This document shows positions 1 to 64,000 of a DNA stretch of 64,000 bases, piece after piece. Every line of letters begins with the position of its first letter. The first letter of the stretch is position 1. The stretch is taken from the NCBI GenBank assembly GCA_943736015.1, contig OX031068.1, positions 28,528,296 through 28,592,295 on the forward strand, written 5' to 3'. Made by a program: the position numbers and the translations under genes. Under the pieces are notes generated by a model. The model was given only the letters and a program-made list of their open reading frames with translations, made no database searches and was not told the origin of the DNA. This DNA is from Tridacna crocea. Lineage: Eukaryota; Mollusca; Bivalvia; Cardiida; Cardiidae.

Positions 1-655
1 ATTAGTCGAAGACCATCCAACAACAAGAGAATTTTGAGATTTAATATGGCACAGGTTGAAACACAGTCTATTTTTACAATTGAGCAATTCGCTCATTTCC
101 ATACCAGATGACACAGACGAAGCTTCAAACATAGCGTCCGAAGAAGACATTAAGGAAAACAATTATTTTTTTGTTATGTTATGGAATTTAACCCATTACC
201 ACACAATCCCTACTTTTGACGCCCCTGAGAAAGAAACCTTTTGAAAACTCTGTGGGAAAAGGAGAAAATGCTGGTAACCAGCATTTTCTCCTTTTCCCAC
301 TGTGTTTTCTACCCTTCACAGAACAAATTTCAATATTTCAGTAACCTTTATTTTGTTGTCTGCGAATGCTTTCAATTTGGACCAGTCTAAAATTTTCTTG
401 TGTGGTAAAGATTTAAATGCCATTAGTCATGTACCTGTCACTTTACATTCCCACAATGCTTTTTTATCTTTGGCACGAAATCTAAAAATATCTTAAGAGG
501 CTACGTAGACTTTTATGGCAACACCACCCCTCATTTTTTTTTTTGTAATTTTATGATTCTGAATTATTTATGATTTGTATTGTTGTTTCATATAATATAC
601 ATGTATTATATACCTTTTAATTTGGTGAGATGCAAAAAATCTAAATATCCACCCC
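1..655 (+). repeat. AAAGGTGG-end repeat, copy 1 (cut by window edge), with nested MITE
   Basis: The sequence matches the inner and right parts of the complete copy at 60677-61216, including GACGAAGCTTCAAACATAGC and the AAATATCCACCCCT end. Its left end lies outside the window. A TTAA MITE sits inside it at 192-412. Confidence 0.8.
192..412 (+). mobile_element. TTAA MITE, subfamily A, with a datable empty site
   Basis: A 221 bp element between TTAA 188-191 and TTAA 413-416. Its palindrome is centred near 273. The host repeat reads GGAATTTAA then ATGCCATTAG on either side; the unoccupied relative at 60966-60982 has one TTAA there. This shows the target duplication directly. Confidence 0.93.
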
Positions 656-660
656 TAAGT

Positions 661-822
661 GACATTGCAACACTTTACCATCTAATTTTGAGTTTCACCA
701 GCTCTAGAGAGGAAAGGTTTTTGAAAATATTGTGGAAAAAGGAGAAACTGCTTGTAACCAGCATTTTCTCTACTAACCATGATGTTTTCTCAAATTTTAA
801 ATTGAGAAATTATCTTTAGATT
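661..822 (+). mobile_element. TTAA MITE, subfamily A, decayed
   Basis: Core recognisable at 716-795, with the second half of the right palindrome arm replaced (TCTCTACTAACCATG). The right arm and terminal repeat are lost. Confidence 0.6.
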
Positions 823-910
823 AGCAATCTGGTAATATTTCCAAAATGGGCCAATCTAAAATTATCTCATTTTGTGAATAGTTGAATTTAAAATGTGAGA
901 AAACATCATT

Positions 911-1093
911 TACCATATGATAAAATTGTAGACATGTCCAAATTGAAAGCATTTTCAGAATAACAAAATAAATGTGACTCAAAAATTGAAACTTGACTTT
1001 AGACTTTACCAGCATTTTCTGCTTTTCCCATAATGTTTTCAGAAGGCTTCTTTCTCAGGGTGACGTTACAACCAGGGATTGTTTGGTAAAGGG
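911..1093 (-). mobile_element. TTAA MITE, subfamily A, palindrome left arm deleted
   Basis: Left arm (CATGTCCAAATTGAAAGC) and right arm up to GGTAAAGGG and TTAA 1094-1097 are present; the left half of the palindrome is missing, leaving ACCAGCATTTTCTGC. Confidence 0.75.
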
Positions 1094-1097
1094 TTAA

Positions 1098-1556
1098 GAA
1101 ATCTGGTTCAAGAAGACACAGCCATTAACATGAGGGTAAAGAATTAAAGTAAGTCAAAGATAAAGGGGATATTACCCAGTTGGGAATAATACCTAATTTA
1201 TCAGTGAAAAAATGTTTTGTCACAGTAAAAAGCAGGTTAATCCTAAAAGCCCTTTTCCCATCATCTCTTAAGTTCTTTTGTTGCCAGTGCAGATCAAAGA
1301 TTAGACTGGATAAAACAGTCATTTATATACATGTAGTGTGGCCTTCGAGCTATTCTGTCCACTTTGTACTGACTTGCTAAACAAAAAGCATCTCTCATAC
1401 TGCACTTATTTTAGTCCTATTTCCAGACTGACAAAGGCGGTGCATGCCAGTGTCAATGCTGGACTACATTTGCTTGATTTTCAGCCAAAACTCTAAGTGA
1501 AAAAAGGGGTATGAACTGTGTCAAAAATATGACGGTTAATTGACCTTTCTGTAAAA
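1098..1556. other. Non-repeat spacer, no feature seen
   Basis: No open coding-like frame with splice sites and no recognised repeat, apart from a short SINE-like phrase (CAGTGTCAATGCTGGACTAC) near 1450-1470. Confidence 0.4.
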
Positions 1557-1560
1557 TTAA

Positions 1561-1781
1561 CCCATTACCACACAATCCCTACTTTTGACGCCCCCGAGAA
1601 AGAAGCCTTCAGAAAACATTGTGGGAAAAGGAGAAAATGCTGGAAACCAGCATTTTCTCCTTTTCCCACAATGTTTTCTACCCTTCACTAAACAAATTTC
1701 AAATTTTCAGTCACTTTTATTTTGTCGTCTGCAAATGCTTCCAATTTGGACCAGTCTAAAATATTGTCGTTTGGTAATGGG
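1561..1781 (+). mobile_element. TTAA MITE, subfamily A, complete
   Basis: Flanked by TTAA 1557-1560 and 1782-1785. Ends CCCATTACC / GGTAATGGG. Palindrome intact with centre TGGAAACCA. Confidence 0.92.
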
Positions 1782-1785
1782 TTAA

Positions 1786-2148
1786 TGTGAGTTTGGCAAG
1801 CCCCCTTAGTAATTCGCTATATTGGTTATCAAGTCTGATAAGCTAACCAGAAATTGTGTCAGACTTTTTTGTTTACATGAAGCCCAATGCTGTGTCTTCA
1901 TTTGCCGATAAGACCTTGGTAGACCTGTCAATCAAAATCAGCAGAAAGGTCAATTAGCATACTGGTATAGGTTCCTCTGTTGATAGAAAACAATTTGTCC
2001 AAATTTTAATTAAATAGCAATCTCATAAAATGTCAAACAATTTGCACAGTGACAACAGAAATCATGCCAGCACTACAACAACAACTTGACCTTTTTCTTC
2101 AAAAACAGCCATGCTAGAAAGGTCTACTGGGCTTATGCAGTGGTCCTC
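1786..2148. other. Non-repeat spacer, no feature seen
   Basis: No recognised repeat or supported exon. Confidence 0.35.
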
Positions 2149-2345
2149 CTTACCAAACGACAAAATTTTGGACAAATCCAAATTGAAAACCTTTGCAGAC
2201 AACAAAATAAATGTGAATCAAAAATTGAAATTTGATTTTGGAAGGGCAGAAAACATTGTGGGAAAAGGAGAAAATGCTCAGCAGCTGGTTACCAGCACTT
2301 TCTCCTTTTCCCAGAATTTTTTCAAAAGGCTTTTTTGTTAGGGTC
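2149..2345 (-). mobile_element. TTAA MITE, subfamily A, right end lost
   Basis: Starts at TTACCAAACGAC. The centre carries an inserted CAGCAGC at the dyad (GCTCAGCAGCTGGTTACC). The right terminal repeat is degraded. Confidence 0.7.
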
Positions 2346-2396
2346 GTTAAATGATTCGGGACTCAGTGTGATCAACGTTAAACTCTTAAGTCTTAA

Positions 2397-2607
2397 CAAA
2401 ACACAACAATACTTGAGATTAAATTGTCCAAATTGAGAGCATTAATTTTACAGACCACAGGATAAATGTGATTCAATTTTTTTTTTTATATCAACGCTGT
2501 GGAGTAAGGAGAAAATGCTCCTGCACTTTCTTCTTTTTCCACAATGTTTTCAAAAGTCTTCTCTGTTTAAGGTTGTTAAAACTTCAGGTTTTATGGTAAA
2601 GGCTTTC
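2397..2607 (-). mobile_element. TTAA MITE, subfamily A, decayed
   Basis: Both arms are recognisable (TTGTCCAAATTGAGAGC; ATGGTAAAGG), but the palindrome is shortened and interrupted by a poly-T run at 2477-2487. Confidence 0.6.
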
Positions 2608-2847
2608 AGACAGCAAACCTTAACATGTGTCAAAAAAAAACATTTGCATGCAATAAGTTTGGATTAAATGATGGAAAATGTCTTTGAAGGGAAGCTAACA
2701 TTACCAAAAACTGAGCAAGCTATGGTAACCAGATGATGATCAAGAACACTGCAGTTAGATTCCAAAGCAGGATCAAACAATCTTCTAGTCTGCCTGTCCT
2801 TATTGGTAAAACTTTGGTGAGGGCAAGTAGATTATCCTTCCTTATTT

Positions 2848-3285
2848 CCTGCTCTCCGGTAGGATATCGAGAAATAGCAGTGAAAATGTTTTTCGATATT
2901 CCATGGGCATGACAAGTGAAAATACTGATTTTTACATTCTATTTACCGAGGTAAATTGTGCTTGACTCAAAACCAGTTGGAAATATGACATCATTTACCT
3001 TATATCTTGCACTTACCATAATATTGTAATGCATTGCTACATGTATGTGGGAGGGGTATGCCACAGGGAATAACTGAAAAGAACTGTATTGGATTTAGAT
3101 ATTTAAGCTCCTCCCAGAAAGGGTTAAAAGCATGAAATAAATAGATTTTTTTTTTCGGTGAAAGATCAAAATTTATTTTATCTCATGAACACCATCAGTA
3201 ATATTTTCACGAGTGGCACAGCCAAGAGTGAAATATTACAAATGGTGTTCACTCAATAAAGGAATTTCGATCTTTCACCGAACAA
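2848..3285. repeat. Repeat with GGTGAAAGATC hairpin, copy 1
   Basis: Matches 42698-43035 and 53503-53925. Its right part is an inverted repeat in which TCGGTGAAAGATC near 3158 mirrors GATCTTTCACCGA near 3272, with ATGAACACCATCAGTAATATT mirrored inside it. The left part holds GTAGGATATCGAGAAATAGC. Confidence 0.75.
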
Positions 3286-3289
3286 ACAA

Positions 3290-3550
3290 ATACATGTATC
3301 CTCTATTTGTCTAACTGTAGGACAAGTGCAAAATGGCACTGGAGAACAATCAAGAATTCTGAAATTTTTTGGACCCTGCAAAGCTCAGCTGCAGTTGCTT
3401 TTAGTGGAAATTCTATATCTAAGGGGCATAACTGTGTCATAAATTATATTTTGATTATCACCTACCTTTGCTGTATGGGTTATTGTATGAATAATGAAAC
3501 TTAAAACCCGAGGTAACAGGTGAACAAAAGATATGTGCAACTTGGCAGCT
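3290..3550. other. Unassigned spacer
   Basis: No repeat match or supported exon seen. Confidence 0.3.
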
Positions 3551-3767
3551 TTTTACCTTGGTTTAGAATTTTAATGCCGCTAAGGAAGAAGCCTTTTGAA
3601 AACATTGTGGGAAAAAAAGAAAATGCTGGTAACCAGCATCGACTCTTTTTCCCACAAAGTTTTCTACCCTATCAAGGCAAAATTGCACAATTTGAGCCAC
3701 TCTGAAATTGTCATCTGCAAATGCTTTCAACTTGGATAGGTCTGAAATTTTGCTGTGTGGTAATAGG
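3551..3767 (+). mobile_element. TTAA MITE, subfamily A
   Basis: Right TTAA 3768-3771. The right palindrome arm has diverged (GCATCGACTCTTTTTCCC). The left terminus is TTACCTTGG, the flanking TTAA is lost. Confidence 0.75.
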
Positions 3768-4064
3768 TTAATTTTTCTTCCAGCAAATAACACTTGAACA
3801 CACTATACAGTCACAGATTGTTAACTTCACAATAATTTCCATATTTTAAAATAGTATGATATAAATTAAAATGCATTTTGACTCCAAAATTATCTACTTT
3901 TCACTGCCTTTATGGGGCCCTTAAAACAAGAATACTTGTAAAGGGTGATTTGGCAAAATGAGAAGTCCGTATTCCATCTAAAATTAGTAAATTATGTCAT
4001 AAAGTATACTTTTCAAAATATAGAACAGAAAGGAAGTATTATTATCATTATGCAGTGTTTTTTA

Positions 4065-4300
4065 CCCATAACACTTTGCTGAGCAATAAAATTTTAGATC
4101 TGTCCGAATTCAAAGCATTTGCAGACGACAATTTAAATAGGCCTCATATGATGATTCTGTCTTTGGTGAGTTAGAAAACATTGTGGGAAAAGTAGAAATT
4201 TGAAAATGCCGTTTACAAGCATTTTCTCCTTTTCCCTCAATATTTTTAAAAGTCTCTTGTCCAGTATCAGGTGTTAAAGGTCTGGGTTGTGTAGTAAATG
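4065..4300 (-). mobile_element. TTAA MITE, subfamily A, diverged
   Basis: Core at 4165-4250 contains a short insertion in the left arm (AAATTTGAAAATGCC). Terminal repeats are weak. Confidence 0.65.
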
Positions 4301-4304
4301 GATA

Positions 4305-4515
4305 GCACTTTACTAAAAACCCATGTATTTTAAAGACCCTACAGATCTATAAGAAGACTTTTGTAAAAGATATTATTGGGAAAAGACCAAAATGTTCCTA
4401 ACCAAGTATTTTTTCCTGTACTGGCCATGTCTTTTATTCTTTTCAAGAAAACCCCCATCATTTGAGAAAATTTGAATTTGGTCAGTCTTACTGCATATAC
4501 ATGTAATTCGAATAC
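4305..4515 (+). mobile_element. TTAA MITE, subfamily A, heavily decayed
   Basis: The arm order is kept (AAGAAGACTTTTG, TATTATTGGGAAAAG) but the palindrome no longer pairs well. Confidence 0.45.
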
Positions 4516-4622
4516 ATGTCTTCAAATTTATCATCAGTAAAGTGTTTAAATCTTAACCAAATGACAAAACTTTTGACAGGACCAAAAGATTTGCAGATGA
4601 AAAATTATAATTTTGCTTTTAA

Positions 4623-4836
4623 CTCATTACCAAACAACAATTAGGCCTGTCCAAATCGAAGGCATTTGCAGATGACAAAATAAAAGTGACTTAAATCTTG
4701 AATTTGTTTTTTGAAGGGTAGAAAACATTGTGGGAAAAGGAGAAAATCATGGTTACCAGCATTTTCTCCTTTTCCCACTGTTTTCTAAAGGCTTCTTTTA
4801 CAGGGTCGTCAAAAGTAGGGATTGTGTGGTAATGGG
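4623..4836 (-). mobile_element. TTAA MITE, subfamily A, complete
   Basis: TTAA 4619-4622 and 4837-4840; ends CTCATTACC / GGTAATGGG. The left arm at the dyad reads AAATCATGG instead of AAATGCTGG. Confidence 0.88.
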
Positions 4837-4859
4837 TTAAATGGTGATTTCTGTATTAG

Positions 4860-4968
4860 ATAGGGTAGAAAACATTCATTATCAGTATTTTTCTCCTTTT
4901 CCCACATTTTTTTTCATAAGTATTGTCTGTCGGGGCTATTAAAAGTCAGAATTATATGGTAAAGAGTT
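4860..4968 (-). mobile_element. TTAA MITE, right half only
   Basis: Begins in the arm before the palindrome (TAGGGTAGAAAACATTCATT) and ends ATGGTAAAGAGTTG. Confidence 0.6.
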
Positions 4969-5264
4969 GTATTATTCAAATAAATATATTCTGATTAAAA
5001 AACACTACTGATAATAAAGGTATTTCATTCTATGCAATATTTATAACATACCCAACATGGACCATCAACACATCAAACTGGTAATTTTTCCAATCTGATC
5101 ATACTCTACACATCAACAAGTTCATTAATTTTATACCATCTCTCACCCTTCTACAGATTTGAATTTCATTGACTAATAGGAGTACATGAAATGGGCCTAA
5201 AATTCCCATTTCTGTTCTGTCGTCAGCAATATTTCCACAAGGAATTTGTTCCTTATTCTGTTAA

Positions 5265-5481
5265 CTCATTACCTAATGACAATATTTTAGGCTTGTCCAA
5301 ATCAAAAGCATTTATAGACAAAAAAATAAAAGTGACTGAAAATTTGAAATTTGTTTTTTGACTGGAAGAAAACATTGTGGGAAAAGGAGAAAATGCTGGC
5401 TCCAGCATTTTCTTTTTCCACAATGTTTTCAAAAGGCTTCTTTCTCAGTGTTGTCAAAAGTAGGGATATTGTGGTAATGGG
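5265..5481 (-). mobile_element. TTAA MITE, subfamily A, complete
   Basis: TTAA 5261-5264 and 5482-5485. Dyad reads GCTGGCTCCAGC, having lost the central TTA. Confidence 0.88.
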
Positions 5482-5584
5482 TTAAATAACTGATCGAATT
5501 TTCAGTTTGATAGTAAACAACCAAAATATTACTATTTCAGAAGTACTGTTTATGGGGAATAATATCTCCTTATTGGACTCATAT

Positions 5585-5645
5585 TAATGTAGATCCAAGA
5601 TCAGACTGCATATTCTGTGCAGTCTGATCTTGATCTACACAATCT
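5585..5645. repeat. Short palindrome GATCAGACTGCA..TGCAGTCTGATC
   Basis: An imperfect hairpin in which GATCAGACTGCATATTC pairs with the following TGTGCAGTCTGATC. It is related to the CAGGCTGAC palindromes elsewhere and to the TTAA element at 52075-52293. Confidence 0.55.
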
Positions 5646-5749
5646 AGAAAAGATAAGTAAGTCACACTTAGAAGCCTACAAGTTGAAACAATACTGAATT
5701 TTTTGTTCACAGAAAACTGTTTTATTTCTGTTTCAGTTTTGATCTTTTA

Positions 5750-6035
5750 ACAGTTAACAAAATTTTACACTAGTCCAAAACTCCAAGCTTTTGCAGACGA
5801 CAAGTTAATTGTGGATTGAAAACTAAGCTTCATCTTTGAAAGCACAGAAAATATCATGGGAAAAGGAGAATATTGCTGGTTAACAGTAACATGAAACTGT
5901 TTTATAAAGAACACGCAACATTGTGGGAAAAGAAGAAAATAATGAAAACCAGCACTTTCTCTCTTTCCCGCAATTTTTTTCCAAAAGCTTCTTTCTCTAA
6001 GTCTTTAATATTTTACCACACAATACAAAGATTTA
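5750..6035 (-). mobile_element. Two fused partial TTAA MITEs
   Basis: A left half (5751-5880: CTAGTCCAAAACTCC.., AAAATATCATGGGAAAAGG) is followed by a second core at 5925-5995. No clean TTAA boundary remains. Confidence 0.55.
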
Positions 6036-6070
6036 ACAACCAAAGGGAAAAGTAGCTTTGATTACATTAA

Positions 6071-6291
6071 CCCTTTCCCAAACGACGAACTTTTGGACTA
6101 GACCAAATTGAAAGCATCTGCAGACGACAATACAACTCTTGCTGAAAAGATGATTTCTGTCTATGATAGGGTAGAAAACATTGTGGGAAAAGGAGAAAAT
6201 GCTGGTATCCAGCATTTTCTCCTTTTCCCACAATGTTTTCAAAAGGCCACTGTTCCAGGCCTGTAAAAACCACGGATTGTTTGGCAAAGGG
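6071..6291 (-). mobile_element. TTAA MITE, subfamily B, complete
   Basis: TTAA 6067-6070 and 6292-6295; ends CCCTTTCCC / GGCAAAGGG. Subfamily markers are GACTAGACCAAATTGAAAGC and CTCTTGCTGAAAAGATGATT. The core palindrome is perfect except for the centre (GGTATCCAG). Confidence 0.92.
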
Positions 6292-6295
6292 TTAA

Positions 6296-6452
6296 GGAAA
6301 AAGGAGAAACTGCTGGTAGACAGCATTTTTTTCTTTTCTATACCATGTTCTGTACCCTATTAATGGCAAATTGCCATAATTTGAGACCTAATGTCATGAA
6401 TTATGTTCCCTGCAATTGCTTCCAAAGTCTAAAATGTTTTCATTTGCTAAAC
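6296..6452 (+). mobile_element. TTAA MITE, right half
   Basis: Begins inside the palindrome (GGAGAAACTGCTGGTAGAC) and keeps the CTACCCTA-type right arm. It abuts the subfamily B copy at its left. Confidence 0.55.
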
Positions 6453-6561
6453 AGATGAATAAAAAAAAATAAAAGCAATGTTCCAGCTGTTTGGCATGTT
6501 ACTTTTCCACAAAACTAGCAAAAAGCATTAAACACATAAAAATCAATATAGGAACTCCATT

Positions 6562-6757
6562 ATCCCTTAACCAGATGACAAAATTATAGACTTGTCCGAA
6601 TCCAAAGTGATTTGCGAACAACATAATGAAATTTGGCTCAGATACTGGAGTTTGTCTGTAAAATACTAGAAAACATTGTGGAAAAAGGAGAAAATGCTGG
6701 TAACCAGCATTTTCTCCTTTTTTCATAATGTTTTCAGAAGTCTAAATCTTGAAAGTT
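6562..6757 (-). mobile_element. TTAA MITE, subfamily A, right arm cut by the next copy
   Basis: Palindrome intact at 6670-6735; the right arm stops at the TTAA of the next copy. Confidence 0.75.
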
Positions 6758-6762
6758 TTTAA

Positions 6763-6983
6763 CCCATTACCACACAATCCCTACTTTTGACACCCCTCAG
6801 AATGAAGCCTTTAGAAAACATTGTGGGAAAAGGAGAAAATGCTGGTAACCAGCATTTTCTCCTTTTCCCACAATGTTTTCTACCCTTCACAAATAAAATT
6901 TCAAATTTTCAGTCACTTTTATTTTGTTGTCTGCAAATGCTTTCAATTTGGACCAGTCTAAAATTTTGTTGTTTGGTAATGGG
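6763..6983 (+). mobile_element. TTAA MITE, subfamily A, complete
   Basis: TTAA 6759-6762 and 6984-6987. The palindrome is fully intact. Nearly identical to the copies at 1561 and 54270, so among the younger copies. Confidence 0.93.
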
Positions 6984-7134
6984 TTAAAAGCTGTAGTTGT
7001 GTGGTTAAGTGTTAAAATAACCCAAATGAGAAAAGGAAGATATAAACAATGCTATAGGTGTTTGTTGTAAGTGCTTTCTCACAAAATACTGCATTATTGC
7101 TGTAATTTGATCATCATGGGCTTCTACTCTTATT

Positions 7135-7295
7135 GCAAGACAAAATTTTAGACTTGTCCACATATGGAAATACTGGCAAATGACAAAATTAATATGACTC
7201 AATGATTGAAATTTGACCAGGGAAGGATGGAAAACAATGTGGAAAAAGGAAAAAAAATGCTGCTAACAAAGTTTTGAAAAAGTTGTCTTTCCCTT
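7135..7295 (-). mobile_element. TTAA MITE, left half
   Basis: ACAAAATTTTAGACTTGTCC through the palindrome left arm; the right palindrome arm is deleted. Confidence 0.6.
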
Positions 7296-7303
7296 GTCAT
7301 TTA

Positions 7304-7530
7304 CCTTTTATAAAACAACAAAATTGAATGAATCAGAATGGTCCAAATTGAAAACAGTGCAGTTGACAAAATGGAGGTGGCCCAAATGACTATATTTGTC
7401 CTTGATAGTATAGAAAACAATTTAGGAAAAGGAAAAAATGCTGGTTACAATCATTTTCTCCTTTTTCCACAATGTTTTCAAAAACTCTCTTTTTCTGGGC
7501 TTTGAAAAGTGAGCATCGTCTGGTAATTGG
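7304..7530 (-). mobile_element. TTAA MITE, subfamily A, diverged
   Basis: Right TTAA 7531-7534 with GGTAATTGG. The dyad reads GCTGGTTACAATCA, so the centre is mutated on one side. Confidence 0.72.
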
Positions 7531-7599
7531 TTAAAAGTTGGAATTCTGTGGAAAAAAAATAAAAATAAATGAGCTTTTGTTTGAATGTAAAACCTATTT

Positions 7600-7955
7600 C
7601 TATCACATAACCTCCCTTGTTATTATATTGTGGGAAAGGAGAAAATGCTGGACACTAATGAGCATTTACTTCTTTTCTCACAATTTTCATGAGAACTTTC
7701 CTCAAAGGTTATTAAACTTGGAGTCATTGGCTAAAGGGTTAAATGAATAGGAAACATTGTGGGAATGGAGGACATGCTCCTTTTCTCACAAAGTTTCCAA
7801 GAGCCCTCTCTGTTCACTGGTTGTATAGACACAGGATTGTTTGGTTGAGGGTTTAACAATGATAGGAAACATTTTGCGTGAAGAAGTAATCAGCATTTTC
7901 TCCTTTTCCAACCATGTTTAAAAAAAGTCCTCTTCCACAGGAATTTATTGGTAAA
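7600..7955. mobile_element. Three consecutive decayed TTAA MITE fragments
   Basis: Cores at 7626-7690, 7750-7800 and 7865-7915, with right ends CTAAAGGGTTAA at 7731-7742 and GAGGGTTTAA near 7846-7855. They look like successive partial insertions or deletions. Confidence 0.5.
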
Positions 7956-8042
7956 TCATTTATGGTTTAAAGTACACCAGAGATACCTCATATTTAGGCT
8001 AAAAACAATAACTTTACATATTCCTACATGGTCTAATCTTAA

Positions 8043-8243
8043 TCCCTTATTTATCACAGGAAGAGGCCTTTTGAAAACAATGTTGGAAAAAGAGACAAAT
8101 GCTGGTAACCAGCATTTTCTCCTTTTCCCACAATATTTTTCCTCCTCTTCCATACAAATTTCAAATTTTCAGTCACTTTTATTTTGACATCTGCAAATGC
8201 TTTCAATTTAGACCAGTCTAAAATTTGTCGTTTGGAAAAGAGT
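8043..8243 (+). mobile_element. TTAA MITE, subfamily A
   Basis: TTAA 8039-8042 and 8244-8247. Left end CCCTTATTTATCAC; centre GGTAACC intact. Confidence 0.8.
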
Positions 8244-8264
8244 TTAAAAGAGTTTAAGTGCCTT

Positions 8265-8510
8265 GGTGAGCCATGGAAGCATAGTCTGTAGCATATATGA
8301 CTTGAGACCAGGGGGTTACTGGTTTGAATCTGCTGCTAGGCCAATTTCTTTTTAAGGACTGACAATAGGGTTCATTCCCCTCCCACTACTGATTATTGTT
8401 TTCACAATGGTTATGTTGGAAAGCAGGCTGTGGCTTTGAAAGAGTATTGTATAAATTGTTGATAAAAAGACCTTCCATGATGGCATGAATAGGTGAACTG
8501 GCTTCCATGA
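8265..8510. repeat. SINE-like, tRNA-related repeat
   Basis: Contains a box B-like GGTTTGAATCTGC after GACTTGAGACCAGGGGGTT, then a CTGACAATAGGGTTCATTCC tail. This arrangement is seen again near 55640-55760, 58380-58560 and 58790-58890. No box A is clear enough to call a tRNA gene. Confidence 0.5.
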
Positions 8511-8515
8511 TTTAA

Positions 8516-8701
8516 CCCTTTAACAAACAACATAATTTAGACTAGTCCAAATTGGAAGCATTTGCACACGACAAAATAATGTGACTAAAAAATTGAAATT
8601 TGTTTTCGGAAGGGAAGAAAACATTGTGGGAAAAGGAGAAAATGCTTGTTACCAGCATTTTCTCCTTTTTCCAATGATTCCAGGGACTGTTTGGTACAGG
8701 A
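8516..8701 (-). mobile_element. TTAA MITE, subfamily A, right arm shortened
   Basis: TTAA 8512-8515 and 8702-8705. The palindrome right arm is cut after CTCCTTTTTCC and joined to CCAGGGACTGTTTGG. Confidence 0.78.
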
Positions 8702-8939
8702 TTAAACTCAGATTAGTGCGGTAAAGCGTTAAACTTACTAAAAAGTATAGAGAAATTTTACATACTTGGACTAAGCAAATGGATTGAAAATGTATGACAC
8801 ATAAATCTAGTATCTTCATGGTTTGAAGCTTATCTGCTTTGACTGGTATCTGTCAGGCAACTGGTTCAAACCCCAACAGGACTCAATAGGACTCCTTCAT
8901 TGTTTACACTCTAGCCACTTGCAACTAGATAAGCACCAT

Positions 8940-9230
8940 ACTCTATGAAAAAAGGGCTAAATGCATCCGCAAAAAGCATCGACCCATGTCAGTCTGCGCA
9001 ATCTGTGCACACTGACATTGAGGGCCAAAACCGTTTGCTATCAGTCAGTTCACTGCAGCTTAAAGGACCAGTTTACTTCATGATTCAATAGGTTGTTATA
9101 CAAAATGGATTGCTTGGTGTCACGCATCACGAAAATGAAAATACGTAGCCCCTATTTGTAAGAGCATGGCTCATATTATTTTCTGCAAGTTTGCAATTAC
9201 TGATGATCTACATCGTGTTTCATAACAGGT
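8940..9230. repeat. CAGTCTGCGCA..GCACACTGAC palindromic repeat
   Basis: Core GTCAGTCTGCGCAATCTGTG is followed by its inverted partner CACACTGAC. Flanks (ATGCATCCGCAAAAAGCATC; AGGACCAGTTTACTTCATGA) recur at 11690-11850, 31690-31860 and 59440-59690. Confidence 0.6.
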
Positions 9231-9244
9231 GTAGATGGACTTTA

Positions 9245-9440
9245 CCCTTTACCAAACAATCACAGGTTTTCACAACCCTTACAAAGAAGCCTTCTGAAAA
9301 CATTGTGGTAAAAGGAGAAAATGATTGTAACAACATTTTCTACCTAATCACAGTTAGAAATCATATGACCAAGATTTAACATGTTGTCTGTAGATGCTTT
9401 GAAATTGGTCCAGTACACCAAAAATTTGTCATTTGGTAAA
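9245..9440 (+). mobile_element. TTAA MITE, subfamily A, dyad shortened
   Basis: Ends CCCTTTACC / GGTAAATAG; palindrome reduced to GATTGTAACAACATTTTCTAC.. so pairing is mostly lost. Confidence 0.7.
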
Positions 9441-9567
9441 TAGCTAAAGTATAGTATCAAGATACAGACAGAGATCACTAGCAGCAAGTACATATGCATC
9501 CATTCTCATTTTTCTGCAATATTTGTGACTCCAAGGAGACAAAGCAATCCCCAATCATTTGACTTAA

Positions 9568-9793
9568 CCCATTACAACACAACCCCTACTTTTGACACCC
9601 CTGAGAAAGAAGCCTTTAGAAAACATTGTGAGAAAAGGTGAAAATGCTGGTAACCAGCAATTTCTCCTTTTCCCACAATGCTTTCTTAGTAACCCTTCAC
9701 AAAACAAATTTCAAATTTTCAATCACTTTTATATTGTCGCCTGCAAATGCTCTCAATTTGGACATGCCTAAAATATTGTCGTTTAGTAACAAG
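9568..9793 (+). mobile_element. TTAA MITE, subfamily A, complete
   Basis: TTAA 9564-9567 and 9794-9797. A 5 bp addition (TTAGT) follows the right palindrome arm. Confidence 0.87.
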
Positions 9794-10023
9794 TTAAAGT
9801 AAACATACACTTGGCACACAGTGCAGTGGTTGAGACAATATCAAAATATTCTATTTGTTAGAGGCTCAAGTCTTTATTTAGGTAATTAATTTAGGAGAGA
9901 CAGGCATTTTTTGGCCATACCTATAAAATGTACTGACTTTTTGCCTAGTACATGTAGTCCTTTTGGTATTGATAACAAATAACTATATAGAAATTTGTGG
10001 TTTAAACTATGTAAACATGTTTA

Positions 10024-10197
10024 TTCTTAGGGCCTCTGTGGTCTAATAATTATGTGTGTTCTAAGGGCCCCTGTGGTCTAATATGTGTGTTCTAAGGGCC
10101 ACTGTGGTCTAATATGTGTGTTCTAAGGGCCACTGTGGTCTAATATGTGTGTTCTAAGGGCCACTGTGGTCTAATATGTGTGTTCTAAGGGCCACTG
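10024..10197. repeat. 31 bp minisatellite
   Basis: Five-plus tandem copies of a 31 bp unit containing CTAAGGGCCACTGTGGTC. Unit starts are exact at 10059, 10090, 10121, 10152 and 10183; the first unit is longer and diverged. Confidence 0.93.
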
Positions 10198-10199
10198 CT

Positions 10200-10577
10200 T
10201 TTTTGCAGGCAAATTTCCTGTCTATGTTTTCAAAAAAAATATTTCTTCTTCGTGTATGTAGATACAAGTGTGTGCAATCTGATCTACATCTGTCTCAAAA
10301 AGCAAATTAATTTGTGTTGCACATTCTTTGTGTTGCAGTGTTGCTCCAAAAGGAACCCTGATTTTTTTTCTTGGGATGGCAGAGGGGTTGGGGGTTCTTT
10401 TTATTACGTTTGCAGCCTTAGTAAGGGCTGATCTTGATCTACACTGTCCATTAAGAACTTTGTTTTAGTTATCATTGGCATTATGCGGGTCAAAATGTAG
10501 ACTGAAGAAAAAACTTACAATATTTTTTTTTCCAGATGACAGAACATTATATGAACATAAATCATCTACTTTAACTA
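10200..10577. other. Spacer, no feature seen
   Basis: Repeat-poor, with T-rich stretches at 10362-10370 and 10524-10533. A good acceptor-like tract ends near 10535, but no open frame follows. Confidence 0.35.
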
Positions 10578-10815
10578 TCAACCCTTTCCAACACAATTCC
10601 GTCTTCTAACGACCTTGGCGAAAGTAGCTTTTTGAAAAAACTGTGGAAAAAGAAAATATTGGTGACCAGCATTTTCCCCTTTACCCACAATGTTTTTCTA
10701 CTGTTTCTACCCTTTCAAATCCAATTCCCATCAGTTGCGCTATATGGAAACTGCTGTAGGCAAAATTAACTTATATTGCTATTTCACACTAGTCTAAAAT
10801 ACTGTCGTTGTGTTG
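10578..10815 (+). mobile_element. TTAA MITE, diverged
   Basis: AACCCTTTCCAACACAATTCC left end and palindrome core at 10640-10690; right end reads GTTGAGAGT. Confidence 0.6.
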
Positions 10816-11048
10816 AGAGTCGACAAAGTTAACAAAGCAACACCATGAACAATGAGAGTTTCTATAAAACTACTTTTTATCACTTTTAAATGATCTGACT
10901 CCATTTTTTTCCATTCAGCGCACCTTTGAGATCAAACTTGATACCCTGTTTGTTTCATGTTTCAAGGATGGTTAATCTCCAAAAAAGCTTTTTATCATAT
11001 TGGCCAATTTTACCTGCTAGATTCACATTCTGTGTAAGGAGAGTTTAA

Positions 11049-11269
11049 CCCTTTCCCATACGACAAACTTTTGGACTAGACCAAATTGAAAGGATTTGCA
11101 GACGACAATTCAACTCTTGCTGAAAAGATGATTTCTGCCTATGATAGGGTAGAAAACATTGTGGGAAAAGGAGAAAATGCTGGTTACCAGCATTTTCTCC
11201 TTTTCCCACAATGTTTTCAAAAGGTTACAATTTCAGACCCGTAAAAACCAGGGATTGTTTGGGAAAGGG
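11049..11269 (-). mobile_element. TTAA MITE, subfamily B, complete
   Basis: TTAA 11045-11048 and 11270-11273; ends CCCTTTCCC / GGGAAAGGG; perfect core palindrome with centre GGTTACC. It shares its right TTAA with the next copy. Confidence 0.93.
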
Positions 11270-11273
11270 TTAA

Positions 11274-11680
11274 CTCTTTACCAAACGAAAAAATTGCAGA
11301 CTTGTCCAAATTGAAAGCATTTGCAGATGACAAAATAAGTGGCTCAAAAAATTGAAATTTGTTTTAACCCTTTCCCAAACAAGCCCTGGTTTTTACTTGT
11401 CTGCAGTAAAACTCTTTTGAAAACACTGCGGGAAAAGGAGAAATTGCTTGTAACGAGCAATTTCTCCTTTTCCTACAGTGTTTTCTACCCTTTTGAGAAT
11501 TTTCTGCCATTTTCTCGAAATCTAAAATTGTCGTCTACAAACTCTTTCAGTTTGGAAGAGTCCAAAATTTATCGTTTGGGAAAGGGTTAAGAAGGGTAGA
11601 AAACATTGTGGGAAAAGGAGAATGTTTTGAAAAGGCTTCTTTCTCAGGGTGGATGAAAGTTGGGATTGTGTGGAAAAGAG
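11274..11680 (-). mobile_element. TTAA MITE, subfamily A, split by a nested MITE
   Basis: Left half 11274-11363 and right half 11591-11680 belong to one copy, interrupted at an internal TTAA by the copy at 11368-11586. The palindrome itself is deleted (GGAGAATGTTTTG). The outer TTAA sites are 11270-11273 and 11681-11684. Confidence 0.88.
11368..11586 (+). mobile_element. TTAA MITE, subfamily B, nested, variant core
   Basis: TTAA 11364-11367 and 11587-11590. The core differs from consensus on both arms together: CACTG with CAGTG, and AAATTGCT with AGCAATTT. Three mismatches remain between the arms. Confidence 0.9.
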
Positions 11681-11689
11681 TTAATGTAC

Positions 11690-11850
11690 CTGCAAGTGTG
11701 GAAAAGAGTTAACGTACCTGCAATAAGTACTGACTCATATCAGCCTGCACAGTCTATGCTGGCTGACTGGGTTAAAAATGTTTGCTACTAACAAATATTC
11801 TGTATGTCAGAGGACCAGTCTACCTCATGATTCAAGTGATTTTCCAACAA
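11690..11850. repeat. CAGCCTGCACA-type palindromic repeat
   Basis: ATCAGCCTGCACAGTCTATG then CTGGCTGACTGGG, with the AGGACCAGTCTACCTCATGA flank shared with 8940-9230. Confidence 0.55.
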
Positions 11851-11914
11851 AGTGGATCCATGAGTTTTCTAATTATTTGCTAATGATGAATAAATAGAAC
11901 TACACAATAATACA

Positions 11915-13250
11915 GTCTCAATAATGAAACACTACAGTGTTTTTTTTTTCATACTTGGATATTCATTGTGCACCCTTACATCTCAAGTCCATCGTAAATT
12001 TTCTGGTAGCAAAGACAGAATGCTATACTGACTTTGTTTTGTCGATTCAATCTGTATTGCAGCAAAATGCAACTGACTTTATTCATAAACATGACCAAAG
12101 ACAAATTAATAAACCTTTAATTACATAAAAACTTTGTAGAAGTCTTTTATAACATTATAAATGTCGGAAAAACCGCAGGCGAAATTTATCGTACATGGCG
12201 GTCATTTCGTGTGTATTCGGGAACGTAAACAACTCAAGTAACATGAAATGCATGGTTTACTCAATGTTCATGGATTAAACTGAAAATATTTGTCGTTCAA
12301 ACAAAGAATTGTTTAATCTATCGTAATTTAGTGCTCTATTTGCGAAATCATCTGAGTTCAAACTTGCGCACAAAATCTGTGCGGAGCTTTCAACTGATTT
12401 TGTCCTGATTGTCTCTGTACCCAGTCGACCAGTCAAAATGTAACATCGCCTCTGGGGACAGATATCTATACAACACAATAATACATTAATCATTTCGCAC
12501 CACATAAATACATAAAAACCTCAACTTTATTTGAGCAATTTATCCACTTTTCACAATTATACAAACTAATTATCTATTTCCGCGGGGTTCAATCAAATTA
12601 GCAAACTGTAAGTTTTAGTTTGCTTTTTCTTTTTCAATCTAAGCAATTAGCAAGCAGCAGAACAATTAGATATCTACAGACACTGTGGTACAGATAACTG
12701 TCCCCAAAGGTGATGTTACTTTTCGACTGGTCGCCTCTGGGTACAGAGACAATCCGGACAAAATCAGTTGAAAGTTCCGCACAGATTTTGTGCGCAAGTT
12801 TGAACTCTTAAAATTTCCTAAATAGAGCACAAAACTATGATTTAAACATACCTGTGGCTTGCATATTCAATATTCTTTCATTTTAAATACAAATATTTTC
12901 AATTCAAACGCTGATCGTGAGAAAATACCATGCATTTCATCAGTGACCCCAGCTGTTATCGTTCCCGAAAACATTCAAAATGGCCGCCAATCACAATAAA
13001 TTTCGTCCGTGATTTTTCCGAGATAAACATGTTGTAAATGACTTCTATATAATGAATGGTTTAACAATTTGTTTTTGGTCATAATTAGTACTAAAATTTA
13101 ATTGCATGTCACTGCAATACAGATAAAACCGAAAGTAGGTATAGCGCTCTATATTTGCTTCCGGAAAATTTACTATGGACTTGAGACGGTACGGTGTACA
13201 GTAAATATCCAAATATGAAAAAGATCACCGGGGCGTCTCATTATTGAGAC
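11915..13250. mobile_element. 1.3 kb foldback element
   Basis: Long inverted arms, about 11915-12490 and 12670-13250. Paired landmarks include GTCTCAATAATGA with TCATTATTGAGAC, CTCAAGTCCATCGTAAATTT with AAATTTACTATGGACTTGAG, and TTGCGCACAAAATCTGTGCG with CGCACAGATTTTGTGCGCAA. The arms differ by small indels and substitutions. No reading frame of useful length is present, so it is non-autonomous. Confidence 0.88.
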
Positions 13251-13364
13251 TACAGACACTGTAGACATATTAGATTATGCATGACAAGGCTTGAAGCAGT
13301 CTGATCTTGTTTCAAAAATATCCTGAAAAAATATAAGATAAATCTCTTTCAAAAATACACTTAA

Positions 13365-13567
13365 CCCTTTACCACACAATACTGACTTTTAACGACCCTG
13401 AGAGAAAAGCCTTCAGAAAACATTATGAGAAAAGGAGAAAATTTTCTCCTTTTCCAATGTTTTCTTCCCTTCCTTTAACAAATTTCAATTCTTTAGTCAC
13501 AATCATTTTGTATTCTGCAAATGCTTTCAATTTCGACCAGTCTAAAATTTTGTCGTTTAGTAAAGAG
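13365..13567 (+). mobile_element. TTAA MITE, subfamily A, short dyad
   Basis: TTAA 13361-13364 and 13568-13571. The centre is deleted to GGAGAAAATTTTCTCC, leaving a smaller perfect palindrome. Confidence 0.87.
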
Positions 13568-13621
13568 TTAAGAGGCAAATGTAAACAAGGCATGAGAATG
13601 AATACATAGTTCTGAGAAACA

Positions 13622-13821
13622 TATTTGAGAAAGAAATCCTTTTGAAAACATGGGAAAAGGAGAAAATGCTGGTTACCAGCATTTTATCCTTTTCCCACCA
13701 TGTTTTTTAACCTTTGATAGAAAACTCCAAGCACATTTAAATCTTGTCTGCAAATTCTTTCATTTAGGTGTCTTGTTACAAAGGAGGGTCTATAAAAGTC
13801 AAGATTGTGTGTGGTAAAAGG
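13622..13821 (+). mobile_element. TTAA MITE, left end missing
   Basis: Core GAAAACATGGGAAAAGG through GGTAAAAGG and TTAA 13822-13825. The left terminal repeat is absent. Confidence 0.7.
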
Positions 13822-14039
13822 TTAACTCTAAATGATACCTCAAACTTTTCTAATCCAGTATCTATCTTGCAGTAATAGCATCCACAGCACAAAACATCAC
13901 TTTGGTATAAATAAATAGGTAAAATAGATAATGCAAGCTTTCTCCCAACAAAATACTACATTTTAGTGAACCAAAAATAGCACAATACATCACTAAATAG
14001 AACCTGCAAGTCTCACTCGCACATTGTTACTTGTTACGT

Positions 14040-14222
14040 AACTCTAGTAACCAAACAACAAAATTTCAGTGTGGCTAAAAATGATGGTGATGGTCTTAGA
14101 AATGGTGGAAAACATTGTGGGAAATGGAGTAAAATGCTTGTTACCAGTGTTTTCTCCTGTTCTCAAGTTTTCAAAAATCCTTTCACTTGTGGTCATCAAA
14201 ACTTTGATTTTTTGGTAAAGGG
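14040..14222 (-). mobile_element. TTAA MITE, diverged
   Basis: Left CTAGTAACCAAACAAC, right GGTAAAGGG with TTAA 14223-14226. The left arm is shortened. Confidence 0.7.
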
Positions 14223-14226
14223 TTAA

Positions 14227-14365
14227 ACCCTACCACAGAACAACCATGGTGAGAGATTTTTTAAAACAATGTGGAAGAAGGAGAAATGTTCATTCCTATA
14301 AACACAAAATGAATTAGTTTTATAATTTTGCCAAAATGTTTTTTAAAGATCTTCTGTCTCAAGAC
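14227..14365 (+). mobile_element. TTAA MITE, partial
   Basis: CCCTACCACAGAACAACC left end and AAAACAATGTGGAAGAAGG; the centre is replaced by unrelated sequence. Confidence 0.5.
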
Positions 14366-14432
14366 ACAATATATTGTATTAGTTAACCATATTTATTTTA
14401 CATAGATTAAGAAACACCATCTGACAACTTAA

Positions 14433-14648
14433 CCCTTTACCCCGTAAGGCATTTCTATGGTATCTCTAATTGATCATAAATAACAGCAAGGATGAAGCCG
14501 TTTCTTATGTGTATATTAAACCTGCTGTTGGCATAGAAAACATTGTGACAAAAGGTGAAATTGCTCATCATGAGCAATTTCACCTTTTGCCACAATGTTT
14601 TCCAAAGGCTCCCATAAGCGTAAAAATGAGTATCTATGGAGTAAAGGG
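14433..14648 (-). mobile_element. TTAA MITE, subfamily C
   Basis: TTAA 14429-14432; the right flank is TTAC. The core reads CAAAAGGTGAAATTGCTC with its partner GAGCAATTTCACCTTTTG, arms otherwise nearly identical. It is inverted relative to the other two C copies. Confidence 0.9.
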
Positions 14649-14674
14649 TTACATACTAATCTTTCTTGAAACAG

Positions 14675-14814
14675 CTACCTGGAAACTATGCCAGCACTTG
14701 TGCCAAATGTGTGGGCCAGTGAACAGTTCCCAAGTTGATACCCGTTCTCTGGTATCAAGTTTGAGACCTTATGGTCAGGAGACAGAAGCTCTACTTCACC
14801 ACAACAAAGGTAGG
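14675..14814. other. Exon-like segment, strand uncertain
   Basis: Plus strand: acceptor cttgaaacag, donor CAAAG/gtaggc, open frame with LCQHLCQMCGPVNSSQ. Minus strand: donor TTTCCAG/gtagct, open frame with NCSLAHTFGTSAGIVSR. The minus-strand peptide SLAHTFG-x-S-x-G-x-V recurs at 53954-54086 on plus, with codon-level silent differences. It may be a shared exon or a repeat; unresolved. Confidence 0.35.
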
Positions 14815-14824
14815 CTGAGGTAAC

Positions 14825-15032
14825 CTTTTACCATACAATTCCCAAGTTTTAACAATCCTGAGAGCATTTGAAAACATTCTCAGAACAGGAATGGACTACC
14901 AGCATTTACTCCTTTTACAAGAATTATTTTCTACCAGATCAAAGATAAATTTCACCATCTAAGCCACTTTGAATCCGCCATCTACAGTTCCTGTCAATAT
15001 GAACATGCATAGAATTTTGTCAATTTGTAGAT
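14825..15032 (+). mobile_element. TTAA MITE, subfamily A, diverged
   Basis: CTTTTACCATACAATTCCC left end; core at 14868-14935 is heavily mutated. It abuts the next copy. Confidence 0.65.
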
Positions 15033-15036
15033 TTAA

Positions 15037-15257
15037 CCCTTTACTAAACAATCCCTAGTTTTTACAACCCGGAGGCAGAAGGCTTCTGATAACAAAGTGG
15101 GAAAAGGAGAAAATGCTCGTAACCAGCATTTTCTCCTTTTCTCACAATGTTTTCTACCATTCTAAAAACAAGTTATAAATTTTGAGTAATATTCATTTTG
15201 TTGTTTGCAAATGCTTTAAGGTTGGGCATGTCTAAAATCTTGTCCTTCCATAAAGAG
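15037..15257 (+). mobile_element. TTAA MITE, subfamily A, complete
   Basis: TTAA 15033-15036 and 15258-15261. The palindrome is intact apart from AAAGTGGG and TCTCAC changes. Confidence 0.87.
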
Positions 15258-15338
15258 TTAAATATAGAAGCCTAGGAAATTCTACAAGTTGATAGAAATA
15301 AAGAATGATTTTAATGATTCTACAGAATCTAGACTTAC

Positions 15339-15419
15339 ATAATAACTTTGGAGATCAGTCGCCTCTCTGCATTCCTTCTTGTAGTTTTATTGTCATCTAG
15401 TAGAACTTCCAGCTCATGG
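15339..15419 (-). CDS. IQ-motif gene, downstream coiled-coil exon
   Basis: An 81 bp exon, acceptor tgttttacag and donor ATTAT/gtaagt. It enters in phase 2, as the 30740 exon requires, and reads HELEVLLDDNKTTRRNAERR then LISKVIM. The assignment to the same gene rests on strand, phase and similar composition across a 15.3 kb gap, so other exons may lie between, or this may be another gene. Confidence 0.58.
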
Positions 15420-18400
15420 CTGTAAAACACAGGATTAAAACAAAAATCTGAGCACCTCTTGCAATTTTACCAGAATGCGTTAAATCAGCATTTTCTCCTT
15501 TTCCAACAGTTTTCTTGCATTTGCTCCTTTGGATCTCAATTTCACCACAGCAATCAAAATAATATGGCTACGCCTCTGGTTTTCTTCATTTTCAAAAATG
15601 ATTTCAACCATTTGAGCTGAATCTGTTGTCTGCAAAATGCTTGGGACTTGGACAAATCCAATTATTGTTATCTGGTAAAGAGTTAACCAATTGAAAGTGT
15701 TTTTAGCTCCACTGACCCAAGGCCAGCGGGCTTATGTCATGGCCCAGTGTCTGTCATGCGTCCGTCTGTTGATGTGTCCATCATTAACTTTTATTTCAAA
15801 CACCTTCTTCTCTGAAACTACCCATCCAAATTTGATGAAACTTCACAGAAATGATCCTGCCATGGTCCTCTTCAGAATTCTTGAAAGAATTTGATTCCTT
15901 CAAAAACTCTGGTTGCCATGGCAACAAAAGTAAAAAAAGAATTCAAAATCTTTTGCTCTAAAAACCAGGCCCAGGGCTACTGAATTTGGCATGTAGCTTT
16001 ATCTAAGGGACCTTTAAGAAGTGTCTTCATATTATAGGCCTGGGGTCAGAATTGGCTGCATTCCAGGGATCACAAGTTTAACATGGGCTTCAAAATAAAG
16101 TCACTTCAATTTAAAAGATTCATCAAGAGAAATAACTCTTTATAAAGGATAAAGTTTGTTACTATTTACCTCCCTTGATTATCAAAGTGGTGATACATAA
16201 TTGGTGCCAGATATCGAGTTCTTTCTTTTTATAGAAAATATTCTGTTTTCAGGGAGAGTGATTCATTTTGATGCTAATAGTTATGCTCACATGCATGGAA
16301 TGATTAATTCATAGAAAAGTTTCTATCATTAGGGTTTTTTCCTAGAACTTTACCTTTCATGCCAATGAATTACCCTGCTTGTATTGCCTGACGGTGTTCA
16401 CTGTTTATGAAGGCCCTCTTTTTTAGGGTAATGAACACTTCAATTTGTGTGGTAAAGGGTTAAAAAGCAAATGGAGCAATACAGGGCCGTCATGGCCCTC
16501 TTGTTTTTTTTATGACAGCAATTGAAATGAAATTCAAACCACAGAACTTGTCAGTGATAGAGTAGGAAACTTTTTGTAACAGGGAGATAATTCTGGTTAT
16601 CATCATTTTCTACCCTGCAAATAATTTTTTCAAAAACCTAATGTCCATATTTTGGCTGTTTTTCAAAATACAAGAGGTCAAGTCCCAATAGATTGATGCT
16701 GTAAGGGTTCATTTGTTTTAATACAATGTCTGTACAAAGGAAAGGGACTTCAAAAACTTTGTTCTGTTTCTTCTAATAAGTGCTCTTTGATGCTAGTGTA
16801 CAAAAATTTACAATTTACAGTTTACAACACTGTTTTAACTTTGTACAACGCTGACAAAACAAGCTGCTAAAACATCATGGGAAAAAAAAGAGAAAATGTT
16901 GGTACCCAGCACAATGTTTGCTATCCTATCACAGACAGATATCATCACTTGAGCCGCCTTCAATGTGCACATGCTTTAACTTCAGACAAGTCTTCAATTT
17001 CATGAAGTAAAGAATTAAGATAATTGAATATTAGATTTCAAAGGAATACTTGAGATATTTTCATGAACTCTGACCTACTGAACCAATTTAGTTAACAACA
17101 TTGAACATTGTCTCCGCCTAAGATTGCATTCTACAAATACATGTACATACATGTATCTATCTAATTTGGGCATTCTGGGTACAGAAGCGAACTTCTTTTC
17201 TATGCCACAACTGTAACTTTGAATTTCAAACTAAAACAAATGTTTACTCAATGAAAAGCTACCTGGCGTGATTCATTCAGAGCTATGATCAGCAGTTTAG
17301 AGAAATCTGGAGCTTAAACAGGCCTGTTAGGCCCCTTTTCACAGCATATGATTCATTTCCACTTGATCAGCACTGCCAGTGGTGCTTGAACCCGGATTTT
17401 TGGGTAACAAATCTATTACTCATAGGATCTTGTGGATTAAGTTTTGATGTTCATTACTTTTTCTGGTAACCAGCATTTTCTCCTTTTCCCACAGTGTTTT
17501 TCTTCTCTTCCTAACACAAATTTTGATTTTTCAGTCACATCTAATTTTTTGTCCGCAAATGCTTTCAATTTGGACCAGTCTAAAATTTTGTCGTTTGGCA
17601 AAGCGTTAAAGTTTCATTTCATTCACCTTTACCAGGATAAGGGTTAAAAACTCTACAAGCTCTTATTCTCTGGAGAATAATCAATAAAATGATGGCAATT
17701 AATCTCAACTGATGCCAGGAGCCTGTCACTGTAGAATGATGTGGCACATGGAACTGATTGTCTTTCCTATCTTCAAAATCTTCCGTTGACCTATTCCCCC
17801 ACCCACTTAATTCTATACCAAATGACAAAGTTAACCCTTTACCACACAATCTTTGAAAAACCCTGAAAGAGAAGTCTTCTGAAGACATTGTGCTAAAAGG
17901 AGAAAATGCTGGAAACCATGACACACTTTCTACCCTTTGCAAAACAAATTTCATTTTTCAGTCACACTTATTTTGTCTAAAATGCTTTCAAATTGGACAT
18001 GCCTAAAATTTTGTCGTTTGGTAAGGAGTTAACTCTTTACCACACAATCCTGACTTTTAAGTGAGCCTGCTGAAGAAGCCTTTTGAAAACATTGTGGGAA
18101 AAGGAAAAATGCTGATAACCAGCATTTTCTCCTTTTCCCACAATGTTTTCTACCCTTCACAAAACAAATTTCAAATTTTCACTAACTTTTACTTTGTTGT
18201 CTGCAACTACAATCATCTTTCAATAATTGAAGAATTAAACCAACAACCACTCACAAAGCGAACTCAGTACGACTGGATGAAATGCCTGGCCAACTGAGCC
18301 AATGGGGCTCAGCATCTATATGCAGGATTTTCCATGACCCCGTCTCTTTGAATTTTAATTGACACCCCCACCCCATTTTCAAAATGACCCTCAAAATTCA

Positions 18401-21400
18401 TATGCTTGCCTTCTTTTATTAATTTGAAGGAGGTCATATGACCCCCAAAGCCATTATCTCCCATTAGATGGCATTCTACAAATACACATCTATCTAATTT
18501 GGGCATGCTGAGTACAGAAGCCGACTTAATTTTTCAAAACAACCATTACTTTGATTTTCAAAAAGATATAAATAAAATGTTTACCCAATAAAATGTTACT
18601 TGGTGGGATTCATTCAGCTATAATCGGTTAGCATTGTAACCTATGCATTGGCCATTTATCAAAACAGCTTCTGCATGCCTTCGTAATAGGCTAACAGCTT
18701 CTGTATAAGCCCTTCTTTTCATTGGTATTAGGGGATGAGTGATGTGTCATAGCACACAGGTCAAATCTTTGAAGAATATGACATGTGCAGACAATGCCAC
18801 CAAAGCAGAACGACAAGGGAAAACCATGATCTGTGGCATGTGCATGAACTATATATAATACAAAACATATGAGTCAGACAGAAATCTTACCATATAGAAA
18901 TCAATAAAAGATAATGAAACATTATTACGTTGAAACCTGGGAACCTGTTACATGGCAATCCAATTCCATTTGTTTAATTAAAATCCATGAACTGTCCCAT
19001 CTACAATAGATCACTGTTGTCATTATCATGTTTTAATCCTTTACTTATCAATCGCAAGTTTTAAAGCCTCTGTCATACCAAACTAGATCTTAGAAGATCT
19101 TACCTCATCCTAACATGATCAGAAAACACTGGTGCAGTTGGGAGAGAACATCTAATTTTGGTTTGCTACTGCCTGAAGCCCCTGTCTATAAAATAGGCTG
19201 TGGTTGGGATAGGACATGTAATTTTGTTCAGCAAAATCCAAATTCAATGCCACTTCATGCTCCACTGCACCTTGTCTCCAATAAAATCGAAGTATGACAG
19301 TTCCGTTTCTAGTACGTCCATCTCGTTTTGCCTATATTGTCACTTGGTTTATTTTCAGGACAGGATAGATGGTGAAAGATTTTGAGCAGTACCCTGAAGT
19401 GCCCTTCCCATCCTAACCCGTATATTGGGTTCGTAAGCAGATCGTAAAAGGTTGTCTGAACACCTTTTAAGTCTGTGTGGCAAAAAATTTCGGCACGGAA
19501 TGGGAACAAGTTTGATGTGATGGAGGTGTAACTCTTCACCAAACGACAAAATGTTAGACTGGTGACTGGTCCAAATTGACCACTTTCAAAATCTTCTCGC
19601 ACCTAGTCATAAGGCCTGGGGCTACCAAAATTTGCATGATGTAGCTTTATCTAGTTGATGTCTACCAAAGATGCCCAAATTATAGCCCCAGGGTCAAATT
19701 TGTCCCTGCCCTGGGGTCATAATTTTTACATTGGGCTTATGAAGGGAAACTTTGGAAATCTACTCGTATGCTGCCATAAGGCCTAGGGCTACCAAATTTG
19801 CATGTTGTACCTTTATCTAGTGGGCCCCTACCAAGAATACCAAAATTATAACCTTGGGGGTCAAGTTGGCTCCTCTCCAGGAGTCACATGGGCTTTTATA
19901 GTGAAAACTTGATAAATTTTCTTGTGACTAACCATAAGACCTAGGGCTAACCTGTCTCATGGGTCTCAAGTTTTACTGGTATTGGGGCTGTGTCTTGTGG
20001 ACCTCCACCAGGATTCAATTAATTGTAGCTTTGTTGCCAAAAAAGGCATTTCCCTGGGGTCATAAGTTTCTCGTACTATTTAATAGAAGAAAATTTGTAT
20101 GTCTTCTATTTAAAAACCAATTAGTCAAGTATTGTAATGTTTGGCTTGTAGTGTTTTGACTTACTAGCCAGTGGAGCAATACAGGGCCATCATGGTCCTC
20201 TTGTTTTTTTATTGGTGTTCAATGCCATTTTAACAGCTTAGGTCACATCATGGCAGTCAGTGACCACCCATCTGTGTCCTGGCTTTTTCACATTAGTACT
20301 TACACAACTTTCTTTCAAAAGCCACAGACTACTTTTCTCACATGAACCAGAGGCGAGAGGCAAATAATCACTGGAAAGTAAGTGCTGCAAACAGGTATTG
20401 AACCCACAATCTCCAGCATAGTAACAAGTATTTTCTCCTTTTTCCACTATGTTTTTCACCCCATCAAAAACAATATTCCATCATTTAAACCATGTTTAAT
20501 TTTTCAGCTGCAAACGCTTTACATTTGTCTGGTAATTAGCTGAATAAACTGGAAGTACTTTTCCTTCCAATTGAAACATCCTGTTACTTGCAGCATGACA
20601 TTGCATTTATAACTCTTCACCAAACGACAAATTTTTGGACTGGACCAAATTCTAGCATCTGCAGACAACAAATTAAAATTTGTTAATGTGATGATTTTTG
20701 ACTTTGATAGGGTAGAAAACATTGTGGGAAAATGAGAAAATGCTGGTTACCAGCATTTTCTCCTTTTAAAACAATGTTTTCTATAGGCTTCTTATTCAGG
20801 GTTGTTAAAAGTCGGGATTGTGTGGTAAAGAGTTAATCTTTTACCAAACAATCCTGAGTGTTAACAACCTTAAAGAAAAAGGTTGTTGAAAACATTGCGG
20901 GAAATGGAGAATATGCTGGTGACCAGCATTTTCTCCTTTTCCCACAATGTTTTCTTAAACTGCATTGACAAGCATCATATTGGCAACATTTTAATTTGTA
21001 GTCTGCAACTCCTTGGAATTTAGACTTCTGCAGAAATTGTCATGTGGGAAAGAACGTTTTACTATTTACCAAAGACAAAATTTCAGACTTGTCCAAATCA
21101 AAAGCTTTTCAAGATGATAAATTGAATGGGACTTAAATTATGAAATATGTCTGTGACAGGGTAGAAAACATTGTGGGAAAAGGAGAAAATGCTAGCTACC
21201 AGTGTTTTCTCCTTTTCCAACAAAGTTTTCAAAAGCCCTCTACTCTAGGGTCGTCAATGGTCCAAACTGTGTAGGAAAGAGTTAAAGGCAATTATTCCTG
21301 TACCAATCAAACCTGTGTTTTAATAATCCAAAGGAATAAAGTTTCTGGCAGCCTTGTGGAAAAAAGAGAAAACACTGGTAACCAGCATTTTCTACTTTTC

Positions 21401-24400
21401 CCACATTCTTCATTAACCTTCTGAATCATACATGGTCTTACTTGCAGCATGACACAGCATTCGAACTCTTTATTAGATGACAAAATTTTGAAGGAAAAAA
21501 TTAGACTATGAAATATGTTTCTGAAAGAGCTAGAGACATTGTGGGAAAAAGAAAAAATGATCATCAGCATTTTGCTCTTTTCATCCTTCTCTCCATAGCT
21601 GTCTTTCATAGCCGTTCATAAACACAAAGGATTGTTTGGTAAAGGGACAAAACATTGCATTTAAGAAAAAAAAGAGAGCCAGAGGTCCAGATAGGAGGGA
21701 CTGATGGTATTCTGAATCCATTATTTCTCTTCCAAACCCTATGTTGTGGGTACTCATTACTCAATGAGACGATTCTAATGAGTACCCATAACATAGGGTT
21801 TGGTGGAAAATTATTAATATCATCATTATAATTTTGTGAAATCAAAATCACTCCCTGTATCTGGAGTTCTGGGTGCCCCCATGATGAGAAAAGGATAATT
21901 ATGGATCCCTTGAATCTATTTTGTCCGACAAACTGAATCCTGGGGCAGAACAATCCTTGGACATGCAGAAATTTACCAAAAGCTATAAAATTTTGACAAG
22001 GATCAGCCTGTATAGATTGCGGAAGTTGACCCATGTCAACACCTGAACTCTTTACCACAATTAAGCAAATAATAGCCTTGTCCAAACTGAAAGCATTTGC
22101 AGATGGCAATTTAAATATAGCTCAAATGATGGAATCTGTCTTTGATACTAGGAAACATTGTAGGGAAAAGGAGAAAGTGCTGGATACCAGCATTTTATCC
22201 TTTTTTCACAATGTTTTCAAAAGGCTTCTTTCTAGGGGTTGTTAAAAGTCCGGATCGTGTGGTAATGAGTTTAGCATATGCACTAAACCCTCTTTTAACA
22301 GAGGATGGCTCAAATAAAATGAAACAAAAAATCACTTTTCTTCCATACCTCACCATCCCAGGTGTAACAAGACACCGTTAATGACTCACACCCAATCAAA
22401 CAACATTTCCTGAAAATTCCAATATGTGTGCACCACCATGTTCCAATACTGACAGGATCGAAATGAATAACTCAATCTTACCATTGTTTTCTCCTGAATA
22501 TATATTTCTCAGGCCAGCCCTTATCTCTTTACAACACAATCCCAACTTTTTAAAACCTGGAGAGAGAGGATTGTAGAAAACATTGTGGGAAAAGGAGAAA
22601 ATGCTGGTAACCAATATTTTCTCCTTTTTCCACTATGTTTTCTACCTTATCAAAGACAACTTTCATAATTTGAGACATGTTTTAAGGGTTAACTCTCTAC
22701 CAAATGACCACATTTTAGACAATCTGTATTTCAAATTCAAAGTATTTGCAGACCAGACAATAAAATTAATGTGACCAAAAACTGACTTTTGTTTTTGGTC
22801 AAGGTAGAAAACATGATGGAAAATGGAGAATTCGTGGTAACAAGCATCTTCGCGAGCCAAGGTTACGATTGCTACATGGGTCTTGCCTTGGTGGATTGAG
22901 TCTGATTTCTATATTCCCGTGATATGTCCTCTACTGGATGCTGGTTATTATCCATCATATTTCTTATAGCCAATGGAATATGGTTTTACAAAACACTTCC
23001 GAATACAATCATTCAACATGAAGCAATAACCACAAACGTACTTCAACATTCCATAGTCAGGTGCTGGGATAATAATAGCATAAAACCTCTGACAATTTAT
23101 TAGTCACACTGAAACTTTCTGTAAATATTGTTTGTCTATGTTTTTTTTTCGGTTATAAATAATTAAAGATTCTGCACACATCCAAGGAGGGATCCATGCT
23201 TACCTCCTATTTTTATCCGAAAGGTTGCGACCTTGTACTATTTTTATCAAAGATGAAATGCCACAGGCGATTTGATACCATGCAGTTGGAGCTAGCTGCA
23301 ACCAATGAAAATGCATATCCAGGAATGTCCAAATCAAGCACTATCCTAACTTTTAACAACCCAGAGCATAAGCCTTTTGAAAACAGTGTAGGAAAAGGAG
23401 AAAATACTGGTAACCCTGCTGGAAACAAATTTCAATTTAGAGGTACATTTATTTTGTTGTCTGCAAATGCTTTCAATCGGGACAAGTGTAACATTTTGTC
23501 ATTTGGTAAAGAGTTAAGTCATGCTCTCTATGGTGATTTTTCTTTTCAACAAATACATTTAGTGGAAATACTATTGGCCAGGCCTTGTTTCTAACTTGCA
23601 GCACTTTGCCATATAATCAGTATATATCTCTTTGTCTGCGCATGTCATATTCTTCGAAGATTCGACTGTCTTATAAAGGGTGTCCGGAAAGTAAGGTAAC
23701 ACTTTCGTACTTTTATATTTTGACTTAAAATATAAGATAACGAGATGAAAAATATATATACATGTAAATAAAATGTGTAAGTTTTTTTGTGTGGTAATTT
23801 AATTCAGTTTTCATAACACTTTGCGCTTTTATTCAGATTTCACTTCAAAAGTCCTTTTTCCGTCATTGGCGTCATTTTAGTAATTAATGACGTTTTCAAT
23901 TTGACGGCCTTTTATACTCTTTCCTTTCCGAACACATACAATGAAATTTTCACTCACTTTGAAATGCATTCAAATATCAATCATACTGATGCCACTAGAA
24001 GGATTTTTTAAAAACGATATCTCTGTGTTGTTTAGGTTGGGATCGTAGACCTTTGACTTCAACACACTGCAAAGGAGGAAGTCATGCAGGTTAAAGTTGA
24101 GGTTGGGACTGTGTGCAAGCTATGATATTCAACCATGTCTTACCTCTGGCTGTGGTTTAAACATTAACCTATATCACCCAACGTATCATATAAAAAGTCT
24201 ACCACAGATTTAGATGTGTGTGGTGCAGCCCTTTCCTGTATGAACCAACTTATTTGCAATGAGGGTGACTTTATTCTGATTTCAACATGTGCGACTTCTT
24301 TCTGTGAATTTAAAAGGTCAAAGGTTGACAGCCTCAACCAAGACAGCACAGCCAAGTTGTTAAAGACCACTTACAGTGAAATAAAGAAGATTGATATTGA

Positions 24401-27400
24401 AATGTGCGCTCATGTGATTGACAATTTCATCAGGCATGATCAGCAAGGAAAGAGCATAATCTGCCGTCTTACTGAAAACGTCATTAATTGTAAAATGACG
24501 CCAATGACAGAAAAAGGACTTTTGAATTGAAATCTGTATAAAAGCACAAAGTGTTAAGAAAATTGAATTAAATCATCACTCAAAAAAACTTACACGTTTT
24601 ATTTACATGTATATGTATTTTTCATCTCATTATTTTACATTTTAAGCCAAAATATAAATGTACGAAAGTGTTACCTTACTTTCCGGACACCCTGTATGAT
24701 GCATCACTAGCCCCGAAAGCGGGCTGACTGTAATATTACGCTCTATAAAGTAGCAGTATTGAAAATAGCTTTTATCGGTATGTTTGAGGAGAACTGGGAC
24801 CTGATTTAGCTCCAGATTTCTCTAAACTCCTGATCATAGCTGAGTGAATTGCACGAGGTAGCGTTTTATTGAGTAAACGTTTATTTTAGTTTTAAATTCA
24901 AAGTAACGGTTGTGGCGTAGAAAAGTGATTCGGCTCTGTACCCAGGATGCCCAAATTAGATAGATGAGTATTTATAGAATGCCATCTAGCGGGAGATAAT
25001 GGTATATATCTAACTCCGCTGTCTCCCGCTAGATGGCATTCTACAAATACACATCTATCTAATTTGGACATACTGGGTAGAGAACTGGTCTACCTTTCCA
25101 CGCGATAACCATTACTTTGAATTTCAAACCAAAACTCAATAAAATGCCACCTGTGCGATTCACTCGGCTATGATCAGCAGTTCAGATAAATCTGAACTAA
25201 AACAGGCCTGATTTCTCCTCAAAAGTATTGATAAAAGCCATTTTCTCCATTGCTACTTTATAGGTATTACTACAATCCCCCCAATATTGGGGGAGTGATG
25301 CGTCATAATAAGACAGGGCGAATCTTCGAAAAATATGACATGCGCCCACAACCCATCTAAGTGTCTCATAAGACTTAGTGTTTTCTTACTAATATATCAG
25401 TAACCCCCTGATATTCAACAAAAAGGTTTCTTTCACTTCCTTTTGGCACTTCAACAGGCCTTTAACTGTAAATATTGCACACTGCTGGCTTAAATTCCTA
25501 CTTGAACCACTCTGCCATATACATGTACATGTGTAAGGCCATAACTATTTTCTGGTAAATATATTAAATCTCTTGCACATCTACATTTTTCCTCAAATTA
25601 ACTAAAGCCTGGGAGTATTTAGTATACAAATATACTAGAAAATTGTCACAAACACAGATGCCCCTGCTCGGATGGCAACACTGTTGATGCAGGCCACATG
25701 TCATCAATCCATGATGATCGTTTGTGCCAAATCATTGTAGAATCCAACCATGTACCTTGAAGTTATTGGCCCTATACAAACCGCACCATTTTTGAAACAC
25801 ACATACATACATCTGTACTTACACCCATACTCACATACATACACAACCTCGTCTTGGACAGGACTGGTGTAACACTATTATTATTCCCCTCCCCCCCCCC
25901 ACCGGCTGATTTCAATACCTACAAACCTAGCTTTACTCCCATATATAGGGGTCCTGCATGGCTCAGTTGTAAAGTGGGACTCATAAGTGGGACTCATAAC
26001 CTAGAGGCCCTACATTTGATCCATTGGGCCTTATGTAGGAGTGCCCTTAGGTCAGACACTTCAGAACCTTTGCCTAGTACTGGAAAAACCCAGGAAGTAT
26101 AATGGTATGGGAACTGTTGCCATGATATGACTGAAATAATGTTGAAAGTGCCATCAAACACTATTCAATCAATTATTACAGTATACCACTCTTTCATGCA
26201 TGGCTTCGTCCCAATTTTAATACAATACCTAACAACTGCGTTAGATATCTCTTTAGCTCAGTGGTTATGATATTGGTCTTTTAAACCTTGAAAAACAAAG
26301 ATATTAATTTTCTCCGCATGGGCTTGAGTTTTGCATTATGCGGTTTGCATTTCAGCTATGCATTTGTTGCAAACTTTCATGTTCATAAGACACAGTTAGT
26401 CAATCAATCATTTGCTCCCATATAACCTGGTATATAATAGCATTTCAAACACATATGAAAGCAAAAAGGCAGTATAAAACAAGCTAATATGCAAAATTGG
26501 CGCATTTTAACCATAGAACACATAATCCTTAGTTTCAATAACCTTAATGAGGCAATAATACTCATTTTAAGCCAGTTTTAACTCATTTTGTTTTTATTTT
26601 ATCAAAATATAGTCATTCTTATATATCTATGCCAAATATTGCGCCTGGCAGTTGCAAGGTTGCTTAGATTACACCTGACAGAAAATGCATTTCGCGGACT
26701 TGCGGCCTTCAATGTAAACAGACTGTCGTTTCCGGATTTTGAATCGAAGATTTTCGATATCCGTTATACACTTGGGTAGATTCGTATGATGATCATGCAT
26801 ACTGTAACGTGACTATATTTGACCTTGGCCTTGATGCGGTAAATAAAGGAAAACGGATGCTTCTCTGTTGCAGCCTCTATTTTTAGACAGAGATCGAGGC
26901 CTATATGTAAGTTACACCGTATCCTACTCTAGGCGAAACCAACGATAAATTTCCGTGAGTCACCGCCATTGTTTACAGTTTCGATCGTCAGCCGGTTTTC
27001 TTCTGGCCAATTTTCGGTTTTTCACACAAACCCCCGTGTTTCTTTTTTTATTTACACGCTATATGTCAGTAATTTATCCTTGTGTACACAAAGGACAGAT
27101 TTCTGTACCATTCTATTTTTCTTTTTGAAATTTAACAGCGTTTCTGCTCACCGGCTGTAGACAGGCATCTTTAAGGAAGAGGTCCTTTGAAATCATTGTG
27201 GTGAAAAACAGAAAAACCAACATTTTCTCCTTTTCCCACGATAATTCAATTCTGTCTCTATAACAGAAGAATTCCTACAATTAAGCATAATTTGTTATCT
27301 GCATATGCTTTCAATTTCATCAAGTCTACATTTTGGTAAAGAGCTAAAATCTGTGATCTCTGGCTTTTGTAACTTTATCCATTTACCACACATTACATAA

Positions 27401-30400
27401 AGTTCTACACAAGGCCTTTCTGAAGCAGTTTTTGAGACATTAACCCTTTACTCCATAGATACTCATTTCTACGCATTGCATGTAGGAGCCTTTGGAAAAC
27501 ATTGTGGCAAAAGGTGAAATTGCTCGTGACGAGCAATTTCACCTTTTGCCGCAATGTTTTCCAGACTATCAAAAGGTGTCATATACACATAAGAAATGGC
27601 TTCATCCTTGCTGTTATTTAGGGTCAGTTTAAGATACCATAGAAATGCCTTATGGGGTAATGGGTTAAAGATGGCTATCTGGCAAAATTTGTCTTTTACA
27701 GGGCAGAAAGCATAATGGAAAAAGGAGAAAATGCTGCTAATCAGCATTTTCTCCTTTTCCCATAATGTTGTCCAAAGTCTTCTCAATCAGGGCAGCTAAA
27801 ACTCAAAATTGTGTGGTATAGGGTTCACTAACCCTTTACAAGATGACAAAATTTTAGCTCTATCCAAAGTGAAAGCATTTGCAGAAGGTAATTTCAATGC
27901 GGCTCAAATGGTGCAATTGTTTATTGATAGGGTAGAAAACATTGTGGGAAAAGGAGAAAATGCTGGTTACCAGCATTTTCTCCTTTTCCTATAGTGTTTT
28001 CCAAAGTCTTCTCCAGCACGGTGGTTAAAACTTGTGAGATTGTGGGGTATAGGGTTAATTAAGCAAATGTAGTACCATGCTGCAAGCTTTTAAAAGCTCT
28101 ATCAATTATGAATAATACTAGAATGGACCTCTATTCCCACAGCAGGTACAGAAATGCAGTCAATACAGAAATATGTAAACATTTGACCCACAGCATGCTT
28201 GATGCTTGATGCAACTTTACTCGCTTTTGTGAACAAAGTAGGTTCAGATCAGACTGTACAGAATAGCATGTGCATTCTAGAATCTACAGTGTTCAACGTT
28301 TCACAAGAAATTTTGGACAAACTTTTTAGAAATTCTCATAGTTTCGCCTTTGTTCTGTGCTCTAAAGCAGTCAAGGTGTTTTATTTAGATCCTAGTTTAA
28401 AGTTAATGCTTCACTCTTTACCAAACAATCCCTAGTTTTTAGGACCTTGGCATACAAGGCTTTTGAAAACATTGTGGAAAAAGGAGAAAATGCTGGCATA
28501 TAGCCCCATAAAACAGATAAAAGAAGGCAAAAACTAAATGGGCACATGTAGAAAATCGGCAGTCTGGGTATGGGGTTGCATGTGGTAGTCCAGATACAAA
28601 GAAACAGGGAGTCTGGGGAAAAACCTGTACCAAAATTGTAATACGTGAATAGACTACACACAAGTTGGAGGACAATAACCTCATGTTTCCATGAATACTC
28701 AGCACACATGCAACATTATTTTCAAGACATTTGTCCTGAACATCGAACCTTGATCTGCCTAAACCAGACAAAAATCTTATGTTTCAAAGTTTCAAGGCAT
28801 GCTGTAAAACTATCCATATTATTCCAACTGCTACCCCACTCTCTATATAGTGTCCCACGCAGGATTGGCAATACGAGCCTTATAATGATCACACACAGTT
28901 CCAGAGCATACATTATCCAATGCATTCATTGTTCAAGTAAGTCTTTTTTTAAATTTTTCATGTAGAAAGTATTCAGAAGTAACCTGGGTCCATACTTACC
29001 AACCATTCTTGACTTCATTCTTAGTCTTATTCTAGATTCTAGAAACAACTTCTGATTGGCATTACTTTTTATTTTTTTTTTTACCATCAAATCCATAAAA
29101 TTCTTGAGAAAACATCAAGAATTCCCTTTCCCACAAAACAAATTTTAGACTCTGCAATTCAAAACAGCTGCAGGCTACAAATTAAAAATAAGTAAAAGTA
29201 AGCCTAATTTCTCTGATAAGATAGAAAGCACTGTGGCAAAAGAAGAAATATGTTGGTTACCAGCATTTTCTCCTTTTCCCACAATTTTTTCAAAAGGCTT
29301 CTTTCTCAGGGTAGTAAAAACCCTGGATTGTTTGGTAAAGAGTTCAATATGGTTGGTGAATAAGGACTCTTGTTGAATTCATACAAGAATCTAAGAGAAA
29401 ATGGAGACCTGCAAATCACACTACATTTCCATTTGTGTGTACCCAAATGATGCCTTCAAAATCACACTTCATTTCCACCACTTTAAATCTATTTGTGTGT
29501 ATGCAAATGATATCAAAAAAACTTCCTGTTGCCAAGTTCTGTAAAAGTACATGTATTTATTGGCATTCAGAAATACTAAACATTGTGTTCTTGACGTCAA
29601 CAGTTCATGTCATCAGCATTTAAAGCCCAAAGTAAAGACTGCAAAAATGAATTGTGTTACCCAAAACACAACTTAAAGGTGGGAATTTTGACTTTACACA
29701 TCCCACCAAATTAAATTAAGAGCTGTCACTGAATGTGACTTGATACCCCCGCCAGCACTTTGACAGAAAAAAGTGTCAAGTTCAAGGGGAGATAATTCCT
29801 CAACCAGGAGGAGATGACACTTGAAAATTGTGTCTTGCAAATCTTCAATATATGATCAATATATGTGCAAAGTTTACATACAATTGAAGGAAAAATGTAG
29901 GAGGAGTTGGCGACACAAAATAACTTGTATTTTGTACACAGACCGACACACACACAGACACACAGACATTCTTAGGAGAGGAACTTGTGGGGTTGAATCG
30001 CTCTTTATTCAATGCAACCCCACAAGTTGATTTTTAACCCCACTAATCCCTAAACCCTAATACAATATCCGCCGTGTAAGGGCGGACAAACACACAGACA
30101 AACAGGCTGATTCCAGTATAACCCGAAAAACATGTTTTGCGGGGGTATAAAAATATCACAATACAAATCATCAATAATTAAGAATCATAGAATTACAAAA
30201 AAAAAAATTTTGAGGGTGTTCCCTTAAAAGGCTACTTAGTCTCTTAAGGTATTTTTAGATTTCGCATCAGAAATCAAGAAAGCATTCTGGGAATGTCAAG
30301 TGACTGGCATGTGACTAATGACACTTAAATTTCATAACATAATAAATGTGTCATTATTTTCTATAATTCTTCTTCGGACGCTATGTTTGAAGCTTGGTCT

Positions 30401-33400
30401 GTGTTTTTCCAGTATGTAATGAGCAAGTTGCACATGTAAAAAATAGACCATGTTTCTCGTCAGTGTTGATCTGGGCTGTAGTAAATCTCTAAATTCTCTT
30501 GTTGCTGGATGGTTTTCGACTACTGAGGTTTTATGAATGAAATTAAAAAGCTTTGGGAGTATATGCATGATTTTTTTTGTATTTTTGTAAAATTTTTGTC
30601 CCAAAATCTGAAGGGCCACCTTTAAAACTTAAATATCAAAGTTCTAGGGTTTTATCATGCTCCACAATATTTCGATTATCCACAAAAAAGAAATATCCAA
30701 GAGCAAACACTGCCAAAAAATTGACAATATATTTCTTACTTTTCAACAAGAAGTTCTCCTTCCTCCATTTGCTGTCTTGTTCTTTGTTTTTGCTCTTCTT
30801 CCTCCTGTAGATGAATAAATGTAATATACAGTATTACTTGTATGGTTAGGTTGCAGGGGATTTGGAAACTTGTTGACGGATGTGGTGAATCATGTTGTCC
30901 CAGGCCTTTGTCTCGGGACAACATGATTTATCACAGTTGTGAACAAGTTTCCAAGTCCCCTGCCATCTGACTGTACAACAAATTTATTATACTGCAAATT
31001 TTCCCTTTCAAAAGCCTGTTAAGCGAAATTTTCTTGTTTTATAATGTCATGAATCAAGTATGCTGATGAAATAGAAATTCCCTTCAGAGTGCCCTAATTC
31101 AATTAAAAATTGACGTCACTGGAAAATGGTGTCACTAAAATGTGCAGTTTGGTGCATAAACGTGCTGTCTGGTGATCAATCCGTGCCGCCATTTTGGATG
31201 TTATGTCGCAAGTGTAGTGATGTTTACAGAGCACACAAAGGAAACTTGTTTTACATGGTTTCTGCCAGGGTACATGCTAAAAAGATGATTTTTCTATATG
31301 AAAGGGTTGTCAGCATTTTCTCCTTTTCTCACAATGTTTTCAAAAGGCTTCTATTCCTGACCTGTAAAAAAACAGGAATAGTTTGAAAAAGGGTCAAAAG
31401 AGTTTCTTTTACCAGTAATTCCCACAATTTTCTTTTCAAGCTGCTGGCTGCTTTCCCACATCATTGAAAAGAAATTGAATGTGGCTCAAACAAAAGGTAT
31501 TAAATATATGTTCCAGGCATGTTAAGTAATCAGATCACGAGAATTTTCTTTGCACTAAAATAATAATCCCTCTCTCTCTCTATCCTTGGGGTGCTAAGCA
31601 AGACTTCTGTTGCTTTTGCAGACCATTCAGTTGTTTTATTCCTCTTGTTTTTCTTTTTTTATTTTGGACTGTGGGAGGGGGAGGGCAAGCACAATATGTG
31701 CTATGCTTTGTTACAAGGAAGCTTAATGCTTCTGCAAAAAGTATCGACCCAGGTCAGTCAGTACAGTACATGCAGGCTGACCTGGGCTGAAACTTTTTAC
31801 TATTTGTCAATTTTTAATTTGTCCAAGAACAAGTCTACCATATGATGTTGAAAAAAAATAGCTATTATAATTTATAAATATCTTCTGGCTTGACTGGTAT
31901 AATGCAAGGGTTGATTGCTTGATTCCCTGGTCGGACCAATCTTTACCAGGATTTATGACAGTCACGGATTTATCTCACTCTCGCCACTGAACATGGTATA
32001 TCTGTGAAATGAGCCAGTGGCTTGGAAAGAATGTTGTGCAAAATACTTGTAACTAAAACTGCCACATAAACTAGTCGCTAGAATAAAAGATATTGTGCAA
32101 AATACTTCTAACAGAAAATGCAGGAAATCATAAATAGGATTAGTAGCTGCCACATATACATGTACTAGTTACTAGGATAATGTTGAAAATGGCGTTAGGC
32201 ACCTATCAAACAAACATCACAATCAGTTTGAGATATTCTGGTGAAGCAGATGCAGTATGTACTTTATTCTTTACCATACAACAATATTTTAGACTTGTCC
32301 AAATTCAAAGCATTTTGTAGACAACAGAAAAAATGTGACTTAAGAATTGAAACTTGATTTTGCAAAGGAGGAAAACATTGTTGGAAAAGCAGAAAATGCT
32401 GGTTTCCAGCATTTTCTCCTTTTTCCACAATGTTTTCAAAGTCAGAAAGAAAGTGGCACTTCGAGTTAGGCACCTATCAAACAGACATCAAAAACATTTT
32501 GAGATATTCTGGTGAGGCAGATTTAGTACTTAAAATTGTTTTTGTTTTTTTCATAATGAGTGAAATGTGAATTTTATTTTCTTGGTTCTCTTAGAATTAA
32601 TCAAATAAATACAACTATATACACCCCACCTCACAAATGTTGTCATAAGCAATACTTACTCTATTTCCTACAATATTTTCATACTGTATAAATCCAAATT
32701 TTACAGTCATGCTGTGGGTCAGTGAGGTTTGATGCATCTTCAAAATGTAATATACAGAGCAAGTTGTCACACACATAACTATGGATCTACATTAGACTGT
32801 TGTTATGACATGCAGAAAATTGACCAATGGCTGAAATGTTGAACTAGGTTAGCCTGCAGTGGCCGGCCTGGGTTGAGAGGCATGAAACCCTCTCAGCACA
32901 GACCATTATTCATATGTAGGCCTTTAACTTGTAGTATGTAGTTTTGCATAGATTTAACCCTTTATCACACAATCCTGACTTTTACCAACCCTGGCAGAGA
33001 AAGCTTCTGAAAACATTCTGGGAAAAGAAGAAAAATGCCGGTAACCGTTTCTACCCCAACTGGGACATAAATCCTCATTTTTAGTAAAATTTTATTTGTC
33101 GTCTGCAAATGCTTGCAATTTGGTCCAACTCAAAATTTTGTTGTGTGGTAAAGAGTTTAACAGTACAACTTGGATTGGCTATTGAAAGGAATCATACCTT
33201 CATATATTTTTCATATAACATTGCCACATAAATATTTCTGGCCAATGCCCGTCTCCAGTGTTTTTGAATAATTATGGCAGCCGATTTCTGTACATCTGTA
33301 TTGGATTCTTCCTATATGAGAAAAATGATACAAACAATTTAGTAAATGTTTGCCTTTCAAGTGTCCAGTATTTAAACATAAATGACTTGGAAAAAATGCC

Positions 33401-36400
33401 AAAATTGCTATATCCTTGATTTGATCACTTCCTGCTTGTAAGCCAACTTTGAAAATAGAAAATATTGACAACAAAATTTCAAATGGCTTATTCACAATTA
33501 CTTTGAAGGATACTTTAACAATAACAAGCCTTTTTGAGGATCTCAATGTATTTCTAATGACATCAACCAGTTTAATCCTTTACCAAACAATCCCTGGTTT
33601 TTAAGCCCCAGAAGAAGAAGCCTTCTGAAAACATTGTGAGAAAAGGAGAAAATGCTGGTAACCAGCATTTTCTCCTTTTCACACAATGTTTTCTACCCTG
33701 ATGGAAACAAATTTCAATTTTTAAGTTACAGTTGACTTGCACAAAACAGAAAATTACATAGAAACAGATAGTGTCTTTTCGGATTAGCCTGTACACTTTA
33801 CACTAATGTCTAAATGCCCCTTTTTGTGTGCTGCAAGCCATATACTGTAACACAATTTTATAGAGACAGAAAGATGTACATACCTTAGATAATACTCTAG
33901 CTGCTGTTGAACCACTTACAGACTAAAAAGAAAAGAGCGTAATCAATTAAAGAGAGTGTATATTTTTCTAACCCTTTGCCAAACAACAAAAACTTCACAC
34001 TGTTCACAAATGAAAGTATCTGCCGACCACTACTGAAAAAGTCTGGTTATCTGCATTTCCCTTTTCTCCACTATGTTTTCTAAAGCTTTCTTTTTCAGGG
34101 TTGTCAATTTTCAACTGTTGACCCAATGACAAAATTTTAAAAGAGTCCGAGTTCAAAGAGAAATTAATCCATTACCACACAATCCCTACTTTTGACCACC
34201 TTGAGAAAGAAACCTTTAGAAAACATTGTGGGAAAAGGAGAAAATGCTGGATACTACCCTTTTCCCACAATGTTTTCTACCCTTCACAAAACTAATTTCA
34301 AATTTTCAATCACTTTTATTTTGTCATGAGCAAATGCTTTCGATTTGGACAAACCTTAAATTTTGTTGTTTGGTAATGAAGTAAATGTTGATTGATTGTA
34401 TGGTGTTTAACGCCATTTTCATCATTAATTCAATTAAATGGCAGTGGCCAGTGCACCTATCCATGTGTTAACCCTTTCACAAACAGCAAATTTTGGACTA
34501 GACCAATAGAAAGCATTTTGCAGATGACAAATTAACAGTTGCTGATGATGATTTTTCTATATGAAAGTGTTATCAGCATTTTCTCCTTTTCCCACAATGT
34601 TTTCAAAAGGCATCTATTCCTTACCTGTAAAAACCAGGAATTGTTTGGGACAGGGTTAAAAGAGTTTCTTTTACCAGTACTTCCCACAATTTTCATTTCA
34701 AGCCACTGGCTGCTTTCCCACATCATTGAAAAAAAATTGAATGTGGCTCAAACAAAAGGTATGAAACATTATGGAGGAAACACAGAAAATGCTGGTGACC
34801 AGCATTTTCTCCTTTGCTCAATATGTTTTCAAAAGTCCCTCTTCCCAGTGTCTGTAAAACTTGACTTGTTGTAAAAAGGTTCTGAAATACATACTTGAAT
34901 GTATAAAAAAAACTCACAAACACACAAAAATAAAAACATCAAATGTTTGAAATTTCCTACAGCAGAAATGTTTACAATCACTCTCTCTTGGCAGTTTTCT
35001 GATTCCGAAAAATATGTTTAACCACAGTTTTCAGAATTATCTCATGAATGTGAAATTACAAAACAGTGTGAATGGTCAAATACTGTTGTTAGTAATGATG
35101 ACACTTATTGTATCATTAATCTTTGTTTTCTTCGCAATAAACAGCTTATGTCCTGGAGAATCACATATTGTAAGAAAAAGAGTAGAAAATATTGTAGAAG
35201 ATGAAGAAAATGTTGGTTAAAGGCATTTACACCTTTTACCAGTATTTTATTTGATATACATTTTCCTCAAAGTCATTTAAAGTCAAGAGTGTTTTCATTG
35301 GTGTTTATTCATATTGAGAATATAATTGTCATCTGATACAAGGGTTAAAGTGACTGGCAAAAATTGTTTTAGGAGGGAATGATGCTTTAATGCTTTCCTA
35401 CACAAGCCTGAAAGAGAAGGCCTTTGAAAATGTTGTAGAGAAAGGAGACTATTTTGGCAACTAGTGTTTTCTCTTTTTCCTACATTATTAAATTGTACTC
35501 TATCAAAGACATCAATCATCATTTAAGCAATCATTATTCTATCATCTGCAAATTGTTTTAATTTGTTTAGGTCCAAAACCTTATTGTTTCATAACTCTAT
35601 ACTACACAATCCCAACTTACAATGACCTTGATAATGAAGCATTTTGAAAACATTTTAGGAAAAAGAGCATTTTTTTTCTTTTCCCACAATGTTTTCTACC
35701 CTTCCAAAAACAACTTTGTATTTTTGAGTCAATCTCATGGTTAATTTTTTGTCTGCAAATACTGTCAATTTGGACCAGTCCAAAATTTGGTAAAGAGTTA
35801 AGGAAAAAAATTATCATACTCTGAGAAAAGTTCTATTTCTTTCCAATCTATCTTGTCTCAGCTGATCCAGATCTGGCTGTTCTAAAGTAGTATCACTTTC
35901 AGTATTCAACTCTGGAAAACTCCTCTGGTCCATGGCATCAATATTCTGATTCCTGTTCAAGTCAACCTATTTAAAAAAAATCAAAGTATTGTTTATTCCA
36001 TATTTGTATCTGTTCATTATCAAATAACAAAAACTTGAAATGGTCCAAACTGAAAGCATATGTGAATTAGAGCTCCAGATAGGAGGGAGTGATGGTATTT
36101 TAAAGTCATTATTTCTCGTAGAAATCCTATGTTGTGGGTACTCATTAAAATTATCTCAATGAAACAGTTCCAATGAGTACCCACAACATAGGGATTATTG
36201 GAAAATAATGAATATCTTCATTCAATTTTGACATCAAAATCACTCCATCTGGAGTTCTGTGTAAATGATAATTTAGATCATAAGATGTAACTGGAATTAT
36301 CCTTTTTTGGCTGGGAAAAAAAAAAAAAAAAGAAAACATTGTGGGTAAAGAAGAAATGCTGTTTCCATGCATTTTCTCTTTGGTTTTTAATGATTTCAAA

Positions 36401-36889
36401 AGCTTTCTTTACAAGAATTGTTAAGACTTGGGATTGTGTTGTAAAGGATAAATAACTCTACAGGTATAATTTGCTAGTCCCTATCGCTCTCTCAATTTCA
36501 TATAACTCAAGTATCCCTTGAGTGTCAGAGTAGTCTTTAACTGTTCATATGTATGTCAAAAATAGTAAAGTAATTGAGCCATGCTCTGTGGAAGGGGGGC
36601 TTATTACATTTGCGAAAACTATTTTCTATATTTTGACATTTTCTGAATGTCAAAGGATAACTCTACCCCATGATTTAGCAAAGCGTTAGACAGAAAGGAG
36701 TTGATATATCTATAATTAGGTGATGTCATGCTTGATCTAACAGAGATGCATTAGGCCCTCTATTACCAGAGCATGGTTCAATTATAAGTAGTATTCATTT
36801 ATTGATGTAACCATCAACTGGAGAGGAACTATATAAGCTATAAGCTTACGTTCCAATCCTTTTCTTGTTTAAATTTATCTAAAATTAGT
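15339..36889 (-). CDS. IQ-motif protein gene, partial, minus strand
   Basis: In transcript order the exons are 36889-36850 (tentative), 35966-35820, 33922-33884, 33311-33198, 30804-30740 and 15419-15339. All have GT-AG ends and the phases agree at every junction (0/0/0/0, then 2). The combined product of about 160 residues has an acidic and polar segment (NTESDTTLEQPDLDQLRQDR), an IQ motif (IIIQKHWRRALARNIYV), then charged, helix-forming sequence (EEEEQKQRTRQQMEEGELLV, HELEVLLDDNKTTRRNAERR) likely to be coiled coil. IQ motifs bind calmodulin or EF-hand proteins. The layout recalls centrosomal or ciliary IQ proteins such as CEP97, but I cannot confirm a family. The last intron would be 15 kb, so internal exons may be missed. 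Start and stop codons are not found. Confidence 0.68.
15482..15682 (+). mobile_element. TTAA MITE, right half
   Basis: Starts within the right palindrome arm (CAGCATTTTCTCCTTTTCC); right end GGTAAAGAG with TTAA 15683-15686. Confidence 0.65.
15701..16510 (+). mobile_element. Element ending GGCCCTCTTG, copy 1
   Basis: Starts TTTTAGCTCCACTGACCC and ends CAGGGCCGTCATGGCCCTCTTG plus a T run, both shared with related copies at 19590-20210 and 45697-46980. It lacks a reading frame. A TTAA MITE right end lies inside it (GTGTGGTAAAGGG, TTAA 16460-16463). Confidence 0.7.
16553..17016. mobile_element. Two decayed TTAA MITEs
   Basis: Cores at 16562-16640 (GTAGGAAACTTTTTGTAAC..) and 16872-16925 (AAACATCATGGGAAAAAAAAG). 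The second keeps a right end GAAGTAAAGAATTAAG. Confidence 0.5.
17095..17400. repeat. Half copy of the TAGCGGGAG palindrome repeat
   Basis: Matches the right arm of 25020-25330: GCATTCTACAAATACA, TCTAATTTGGGCATTCTGGG, ATTCAGAGCTATGATCAGCA, AACAGGCCTG. The central palindrome is truncated. Confidence 0.65.
17461..17605 (+). mobile_element. TTAA MITE, exact right half
   Basis: Starts at the dyad (CTGGTAACCAGC) and runs to GGCAAAGCG, TTAA 17606-17609. The break at the palindrome centre suggests resolution of a hairpin. Confidence 0.78.
17835..18028 (+). mobile_element. TTAA MITE, subfamily A, right palindrome arm deleted
   Basis: TTAA 17831-17834 and 18029-18032. After GCTGGAAACCATGAC the arm reads straight into TTTCTACCC. 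Confidence 0.82.
18033..18207 (+). mobile_element. TTAA MITE, subfamily A, right end lost
   Basis: Shares TTAA 18029-18032 with the copy to its left. Palindrome intact; cut after TTGTTGTCTGCAA. Confidence 0.8.
18440..18830. repeat. Half copy of the TAGCGGGAG palindrome repeat
   Basis: Starts near the palindrome (TCTCCCATTAGATGGC) and ends GAAGAATATGACATGTGCAGA, matching the right end of the 23636-25347 element. Confidence 0.68.
19527..19585 (-). mobile_element. TTAA MITE, left fragment
   Basis: TAACTCTTCACCAAACGAC through GTCCAAATTGACC only, with GGTGACT duplicated. Confidence 0.5.
19590..20210 (+). mobile_element. Element ending GGCCCTCTTG-type, copy 2
   Basis: Internally repetitive: GGCCTGGGGCTACCAAAATT and related phrases recur about every 170 bp. 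Ends CAATACAGGGCCATCATGG then TCCTCTTG. Confidence 0.65.
20230..20400. repeat. SINE-like segment
   Basis: Contains CAGGTATTGAACCCACAATC, a box B-like phrase typical of tRNA-related repeats. No complete tRNA fold is visible. Confidence 0.4.
20405..20540 (+). mobile_element. TTAA MITE, right half
   Basis: CAAGTATTTTCTCC onward to TGGTAATTAGCTG. Confidence 0.55.
20613..20832 (-). mobile_element. TTAA MITE, subfamily A
   Basis: Left flank ATAA (mutated TTAA); right TTAA 20833-20836. Palindrome right arm partly changed (CCTTTTAAAACAATG). Confidence 0.83.
20837..21056 (+). mobile_element. TTAA MITE, subfamily A
   Basis: Abuts the previous copy at TTAA 20833-20836. Left end TCTTTTACC; core GGTGACCAGC; right end GTGGGAAAGAA. 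Confidence 0.8.
21060..21281 (-). mobile_element. TTAA MITE, subfamily A
   Basis: Right TTAA 21282-21285. The dyad reads GCTAGCTACCAGTG. Confidence 0.78.
21297..21412 (+). mobile_element. TTAA MITE, left half
   Basis: ACCAATCAAACCTGTG through the palindrome; right arm missing after CCCACATTC. Confidence 0.55.
21464..21646 (-). mobile_element. TTAA MITE, diverged
   Basis: CTCTTTATTAGATGAC left; GGATTGTTTGGTAAAGG right; dyad decayed (GATCATCAGC). Confidence 0.6.
21679..21870. repeat. AGNTCCAGATAGGAGGG palindromic repeat, copy 1
   Basis: About 190 bp with TCCAGATAGGAGGGA at left and TCCCTGTATCTGGAG at right. The central hairpin pairs CCCTATGTTGTGGGTACTC with GAGTACCCATAACATAGGG. Other copies at 36069 and 45234. 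Confidence 0.85.
22045..22268 (-). mobile_element. TTAA MITE, subfamily A
   Basis: ACTCTTTACCACAATTAAGC left; GTGGTAATGAG right; palindrome mostly intact (GCTGGATACCAGC). Confidence 0.78.
22523..22688 (+). mobile_element. TTAA MITE, right arm truncated
   Basis: Left CTCTTTACAACACAATCCC; right TTAA 22689-22692 follows TTTTAAGGG directly. Confidence 0.7.
22693..22850 (-). mobile_element. TTAA MITE, left half
   Basis: CTCTCTACCAAATGACC through the palindrome (GGTAACAAGC), then unrelated sequence. Shares TTAA 22689-22692. Confidence 0.65.
23337..23513 (+). mobile_element. TTAA MITE, palindrome right arm deleted
   Basis: CACTATCCTAACTTTTAAC left end; ACTGGTAACC joins directly to CTGCTGGAAACAAATTTC; right TTAA 23514-23517. 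Confidence 0.75.
23636..25347. mobile_element. Palindromic element with TAGCGGGAG dyad, split by a mariner-type transposon
   Basis: The left arm is 23636-23675 plus 24695-24998, the right arm about 25020-25347. Paired ends are GCGCATGTCATATT and AATATGACATGCGC; the central pair is CATCTAGCGGGAG and CTCCCGCTAGATGG around 25009. Without the insert it is about 690 bp. Half copies lie at 17095 and 18440. Confidence 0.87.
23676..24694 (-). mobile_element. Tc1/mariner-type transposon, defective, TA target duplication
   Basis: A 1,019 bp element between TA 23674-23675 and TA 24695-24696. Terminal inverted repeats of roughly 225 bp begin (A/C)AGGGTGTCCGGAAAGTAAGG. The minus strand keeps transposase-like pieces in broken frames: ERAAPHTSKSVVDFLYD (24290-24200), resembling the QDGAPxHT region, and SPNLNFNLHDFLLCSVLKSK, resembling SPDLNPxDFFLWG.LKSK. 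The frames are interrupted and most of the transposase is missing. It is nested in the palindromic element 23636-25347. Confidence 0.87.
25795..25852. repeat. ACATAC-rich microsatellite
   Basis: Imperfect (ACATAC)n with interruptions. Confidence 0.7.
25950..26165 (+). repeat. tRNA-derived SINE
   Basis: Box A-like TGGCTCAGTTGTAAAGTGG and box B-like ACATTTGATCCATT, with GTGGGACTCATAA duplicated between them, then a 3' part ending ATGTTGAAAGTGCCATCAAA. Pol III boxes are the basis for the strand. Confidence 0.65.
26640..27165. promoter_or_regulatory. CpG-enriched, MITE-free stretch; candidate promoter
   Basis: CpG is rare in this window but dense here (TTTCGCGGACTTGCGG, TCGTTTCCGG, GATTTTCGATATCCG, TTTCGATCGTCAGCCGG). 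No TTAA MITE lies within it. A minus-strand ATG (ACAATGGCGG) opens 22 codons. This suggests an unmethylated promoter or 5' exon, but no gene can be anchored. Confidence 0.3.
27168..27340 (+). mobile_element. TTAA MITE, left end lost
   Basis: GGAAGAGGTCCTTTGAAATC start; palindrome left arm mutated (GAAAAACCAACATTTTC); right end GGTAAAGAGCTAA. Confidence 0.6.
27444..27664 (+). mobile_element. TTAA MITE, subfamily C, complete
   Basis: TTAA 27440-27443 and 27665-27668. Core GGCAAAAGGTGAAATTGCTC / GAGCAATTTCACCTTTTGCC pairs along its full length. Arms unique to C include CTCCATAGATACTCATTTC and ATCCTTGCTGTTATTTAGGG. Confidence 0.93.
27669..27822 (-). mobile_element. TTAA MITE, left end lost
   Basis: Starts in the left arm (TGGCAAAATTTGTCTTTTAC) next to the C copy; ends GTGGTATAGGG. 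Confidence 0.68.
27832..28054 (-). mobile_element. TTAA MITE, subfamily A, complete
   Basis: Left flank CTAA 27828-27831, right TTAA 28055-28058. Contains GGCTCAAATGGTGCAATTG, an arm variant shared with the copy at 43454. Confidence 0.88.
28055..28411. other. Spacer, no feature seen
   Basis: One plus-strand frame is open for about 70 codons across 28199-28435, but it lacks splice support and runs into MITE sequence. Confidence 0.3.
28412..28498 (+). mobile_element. TTAA MITE, exact left half
   Basis: CTCTTTACCAAACAATCCC to GGAGAAAATGCTGG, cut at the dyad, mirroring the right-half copy at 17461. Confidence 0.78.
28500..28980. other. Spacer with overlapping chance frames
   Basis: Several frames of 60-110 codons overlap on both strands. 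None has a convincing exon boundary or recognisable peptide. Confidence 0.3.
28984..29061. repeat. ACCAACCATTCTTGA palindromic repeat, left half
   Basis: CTGGGTCCATACTTACC to ACAACTTCTGATTGGC, stopping before the dyad. Full copies at 49821 and 58592. Confidence 0.7.
29125..29340 (-). mobile_element. TTAA MITE, diverged
   Basis: CCCTTTCCCACAAAAC left; GGTAAAGAGTTCAA right; palindrome right arm good, left arm mutated. Confidence 0.68.
29674..30624 (-). mobile_element. AAAGGTGG-end repeat, copy 2, with nested TATACCCCC-type repeat
   Basis: AAAGGTGGGAATTTTGAC at left and AAATCTGAAGGGCCACCTTT at right. About 430 bp of foreign sequence sits inside at about 29718-30149. Confidence 0.82.
29718..30149. 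mobile_element. TATACCCCC-type element, copy 1 (nested)
   Basis: GATACCCCCGCCAGC near its left and TTTTGCGGGGGTATA at its right end; contains AAGTTCAAGGGGAGATAATT. Shares sequence with 52861-53153. An inner hairpin pairs AACTTGTGGGGTTGAATCG with GCAACCCCACAAGTT. Confidence 0.72.
30740..30804 (-). CDS. IQ-motif gene, charged coiled-coil exon
   Basis: A 65 bp exon, acceptor tcatctacag and donor GAAAA/gtaaga, encoding EEEEQKQRTRQQMEEGELLV followed by E. It leaves in phase 2. The E/K/Q/R-rich content fits a helix following the IQ motif. Confidence 0.68.
31284..31500. repeat. Segmental duplication, unit 1
   Basis: About 217 bp matching 34547-34762: half a subfamily B MITE plus unique sequence containing CTGGCTGCTTTCCCACATCA and AATGTGGCTCAAACAAAAGG. 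Confidence 0.85.
31880..32060. repeat. SINE-like repeat
   Basis: GATTGCTTGATTCCCTGGTC and CCAGGATTTATGACAGTCAC with a CCAGTGGCTTGGAAAG tail, comparable to 8265-8510. Confidence 0.45.
32265..32445 (-). mobile_element. TTAA MITE, flanked by a 70 bp direct repeat
   Basis: Core palindrome intact (GCTGGTTTCCAGC). The phrase GTTAGGCACCTATCAAAC and about 50 bp after it occur on both sides (32193-32262 and 32465-32535), far longer than a TTAA duplication, so a separate duplication event is involved. Confidence 0.75.
32540..32950. other. Spacer, no feature seen
   Basis: Within the intron between the 33198 and 30740 exons of the IQ-motif gene; one CAGGCTGAC-like remnant near 32855-32880. Confidence 0.35.
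32957..33156 (+). mobile_element. TTAA MITE, palindrome right arm deleted
   Basis: TTAA 32953-32956 and 33157-33160. Lies 38 bp past the donor of the IQ exon. Confidence 0.82.
33198..33311 (-). CDS. IQ-motif gene, exon carrying the IQ motif
   Basis: A 114 bp exon of 38 codons, acceptor ttctcatatag and donor ATGAAG/gtatga. The peptide contains VQKSAAIIIQKHWRRALARN. This matches the IQ pattern (I-Q-x3-R-[G/R]-x3-R-x2-Y), with R in place of the usual G. Calmodulin-family binding is established for this motif class; binding here is inference. Confidence 0.78.
33576..33735 (+). mobile_element. TTAA MITE, right end lost
   Basis: TTAA 33572-33575; left CCTTTACC and palindrome with centre GGTAACC; cut after AGTTACAGTTG. 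Confidence 0.78.
33884..33922 (-). CDS. IQ-motif gene, 39 bp micro-exon
   Basis: Acceptor cttttcttttttag with a strong pyrimidine tract, donor TCTAAG/gtatgt. It encodes 13 residues (SVSGSTAARVLSK), phase 0 to phase 0. It would go unnoticed alone; its support is the strong splice sites and exact phase fit between the 35820 and 33198 exons. Confidence 0.65.
33969..34166 (-). mobile_element. TTAA MITE remnants
   Basis: Two left-arm fragments (33969-34122 and 34124-34163) around a shortened dyad. Confidence 0.55.
34168..34382 (+). mobile_element. TTAA MITE, subfamily A
   Basis: TTAA 34164-34167; right flank mutated to GTAAA. Palindrome partly deleted (GCTGGATACTACCCTTTTCC). Confidence 0.8.
34472..34655 (-). 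mobile_element. TTAA MITE, subfamily B, left palindrome arm deleted
   Basis: TTAA 34468-34471 and 34656-34659. Part of the duplicated segment 34547-34762. Confidence 0.82.
34547..34762. repeat. Segmental duplication, unit 2
   Basis: Partner of 31284-31500 in direct orientation, 3.26 kb apart. The two units flank the 33198 and 33884 exons of the IQ-motif gene. Confidence 0.85.
34765..35590. mobile_element. Three decayed TTAA MITEs
   Basis: Cores at 34780-34830, 35180-35240 and 35420-35490 in decreasing order of quality; terminal repeats mostly lost. Confidence 0.5.
35597..35797 (+). mobile_element. TTAA MITE beside an exon
   Basis: CTCTATACTACACAATCCC left; GGTAAAGAG and TTAA 35798-35801 right. 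Left palindrome arm deleted. The exon donor is at 35819, 18 bp away. Confidence 0.8.
35820..35966 (-). CDS. IQ-motif gene, exon encoding an acidic polar segment
   Basis: A 147 bp exon of exactly 49 codons, acceptor ttttttaaatag and donor CTCAGA/gtatga. It encodes a hydrophilic segment including SFPELNTESDTTLEQPDLDQ then LRQDRLERNRTFLR. No stop occurs in frame, and base composition is clearly less AT-biased than its flanks. A MITE ends 18 bp past the donor. Confidence 0.72.
36012..36452 (-). mobile_element. TTAA MITE split by the AGCTCCAGATAGG palindromic repeat
   Basis: Left fragment 36012-36066 (CATTATCAAATAACAAAAAC) and right fragment from 36262 (AAAACATTGTGGGTAAAG to GTTGTAAAGGATAAA) belong to one copy; the insert occupies 36069-36258. 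Confidence 0.68.
36069..36258. repeat. AGCTCCAGATAGGAGGG palindromic repeat, copy 2 (nested)
   Basis: AGAGCTCCAGATAGGAGGG at left, CCATCTGGAGTTCT at right. Central hairpin CCTATGTTGTGGGTACTC / GAGTACCCACAACATAGG. Confidence 0.85.
36560..36790. repeat. Degenerate relative of the CAGGCTGAC repeat
   Basis: Shares GAGCCATGCTCTGTG and CATTAGGCCCTCTATTACC flanks with 48955-49180; the inner palindrome is lost. Confidence 0.4.
36850..36889 (-). CDS. IQ-motif gene, tentative upstream exon
   Basis: This 40 bp exon has acceptor gattacatag and donor GAAC/gtaagc, with a frame reading LILDKFKQEKDWN. It enters in phase 2 and leaves in phase 0, which fits the next exon. It is short and could be chance. A MITE begins 31 bp upstream of it on the minus strand. 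Confidence 0.4.
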
Positions 36890-36920
36890 CTATGTAATCA
36901 TATGAATAAACTATGTTTAA

Positions 36921-37141
36921 CCCTTTATCAAACAATCCCTGGTTTTTACGACCCTGAGATAAAAGCCTTTTGAAAACATTGTGGGAAAAGGAGAAAATGC
37001 TGGTAACCAGCATTTTCTCCTATTCCCACAATGTTTTCTTCCCTGCTGGAAACAAATTTCAACTTTTGAGTTACATTTATTTTATCGTCTGCAAGTGCTT
37101 TTAATTTGGACCAGTCTAAAGTTTTCTCATTTGGTAAAGGG
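36921..37141 (+). mobile_element. TTAA MITE, subfamily A, complete
   Basis: TTAA 36917-36920 and 37142-37145; ends CCCTTTATC / GGTAAAGGG; palindrome with centre GGTAACC, one arm change (CCTATTCCC). Confidence 0.92.
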
Positions 37142-37348
37142 TTAAACTAGTCTAGAGTTGCAGGCTAGAATCCCATCTTTGCCAAGTTCTTTCCCACAAG
37201 TGATGATAGTCTTTCCTGAGGATCTATTCATCTTTTACAGCTTAACCCTTTCCCAAATGACAAATTTTTGGACTAGACCAAATTGAAAGCATTTGCAGAC
37301 GATAATTCAACTCTTGCTGAAAAGATGATTTCTGTCTATGATAGGGTA

Positions 37349-38773
37349 GAGCAAGGTACCCTATTATCGACACGTTAAGCACTCCAACGTGAATTTCGGC
37401 ACACAATACGTTTTTCCGATCGGAAAACAACCTTGTTTATAAAGCAAGATTTCATTGGATATTTCATGCCATGACAAGGTTCATACGAAGAAAACTCATC
37501 CAATGAAATGCCTTGAAACAGCTACACTCAATTTTGTGGAATTCAAAAAAGGTTCCTATCATCGACACCATTCAACTCCTATTATCGACACCCACAAGAA
37601 TCCATTACAAAACAGTTTAACCCCTTTCCATCATCATTTATTTCATGATTTTGTAGCCTACAAATGCTTTCAAGTCAGTCTAGTCCAAAATTTTGCCGTC
37701 AGGTAAAGAGCTAGATCAGTAATTTACGTTAATTCCAAAACAAAGTTCAATTGTATTTAAACAGCCGTTCTACCTCATTGAAACATCTTTTAACAAAAAT
37801 GTTACCTGCCAGGACCCTGTTTAATTAATATAATTACGTACAAATTTGCGCAACTACAGTCTGGCGACACAATTCTGTCACAAGATACGAGACAACTATC
37901 ATGCTTAGCCTACTTTTGAAAACTATTGTGACAAATCAAAGTTTCCTGAAAGTTTGACCTACATAAGATGAAAAGATACAATTTCCAGGAAACTTTGATT
38001 TGTCGCAATAGTTTTTTTTTAAATAATCATGATAGTTATCTCCTGGTGCTGCTCAGATTGATACCAGTGCTATGATATGCTTACATAAAACTTAGACAAA
38101 TTTTGTTTGTAACTACCGTAGTAAAATGAGGCCTAGCTGAAGCGAGGTAATACTTTACACTTTTGATGGGAAGAAATCTCCACTGATACTCAAATCAGTG
38201 ACACATTGGACAGACAAATTCACATTTTTCCCTTTCATCCTCATATGGTGGCTCGTATTCTGGGCGATGTGGGCACATGAAACGCCGCCGTGTATCGCAT
38301 ATTTCACATATAACCCAACAGGATGGATGCCGGTCTCCCTTGCACCATACTGGACACATGTCACAGAGGGGTGTCGATAATAGGAAAGTGATGTTAATAC
38401 CATAACCTATTATCAACACCCTCAATATTTGCCAAACAGAGCGTGATTATAACTTAAAACAAGTAGACAGAGGTATAACAGGACATTTACATCCAAAAAA
38501 ATTCAATAATGCATGTTTTACAGCTTGATTTACAACATGGTGTACCTATAAAAAATCATGTCACCTTAGCCAGGTCTGTAAGAACGCCGACAAAAACGCA
38601 AAATTTTTCTTTTCTTGTTTATACACATTCCAAAATGGCACCGACGAAGTAAAACATGTGTGACATCATTATTAAACTTCCCGATGTAATTAGATGACAT
38701 AATAATTATATGTAAACAGAGAAATGCTGCAGTGTCGATGATAGGAGAGGGTCGAAGTTAGGAGACATTGCTC
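37349..38773. mobile_element. TA-flanked 1.4 kb element with repeated CCTATTATCGACACC motif
   Basis: 1,425 bp with ends GAGCAAGGTACCCTA and (reverse) GAGCAATGTCTCCTA, flanked by TA 37347-37348 and 38774-38775. The motif CCTAT(T/C)ATCGACAC occurs near 37359, 37555, 37578 and 38406 (one base changed) on plus, and near 38370 and 38733 on minus. Subterminal repeated motifs of this type are often transposase-binding sites; that is inference. It also holds a hairpin (GACAAATCAAAGTTTCCTG / CAGGAAACTTTGATTTGTC at 37935-38010), a MITE right fragment at 37617-37712 and a cysteine-rich frame. TA duplication fits a Tc1/mariner-type mechanism. Confidence 0.82.
38195..38390 (-). CDS. Cysteine-rich reading frame inside the 1.4 kb element
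   Basis: An open frame on minus ending at TGA 38195-38197 with 10 cysteines in about 55 residues. They are arranged C-x2-C-x3-C, then two similar blocks (CWVICEIC and CEFVCPMCH), suggesting a zinc-binding fold. No in-frame ATG is suitably placed, so it is a fragment, an exon or a relic. Captured host sequence or part of a lost transposase are both possible. I do not recognise the family. Confidence 0.35.
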
Positions 38774-38901
38774 TAGAAAACATTGTGGGAAAAGGAGAAA
38801 ATGCTGGTTACCAGCATTTTCTCCTTTTCCCACTATGTTTTAAAAAGGCTACTATTTCACACCCGTAAAAACCAGGGATTGTTTGGGAAAGGGTTAACGT
38901 G

Positions 38902-38983
38902 GTTTTCAGTCACTTTTTTTTTTGTCATCTGCAAATGCTTTCAATTCGGACCGGTCTAAAATTTTGTCGTTTGGTAAAGAGTA
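38902..38983 (+). mobile_element. TTAA MITE, right-arm fragment
   Basis: TTTTCAGTCACTTT to GGTAAAGAGTAAA only; abuts the TTAA of the preceding copy. Confidence 0.65.
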
Positions 38984-39105
38984 AAATAAAAGAATTTCAG
39001 AGACAATTGTACCGATTGAGCCAATTTCAAATAGCTGATTGCAAATGTTTTAAAATACCAGTTTTAAAACTTAGTAAGCTTTACCGATTAGTATTTAGAT
39101 TTTCA

Positions 39106-39230
39106 GTTGGACCGATCAGCAAGCCAGCTTCTGTATCTGTCAGATTTGACACTTGCAACAGCATACAAGAGTTACTTCCCTTGTTATGAAGAAGCGGTGC
39201 ATGATTTTCGCCATAACATGTCATTTACGA
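39106..39230 (+). other. Possible non-coding first exon or promoter region of the membrane protein gene
   Basis: An acceptor-like ttttcag precedes about 120 bp of repeat-free sequence ending in a good donor, GTGAAG/gtgaga. One frame is open for 47 codons but ends in TGA just before the donor, and that stop lies in the phase that exon 41378 would need. If the exon is real it is therefore untranslated leader, consistent with translation starting at ATG 41406. Evidence is weak; transcript data would decide. Confidence 0.25.
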
Positions 39231-39549
39231 AAACCAATTTTGCACAGTGAAGGTGAGAGAAGACACAGGTATGAACTTAGATGTTGCCTTATTTGTTTTT
39301 GCTAACTCGTTCTGCTAAAGATGACATTTTTTCTTTCTGTTTTGAAAATATGCTTGAGAAATGATAACTTCATGCTCTGATAGTTTGCTGCTTTTCTCTT
39401 GACATTTCTTTTAGTTTTAACCTGGGATGTTACAAATCATGAGAAAGAACTTGGAAGTTACAAACCATTTTCAATCTGTAGTTTTTGGCAGTTAACAATT
39501 TATGGAAGGTAATGTGTCTGACTTGTTGAAAAAAAAAGAAGTGAAGTGA

Positions 39550-39660
39550 ATCAAGGGAACAAATTGTTTCTCCCACAACCACCACAGCAATAGTGCCACA
39601 GCTCTACCAACGGAGCTAGCTGGGCAGCTGGTCATGAGCCCACCCAACATGCAAAGACCA
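39550..39660 (-). repeat. tRNA-derived SINE head
   Basis: On minus, TAGCTCCGTTGGTAGAGC is a good box A (compare TAGCTCAGTTGGTAGAGC). The box B region is weak. It is a SINE rather than a working tRNA: no cloverleaf or anticodon arm can be drawn. Confidence 0.55.
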
Positions 39661-39839
39661 GTAAAAAAAAAAATAGCATCGGCACAGACACCTTCAGACT
39701 GAAGGTAACCCAACATCAACTACAATGGTCTTCCGCCTCCCAATTTTTTGGAAGTAACCAACTCCCATTTATTCCCAACTGAGCAACAGTACTGATTAGT
39801 GATTACCCACACTCACTAATATAATGACCTTGTGGGTGA

Positions 39840-40310
39840 CAGATGTTTCGGTAACACACAAGTTCGGTAACATCTATAGCCTTATAGAGTAAATCGATTG
39901 GATGTTTCGGTAACAAAGCAATTATATTGTATTTATGTTCTGTGACGTTCTTTACACCTAATGTATGGCTTTGTTTTGTTCACACCTTTTACTTTTACAC
40001 TTTTCACCCATTGATAGATAGGTTCCAACCTTTTATTTTTTCATTCTCTACCCTTTTTCGCTTAATAGGCATTTCCACATGGCCAATACATACACCAAAT
40101 GGGGTACATAACAAAAATATTATTTATAAAACATAAAGGACATTACAAATTAAGGTTTGAAATAACGAAGGTTTGATAAATTTTAAAAATACAGCCATGC
40201 GTCGGGTGTAAAGAATGTCACAAATATAATTGGTTTGTTACCGAAACATCCAATTTATTTACACTATTTATATAAGTCTATGTTACCGAACTGGTCTGTT
40301 TCCGAAACAT
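39840..40310. repeat. Repeat with GATGTTTCGGTAACA inverted ends
   Basis: GATGTTTCGGTAACACACAAG at 39840 and GTTACCGAACTGG..CCGAAACATCC near 40280-40315 form outer inverted ends; TTGGATGTTTCGGTAACAAAG near 39898 and TTTGTTACCGAAACATCCAA near 40230 form an inner pair. No frame of note. Probably a non-autonomous transposon. Confidence 0.65.
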
Positions 40311-40473
40311 CCGTAAATCGACCTTGTCACCACTGAAGTAATTTAAGGGGGAAACTGTGCCAGACACAGGACTCAATCAGATGAGCTAGCTTGGCAACAG
40401 GTTGTGAGTCCACCAACCTTAACAACAGCAGAAGCAAGGAAGAAATACAGGAAAGGAAAATTTTTCATTTTAA

Positions 40474-40695
40474 CCCTTTACCAAATGACAAAATTTTAGA
40501 CTGGTCCAAATTGAAAGCACTTGCAGATGACAAAACAAACGTAACTGAAAAGTTGAAATTTGTTTCCTGCAGGGTAGTAAACATTGTGGGAAAAGAAGAA
40601 AATGCTGGTTACCAGCATTTTCTCCTTTTCCCACTATGTGTTCAAGAGGCTTCTATCTCAGGGTCTTTGAAACCAGGGGATTTTTTGGTAAAGGA
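40474..40695 (-). mobile_element. TTAA MITE, subfamily A, complete
   Basis: TTAA 40470-40473 and 40696-40699; palindrome with one arm change (GAAGAAAATGC). Confidence 0.9.
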
Positions 40696-40937
40696 TTAAT
40701 TGTAATAAGCAACTGCATCTTCTTCTGCAGTGTTTAGTGAGAAAAGCATTTTATTTTTCTCCTGGAGCACACTATGATGGCTGAGTGCAACACTATCCTA
40801 AGTAACTATACAAAGTATAGGCACTTACGATAGTGTTGCACTCGCCCATCGAGTCTAGTCCTAAGCTGAAAATTTTGAAATACTTTGGTGAAATATGGAT
40901 GTTCAGCATTAACCATGAATGGAACAAATCTATGTTC

Positions 40938-41209
40938 AACTCTTTTCCACACAATCCCAAGTTTAACTCTTTTCCACACAATCCCAAGTTTAACCCTTTA
41001 CCACACAATGCTGACTTTTGACAACCTTGAGAAAAAGGTCTTCTGAAAACATGGGAAAAAAGAGAAAATTCTAGCTACCAGCATTTTCTCCTTTTCCCAC
41101 AATGTTCTCTACCCTTTTTCTACATCGTCCACAATTTTAGCAAGGTCAAATTTTGCATCTGCACATGCTTAGATTTGGATGGGTCTAAAATCTGTCGTAT
41201 GGTAAAGGG
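40938..41209 (+). mobile_element. TTAA MITE with tandemly repeated left terminus
   Basis: The main copy is 40994-41209 (TTAA 40990-40993 and 41210-41213). Just left of it, two extra 27 bp copies of the terminal segment (TTTAACTCTTTTCCACACAA) lie head to tail from 40938. Confidence 0.88.
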
Positions 41210-41221
41210 TTAAACAACTTC

Positions 41222-41358
41222 AAGGAAATAGCTTTTAGAAAACCTTGTTGGAAAAGGAGAAAATGCTGTTTACCATCTTTTTCTCCTTTTCCCACAATGT
41301 TTTCAAAAGACCTCTTCTTTAGGGAACGTTTTAAAACTTGGTATCATGTAACAAAGGG
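41222..41358. mobile_element. TTAA MITE, truncated, ends beside the first exon
   Basis: Core GGAGAAAATGCTGTTTACCA and right end AACAAAGGG with TTAA 41359-41362. The acceptor AG of the exon is at 41376-41377. Confidence 0.75.
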
Positions 41359-41377
41359 TTAACTGAAAATATTTCAG

Positions 41378-41586
41378 CTTGAAGGTTACTACGGACTTCT
41401 ACATCATGTATAATTTCAACAAGCAGCGATCAGGTGTTGGTAGCAACATGATACAGAACTATATGGAGAGGCAGTTACATGATTTACACAATACCAGTGC
41501 ATCCTCCATCACTAATTACAAAGACAAAGTGATTTCCTTCTTTATAGGAGCTTTCACTCTAATGTTCCTGCCATACCTACACATAG
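41378..41586 (+). CDS. Membrane protein gene, exon 1 of the model (start codon exon)
   Basis: The acceptor is atatttcag just before 41378 and the donor is ATAG/gtagga after 41586. ATG 41406 opens the frame. The exon encodes a polar N-terminus (NFNKQRSGVGSN, YMERQLHDLH) and the first membrane helix (VISFFIGAFTLMFLPYLHI). It ends in phase 1. Because the exon has an acceptor, at least one exon, coding or untranslated, must lie upstream. A MITE ends only 15 bp before the exon. Confidence 0.82.
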
Positions 41587-44500
41587 GTAGGAATTTATTG
41601 TATCAGTCTTATTATTGCTCTATTTAATACATTTTCCTCACAGTGAGGTAACAAAAAGCTGATTATGGGCATTTTGGGCATGGAAATGTTTTTGAATTCA
41701 AGACACTCCTTACTTGTGGAAAATACGGGATGAGAAAAGTTTGTGAATAATTCAAACTCCTGAAATTGTGAAAATTTCCGCATCTCAATACTTTCCACTT
41801 GTACAGTAATTCTCATCCTCGGATACCCCGGGGTCTCCCTATTTGCTACGCTACATCAACCCCTGGGACAATTAATTGAATTTTCCTTTACCAAACAATT
41901 TTCTGAAAAACACCGTGGGAAAAGGAGAAAATTCTGGTAACCTATATTTTCTCGTTTTCCCACAATGTTTTCTACTATTCTAAAGTCAAGTTTCAATTTT
42001 TGAGGCACACTTATTTCGTCGTCAGCAAATGCTTTTAATTTAGAAAAGTCTAAAATTTTGTCGTGTGGTAAAGAATGTTAGTGTATGCATCTCAAGATGC
42101 ATTATCACTAGCAAGTCATCACATAATTACTGATACATGACATGAAGTTCATCTAATAACAGCTTAGGTAGAATGGTCCTGGGACATGCAGAAAATTTAC
42201 TAATAGCTTTAACCCATTACTCTATAGATACTCATTTCTACACATTTCTTGTATGAGCCTTTGGAAAACATTGTGGCAAAAGGTGAAATTGCTCGTGACA
42301 ATCAATTTCACCTTTTTCCACAATGTTTTCTTCACTATCAAAAGGTGTCATATACACATAAGAAATGGCTTCATCCTTGCTGTTATTTAGGGTCAATTAG
42401 AGATACCATAGAAATGCCTTATTGGGTAAAGGGTTAAGTTAAGACCCAGGTCAGTCTGTGAAGACTGCACAAATGTGAATTGAAAGGAAGCAATCACAAC
42501 ATACGACTCCACTTGATGAGAGAATAGCATTGTTATAGTCTACCTATGACCTATGCATGTAAACAGTGTTATGTCATACAGTGCTGGTAGAATGGTATCT
42601 GTGTTATTCCATGTCAATAATTTGTCGTCTGCAAACGCTTTCAAATTGAACAAGATTAAATTCATTACCTTGTAAAAGAGTTTTTATCTTGCGCTTTGGG
42701 TAGGTTGTCGAGAAATATTTGTGAAATACTTTTCAACATTTCATGGTTATGACTAGGCAGTGAAAATTACGCGGGTAAAACAACGGTGCCTCACAACCAG
42801 ATGGAAATATGACATAATTTACCTCACATTTTTTGCACTTGATGTAATATCTTAATGTGTTGCTATGCGGAGTGGTTCACCACAGAGAGTAACCGAAAAG
42901 AACTGTTTTGGAAATTAAGTTCCCCCCAGAAAGGGTTATAAGTATGAAATAGACAACTTCTTTTTTCTGTGAAAGGTCGAAATTTATTTCATCTCATGAA
43001 CATCATCAGTAATATTTTCACGAGTTGCAATTTGATATACATGTATTTTGGTCAATTTGTCGTCTTCAAATGTTTTCAAAGGGGACAAGATTCAAGAGAT
43101 TTGTTGTTTTGATAGAGAATTAATTAAACCTGACTGCGATGCATATTTATGATTACAGGAATTTTCCATGCATGGATATGGGTACCAGATAAAGCTAAAA
43201 TCAACAAGAGGAATTGTACTTGCTCCTGTTTTGATACAATCATGAGAGGTTAGTGAAGTTGTTATGTATGGATCAGTCTATAAGAGTACACTACAAGGGC
43301 ATTTTTCTGCCAAATGTCTTTGTATAGAGTGAGCCAAAAGAAAAATAGTATAAAAATACTCATTTTTCATCAACACAATTTTTAGTCTTGAACAGATTGA
43401 ATTTTTTTCTCTTCTCATTGTGTTCTCCAAGCCCTTGTCTTCAATGTTGTTAACCCTTTACCAGATGACAAGCTTTTAACCTTGTCCAAATTGAAAGACT
43501 TTGCAGATGATAACTTTAATGTGGCTCAAATGGTGCAGTTTCTTTTTGATAGGGTAGAAAAAATTGTGTGAAAAGGAGAAAATGATGGTTACTAGCATTT
43601 TCTACTTTTCCAACAATGTTTTCAAAGAGCTTCTTTTCCAGAATGGTTAAAAGTTGTGATTGTGTGGTAAAGGGTCAAATCATGGGAATGGTCTTATATC
43701 ACCCAACAGAATATTATGTATTTACTTGAACTGTCTAAACATTACACTTAATTGATGAAAGAATTTTTGCAACCTACGACTATTGTATAATGTACATAGA
43801 TACCTGATTTTATATATGTGCCAAATTTACCAAACAGATGATAAATGGCCAAAAGATTTTATCTGTCTGTTATAATTGATAGTTTTTACAACCTTTCTGT
43901 CGAAATTATGTTTTCATCTTTATTTCTGTGAAGATTTGAATCATTAGGGAAAATGGCTTGAGGTAAAATATGTCACTACTGTCGTCAGAAAATATAGAAA
44001 ATAATAAAAGTTTTTAAACTCTTTACCAAACAATTTTTTTTCCCATCAAAATTGAGAGCATTCTTCAGATGACAAAATGGATATAAAATTTCTTTATCAA
44101 AAGTCAGAAAAATTGTTGTTAAAAGACAGGATTGCACAATAAAGGGTTAATTAATCCTGTCCCAAATGACAAATTTTAGTCTCTTCCGAATCCAAATATC
44201 TGCAGATGACAAATTTGAAATTGATACAGATGAGATGAAATCATGTGAAGGGAGAGAAAACATTTGTTTCCCAAGAGTTGTTGAAATGAGCATTTTGCAG
44301 GCACATTCAAACAAACTATATGTATCTACATGTATTCCTTTTCTTAAAGTTTAAATCTTTACCAAAAGAGATACCTGCTAATCTAAGACTTGTCCAAATT
44401 GAAACCATTTGCAGACAACAAACATGACTCAAAAATTGAAACTTGACTTTAAGAGAGTAGAAAAACTGCTGGAAACCATCATTTTCTCCTATTCCTACAA

Positions 44501-47500
44501 AGTTTTCAGAAGGCTTCTTCCTCTGGGTGGTAAAAGCCAGGGATTGTTTGGTATCTAGAGAGTTAAAGACTCAATTGTCAAAAGTAAACAATGCAGGTCT
44601 ACTTTAAAGTAGAGGAGTTATTGTGCAGTCTGAAAAAGTGTTAGTCATTCGAAGAAAAATGAATTTTAAAACTAAGTAAATAGTAAAGGGAAGATAGAGT
44701 AACTTGGCTACTTTAACCTGGTTTTAGTATTCCATTTTTCTGCAAGCTCACACTTGGATCTGTCGTGCAATAATAGTTTGTCATTTTCACAGCTATTTCA
44801 ATACTTTTCAATAGTTATTTAAATAAATGGTGTGCTTTTGGCAGCCACTAGGCCCTTAATTCTTTACCACACAAAAAAATTGAGACTTGTCCAAATTCAA
44901 ATCAGTTATAGAAAACAATTTGAATATGTTCATATGGTGGAATTTCTCTTTGAAAGGGTAGAAAACAGTGTGGGAAAAGGAAAAAATGCTTATGACAGCA
45001 ATTTCTCCTTTTCCCGCCATGTTTTCGAAAGGCTTCTTCTCCAGTGTTGTTAAAACTTGGGATTGTGATGTAAAGGGTTAAACTTCATAGATACAGAAAT
45101 GTTGGAGAATCCCTATTCTAGTGAATATTGTAAGAGAAAAATCCTTGAATACATGGATAGATGCTCTGGCTGCTGCCATATAACTGAAAAGCAGTAACCA
45201 CAGTACAAACAGAGATAAACAATACATCAGAGATTGGACAGGGGGAGTGATTTTGATTTCAAAATTGAAAATATTAGTTATTCTCCACTAAGCCCTATGT
45301 TATGGGTACTTGTTGGAATTATCTCTTTGAGATGATTCTAATAAGTACCCACAACATTGGGTTTAGAAGAGAAATAATGGATTTATTATACCATCATTCC
45401 CTCTTATCTGGAGCTCTAATACATACAAGTACACTGTACATGTACATTGTTCTAGCTTCTGGTCTTGCAGGTGCTTATGAAGACCCAGGAACCACCACAT
45501 ACAAACATGTTTATTTCAACTCTACCTGGCAGACACTGCGGATCTGGGTGTTCACTGTTCTGTTCATTCTGATGGCATATGAAAGCATTAAATACCTCAT
45601 TCCACTGGTACGCAGAAGAAACATCCGGAGAACCATGTTTGCACTGTATATCATTAATTTGTAAGTATTTGGTTAAGATGTAGGAATCTTTCATTTTTGT
45701 GCTGTGATGTGCGCAGAGTGAGCTATTGTGATCACTCACCGTCCATCGTTGTCCGTACTGTCTGTTCACATTTCTTTGTTTACACTCTAGCATCTACAAA
45801 TATCAACCAATCAGTACCAAACTTGGTCAAAGTATATATGACCATAAGATGTCACATGAGTTTGAATATGGGTCTAATTGGACCCGAACAACTAGAGTTA
45901 TTTGCCCTTGAATTTGAAAAATTGCTGTATTTGACTTTGTTTGCACTCTAGTGTCTACAAATATCAACCAATCAGCACCAAACTAGGTCAAAGTTCATTT
46001 GACCACAAGATCTTGGATGAGTCCAATTATGGGTCTAATAGAACAAGTGTTATTTGCCCTTGAATTAGAAAAATGCTTTATTTGACTTTGTTGACACCCT
46101 ATAATCTACAAATATCAATCAATTAGAACCCAACTAGGTCAAAGTATATATGACCATAAGATCTCAGATGAGTTCTGTTATGGGTCTAATCAGACCGAAA
46201 CAGTTGGAGTTATTTGCCCTTGAATTTGGAAATTGCTATATTTTACTTCGTTTACACTCTAGCATCTGCAAATATTTACCAGTCAGCACCAAACTTGGTC
46301 AAAATATATATGACAATAAGATCTTGACTGAGTTTGATTATGGGTCTAATTGGAACAGAACAACTGAAGTTATTTGCCCTTGAATTAGAAAAATTGATAT
46401 ATTTGATTTTGTTTACACTCTAGCATCTACAATTATTTATCAATCAGAACCAAACTTGGTCAAAATATATTTGTGAGATCTTGAAGAGTTCAAATATAGG
46501 TCTAATCAGACAGGAATGATTGGAGTTATTTGCCCTTGAATTAGGAAGTTCTTTAGAATAGATCTTAGTCTGGAGCATAACTTTGTCATCTCCAGTCCAA
46601 TTAACTTGAAACTTTGCATGAGTCTTTGTTGCAATAATACAGTGTAGTGTGAAGTAAACATAACTCTCCTCATACTATCTATGAGTTTTTTTCCCTTTGG
46701 TCATCAATTTTACAGCATTTTCTGCTTGTCTGGAATAAAGCACTGTCATCTCCAGCCTAAACATTTTCAAATTTGACATGCATGATTGTTGAAAAATTCT
46801 TTGAGTTATTCCCCCTTTGACCATCATTTATATCATCTCTAGTCATATTGCGACAATTTGCTGCTCTTGTTTCATTATCATTTGGCCTTGAAGCTTGATA
46901 TTTGGTATTATCTTTATTTTAGACCTTTACTGCCTAGTACTCAGGTGAGCGATATAGGACCATCATGTTCCTCTTGTTTATAGTATAGTGGAATCTTTGG
47001 TAATAGATGTCTGATGTTTTAGGCTTTTGAATAGACTTCCTTTTTTTTTTTTTTTATGAAGCATTGTTGCAGAGGAAGAGGAAGTATCAAAATTTATGTT
47101 AGTAAAACCATTTTTGGGAAGTGACAAAATTTATGTTTGTAAAAACCTATCATGTGACAAAATTTTAGACTTTTCAGAATTCAAAGCATTTGCTGACAAT
47201 AAACATGCATCTGTTGTTTCTCAAAATGATTTGATATTCTTTAGAAAGGACAGAAATTATTGCCTGTTTCCAGCATTATCTTCTTTTTCCCATAGTTTTT
47301 TTCAATTTTAAGCATTCTTTATCAGGACAATTGAAAAATAGGGATTGTATAGTAAAGAGTAAACAGTTGACAGACTTTGGGACTTATCAAAATTGAGAGC
47401 GTGCAGATGACATACAATATGTAATATAGCTCAGACAAAGGTACATGTATAATTGTTTTGATTAAGGTAGAAAAAGTAGTAGAAAACATATGGTAGAAAA

Positions 47501-50500
47501 CATTTTTATGGTTAGGTTAGAAAACATTACTTTTATTTTCTCCCTGTCTCATGATATTTGCAATGCCTTTTCCCTAGGATGGCTAAAAAATGGATTTGTT
47601 TAGTACAGTAAATAGTTGAAAAAATCTCTGTTATTCACCATATTTTCCTACTTCTCTTTCTTAACCCTTTCCCAAACGACAAATATTGGACTCTTCCAAA
47701 CCAAAAGAGTTTGCAGATGACAATTTTAGACTTGGAGGAAATGCTAGAAAGTTCTCAAACAGGGTAGAAAACATTGTGGGAGAAGGAAAATTGCTCGTTA
47801 TGAGCAATTTCTCCTTTTCTCACAGTGTTTTCAAAAGACTTTAATTGCAAACACATAAAAACCAGGGCTTGTTTGGGAAAGGGTTAAGTCATTAATTTTC
47901 CAGTCGAGGAGTTTTGGGCTTTACTGAGGATACAGGTTAAAATCATATAGCTCTACTCAAACGAGAGATATGTACACATAGTGCATTTTTCCATTACAGC
48001 ATTACCAAATTGTTCATGTTATGAGCTTGTTTAACTCACTGCCACACAATCCCTACCTTTGACGACCCTGAGAAAGAAGCCTTTAGAAAACATAGTGGGA
48101 AAAGGAGAAAATGCTGGTAACCAGCATTTCTACTTTTCCCACAATATTTTCTAACCTTCACAAAACAAATTTCAAACTTTCAGTCACTTTTATTTTGTCG
48201 TCTGCAAATGCTTTCGATTTTGACAAGGTAAAATTTTGTTGTTTGGTAATGAGTTGATAGTCTTTTGTTTGAAAATTTGAACATTTTTTGTTTACAGAAA
48301 AAGTTTTTTTTAGTAAATGAGAAAACATTGATTTTTCCAACACCACTTTTAACTCCTGTGTCTTTCTTAGTATTCCTCGCTGAAACACCGAGGGATATTG
48401 TTTTGGCGATCTTTATCTGTGCAGGTTTTTGTCAGTTTCTCCATCGGTCTGGGAATTGTTAGAATATGTTACAGTTTCTAGAAACCTTGGTCTGAATGCA
48501 AAAGTATTTGTTATGTGATAATTAGACCAACCTACTGAACTAACAGGCTGAGCTTAGATAGCTCAGCTGTTTTCATAGAAAACATTGTCATAGTGCTCGC
48601 AGTATCTGTGTTATTGTGGTCTGTGTTGACAAGGTAGCCCAAATAGTTTGACATTTCATAATACCTCTGTCATTATTGAACATATTTATTTCAAACTCGG
48701 ACTAGCAAAGTTTTAAGTATCAATAGGGGACCCATACAACAAAGGCAGGTGACCATTCAAACATTATTGATGCAGTTTGCCCCTTTTTTGACTTGGAATT
48801 TGTTCTGAAAATATGTCTTTATTTTCAAAGCAACCAGAGCTGAGCCTTTGCACCCACAGTTGATGCTCATGATCATTAGTACCCTGATTTCAACTCTTAT
48901 TGCATCACTTTCGTTTCAGTTACTGATACAGAAACAAACAAAAAAAATCAAATGAGCAATGCTCTGTAACAAGGGGGTTTAATGTATCTGGAAAAATATC
49001 AACAGAGGTCAGCCTGTGCAGTCTACATTGTTTAATTTTCTGTATGTCCATAGACCGATCTGTCTCATGCTTAGGTCAGTTGTTAAGAAAAAAGTGATTA
49101 TTATGGGTTAGTAAGTATGTATTGGCTTGTTTGATGTAATGATTCTTGGAGATACATTAAGCCCCCTTTTATTAGATCATGGCTCAATTATATCCTAAAC
49201 CTTGCTTTCTATGTATTTCCAGATACCCACACTACTATTCATGGTGGAGTTACTTCAGTTACTACAACGAGGACTTTTACCGCTACTTTGGTCATCACAT
49301 GTGGTTTACGATCACAGAAATCATCACCACCTGCATCGTGCTGAATCTCTGTGATATCAGAAATGAGATCATCTCGTGGAAAATTCTTGCCATCGTCAGC
49401 ATCAACATAATGCATATCCTAGTTGGGGGAATGGATCAGTTTATATCAGATGTGATTTACGGCCAAGGAAGAAGATTCCATAAAGCTAGGAATATAGGTC
49501 AGTGGGAATAACTTGTGTCTTTTGTTATATCCCTTTATCAATCACTTTCTTATTTAACTCTTTAATATTCTTTATTTACTTTTAAGGACCCTGAGGAGAA
49601 GCCTTTTGAAAACTTTGTAGAAAAAGGAGAAAATGCTGGTAACCAGCATTTTCTCCTTTTCTCAAGATGCTTTCAACAATTTGAATGACAAAATTTATGT
49701 TGTATGTAACCTGTAATTTGTTATCTGCAAATGCTTTCAATTTGGACAAGGCCAAAATTTGCTATTCCGTAAAGGGTTAAAGTGAAGAATGAACTTAAGA
49801 GAAATAAGAAAAAATTAAACCAGGGCTCATGTTTACCAACCATTCATAAGAATGTTCTTTGTCTTATTTTCCAGAATTTTCTACATTTCTAAGTAACACA
49901 ACTTCTGACTGGCTAAACCATTTAGCTAAACCGTTTGGTTTAGCCAATCAGAAGTTGTGTTACTAACAAATTTAGAAAACCTTGGAGAATAAGACTAAGA
50001 ATATTCTCAAGAATGGTTAGTGAATATGGGCCCAGTATATTTCCCACATTTTCAAAGACAAATTCTAACCTTCAAGCAACATACTGATTTGTTGTCTGTG
50101 AAATTTTAATGCAATCAATCAGAACAGTCACTTGAAGTAAAGCAATTAATCCCATGTTCAGTGAAAATGTTTAACTCTTTACCACACGAGAAAATTTTAG
50201 ACCGGTCCAAATTGAAAGCATTTGCAGATGACAAAATAAAGGCGACTGAAAAATAGAAATTTGTTCTGGGAAGGGTAGAAAACACTGTGGGAAAAGGAGA
50301 AAATGCTGGTTACCAGCATTTTCTCCTTTTCCCACAGTGTTTTCAAAAGGCTTCTTTCTCAGGGGCGTCAAAAGTAGGGATTGTGTGGTAATGGGTTAAA
50401 AGATGTTCTTGAAATAGGCAAAAATACAGGTAACCAGCATGTGTTTCTTTTCTATTTTCTAATGGTAAAATTACGACATGGAAAGCTTTTGCAACTGACT

Positions 50501-52747
50501 TGTGATGGTATTCTTTCTTGAAATTTAGCATTAGAAGTTAGGTCTGCATGTCTCTTGCTCATTCTAGGTTCAAGGTCCGCATTCACCAACCATTCTAAAG
50601 AACACTTTTAGTCTTATTCTTCGAGATTTTCTAAATTTGAAAACAACATAACGTTTGATTAGCTAAACCAGGATACCACATAATCCTGAATTTTAACTAC
50701 CCTGAGAAAGAAACCTTTTGAAAACATTTTAGGAAAATGAGAAAATGTTGGCACAAAAAACCCGAATTTTAACTACCCTGAGAAAGAAACCTTTTAAAAA
50801 CATTGAAGGAAAATGAGAAAAAGCTGGTAACTAGCTTTTTCTCCTGTTACCACAATCTTTTCTACCCATCCCGAACCAAATTTCAATATTTCAGTCACCT
50901 TTATTTTGTTGTCTACAAATGCTTTCTATTTGGACCAGTCTGTAATTTTGATGTTTGGTTAAAAGCAATGTTGTGTTACTTCAAAGTTTAGAAAAGCTTG
51001 AAGAATAAGACTGAAGTTGTTCTTGAGAATTGATGGTGATCTAGAACTTACAGTGAGCAGGATGTATCGAATCACTGTTCATCAGTGCAGATACTTTCAA
51101 CAAATCATATTTGAACTACAAGTATTGCATAAGGGCCTGCATGGCAGGATTCTTAATCTTTGGGTCAAGGGTTAAATCCTCACTTTAACCCCTTACCAAA
51201 GAATCCCTGGTTTGTACGACCCACAGATATAGAAGCTTGTTGAAAACATTGTGGGAAAAGGAGAAAATGCTGGTTACCAGCATTTTCTCCTCTTCCCACA
51301 ATGTTTTTTACCCTGCTGGAAACAAGTTTTGATTTTTGAGTTACGTTTAATTTTTTTCATCCGAAAGTGATTTCAATTTTGACCAGACTAAAATTTTATC
51401 GTTTGGTAAAGAGTTATACACTAGGTTTCTTGTGGGAATAGCTTTTGGCAAAAAACATGTCAGAACCTAAGCCTAGTGCTGGTGATGACTCAGGACATAC
51501 GATGTCATGTGTTGTGTGAGGTATGAACTTGATAATATGACTGACATAATTTTCAAAATGGCATAAACCACTGTTATGTGTTGAACCTCATTTGCTGGCC
51601 AATCAATTTGCCCCATATTTTGGAAAAAACGCCTGTCTTATTTATCAACCTGGCTCACTGAACAATTAATTATTAAGAGTTTGCCACTTAATTATTAAGT
51701 GTTTAAGGTGAAGAGCACATAAGCCAGTGAATTGTGGAAACTCCGTCCTACTGTCCTGTCAGGCTGACATGTTTTGTACTACATGTACAAGTGTCTATTC
51801 AACCCTTTCAGTGCTGCATTTAAAACATTTGACAGTTCCATTTTGATCACTGGACCATTTCATTTTTGTATCATAGTGTTTAATTCCAAATAAATGAGTC
51901 GGGTATGGATTGATCGAATTCCTCTTCCAAAAAGTCGAAATTCAACAAACCTGAATTAAAATATCATCGCCGAGGCCTACTCTACGATTTGTATCGGAAA
52001 TGGGACACATCATACATTTACGTCCAGCAGGAAAATGAAATTCGATGGCGTAAATGGTTTCATCCCAATATTAACTCTTATCCTGCTGTATAAATAATTG
52101 TATATTTTCAATTTGATATGAATAGCCTAAATATTACTACCGGTACTTCAAAGTTATGTTTTGGGGAATAATATCTCCATATCAGACAGGGTAGATCAAA
52201 GATCTGACTGCATGTTCTGTGAAGTCTGAAATTGACCTTCACTGTCCTCAAAAAGTCAGCGAGTTGGGACAGTCGAGCTTAGCGGCCAAGGGGTTAAATG
52301 AAGGCGCCACCTGCATTTACCTCACCACAAAAGGATTTCACTGGCTGTCGCACTACAGGTCAAAGGTTAAACACTAAGTCAGTTAGTGTTTATTAATTGA
52401 AAATTTAACAATTAAGGCACACCGTTCGCTCACTACGTTGGCTCCCCTAGGGTGTCGTAATTGATAAATTTTGAATTAATAAACACTAACTAAACTAATA
52501 CTTAATCAATCAGTGAACCATTGCATATTGATATAATTGGTGTTGAGATAAATTTCTAATTCTTTTGCTCTATTTCATTCCAGGTTTGATGATTCCAGAT
52601 GTTCTTCATGTTTGTATTCCACTATGGGAGCTGTATAAATTTGCAAAACGAAAGGACCTCAAAATCAACGAGATTTGTTACAAAGAGGAAATATTTTTGT
52701 GCATTCTTTTTGTTTCCATGGGAACGTTGGTTGGACGATTATTATAG
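41378..52747 (+). CDS. Multi-pass membrane protein gene, five exons, family not recognised
   Basis: Exons 41378-41586, 43159-43248, 45471-45660, 49223-49497 and 52584-52747 join without a frame break. All introns are GT-AG (donors gtagga, gttagt, gtaagt, gtcagt; acceptors ttcag, tacag, tgcag, tccag, tccag). Starting at ATG 41406 the product is 299 residues; the exon stays open upstream of that ATG to its acceptor, so an upstream coding exon is possible. Hydrophobic stretches lie at about residues 42-69, 113-136, 180-198, 206-222, 247-263 and 281-298, giving five or six membrane segments. Residues 80-84 (CTCSC) are a cysteine cluster and 138-144 is a basic loop (RRRNIRR). Polar residues near or in the membrane (H157, H178, H179, E186, H218, D225, D251, H254) could be functional; that is inference. 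Introns of 1.6-3.7 kb are packed with MITEs. No signal peptide is obvious. I do not know the family. Confidence 0.85.
41882..42077 (+). mobile_element. TTAA MITE, left arm shortened
   Basis: CTTTACCAAACAATTTTCTG left; GTGTGGTAAAGAATG right; dyad lost on one side (CCTATATTTTC). Confidence 0.72.
42213..42433 (+). mobile_element. TTAA MITE, subfamily C, complete
   Basis: TTAA 42209-42212 and 42434-42437. Very close to the C copy at 27444; the palindrome has decayed at the centre (GCTCGTGACAATCAATTTC). Confidence 0.92.
42606..42680 (+). mobile_element. TTAA MITE, right fragment
   Basis: TTTGTCGTCTGCAAACGC to TGTAAAAGAG. Confidence 0.5.
42698..43035. repeat. Repeat with GGTGAAAGATC hairpin, copy 2
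   Basis: Same family as 2848-3285; the second hairpin arm is missing (ends ATATTTTCACGAG). Confidence 0.7.
43046..43125 (+). mobile_element. TTAA MITE, right fragment
   Basis: CAATTTGTCGTCTTCAAATG to TTGATAGAGAATTAA. Confidence 0.5.
43159..43248 (+). CDS. Membrane protein gene, exon 2
   Basis: This 90 bp exon runs from acceptor tgattacag to donor AGAG/gttagt, phase 1 to phase 1. It encodes the end of helix 1 (GIFHAWIWV), a basic stretch (KAKINKR) and a cysteine cluster (CTCSC), probably in the first loop. It sits 34 bp after a MITE fragment. Confidence 0.8.
43454..43672 (-). mobile_element. TTAA MITE, subfamily A
   Basis: TTAA 43450-43453; right flank TCAA. Shares the GGCTCAAATGGTGCAGTTT arm with 27832. 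Confidence 0.85.
43680..44018. other. Intron spacer, no feature seen
   Basis: Intron 2 of the membrane protein gene; no repeat or exon recognised. Confidence 0.35.
44020..44275 (-). mobile_element. Two partial TTAA MITEs
   Basis: A short copy ends ATAAAGGG at TTAA 44147-44150 and is followed at once by TTAA 44151-44154 and a left half (TCCTGTCCCAAATGAC..). Confidence 0.6.
44354..44572 (-). mobile_element. TTAA MITE, subfamily A
   Basis: TCTTTACCAAAAGAG left, GGTATCTAGAGAG right, TTAA 44573-44576. Palindrome left arm mostly deleted. Confidence 0.75.
44860..45077 (-). mobile_element. TTAA MITE, subfamily A
   Basis: TTAA 44856-44859 and 45078-45081. Core GGAAAAAATGCTTATGACAGC has lost central pairing. 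Confidence 0.85.
45234..45418. repeat. AGCTCCAGATAGGAGGG palindromic repeat, copy 3
   Basis: Right end CTTATCTGGAGCTCT; central hairpin CCCTATGTTATGGGTAC / GTACCCACAACATTGGG. It ends 52 bp before exon 3. Confidence 0.8.
45471..45660 (+). CDS. Membrane protein gene, exon 3
   Basis: This 190 bp exon runs from acceptor ggtcttgcag to the strong donor TTT/gtaagt, phase 1 to phase 2. It encodes a possible glycosylation site (NST), a long hydrophobic segment (LRIWVFTVLFILMAYESIKY) and a basic loop (VRRRNIRR) before the next helix. A palindromic repeat with AGCTCCAGAT-type ends stops about 52 bp upstream of the acceptor. Confidence 0.85.
45697..46980 (+). mobile_element. Element ending CCTCTTG with internal 160 bp tandem array
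   Basis: Begins GAGTGAGCTATTGTGATCAC and ends GAGCGATATAGGACC..CCTCTTGTTT, the same end type as 15701-16510. Lies in intron 3. Between 45775 and 46560 it holds five copies of a unit of about 160 bp starting TTTGTTTACACTCTAG. Confidence 0.75.
45775..46560. repeat. Tandem array, about 160 bp unit, five copies
   Basis: Unit starts at 45775, 45936, 46087, 46247 and 46408 (spacings 161, 151, 160, 161). Shared phrases are CAAATATCAACCAATCAG, CCAAACTTGGTCAAAG and GAGTTATTTGCCCTTGAAT. Confidence 0.92.
47145..47360 (-). mobile_element. TTAA MITE, diverged
   Basis: CATGTGACAAAATTTTAGAC left; GTATAGTAAAGAGTAAA right; palindrome left arm lost. Confidence 0.62.
47365..47620. mobile_element. Very decayed TTAA MITE remnants
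   Basis: GTAGAAAACAT phrases near 47489, 47506 and 47519 suggest scrambled left arms. Confidence 0.35.
47665..47883 (-). mobile_element. TTAA MITE, subfamily B, variant core
   Basis: TTAA 47661-47664 and 47884-47887; ends CCCTTTCCC / GGGAAAGGG. Dyad AATTGCTCGTTATGAGCAATTT, the same compensated type as 11368-11586. Confidence 0.9.
48035..48252 (+). mobile_element. TTAA MITE, subfamily A
   Basis: TTAA 48031-48034; right flank TTGA. Palindrome intact except for GCATTTCTAC. Confidence 0.87.
48260..48955. other. Intron spacer, no feature seen
   Basis: Intron 3 of the membrane protein gene. One frame near 48265-48462 is open but has no splice support. Confidence 0.35.
48955..49180. repeat. CAGGCTGAC-type repeat, upstream of exon 4
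   Basis: GAGCAATGCTCTGTAACAAG and AGAGGTCAGCCTGTGCAGTC, with right flank GATACATTAAGCCCCCTTTT. Ends about 40 bp before exon 4. Confidence 0.55.
49223..49497 (+). CDS. Membrane protein gene, exon 4
   Basis: This is the longest exon, 275 bp, phase 2 to phase 1, from acceptor tatttccag to donor ATAG/gtcagt. It opens with an aromatic-rich stretch (YPHYYSWWSYFSYYNEDFYR) followed by GHHMWFTITEIITTCIVLNL and KILAIVSINIMHILVGGMDQ, two membrane helices with embedded H, E and D residues. This aromatic and histidine-rich block is the most distinctive part of the protein and the best query for a homology search. Confidence 0.87.
49558..49776 (+). mobile_element. TTAA MITE, subfamily A, complete
   Basis: TTAA 49554-49557 and 49777-49780; lies 57 bp after the exon 4 donor. 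Confidence 0.87.
49821..50035. repeat. ACCAACCATTC palindromic repeat, complete
   Basis: Ends CAGGGCTCATGTTTACC.. and ..GAATATGGGCCCAG. Central hairpin pairs CAACTTCTGACTGGCTAAAC with GTTTAGCCAATCAGAAGTTG. About 215 bp. Confidence 0.85.
50175..50395 (-). mobile_element. TTAA MITE, subfamily A, fully paired variant
   Basis: TTAA 50171-50174 and 50396-50399. The core reads ACACTGTGGG at left and CCCACAGTGT at right, so both arms carry the same change from ACATTGTGGG / CCCACAATGT and the palindrome stays perfect. Confidence 0.93.
50568..51037. repeat. ACCAACCATTC palindromic repeat split by a TTAA MITE
   Basis: Left half CATTCACCAACCATTC to GATTAGCTAAACCA; right half CAATGTTGTGTTAC to GTTCTTGAGAATTG. 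The insert is the MITE at 50668-50958. Confidence 0.75.
50668..50958 (+). mobile_element. TTAA MITE with tandemly duplicated left half
   Basis: A 76 bp unit (GAATTTTAACTACCCTGAGA..) is repeated at 50688-50763 and 50764-50839. The second continues into palindrome and right arm; right end TTTGGTTAAAA. Confidence 0.83.
51189..51413 (+). mobile_element. TTAA MITE inside a SINE-like repeat
   Basis: TTAA 51185-51188, right flank TTAT. Palindrome near perfect. SINE-like flanks: GGCCTGCATGGCAGG before, CTAAGCCTAGTGCTGGTGAT after. Confidence 0.87.
51420..52070. other. SINE tail and unassigned intron sequence
   Basis: 51420-51580 is a SINE-like tail. 51790-52070 is unique-looking, with CpG-containing phrases (GTCCAGCAGG, TTCGATGGCG). 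No exon supported. Confidence 0.35.
52075..52293. mobile_element. Second TTAA-flanked family, copy 1
   Basis: TTAA 52071-52074 and 52294-52297; ends CTCTTATCCTGCTGTATAAA and GCTTAGCGGCCAAGGGG. Interior unrelated to subfamilies A-C, with ATCTCCATATCAGACAGGG and GATCTGACTGCATG. Reverse relative at 57767-57938. Confidence 0.7.
52370..52510. repeat. Short inverted repeat
   Basis: TTAGTGTTTATTAATTGAAAA near 52384 pairs with TTTTGAATTAATAAACACTAA near 52470. It lies 75 bp upstream of the last exon. Confidence 0.65.
52584..52747 (+). CDS. Membrane protein gene, last coding exon
   Basis: The acceptor is atttcattccag. The frame continues with MIPDVLHVCIPLWELYKFAK, a basic segment (KRKDLK) and a final hydrophobic helix (EEIFLCILFVSMGTLVGRLL), then TAG at 52745-52747. 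No AATAAA is visible in the first 110 bp of 3' sequence, so the 3' UTR probably runs into the TATACCCCC-type repeat that starts near 52861. Confidence 0.83.
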
Positions 52748-52860
52748 AGATTCAGAATATTGTGTTTCAAATATTTTATGAATCTCTAGATTTACAGCAA
52801 TTTGTCTTGTATAGGAAAAGAAACAAAAATGAAGTGTTCAATTTGGAGATCACCTGTTTT

Positions 52861-53153
52861 TTATACCCCCAGTGGTTTGGGTGGGGGGGGGGAGCGTATA
52901 CTGGAATCAGCCTGTCTGTCCGTGTGTCTGTCTGTGTACAAAATACTAGTAATTTTGTGTTGCAAACTCCTCTTACAGTTTTCCTTTTATTGTATTGAAA
53001 CTATGCACATACAGTATAATGATCATACGCAATTTTCAAGTGTCAATTCTTCCTGGTTGAGGAATTATCTCCCCTTGAACTTGACACTTTTTTTCTGTCA
53101 AAGCACTGGGGGGGGGGGGGGGGGGTATTAAGTCACATTCAGTGATAGCTCTT
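52861..53153. mobile_element. TATACCCCC-type element, copy 2
   Basis: TTTATACCCCCAGTGG left, GTCACATTCAGTGATAGC right. Contains GGAATCAGCCTGTCTGTCC, and a run of 18 G at 53108-53125. Confidence 0.75.
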
Positions 53154-53159
53154 GTTTAC

Positions 53160-53356
53160 ACTGTTTACCAAGCAATTTATGTCAGACAGACTCCTACAAA
53201 TTGAAAGCATCTGCTGACTATAAGTTTAAAAGTTGCATAAATGCTTAAAAGTCTTTTGACGGGCTAGAAAACATTGTAGAAAGTGGAGAAGATGCTAGTA
53301 ACTTTTAAAAAAGGCTCCTCCTCAGGGTCATGAAAACAAGCGTTTGTTTAGTAAAA
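53160..53356 (-). mobile_element. TTAA MITE, palindrome right arm deleted
   Basis: CTGTTTACCAAGC left; GTTTAGTAAAAGCTTAAA right. Confidence 0.65.
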
Positions 53357-53502
53357 GCTTAAAGAAAACATTGGCGTATTGTCATAGCATTGGCATCCTC
53401 TGTGTTGCCATGCTAAAACTTTGACATTTTATAATATCTCTCTATTTCCAACTTCCTTTAACTTGACCTAAGTCTACATAATTTACAATTCTTTTTTCAT
53501 GC

Positions 53503-53925
53503 TTTCCAGTAGGATATCGGGAAATAGCAGTGAAAATATTTTTTGATCTTACACTGGTACTACCAGTGAAAATACCAATTTTCACATTCTTCTTGCCTAG
53601 GTAAATTAGGCATGCCTCACAACCAGATGGGAAATACGACGTCATATATCTCGCACTTAATGTAATATTGTAATGCATTGCTATGCGGGAGAGGTGCGCC
53701 ACGGGGAATAACGGAAAAGAACTGTACTGGATTTTGATAAAGCTCCTCTCAGAAAGGGTTAAAAGCATGAAATAAATAGAATATTTTTTTTTAGGTGAAA
53801 GATCGAAATTTATTTCATCTCGTGAACACCATCGGTAATATTTTCAGTCATGGCTGAGCCAGTCATGAAAATATTACCCATGGTGTTCACTCCATGACAT
53901 AAATTTCAATCTTTCACCGAAAAAA
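53503..53925. repeat. Repeat with GGTGAAAGATC hairpin, copy 3
   Basis: Complete relative of 2848-3285; hairpin GGTGAAAGATCGAAATTTAT / AAATTTCAATCTTTCACC with ACACCATCGGTAATATTTTC inside. Confidence 0.8.
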
Positions 53926-53953
53926 CAAATATCCTCAATACTTTCACCCTCAG

Positions 53954-54086
53954 CATCACACAAGGCTGTCTTTTGGATATGTTGTGAGTTATCATTGGCC
54001 CACACATTTGGCGTGAGTACTGGTGTAGTACCTACGAAGCAGAATCAAGAGAGATTACTCAGTGGTTCTGAAATATCATATATCAG
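53954..54086 (+). other. Exon-like segment related to 14679-14814
   Basis: Acceptor caccctcag, donor ATCAG/gtatat, open frame containing ELSLAHTFGVSTGVVPTKQN then QERLLSGSEISYI. The shared DNA core TGGCCCACACATTTGGC and peptide SLAHTFG match the minus strand near 14720. Function unknown. Confidence 0.35.
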
Positions 54087-54169
54087 GTATATGCAAATTA
54101 AGCTGCATATTTTTACCTTCCTATGCAGATATAACTTGCCAATCATGTTAAAACTCAGAATCGAGTTAA

Positions 54170-54565
54170 CCCTTTACCCCAGAATTCCAACATTTAACGA
54201 CCCTGAGAAGGAAGCTTTTTGAAAATACCATTTCCACAATGATTTCTACCTTATCATAGACAAGGTTAACACATTACCACACAATCCCTACATTTGACTC
54301 CCCTGAGAAAGAAGCCTATAGAAAACATTGTGGGAAATGCTGGTAACCAGCATTTTCTCCTTTACCCACAATGTTTTCTATCCTTCACAAAACAAATTTC
54401 AAATTTTCAGTTACTTTTATTTTGTCGTCTGCAAATGCTTTCAATTTGGACCAGTCTAAAATATTGTCGTATGGTAATGGGTTAATCATTTGAGCCCAAT
54501 CTTAATTGCAGTCTGCAAATGCTTTGAATTTGAACAAGTCTAAAATTTGATCGTGTGATAAAGAG
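54170..54565 (+). mobile_element. TTAA MITE split by a nested MITE
   Basis: Outer TTAA 54166-54169 and 54566-54569. Left part 54170-54265 (palindrome left arm deleted), right part 54486-54565. The insert at 54270-54481 duplicates TTAA 54266-54269 / 54482-54485. Confidence 0.88.
54270..54481 (+). mobile_element. TTAA MITE, subfamily A, nested
   Basis: Ends CACATTACC / GGTAATGGG; left palindrome arm has lost AAAGGAGAAA. Otherwise close to 1561 and 6763. Confidence 0.9.
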
Positions 54566-54897
54566 TTAATATACATTTAGCTTGAGACATTCCAACCTGT
54601 GGAGAAACTACATGTACTTTTATTACAGGACATTTCACTGAATATAGAAAAAAAAAAAGTAAGGTTTTACTGACAGAAATGAGATTTAGCTTCTCCTTCT
54701 CAATAAAGATACATGCGGATGAAAACTTTCATATAATAGAAACCGTCAGAATATTTTGATTTAATAATTCTTCTAGCTAGAGAAGTCTTGCTGTGTAGGA
54801 CAGTTAAGAGCCAAGATCAGATCACACATGTGCTTCATTGCAGGGTCCTAAAACTTGGGATTGTTTGGTAAAGGCATAAGACCTTAACTCTTTCCCA

Positions 54898-55110
54898 AAC
54901 GACAAACTTTTAGACTGGTCCAAATTAAAAGCACCTGCAGACAACACAATAAAGGTAACTCAAAAATTGAATTTGCTTCCAGCAGGGTAGAAAACATTGT
55001 GGGAAAAGGAGAAAATGCTGGTTACCAGCATTTTCTCCTTTTTCCGCTATGTTTTCAAAAGAGGCTCTGTCTGGGGAGGGTCCTAAAACCAGGGATTGTT
55101 TGGAAAAGGT
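54898..55110 (-). mobile_element. TTAA MITE, subfamily A
   Basis: TTAA 54894-54897 and 55111-55114; ends CTCTTTCCC / GGAAAAGGT. A right-end fragment of another copy lies at 54840-54880. Confidence 0.87.
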
Positions 55111-55221
55111 TTAAGTCACAGCCTCTGGATATTGCCATTGTATTGTTTCTAGCCTTAGAGTGCATAGCACAGATATGTTGCTTCTGCCGGCAGAGAAAAT
55201 CAAGATCAGGCTACATACTAT

Positions 55222-55449
55222 AGTCAGTGACCAAACAAGAAAGTTTTGCTTAGGACCAAATCCAAAGCATAATTATACAGGTGAAAAACTAAATGTTGCT
55301 GAAATTATTAGTTTTCTGTCTAGTATGATAGAAAACAGGGAGGGAAAAGGAGAAAATACTGGTTACCAGCATTTTCTCTTTTTCCCACAATGTTTTCAAA
55401 AGCTTTCTTCTTTAGGGTTATTAAAGGTCAGGATTGTGCTGTAAAGGGT
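55222..55449 (-). mobile_element. TTAA MITE, diverged
   Basis: CAGTGACCAAACAAG left; GTGCTGTAAAGGGTTC right; palindrome mostly paired (ACTGGTTACCAGC). Confidence 0.72.
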
Positions 55450-56183
55450 TCTACCAAATGCCCCTTTTTTGCATGTTGCAAGTCATATAGGGCACAGAGA
55501 TTGTATTATTGCTTTTCCTGTCATGCTTTGTAATTGTTATCATTGTATTATCGTTTTCATGAATGTAGATATTTTTATACAGGAATAAATAGTAAATATT
55601 TTATATCTTTATTTTGTTAATTATTGCCAAGTCCTGGTAGCTTGTTCAGTAGTGTACAGGAATTGAGAACAGATAGTAATGGGTTTTAATCTCCAGCTTT
55701 CTTTCCTGGGATTGATGACAGTGGCAGCAGGATTTATTCCTCTGTAACTGCTGACTGACCCTTTCGTAAACAACAAATTTTACACTGGTCCAAACTGAAA
55801 GGACAGGGTTCTATTCATGTTGGCAGTATTTATCCATCCATCCAGCTTACACCCACCCTAAATTTTTCTGTCACTCTCCGCAACTCCGTCCAAAGGTTTT
55901 ATAAAGAATCTTGTCATTTGCAAGAAAGTTGAAAAAAACAATTTACCTCATTTACATACTGCCTGCAAAAAAGTGCATTCAGACATTTGCATCAAATTCC
56001 GGCTCGGATCAGCCTGCGCAGGCTATTCCGAAATGACATTTTCCGATATACATGTTTGTGTCTATATGTGTGTTGCTGGGTGCTACTGACATGTATCCTT
56101 ACCCTTCTACTTCAGGACAATCAACCAGCTACTTTTACTTCAATCTCAGAATACCCTAATAAATGCAAGTTACATACTCCCTT
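55450..56183. other. Mixed SINE-like and unassigned sequence
   Basis: A SINE-like section at 55640-55760 and a MITE left fragment at 55757-55805. TCAGCCTGCGCAGGCT near 56010-56025 is a short palindrome of the CAGGCTGAC type. AGGAATAAATAG near 55582 could be a poly(A) signal for an upstream gene. Confidence 0.35.
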
Positions 56184-56350
56184 CCAACTCTTTACCATAT
56201 GATGAAATTTCAGACCTGTACAGACTCAAAGCATGCAAAGTTGCCAAATTGGATTTGGCTAAAATTGAGGAAGTCATTTTTGATGGGACAGAAAACATTG
56301 TGGGAAATGAAGAAAATGCTGTTACTAGTTTATTTTCTCCTTTTCCTGTC
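56184..56350 (-). mobile_element. TTAA MITE, cut by a TATACCCCC-type element
   Basis: CTCTTTACCATATGATG left through the palindrome; right arm replaced at 56351 by ATACCCCCAC. Confidence 0.72.
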
Positions 56351-56903
56351 ATTATAATACCCCCACAATATAGTGGATGGGGGTATACTGGAATCGCAAT
56401 AGCTGTCTGTCCATCCGTCTGTCCATCCGTAGACACAAATTTGTCCGGAGCAAGCTCCAAGAGTTTTTCTCACACTGAGCTTGAATTTACACACAGTGTT
56501 CCCATATACATTATATATCCCTTTCCCAAATGACAAACTTTTGGACTAGACCAAACTGAAAGCATTTGCAGATGACAATTCAACTCTTGCTGAAAAGATG
56601 ATTTCTGTCTATGATAGGGTAGAAAACATTGTGGGAAAAGGAGAAAATGCTGGTTACCACAATGTTTTCAAAAGGCAACTATTCCAGACCCATAAAAACC
56701 AGGGATTGTTTAGGAAAGGGTTAAATGAAATTCTGCATGTGCAATTTTCATGACCCTGCTGGATTTGTAACAGAATTATCTCCCCATGAACATTTTTCAG
56801 CTCTTACTTTTGTACTAAACCATTCTGCATTCTGTGATAAAGACCTGTTTTTGTGACAAGAAGCTGATGGGGGTATAATCATGTTTAGTGATAGATCTTG
56901 TTA
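56351..56903. mobile_element. TATACCCCC-type element, copy 3, split by a subfamily B MITE
   Basis: Left part to about 56517 (GGGGGTATACTGGAATCGC), right part 56725-56903 (GATGGGGGTATAATCATG, AGTGATAGATCTTGTT), MITE between. Confidence 0.72.
56518..56720 (-). mobile_element. TTAA MITE, subfamily B, right palindrome arm shortened
   Basis: CCCTTTCCCAAATGAC left; AGGAAAGGG with TTAA 56721-56724 right. GGTTACC joins directly to ACAATGTTTTC. Confidence 0.83.
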
Positions 56904-56944
56904 AAAAAGTATTGTGTCTGAAGGCCATAAAAAGTCAGCATTAA

Positions 56945-57172
56945 CTCTTTACCTGACAGTAAGTGACAAAATTTTAGACTAGTCCAAATTCAAAGCGTTA
57001 GCAAACGACGAAATAAATGTAAATCATAAATTGAAACTTGTTTTGGGATCAGTGAAAACAGTTGCGGGAAAAGGAGAAAATGCTGGTTACCAGCATGTTC
57101 TACTTTTCCCACAAAGTTTTTATGAGGCGTCTTTCTCGGGGTCATTAAAAGTCGGGATTGTGTGGTAAAGAG
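56945..57172 (-). mobile_element. TTAA MITE, subfamily A, complete
   Basis: TTAA 56941-56944 and 57173-57176; palindrome nearly intact (AGCATGTTCTACTTTTCCC). Confidence 0.87.
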
Positions 57173-57377
57173 TTAATTAGTCTGTTCCAAATGAGAAATG
57201 AAAGTATTGCATTTCCCTTCAGGTTTTTTTTTCTTCATTATTTGGATTTTTTGGAAGAACCTGAATGATTTGCTATTATGATCTGCTCTCACTTAAGTTC
57301 AGTATATTCATCATTAGGGTATCCACATGGATGAAACAGGGTGAAAAGCAGCACTTCTGTAAAGTGGGGGTTCTTTA

Positions 57378-57540
57378 ACTCTTTACCACACAATTCTGAC
57401 TTTTAACGACCCAAAAAAAGAACCCTAAGAAAACATGATAGGAAAAGGAGAAAATGCTAGTAACCAGCATTTTCTCCTTTTCCCACAATGTTTTCTACCC
57501 TGTTTGAAACAAATGTCAATGTTTGAATGACGTTTTGCAA
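57378..57540 (+). mobile_element. TTAA MITE, right arm truncated
   Basis: TTAA 57374-57377; palindrome GCTAGTAACCAGC; ends in AATGTTTGAATGACG. Confidence 0.78.
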
Positions 57541-57545
57541 AGCTG

Positions 57546-57762
57546 ACTCTTTCTCAAAAACCATGTATTTTCCAGGCCCCAAGGAAGAGGTCTTTTGAAA
57601 ATATTGTGGGAAAAAGAATAAAAAATGCTTGTAAACAGCATTTTTTCCATTTCTCACAATGTTTACTGGACTGTCCGAAGACTTAAGTTCATTGTACATG
57701 TACCATTTTCGAATTTGTAGTCTGCAGATGCTTTCAGTTTTAGAGAGGTCTACAATCTGTTG
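57546..57762 (+). mobile_element. TTAA MITE, subfamily A, diverged
   Basis: Right TTAA 57763-57766. Core AAAATATTGTGGGAAAAAG to CTCACAATGTTTAC. Confidence 0.72.
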
Positions 57763-57766
57763 TTAA

Positions 57767-57938
57767 CCCTTTGGCTGCTAAACACGACTTGCTGACCTTT
57801 AGCGGACAGTGTAGATTAAGATCTACACTATACAATAAGGAGATATCATTTCCTGAAACATAACTTTCATATAGTAATATTTGGGTTTTGACTATAAAAA
57901 TGAAAATTTCATTTTAGTTATTTAGCAGGATAAGGGGT
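57767..57938. mobile_element. Second TTAA-flanked family, copy 2 (reverse)
   Basis: CCCTTTGGCTGCTAAACACG after TTAA 57763-57766; TTTAGCAGGATAAGGGG at the other end, where TTAA is lost. It shares its left TTAA with the MITE at 57546. Confidence 0.65.
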
Positions 57939-58032
57939 CAGAAAAGGCTATAAGACATGAAAGAGCTGAAAACTGCTAACAAGTCTTTTACTCCAGATTG
58001 TTAAAAATCAAGATCATTTGGTAAAGGATTAA

Positions 58033-58257
58033 CTCATTATCAAATGACAAAATTTAGACTTCTCCAAATCGAAAGCATTTGCAGATGACAAAGTAAAAGC
58101 GATTGAAAATTTGAAATTTGTTTTGTAAAGGATAGAAAAGAAAACATTGTGGGAAAATGAGAAAATGCTGGTCACCAGCATTTTCTCCTTTTCCCACTAT
58201 GTTTTCTACAGGCTTCTATCTCGGGGGTGTCAAAAGTATGGATTGTGTGGTAATGGT
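58033..58257 (-). mobile_element. TTAA MITE, subfamily A, complete
   Basis: TTAA 58029-58032 and 58258-58261; palindrome intact (GCTGGTCACCAGC). Confidence 0.9.
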
Positions 58258-58261
58258 TTAA

Positions 58262-58375
58262 CCCCAAACCAGTAAACCTGTGTTTTTTCAACTCTGTGAA
58301 AGAAGTCTTCTGAAAACATTATGGATAATGGATGTTGGTAAAAATTCTGGTATTTGCATTTTACCACCTTCCTGA
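58262..58375 (+). mobile_element. TTAA MITE, left half
   Basis: AACCAGTAAACCTGTG to GAAAACATTATGG; abuts the previous copy's TTAA. Confidence 0.55.
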
Positions 58376-58379
58376 CAGG

Positions 58380-58565
58380 TTTTCTGCCTTCCCTAGTCAG
58401 TTGGTGCTGTTGGTAGCAGGAATTGAAACCAGGGGATTGCTGATTCCAATTCCCAGCTCAAAGAATTTCTTTCTGAAGATTGATGATAGTTATTATAACA
58501 GAATGAATTCCTCTCTCACTGCTGATCATTGTTTTGATGCTGGTCACTCGAGAAAACAGGCAAGT
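58380..58565. repeat. SINE-like repeat
   Basis: GGAATTGAAACCAGGGGATTG and CTTTCTGAAGATTGATGATA, as in 8265-8510 and 58790-58890. Confidence 0.5.
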
Positions 58566-58591
58566 TTTCTACACTTTTTATCAGGTCAGTA

Positions 58592-58781
58592 GCATATCTA
58601 GGAATTGTAGAATGTTCTTTGTCTTATTCTTGAAGATTTTCTAATTGTGAATGCAATAGAACTTCTGATTGGCTAAACCAAATGGCTTAGCCAATCAGAA
58701 GTTCTGTTACTTTCACATTGACGAAATTCTGAAGAATTAGACCAAGGCTGTTCTATGAATGGTTGGTGAATACAGACCCAG
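58592..58781. repeat. ACCAACCATTC palindromic repeat, complete
   Basis: Central hairpin AACTTCTGATTGGCTAAACC / GGCTTAGCCAATCAGAAGTT; right end GGTTGGTGAATACAGACCCAG. Its left end is diverged. Confidence 0.82.
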
Positions 58782-58789
58782 TAGGTTGT

Positions 58790-59440
58790 TGGTTACGATT
58801 CTGGGAGAATTTCTTTCTGTGGATTGATGATAGTTAATTTAATAGATTTCCTGAAGGTATATTGCAGTTGGTAGCATATAGGAATTGAAGCCAAGAGGTT
58901 TTTGGATACAGTTCCATGGGCGGATCCAGAGGGGGACCTGGTGTCCAGATCCCCCCTCTCCCCGGGAATTTTGGCAAAAATGTGGTTATCAGATTAGTGA
59001 AATGGTACTGGTTTGATATTGCACAGCATTTATGTAAAATACAGTCATAAATTTGAAAAAAAAAGGTTCCTCATGTTTAGAACTGGAAACGTTGACTTTT
59101 ATTGTAAACAGCTTGTTTAAATACATTTGTAAACTAATAAAGCTATATGCTGAAAGTTTACTTGAAGTTTTAATAACAAGCGAAGCTCTTTTGCTGTAAC
59201 ATTGTTCTAGATTTTTAAAGATAAAATTCTGACTTCGTTCAGGGTTCGCTCTTTAGTCTAACTCTAAATAAGGATGACTAAAAATTGAGTCATTCATTAT
59301 AGGGCTTACTATTCCTTCGTCATGCATGAACCGTTTTTTTTTTCCGTGGAAAACATTGAGTCGAAGAAATCAGTACTGTTTTTTTACTGTTTTTTACTGT
59401 TTTTTTTACTGTTTCAAAATACCATTTTCAGGGAAAGCCG
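58790..59440. other. SINE-like remnants and unassigned sequence
   Basis: 58790-58920 is SINE-like. 58918-58980 holds GGGCGGATCCAGAGGGGG, a phrase seen in dispersed DNA transposons. (T)nACTG repeats at 59375-59415. Confidence 0.4.
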
Positions 59441-59690
59441 GATTTAATGATCTGTAAAAAGGGGGCTTACACAAGCATACACAAACACTATCGACCATCA
59501 ACGCAAGCTAACCTTGATCAAAACTCTTTGCTAGATCTATTTTTCAACATTCTGCATGTCAAAGGACCAGTATGTATGCATTTTGATTCAGTCAGTTATC
59601 ACACAATTTGGATGTATAATTACGTGATGACTTGCTTGGTATCATGCATCACAGGGATGCATTAAACTCTTTTTACCTCAACGTGGCTCA
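59440..59690. repeat. Relative of the CAGGCTGAC repeat
   Basis: AAAGGACCAGTATGTATGCA and GATGACTTGCTTGGTATCATG, GGATGCATTAAACTC flanks as in 8940-9230; palindrome lost. Confidence 0.45.
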
Positions 59691-59936
59691 AATATATTTA
59701 CATGTATTTAATGTTACGAAAGCTTGTTGATAATTATATAAGTCTAAAAGTTTGGCTTTTTTTGCCACAAGTTGGATATCTATCCGATAACTCGGCAATT
59801 TTTCTTCCTATGATTGATGATAGTCTAGATTGGGTCTTTGCGACAGACTCTTTCATTCCAGTTTCTGCACTGATCACCTTTTCAACGGTGGACGTGTAGG
59901 TAAGCAGATGGGATAAAAAAGAAAATTAATCATTTT

Positions 59937-60488
59937 AAAGGTGGGTATTTAGAATTGTCACATCACACCAAATTAAAAAATATACATGTCACTGAAATTT
60001 ATATGAAAAAACAATACAAATCATCAGTAATTAAGAATCATAAAATTACAAAAAAAACACTTTTTTTGGTGGTGTTCCCTTAAATGGCTGCGTAGCCACT
60101 TAAACTATTTTTAGATTTCCCGCCAAAATCAAAATAGCATTGTGGGAATGTTAAGTGACTTGCGCGTGACTTATGACTATTAACTTCCGTAACATAACAA
60201 ACATTTAATTATTTTCCATAATGTCTAAAACTTCGGATGCTATGTTTGAAGCTTTGTCTGTATATTTCCGGTATGTAAATGAGCAAGTTGCTCATGTAAA
60301 AATAGACTGTGTTTCCCTTCATTGTCGACCTGGGCTGTAGTCAATCTCTAATTCATCTAGCTGTCGGATAGTTTTCGACTACTGGGGTTTAATGAATGAA
60401 AATTATAAGGCTTTGGGAGTAAAATAATGATTTTTTTTTTTGTAATTTTTGTAAAATTTTGTCCCAAAATCTGAAGGGCCACCTTTAA
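59937..60488 (-). mobile_element. AAAGGTGG-end repeat, copy 3, complete
   Basis: Ends AAAGGTGGGTATTTAG and ATCTGAAGGGCCACCTTT. Contains GTTTTCGACTACTGGGGTTT. Inverted partner of copy 4. Confidence 0.88.
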
Positions 60489-60676
60489 ACAGCGATCTAC
60501 ACATTCGGATTTTAAACAAAGTCCGGATAAAATATGGGTAGACCTGTGAAGTTAAGAAGAAATGAAAGATTCTGGGTTTTTTTTGTTCTGTTTTTCCTTT
60601 TGTGAACTGGCCACCGTTGACTTTTAAACCAATACAGTATTTGAACAATAATATGTCTATTTCTTTCAAACTATTA

Positions 60677-61216
60677 AAGGTGGCCCTTCAGATTTTGGGA
60701 CGAAATTTTTACAAAAATACAAAAAAATTAGCCTTATACTCCCACGGCCTTTTAATTTTCATTCATAAAACCCCAGTAGTCGAAAACTATCCGACAACAA
60801 GAGAAATTAGAGATTTACTACGGCCAAGGTCAACACGGACGGGAACCACAATCTATTTTTAGATGAGCAACTTGCTCATTTACATAACGGAAATACAAAA
60901 ATGACGCTTCAAACATAGCTTTCAAAGAAGAAATTATGGAAAATAATTACACATTTGTTATGATATTGAATTTAAGTGTCATTAGTCACGTGCCAGTCAC
61001 TTTACATTCCCACAATATTTTTTTTTTATTTTTTTTTAATTTTTGGGGCGAAATCTAAAAATATCTTAGGAGACTACGTAGCCTTTTAAGGGAATACCAT
61101 CAAAAAAAATTTTGGGGGTAATTTTATGATTCTTAATTGATGATTTGTAGTGTTTTTTCAGTGGTATATATATTTTTCAATTTGGTGAGATGTGAAAATT
61201 CTAAATACCCACCTTT
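60677..61216 (+). mobile_element. AAAGGTGG-end repeat, copy 4, complete
   Basis: Ends AAAGGTGGCCCTTCAG and AATACCCACCTTT, about 540 bp. Carries the unoccupied TTAA site (60972-60975) matching the MITE insertion in copy 1. Confidence 0.9.
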
Positions 61217-61226
61217 CATTCCACAT

Positions 61227-62420
61227 AATGGGTTTCCTTGACAAATACCATTTCAGCGTTCTCAACGCTTTGATTTCTCATGCAAATGAATTTTTCGGTA
61301 GCACTCAGATATGTATTTGGAAACGGAACGTTAAATTACACTGGGTGAGGCCATCGATCGTTGAAATAATTGTTTTTGATTGATAATAAATTCACTCTTT
61401 CATAGTTTTCTATTGGCGCAATGATACAAAATTTGCCTGTATACCGATCGCTTGGCCGTGGCCTTTTTCTTTCCAAAACCAGTTCGTTCCATGGTTTGTT
61501 CATCCTATGATTGCGCGCTACTCCTTGGCATTTAAAAAACAAAAACCATTGGGTGAGGCCATCGATCGTGTAAATATTATTTTTGGCTGAAAATACTTTC
61601 ACTCGTTCAAAGTCTTCTTTTGGCGCAATGATACAAACTTTGTCTACTAATAGCTTGATCCTGGCCTTTTTCGTTCCAAAATCAGTTTGTCCCATGGCTT
61701 GTTCATCCTGTGATTGCGAGCTACTCCATTTGATTGAGCATAAATATTTACAGATCGAAATGTAATGTTGGGATTTAAATGTTAACAGCTCAAGATATTT
61801 CAAAATCATAGTTTTCGGGTACAAACTTAATTTTATTCAATATATTCACATGGTTTTTCTCTCTATCCATCACGCATTCTACTGTCAAGGGACGTTACTC
61901 CTGACTCCTTCTAATGATCAAAGGAAGACAACCAGTATTCAAATAATCTAAACTTTGTCATGAGCACTCTCCCTTCACCCCGAAATGGTGTTTATTTTTT
62001 TAGTAGGTTGACTTTTAAGCAAATATTTCAACAATATTTCTTTTTTTCTTTCAAATAATTAATTCCATACAATGGGTTCCTTGACAAATACTGCTTCAGT
62101 GTTCTCAGCGCTTTGATTTACGCAAAGTGTTTGTTATAAAAAATTTACAATAAACCGATTCTAGATCTTTGTGTAGAGCAGACAACGCATGTTGAGAGAG
62201 AGCTTTCTGTGTTCTGTTCACGTTTGCATTTTTAAAGACCTGAACGCCTACGTTGAAAGACCAGAGCATCGAATGACATTCTCCTTTTTTTGAATTTCGA
62301 AGACATAAGAACACATCATTACAAATATTAACATTCCTACCTGTTTTGGGGTTGTTTTTCAGCCGACATCTTCAGAAACGGAAGAGCAGCACATTTTCTC
62401 GTCGGAGCCATTGGCTAGAT
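61227..62420 (-). other. Coding-like patch with duplicated segments, minus strand
   Basis: An ATG exon with a donor (MAPTRKCAALPFLKMSAEKQ then PQNR, donor CAAAACAG/gtagga near 62340) is followed downstream by two pairs of duplicated, frame-conserved segments. One pair reads VARNHRMNKPW(N/D)(E/K)L(V/I)LERKRP at about 61758-61551 and 61550-61343. The other reads EN(T/A)E(A/M)VFVKE at about 62118-62072 and 61290-61227. Most differences in the first pair are conservative. Each frame is soon broken by a stop or shift, so this may be an exon cluster, a decayed gene or part of an unknown element. Confidence 0.4.
61343..61758. repeat. 208 bp tandem duplication
   Basis: GGGTGAGGCCATCGATCG starts both units, at 61343 and 61551. 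Shared later phrases are GGCGCAATGATACAAA and CAGTTTGTCCCATGGCTTG / CAGTTCGTTCCATGGTTTG. A one-base indel shifts the frame between units. Confidence 0.88.
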
Positions 62421-62561
62421 TATGTGGATCATATTCTACACAAAAGAAAGACTTTAAATGTTCATACAAATCATCAATGTCGAGGTTTTTCTACATAATC
62501 TCCATTACTTTCATATTGGTTTTTGATTTTGCTCGAAACTAATTTGGTGTCAGATTGGCTT

Positions 62562-62942
62562 AAAGGTGGGTATTTAGAATTTTCACATCTCACCAAATTA
62601 AAAAAATATATATATCATTGAAATTTATATGAAAAAACAATACAAATCATCAATAATTAAGAATCATAAAATTACCCACCAAAATTTTTTAGCCTTAAAA
62701 GGCTACGTATATATACATGTATATAGCCTCTTAAGGTATTTTCAGATTTCGCGTCGAAAATGGAAAAAAAAGCATTGTGGGAATGTAAAGTGACTGGCAC
62801 GTGGCTAATGACTCTTAAATTCCATAACATAACAAACATGTAATTATTTTCCATAATTTCTTTTTCGGACGCTATGTTTGAAGCGTCATATGTGTATTTC
62901 CGGTATGTAAATGAGCAAGTTGCTCATCTAAAGATAGACTGT
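62562..62942 (-). mobile_element. AAAGGTGG-end repeat, copy 5, truncated
   Basis: AAAGGTGGGTATTTAG left; ends at TCATCTAAAGATAGACTGTG without the second terminus. Confidence 0.8.
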
Positions 62943-62944
62943 GC

Positions 62945-63840
62945 ATAGCCAACTTTCGCGGACATGGAAAATTCGATATTGGCCAATTTTACCTGTATTT
63001 TTTTATATAGAATTATGAAGGGCCTAGGTAAATAAACGCTTATAACTTCATCAATTTTCAGAATTGAAAATTATCTCAAGTGAGTTAAGAAAATTCAATT
63101 TATTCTCTTTCAAATGAACTTAGTTGTAAAAATTTCGGAAAAGAAACTTTTGGTCCTTTTTTAACTTAAAAATTGTAGGTATGGTTTATATAGAATAAAG
63201 AGGAAAAACGTATTTTCCGAAATCAAAAACTGTAATATTTGTTTAATTTTCTTCCTTTGACTTGAAAAGTCAAAATTATCTCAAGTGGAGTCAGTTAGTT
63301 TATTCATTTCTCTTTAAAATGGTATAAGTTTGAGTCATTTAAAAAAATAAACTTTTGGTCCTTTTTACAGTTTTTTAATGCCACTATCATATTTTTTTCT
63401 TTTTCCGTGAACGTTCGGAGTATGCCGTACTTTGCCGATATTGGCCGAGTCTCACTGTTAGATAACCCTGCCGGGTATCTTTATCGTGTTACGTAATGTT
63501 TTATTGATCAACGGACCCCCTGCTATGTTTATGATATACATGTATCCACATGATTATAAACTGGAATTTATACCCGGGTTGTTTGATCATGATAGTATCC
63601 CTAAGATATTTTATTATACATGTATCTTTTTTACCTAAAAGATCAGAATTTAATACTTATGAGATTATTTCCTTTTACAATCATTAAGAGTAAGATCTGA
63701 AATAAGAAAATGCACGTCTGATGATTTTTTTTTTCAACTTTTCAACTTTTTGAAATTCATGCCGTATCAATTTGTTTTTTCTGGCGACAGCTCACAAACT
63801 CATGTTTCCTTGTTTTTTTCAAATTGGTCTTTAATCTGTC
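62945..63840. other. Unassigned sequence with a direct duplication of about 200 bp spacing
   Basis: AAAATTATCTCAAGTG .. AAACTTTTGGTCCTTTTT occurs at about 63067-63165 and 63269-63365. Short CpG-bearing phrases (TTTCGCGGACATGG; TTGCCGATATTGGCCGA) lie at both ends. No coding signal. Confidence 0.5.
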
Positions 63841-63847
63841 ATATCAT

Positions 63848-64000
63848 AAAGAAGGCCTTTGAAAACACTGAAGAAAAAGATTTCAACATTTTCTCATTTT
63901 CTTGCAATATTTTTAATCCTACAAAAGATAAGTTCCATTTTCTTCTATGTTTTAATATTTGTCTTAAGAAAATTACTTCATTTTGAACAAGTCTGAAATT
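63848..64000 (+). mobile_element. TTAA MITE, cut by window end
   Basis: AAAGAAGGCCTTTGAAAACAC to GAACAAGTCTGAAATT; dyad decayed. Confidence 0.65.

Follow-up and report, generated by a model that had tools for sequence, protein, structure and literature searches.

Compensated changes between the two arms of a 67-bp palindromic core, carried by a high-copy DNA transposon of Tridacna crocea, arose in founder copies and were spread through amplification. This conclusion followed from three observations: arm-to-arm copying was absent from settled copies at core pair 28, paired differences rose with divergence where single-arm ones leveled off, and the paired changes at pair 24 marked a founder lineage. 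When compensated changes are seen, a functional RNA stem is usually considered proven. In this family the signal belonged to the founders of a DNA transposon and was absent from its settled copies at pair 28. A single genome was thus enough to tell repair of a settled locus apart from selection or copying while the element spread.

The element lay in the window, a 64-kb stretch of DNA (C13:28528296-28592295) in a genome of 1.049 Gb and 31 contigs, for which whole-genome pattern counts were made. It ran from TTAA to TTAA over 229 bp on the forward strand (27440..27668; C profile match of 273 bits) and enclosed the palindromic core at 27495..27561, where 33 base pairs surrounded one centre base; positions were numbered 1 to 67, with pair i joining position i to position 68-i. 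In the common plan of the family, the 67-bp core was preceded by 55 bp and followed by about 107 bp, each length counted with its TTAA. Both TTAA ends were present in this copy and in most of the 12 seed copies, and many copies carried the end sequence TTAACCC(T/A)TTAC. The consensus end was TTAACCCTTTAC at both ends of type C and at the left end of type A, and TTAACTCTTTAC at the right end of type A; the left and right ends agreed at 16 of 20 bases in A and at 17 of 20 in C. Terminal inverted repeats with a CC[C/T]T motif, given as a mark of piggyBac-type MITEs in the accessible text of PMC2872659, were found, and the elements, at 229 bp, were short, homogeneous and of high copy number, as is expected of that class. 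An element of 229 bp is too small to hold a transposase gene, and the family consists of non-autonomous, TTAA-targeting piggyBac-type MITEs.

Profile matches were abundant both inside and outside the window. After removal of overlaps, 118 matches made up 20.7 kb of the 64 kb, and 202 matches covered 14.7% of the 250 kb contained in 25 stretches placed at round-number positions on nine contigs, with coverage of single stretches ranging from 0 to 48%. A Pfam search of 18 open stretches of the window gave nothing above the cut-off, and no host gene was named there. Searches of collections of viral contigs and genome contigs with the exact core patterns returned zero matches.

Type A was the commonest core type, and it was represented in the window by an element on the forward strand at 6759..6987 with a perfect A core at 6814-6880 (predicted fold -37.2 kcal/mol, z -14.5). 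Two further A-type elements on the reverse strand, at 27672-27825 and 27829-28057 (together 27672..28057), adjoined the C element. The original prediction held that the C cores differed from the A cores by compensated pairs, and this was borne out at four arm pairs, all of them compensated: pair 14 (G-C to C-G), pair 21 (A-T to T-A), pair 26 (A-T to T-A) and pair 31 (G-C to C-G). The unpaired centre base 34 also differed (A to G). In the consensus of 24 full-length C copies all 33 pairs were complementary, and the chance that four random right-arm changes would give the complementary base at the four partners was 3e-7. The palindromes were homologous, and their lineage-level differences were compensated far more often than random hits would allow, so that some coupling between the arms is required. 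All three copies named as type C belonged to it, at 27440..27668, at 14429..14651 on the reverse strand (core about 14536-14602) and at 42209..42437 on the forward strand (core about 42264-42330). Intact pairing in every copy was not found, as the copy at 27440 carried a later T.G at pair 11, and two of the four C pairs in the copy at 42209 were broken by later changes (pair 14, C.T; pair 31, C.A). In the copy at 14429, pair 32 had also changed to A-T, with both arms in a CpG.

Type B linked A to C as an intermediate. Its core was changed at pairs 26 and 31 and was as in A at pairs 14 and 21, and some copies were changed at pair 8 as well. The window held two B copies, one at 11364..11590 on the forward strand, with pairs 8 and 26 exchanged and pair 31 now T.G, and one at 47661..47886 on the reverse strand, with pairs 26 and 31 exchanged and pair 8 half changed (C.A). 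This intermediate made it unlikely that the C cores descended from a single unrelated palindrome. A further type, A', differed from A at pair 8 alone (T-A to C-G on both arms); it was represented at 50171..50399 on the reverse strand and by a close relative of that copy at 188..416 on the forward strand. Another lineage, D, combined a B-type core with C-like left ends and other spacers; it comprised two copies, the third member of its cluster (L043:488) being A-like. An unpaired change at position 32 was considered as an inherited mark of D and was dropped, as one of the two D copies was paired there and the site was a CpG.

The states of the diagnostic pairs were scored in 213 sampled cores, obtained from 364 matches by leaving out stretch L011 beyond 1300, poor cores and short flanks; type C was over-represented in the sampled sets, since stretches L002-L008 were taken for their likeness to the C element. 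The A state, the exchanged state, the half-way state and other states numbered 166, 31, 5 and 11 at pair 26; 146, 27, 2 and 38 at pair 31; 167, 24, 7 and 15 at pair 21; and 139, 22, 4 and 48 at pair 14. At pair 8 the corresponding counts were 158, 12, 19 and 24, and this was the sole diagnostic pair at which half-changed copies exceeded paired ones.

The 35-nt inner core (pairs 17-33) was counted throughout the genome, as exact matches that omit copies with any further change within the 35 bases, and the result indicated that pairs 26 and 31 had moved as a block. Exact inner cores numbered 173,858 for A, 14,579 for C and 9,352 for B. Beside these, about 198,000 in all, pair 26 was changed alone in 28 inner cores, pair 31 was changed alone in 14, and one A arm was combined with one B arm, in either order, in 9; reversed-pattern controls gave zero for each of these counts. 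The contrast between the 9,352 B cores and the 28, 14 and 9 showed that the four bases of the two pairs were inherited together on both arms. Thus, the two pairs changed together, with almost no single-pair or one-arm intermediates left, which is the pattern of a template switch that alters several pairs in one step; extinct intermediates would give the same picture.

Core differences were also followed as a function of lineage distance by comparing all pairs of the 213 copies, which are mutually dependent comparisons, in bins of outer-arm distance. With rising distance, single-arm differences leveled off (2.36, 3.66, 5.25, 5.87, 6.28, 6.72 and 6.38), and paired differences were still climbing in the last bin (0.12, 0.25, 0.67, 1.02, 1.21, 1.30 and 1.74). 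When the partner column was slid by 1-3 bases, both-arm differences fell to 1,008-1,316 from 2,807 in register at distances below 0.2, and to 11,595-15,597 from 36,645 at the remaining distances; over all types, sliding the partner thus more than halved the count. The excess was smaller within type A, where sliding gave 7,991-10,228 against 13,983 in register, a drop of 27-43%. At least four independent paired founder events were distinguished: at pair 8, at pairs 26 and 31, at pairs 14 and 21, and at pair 24.

The behavior of settled copies was examined at pairs 24 and 28, chosen as pairs at which no lineage was known. In a sample of 179 copies (184 of 319 matches passed, and five tandem duplicates in L011 were then removed), pair 24 showed no both-arm changes and pair 28 showed two unpaired doubles. 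Base types at the two pairs were read by eye among the first 50 or 100 places listed, all on C1-C4. Genome-wide, 7,822 copies were changed at pair 28 on one arm and 251 on both, where independence predicted 88. Among the first 50 doubles listed, 28 were complementary, compared with an expected 52.7% (P = 0.37). The surplus of doubles was about equal for complementary and non-complementary changes, as expected from a mix of old and young copies. These figures put arm copying at 0.23% of the copies changed on one arm (range -0.8 to 1.2%). The arms of settled copies therefore changed independently at pair 28, without arm-to-arm copying, and the conversion at resident loci that ongoing template switching would produce was not seen at this pair. 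Independent substitution of the arms, which had been named as grounds for giving up the original prediction, held for settled copies at pair 28 and did not hold between lineages.

Pair 24 gave a different picture, with 2,226 copies changed on one arm and 281 on both, against 7.1 expected. Of the first 50 doubles listed, 44 were complementary, 41 of them sharing the same C-G, and A to C was among the rarest changes in the sampled cores; for both reasons, these doubles reflected a founder lineage rather than a process. The C.T/A.G state occurred in 43 of 100 listed single-arm copies, compared with about 13-16% expected from changes at A/T sites, and a half-changed lineage at pair 24 thus seems to have been amplified too. 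Because a founder lineage of this kind was seen at pair 24, we read the paired excess in a sample of 145 A copies (30 paired changes, where 15.4 would be expected with mutation load fixed; 12 against 3.5 in the 102 least mutated) as small founder lineages, although occasional arm copying would look alike. In the window, where 58 of the 118 matches were kept (score of at least 85 and at most 12 gaps), 51 copies remained after B, C and A' were removed, and these showed 5 paired changes against 4.2 expected. A suspicion that private paired changes are common was therefore rejected for the window, where they vanished with the removal of B, C and A'; the excess in the larger sample remained. In the A-type element at 50741..50969 on the forward strand, pair 27 had changed on both arms (T-A to A-T), an isolated case in a core with several unpaired changes.

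The core also changed slowly. Outside CpG, the cores of distant A copies diverged at 0.39-0.43 times the flank rate, and those of closer A copies at 0.38-0.65 times that rate. Measured against its own consensus, the C group differed at 37 of 1,507 core sites (2.5%) and 39 of 1,144 left-arm sites (3.4%; P 0.16), and at 142 of 2,417 right-arm sites (5.9%), a figure that includes shared sub-lineage variants. These values suggest that part of the slow-down precedes insertion and takes place in amplifying copies; because the slow-down was already present in close A pairs, not all of it is assignable to the time before insertion. Some of the core conservation could be due to ascertainment, as copies were found with profiles that contained the core. 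Of 81 right-arm matches located without use of the core, 74 had an adjoining stretch scoring above 20 against the core, compared with a median of 11 at random places, the right-arm profile itself having been built from copies first found through the core.

The distance from the left end to the core was held in common across lineages. The left-end pattern was placed in 113 of the 213 copies, and the spacing was 55 bp in 66 of 86 A copies, in 18 of 20 C copies and in all seven B-core copies, a group that includes the two of D. The right-end pattern was placed in 109 of the 213, and the right spacing was less fixed: 107 bp prevailed in A (50 of 80 copies) and C (18 of 23) but was seen in one of six B-core copies, and D had 108 bp. 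The outer arms of A and C had been described as unrelated, and for their interiors this was upheld, as 11 of 33 and 30 of 83 bases were identical, no better than shuffles (P 0.62 and 0.79). At the ends and core borders it did not hold: the consensus ends shared 12 of 12 bases on the left and 11 of 12 on the right, the stretches next to the core shared 8 of 10 and 9 of 12, and the spacing was the same (55 + 67 + 107). The retention of spacer length without spacer sequence suggests that end and core act together. The idea that the core is a copy of the element ends was set aside as too weak, with a match of about 15 bases at the left end of A (P 0.02) and a P of 0.009 at the right end of C among eight comparisons.

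Our findings suggest a role for the palindrome in the spread of the element and not at its resting site. We judge the chances to be about even that the core is a cis-acting part during mobilisation, with near-perfect founders, paired changes made by template switch, and residents that decay freely. The core would act while the element is mobilised, for example by binding a transposase dimer or as a palindrome needed in the DNA itself, and resident copies would then decay freely, each arm independently. Amplifying lineages would mostly stem from founders with a perfect or nearly perfect palindrome, and a change of the founder core would mostly involve both arms, through one template switch copying the mutated arm onto the other. 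We infer that selection acted on the core during transposition, and template switching was probably the maker of the paired changes. Stepwise selection alone would have to cross mismatches, because five of the six founder changes (pairs 8, 14, 21, 24, 26 and 31) were double transversions without a G.U step. Template switching alone would account for the symmetry, the block changes and the half-changed intermediates, but not for the slow core or the fixed left spacing.

The constraint was not absolute, as half-changed lineages were also amplified, at position 55 in C, at pair 24 and at pair 8. At position 55, nine of 24 C copies shared a change from C to T, eight of them unpaired (G.T with position 13) and one now A-T. 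We also put forward, as possible though doubtful, a stricter form of the proposal, in which the palindrome would be a mobility checkpoint: the core would be recognised as a symmetric site or structure whose distance from the left end is fixed, and elements with drifted arms would spread less until a template switch restored their symmetry. If this were true, the more than 170,000 copies would be a natural record of selfish DNA jumping between perfect palindromes.

The strongest alternative, which we consider possible though doubtful, is neutral template switching tied to transposition, in which one arm of an extruded hairpin is re-copied from the other at excision, copying or gap repair and the core itself is unselected; perfect palindromes and compensated changes would then simply result from movement. 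It would explain why paired changes grew with lineage distance and single-arm changes did not, why residents showed no copying at pair 28, and why pairs 26 and 31 jumped together without intermediates, and it would lead one to expect half-changed lineages between two events. Fixation of several stem pairs by template switching has been described for RNA genes (PMC8794818, from the accessible text). In addition, 14 of 149 A copies and 3 of 24 C copies had the complementary base at the centre, as expected after inversion of the loop. In A this change to T compared with a frequency of 1.7% at the remaining A sites (P 1e-6), but a change of the centre from A to G was also raised (7 of 149), and relaxed constraint therefore explains part of the swap. 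Copying would keep the symmetry but would not slow the rate of change, whereas the core of distant copies evolved well below the flank rate, and neutral switching gives no account of the held left spacing.

That the hairpin works as RNA, with core transcripts folded and then processed or bound and with selection keeping the stem, we consider unlikely. The predicted folds were very stable (z -11 to -14.5 for three cores, with DNA parameters; -35.8 kcal/mol and z -13.4 for 27494-27560), and part of the C family has inherited a G.T state at pair 13, which would be G.U in RNA. However, the covariation between founders offered no G.U step at five of the six pairs, which had changed by double transversion; the amplified half-state at pair 24 (C.T/A.G) offered no wobble; and residents decayed freely at pair 28. 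An Rfam search of the 64-kb window placed no family at the gathering score.

A founder effect without function, that is, chance amplification of perfect-palindrome masters with the paired differences reflecting separate palindrome origins by one-arm duplication, is improbable: it would be consistent with the small number of independent paired founder events, but chance does not predict that A, B, C and D, as distinct lineages, should share a nearly identical core and the same left spacing. Continual homogenisation of resident arms by hairpin-templated repair, which the original prediction had offered as one of two explanations, could have contributed to the modest paired excess in the 145 A copies, but as a general property it is very improbable and was largely excluded at pair 28, in view of the random pairing of doubles there, the mere nine A/B mixed cores and the near-expected paired count in the window.

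The CMITEs of Acropora corals were the nearest relatives found; these TTAA MITEs have an internal region conserved across families with different ends, for which a role in transposition has been suggested (PMC2872659). As far as the available text of that report goes, they resemble the present family as small TTAA piggyBac-type MITEs; most end in CCCTTT, and conservation between families is higher in the internal region than at the ends. Their internal sequence, however, did not resemble the consensus of A or C significantly (for A, a best local score of 12, where shuffles gave 9.1, P 0.07; for C, P 0.75) and was hardly palindromic (self-score 8 of 60, compared with 65 of 67 here). The number of CMITE copies is estimated there at about 1,600, compared with 173,858 of one 35-nt core here, and the accessible part of the report makes no mention of compensated changes, which were present here. 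Our study suggests that the cis-acting sequences of a MITE can include an internal part as well as the ends. With 173,858 exact occurrences of the inner core, the rates at which cores are paired, loop-inverted or half changed become countable rather than modeled.

The ends of piggyBac contain a 19-bp palindromic internal repeat to which the cysteine-rich domain binds as a dimer (PMC7351741). By analogy, this dimer-bound repeat is a plausible model for the palindrome near the end here, as in both cases the palindrome lies inward of the transposon end and its distance from the tip is set; dimer recognition itself is a property of piggyBac. According to the available portion of that source, the piggyBac palindrome spans 17-19 bp at bp 17-33 from the tip, whereas the one here spans 67 bp, with 51 bp between the left TTAA and its start.

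Template switching also has precedents. Template-switch mutations described in the accessible text of PMC8794818 resemble those proposed here in that one event can fix several stem pairs and can invert the loop; they were reported in RNA genes and were more numerous on terminal branches, whereas the changes here lay in transposon founders and not in residents at pair 28. In bacteria and yeast, quasipalindrome correction makes imperfect inverted-repeat arms identical by template switching, and in the text available it is an ongoing process at single loci (PMC3820800, PMC7202029), whereas little or none was seen in residents at pair 28. A search of the literature on MITE or palindrome compensation and on non-autonomous piggyBac elements, mostly outside subscription journals, found no MITE for which covariation of the arms had been reported, and a text search with short element strings returned no paper titles on this element.

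The genome contained candidate sources of transposase. Among six transposase families examined, none was found with ends matching the MITE ends TTAACCCTTTACC or TTAACCCTTTACTCC; three of the six gave clear ends (TTAACCCTTTATATAC, TTAACCCTWGTCATGC and TTAACCCATTTATGCC), all of which begin with TTAACCC. There were 118 matches to the piggyBac transposase domain PF13843 in the genome, many of them full length and open, and some of these genes were present in several open copies of almost equal score.

A C-to-T change at core position 55 was common to 9 of the 24 copies of the C type of MITE core; in eight of these the T faced G at position 13, forming a G.T pair, and the remaining copy (L004:2299, from a stretch sampled outside the window) had advanced to A-T at pair 13/55. 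At the unpaired centre of the core (position 34), the single base was swapped for its complement in 14/149 copies of the A type, the commonest, and in 3/24 C copies, as though the entire palindrome had flipped between flanks that kept their orientation; examples lie at 6067-6294, 38762-38985, and 51186-51416 of the window. The MITE copy at window positions 13362-13571 had lost a central 15-base stretch of its core, leaving a shorter palindrome, as expected for a hairpin-mediated deletion.

Genome-wide, copies matching a pair-24 change on one arm only numbered 1,229 in forward and 997 in reverse orientation, an imbalance exceeding that predicted for random orientation and perhaps caused by local duplications. 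Multiple piggyBac transposase genes were present in the genome as open copies, for example at C10:28376412, C3:66851558, C4:69349889, and C18:30428954 (contig:position), with nearly equal scores, which suggests recent activity.

Within the window, no matches to this MITE were found at either of two long inverted repeats, whose arms (23673-23879 and 24491-24697; 60231-60437 and 60721-60927) are separated by 611 and 283 nt, respectively. A tandem array of 4.9 copies of a 161-bp unit occupies window positions 45774-46544. In L011, another stretch outside the window, an approximately 1.67-kb unit that contains an identical MITE core was repeated head to tail in at least six copies (L011:1226-9571).
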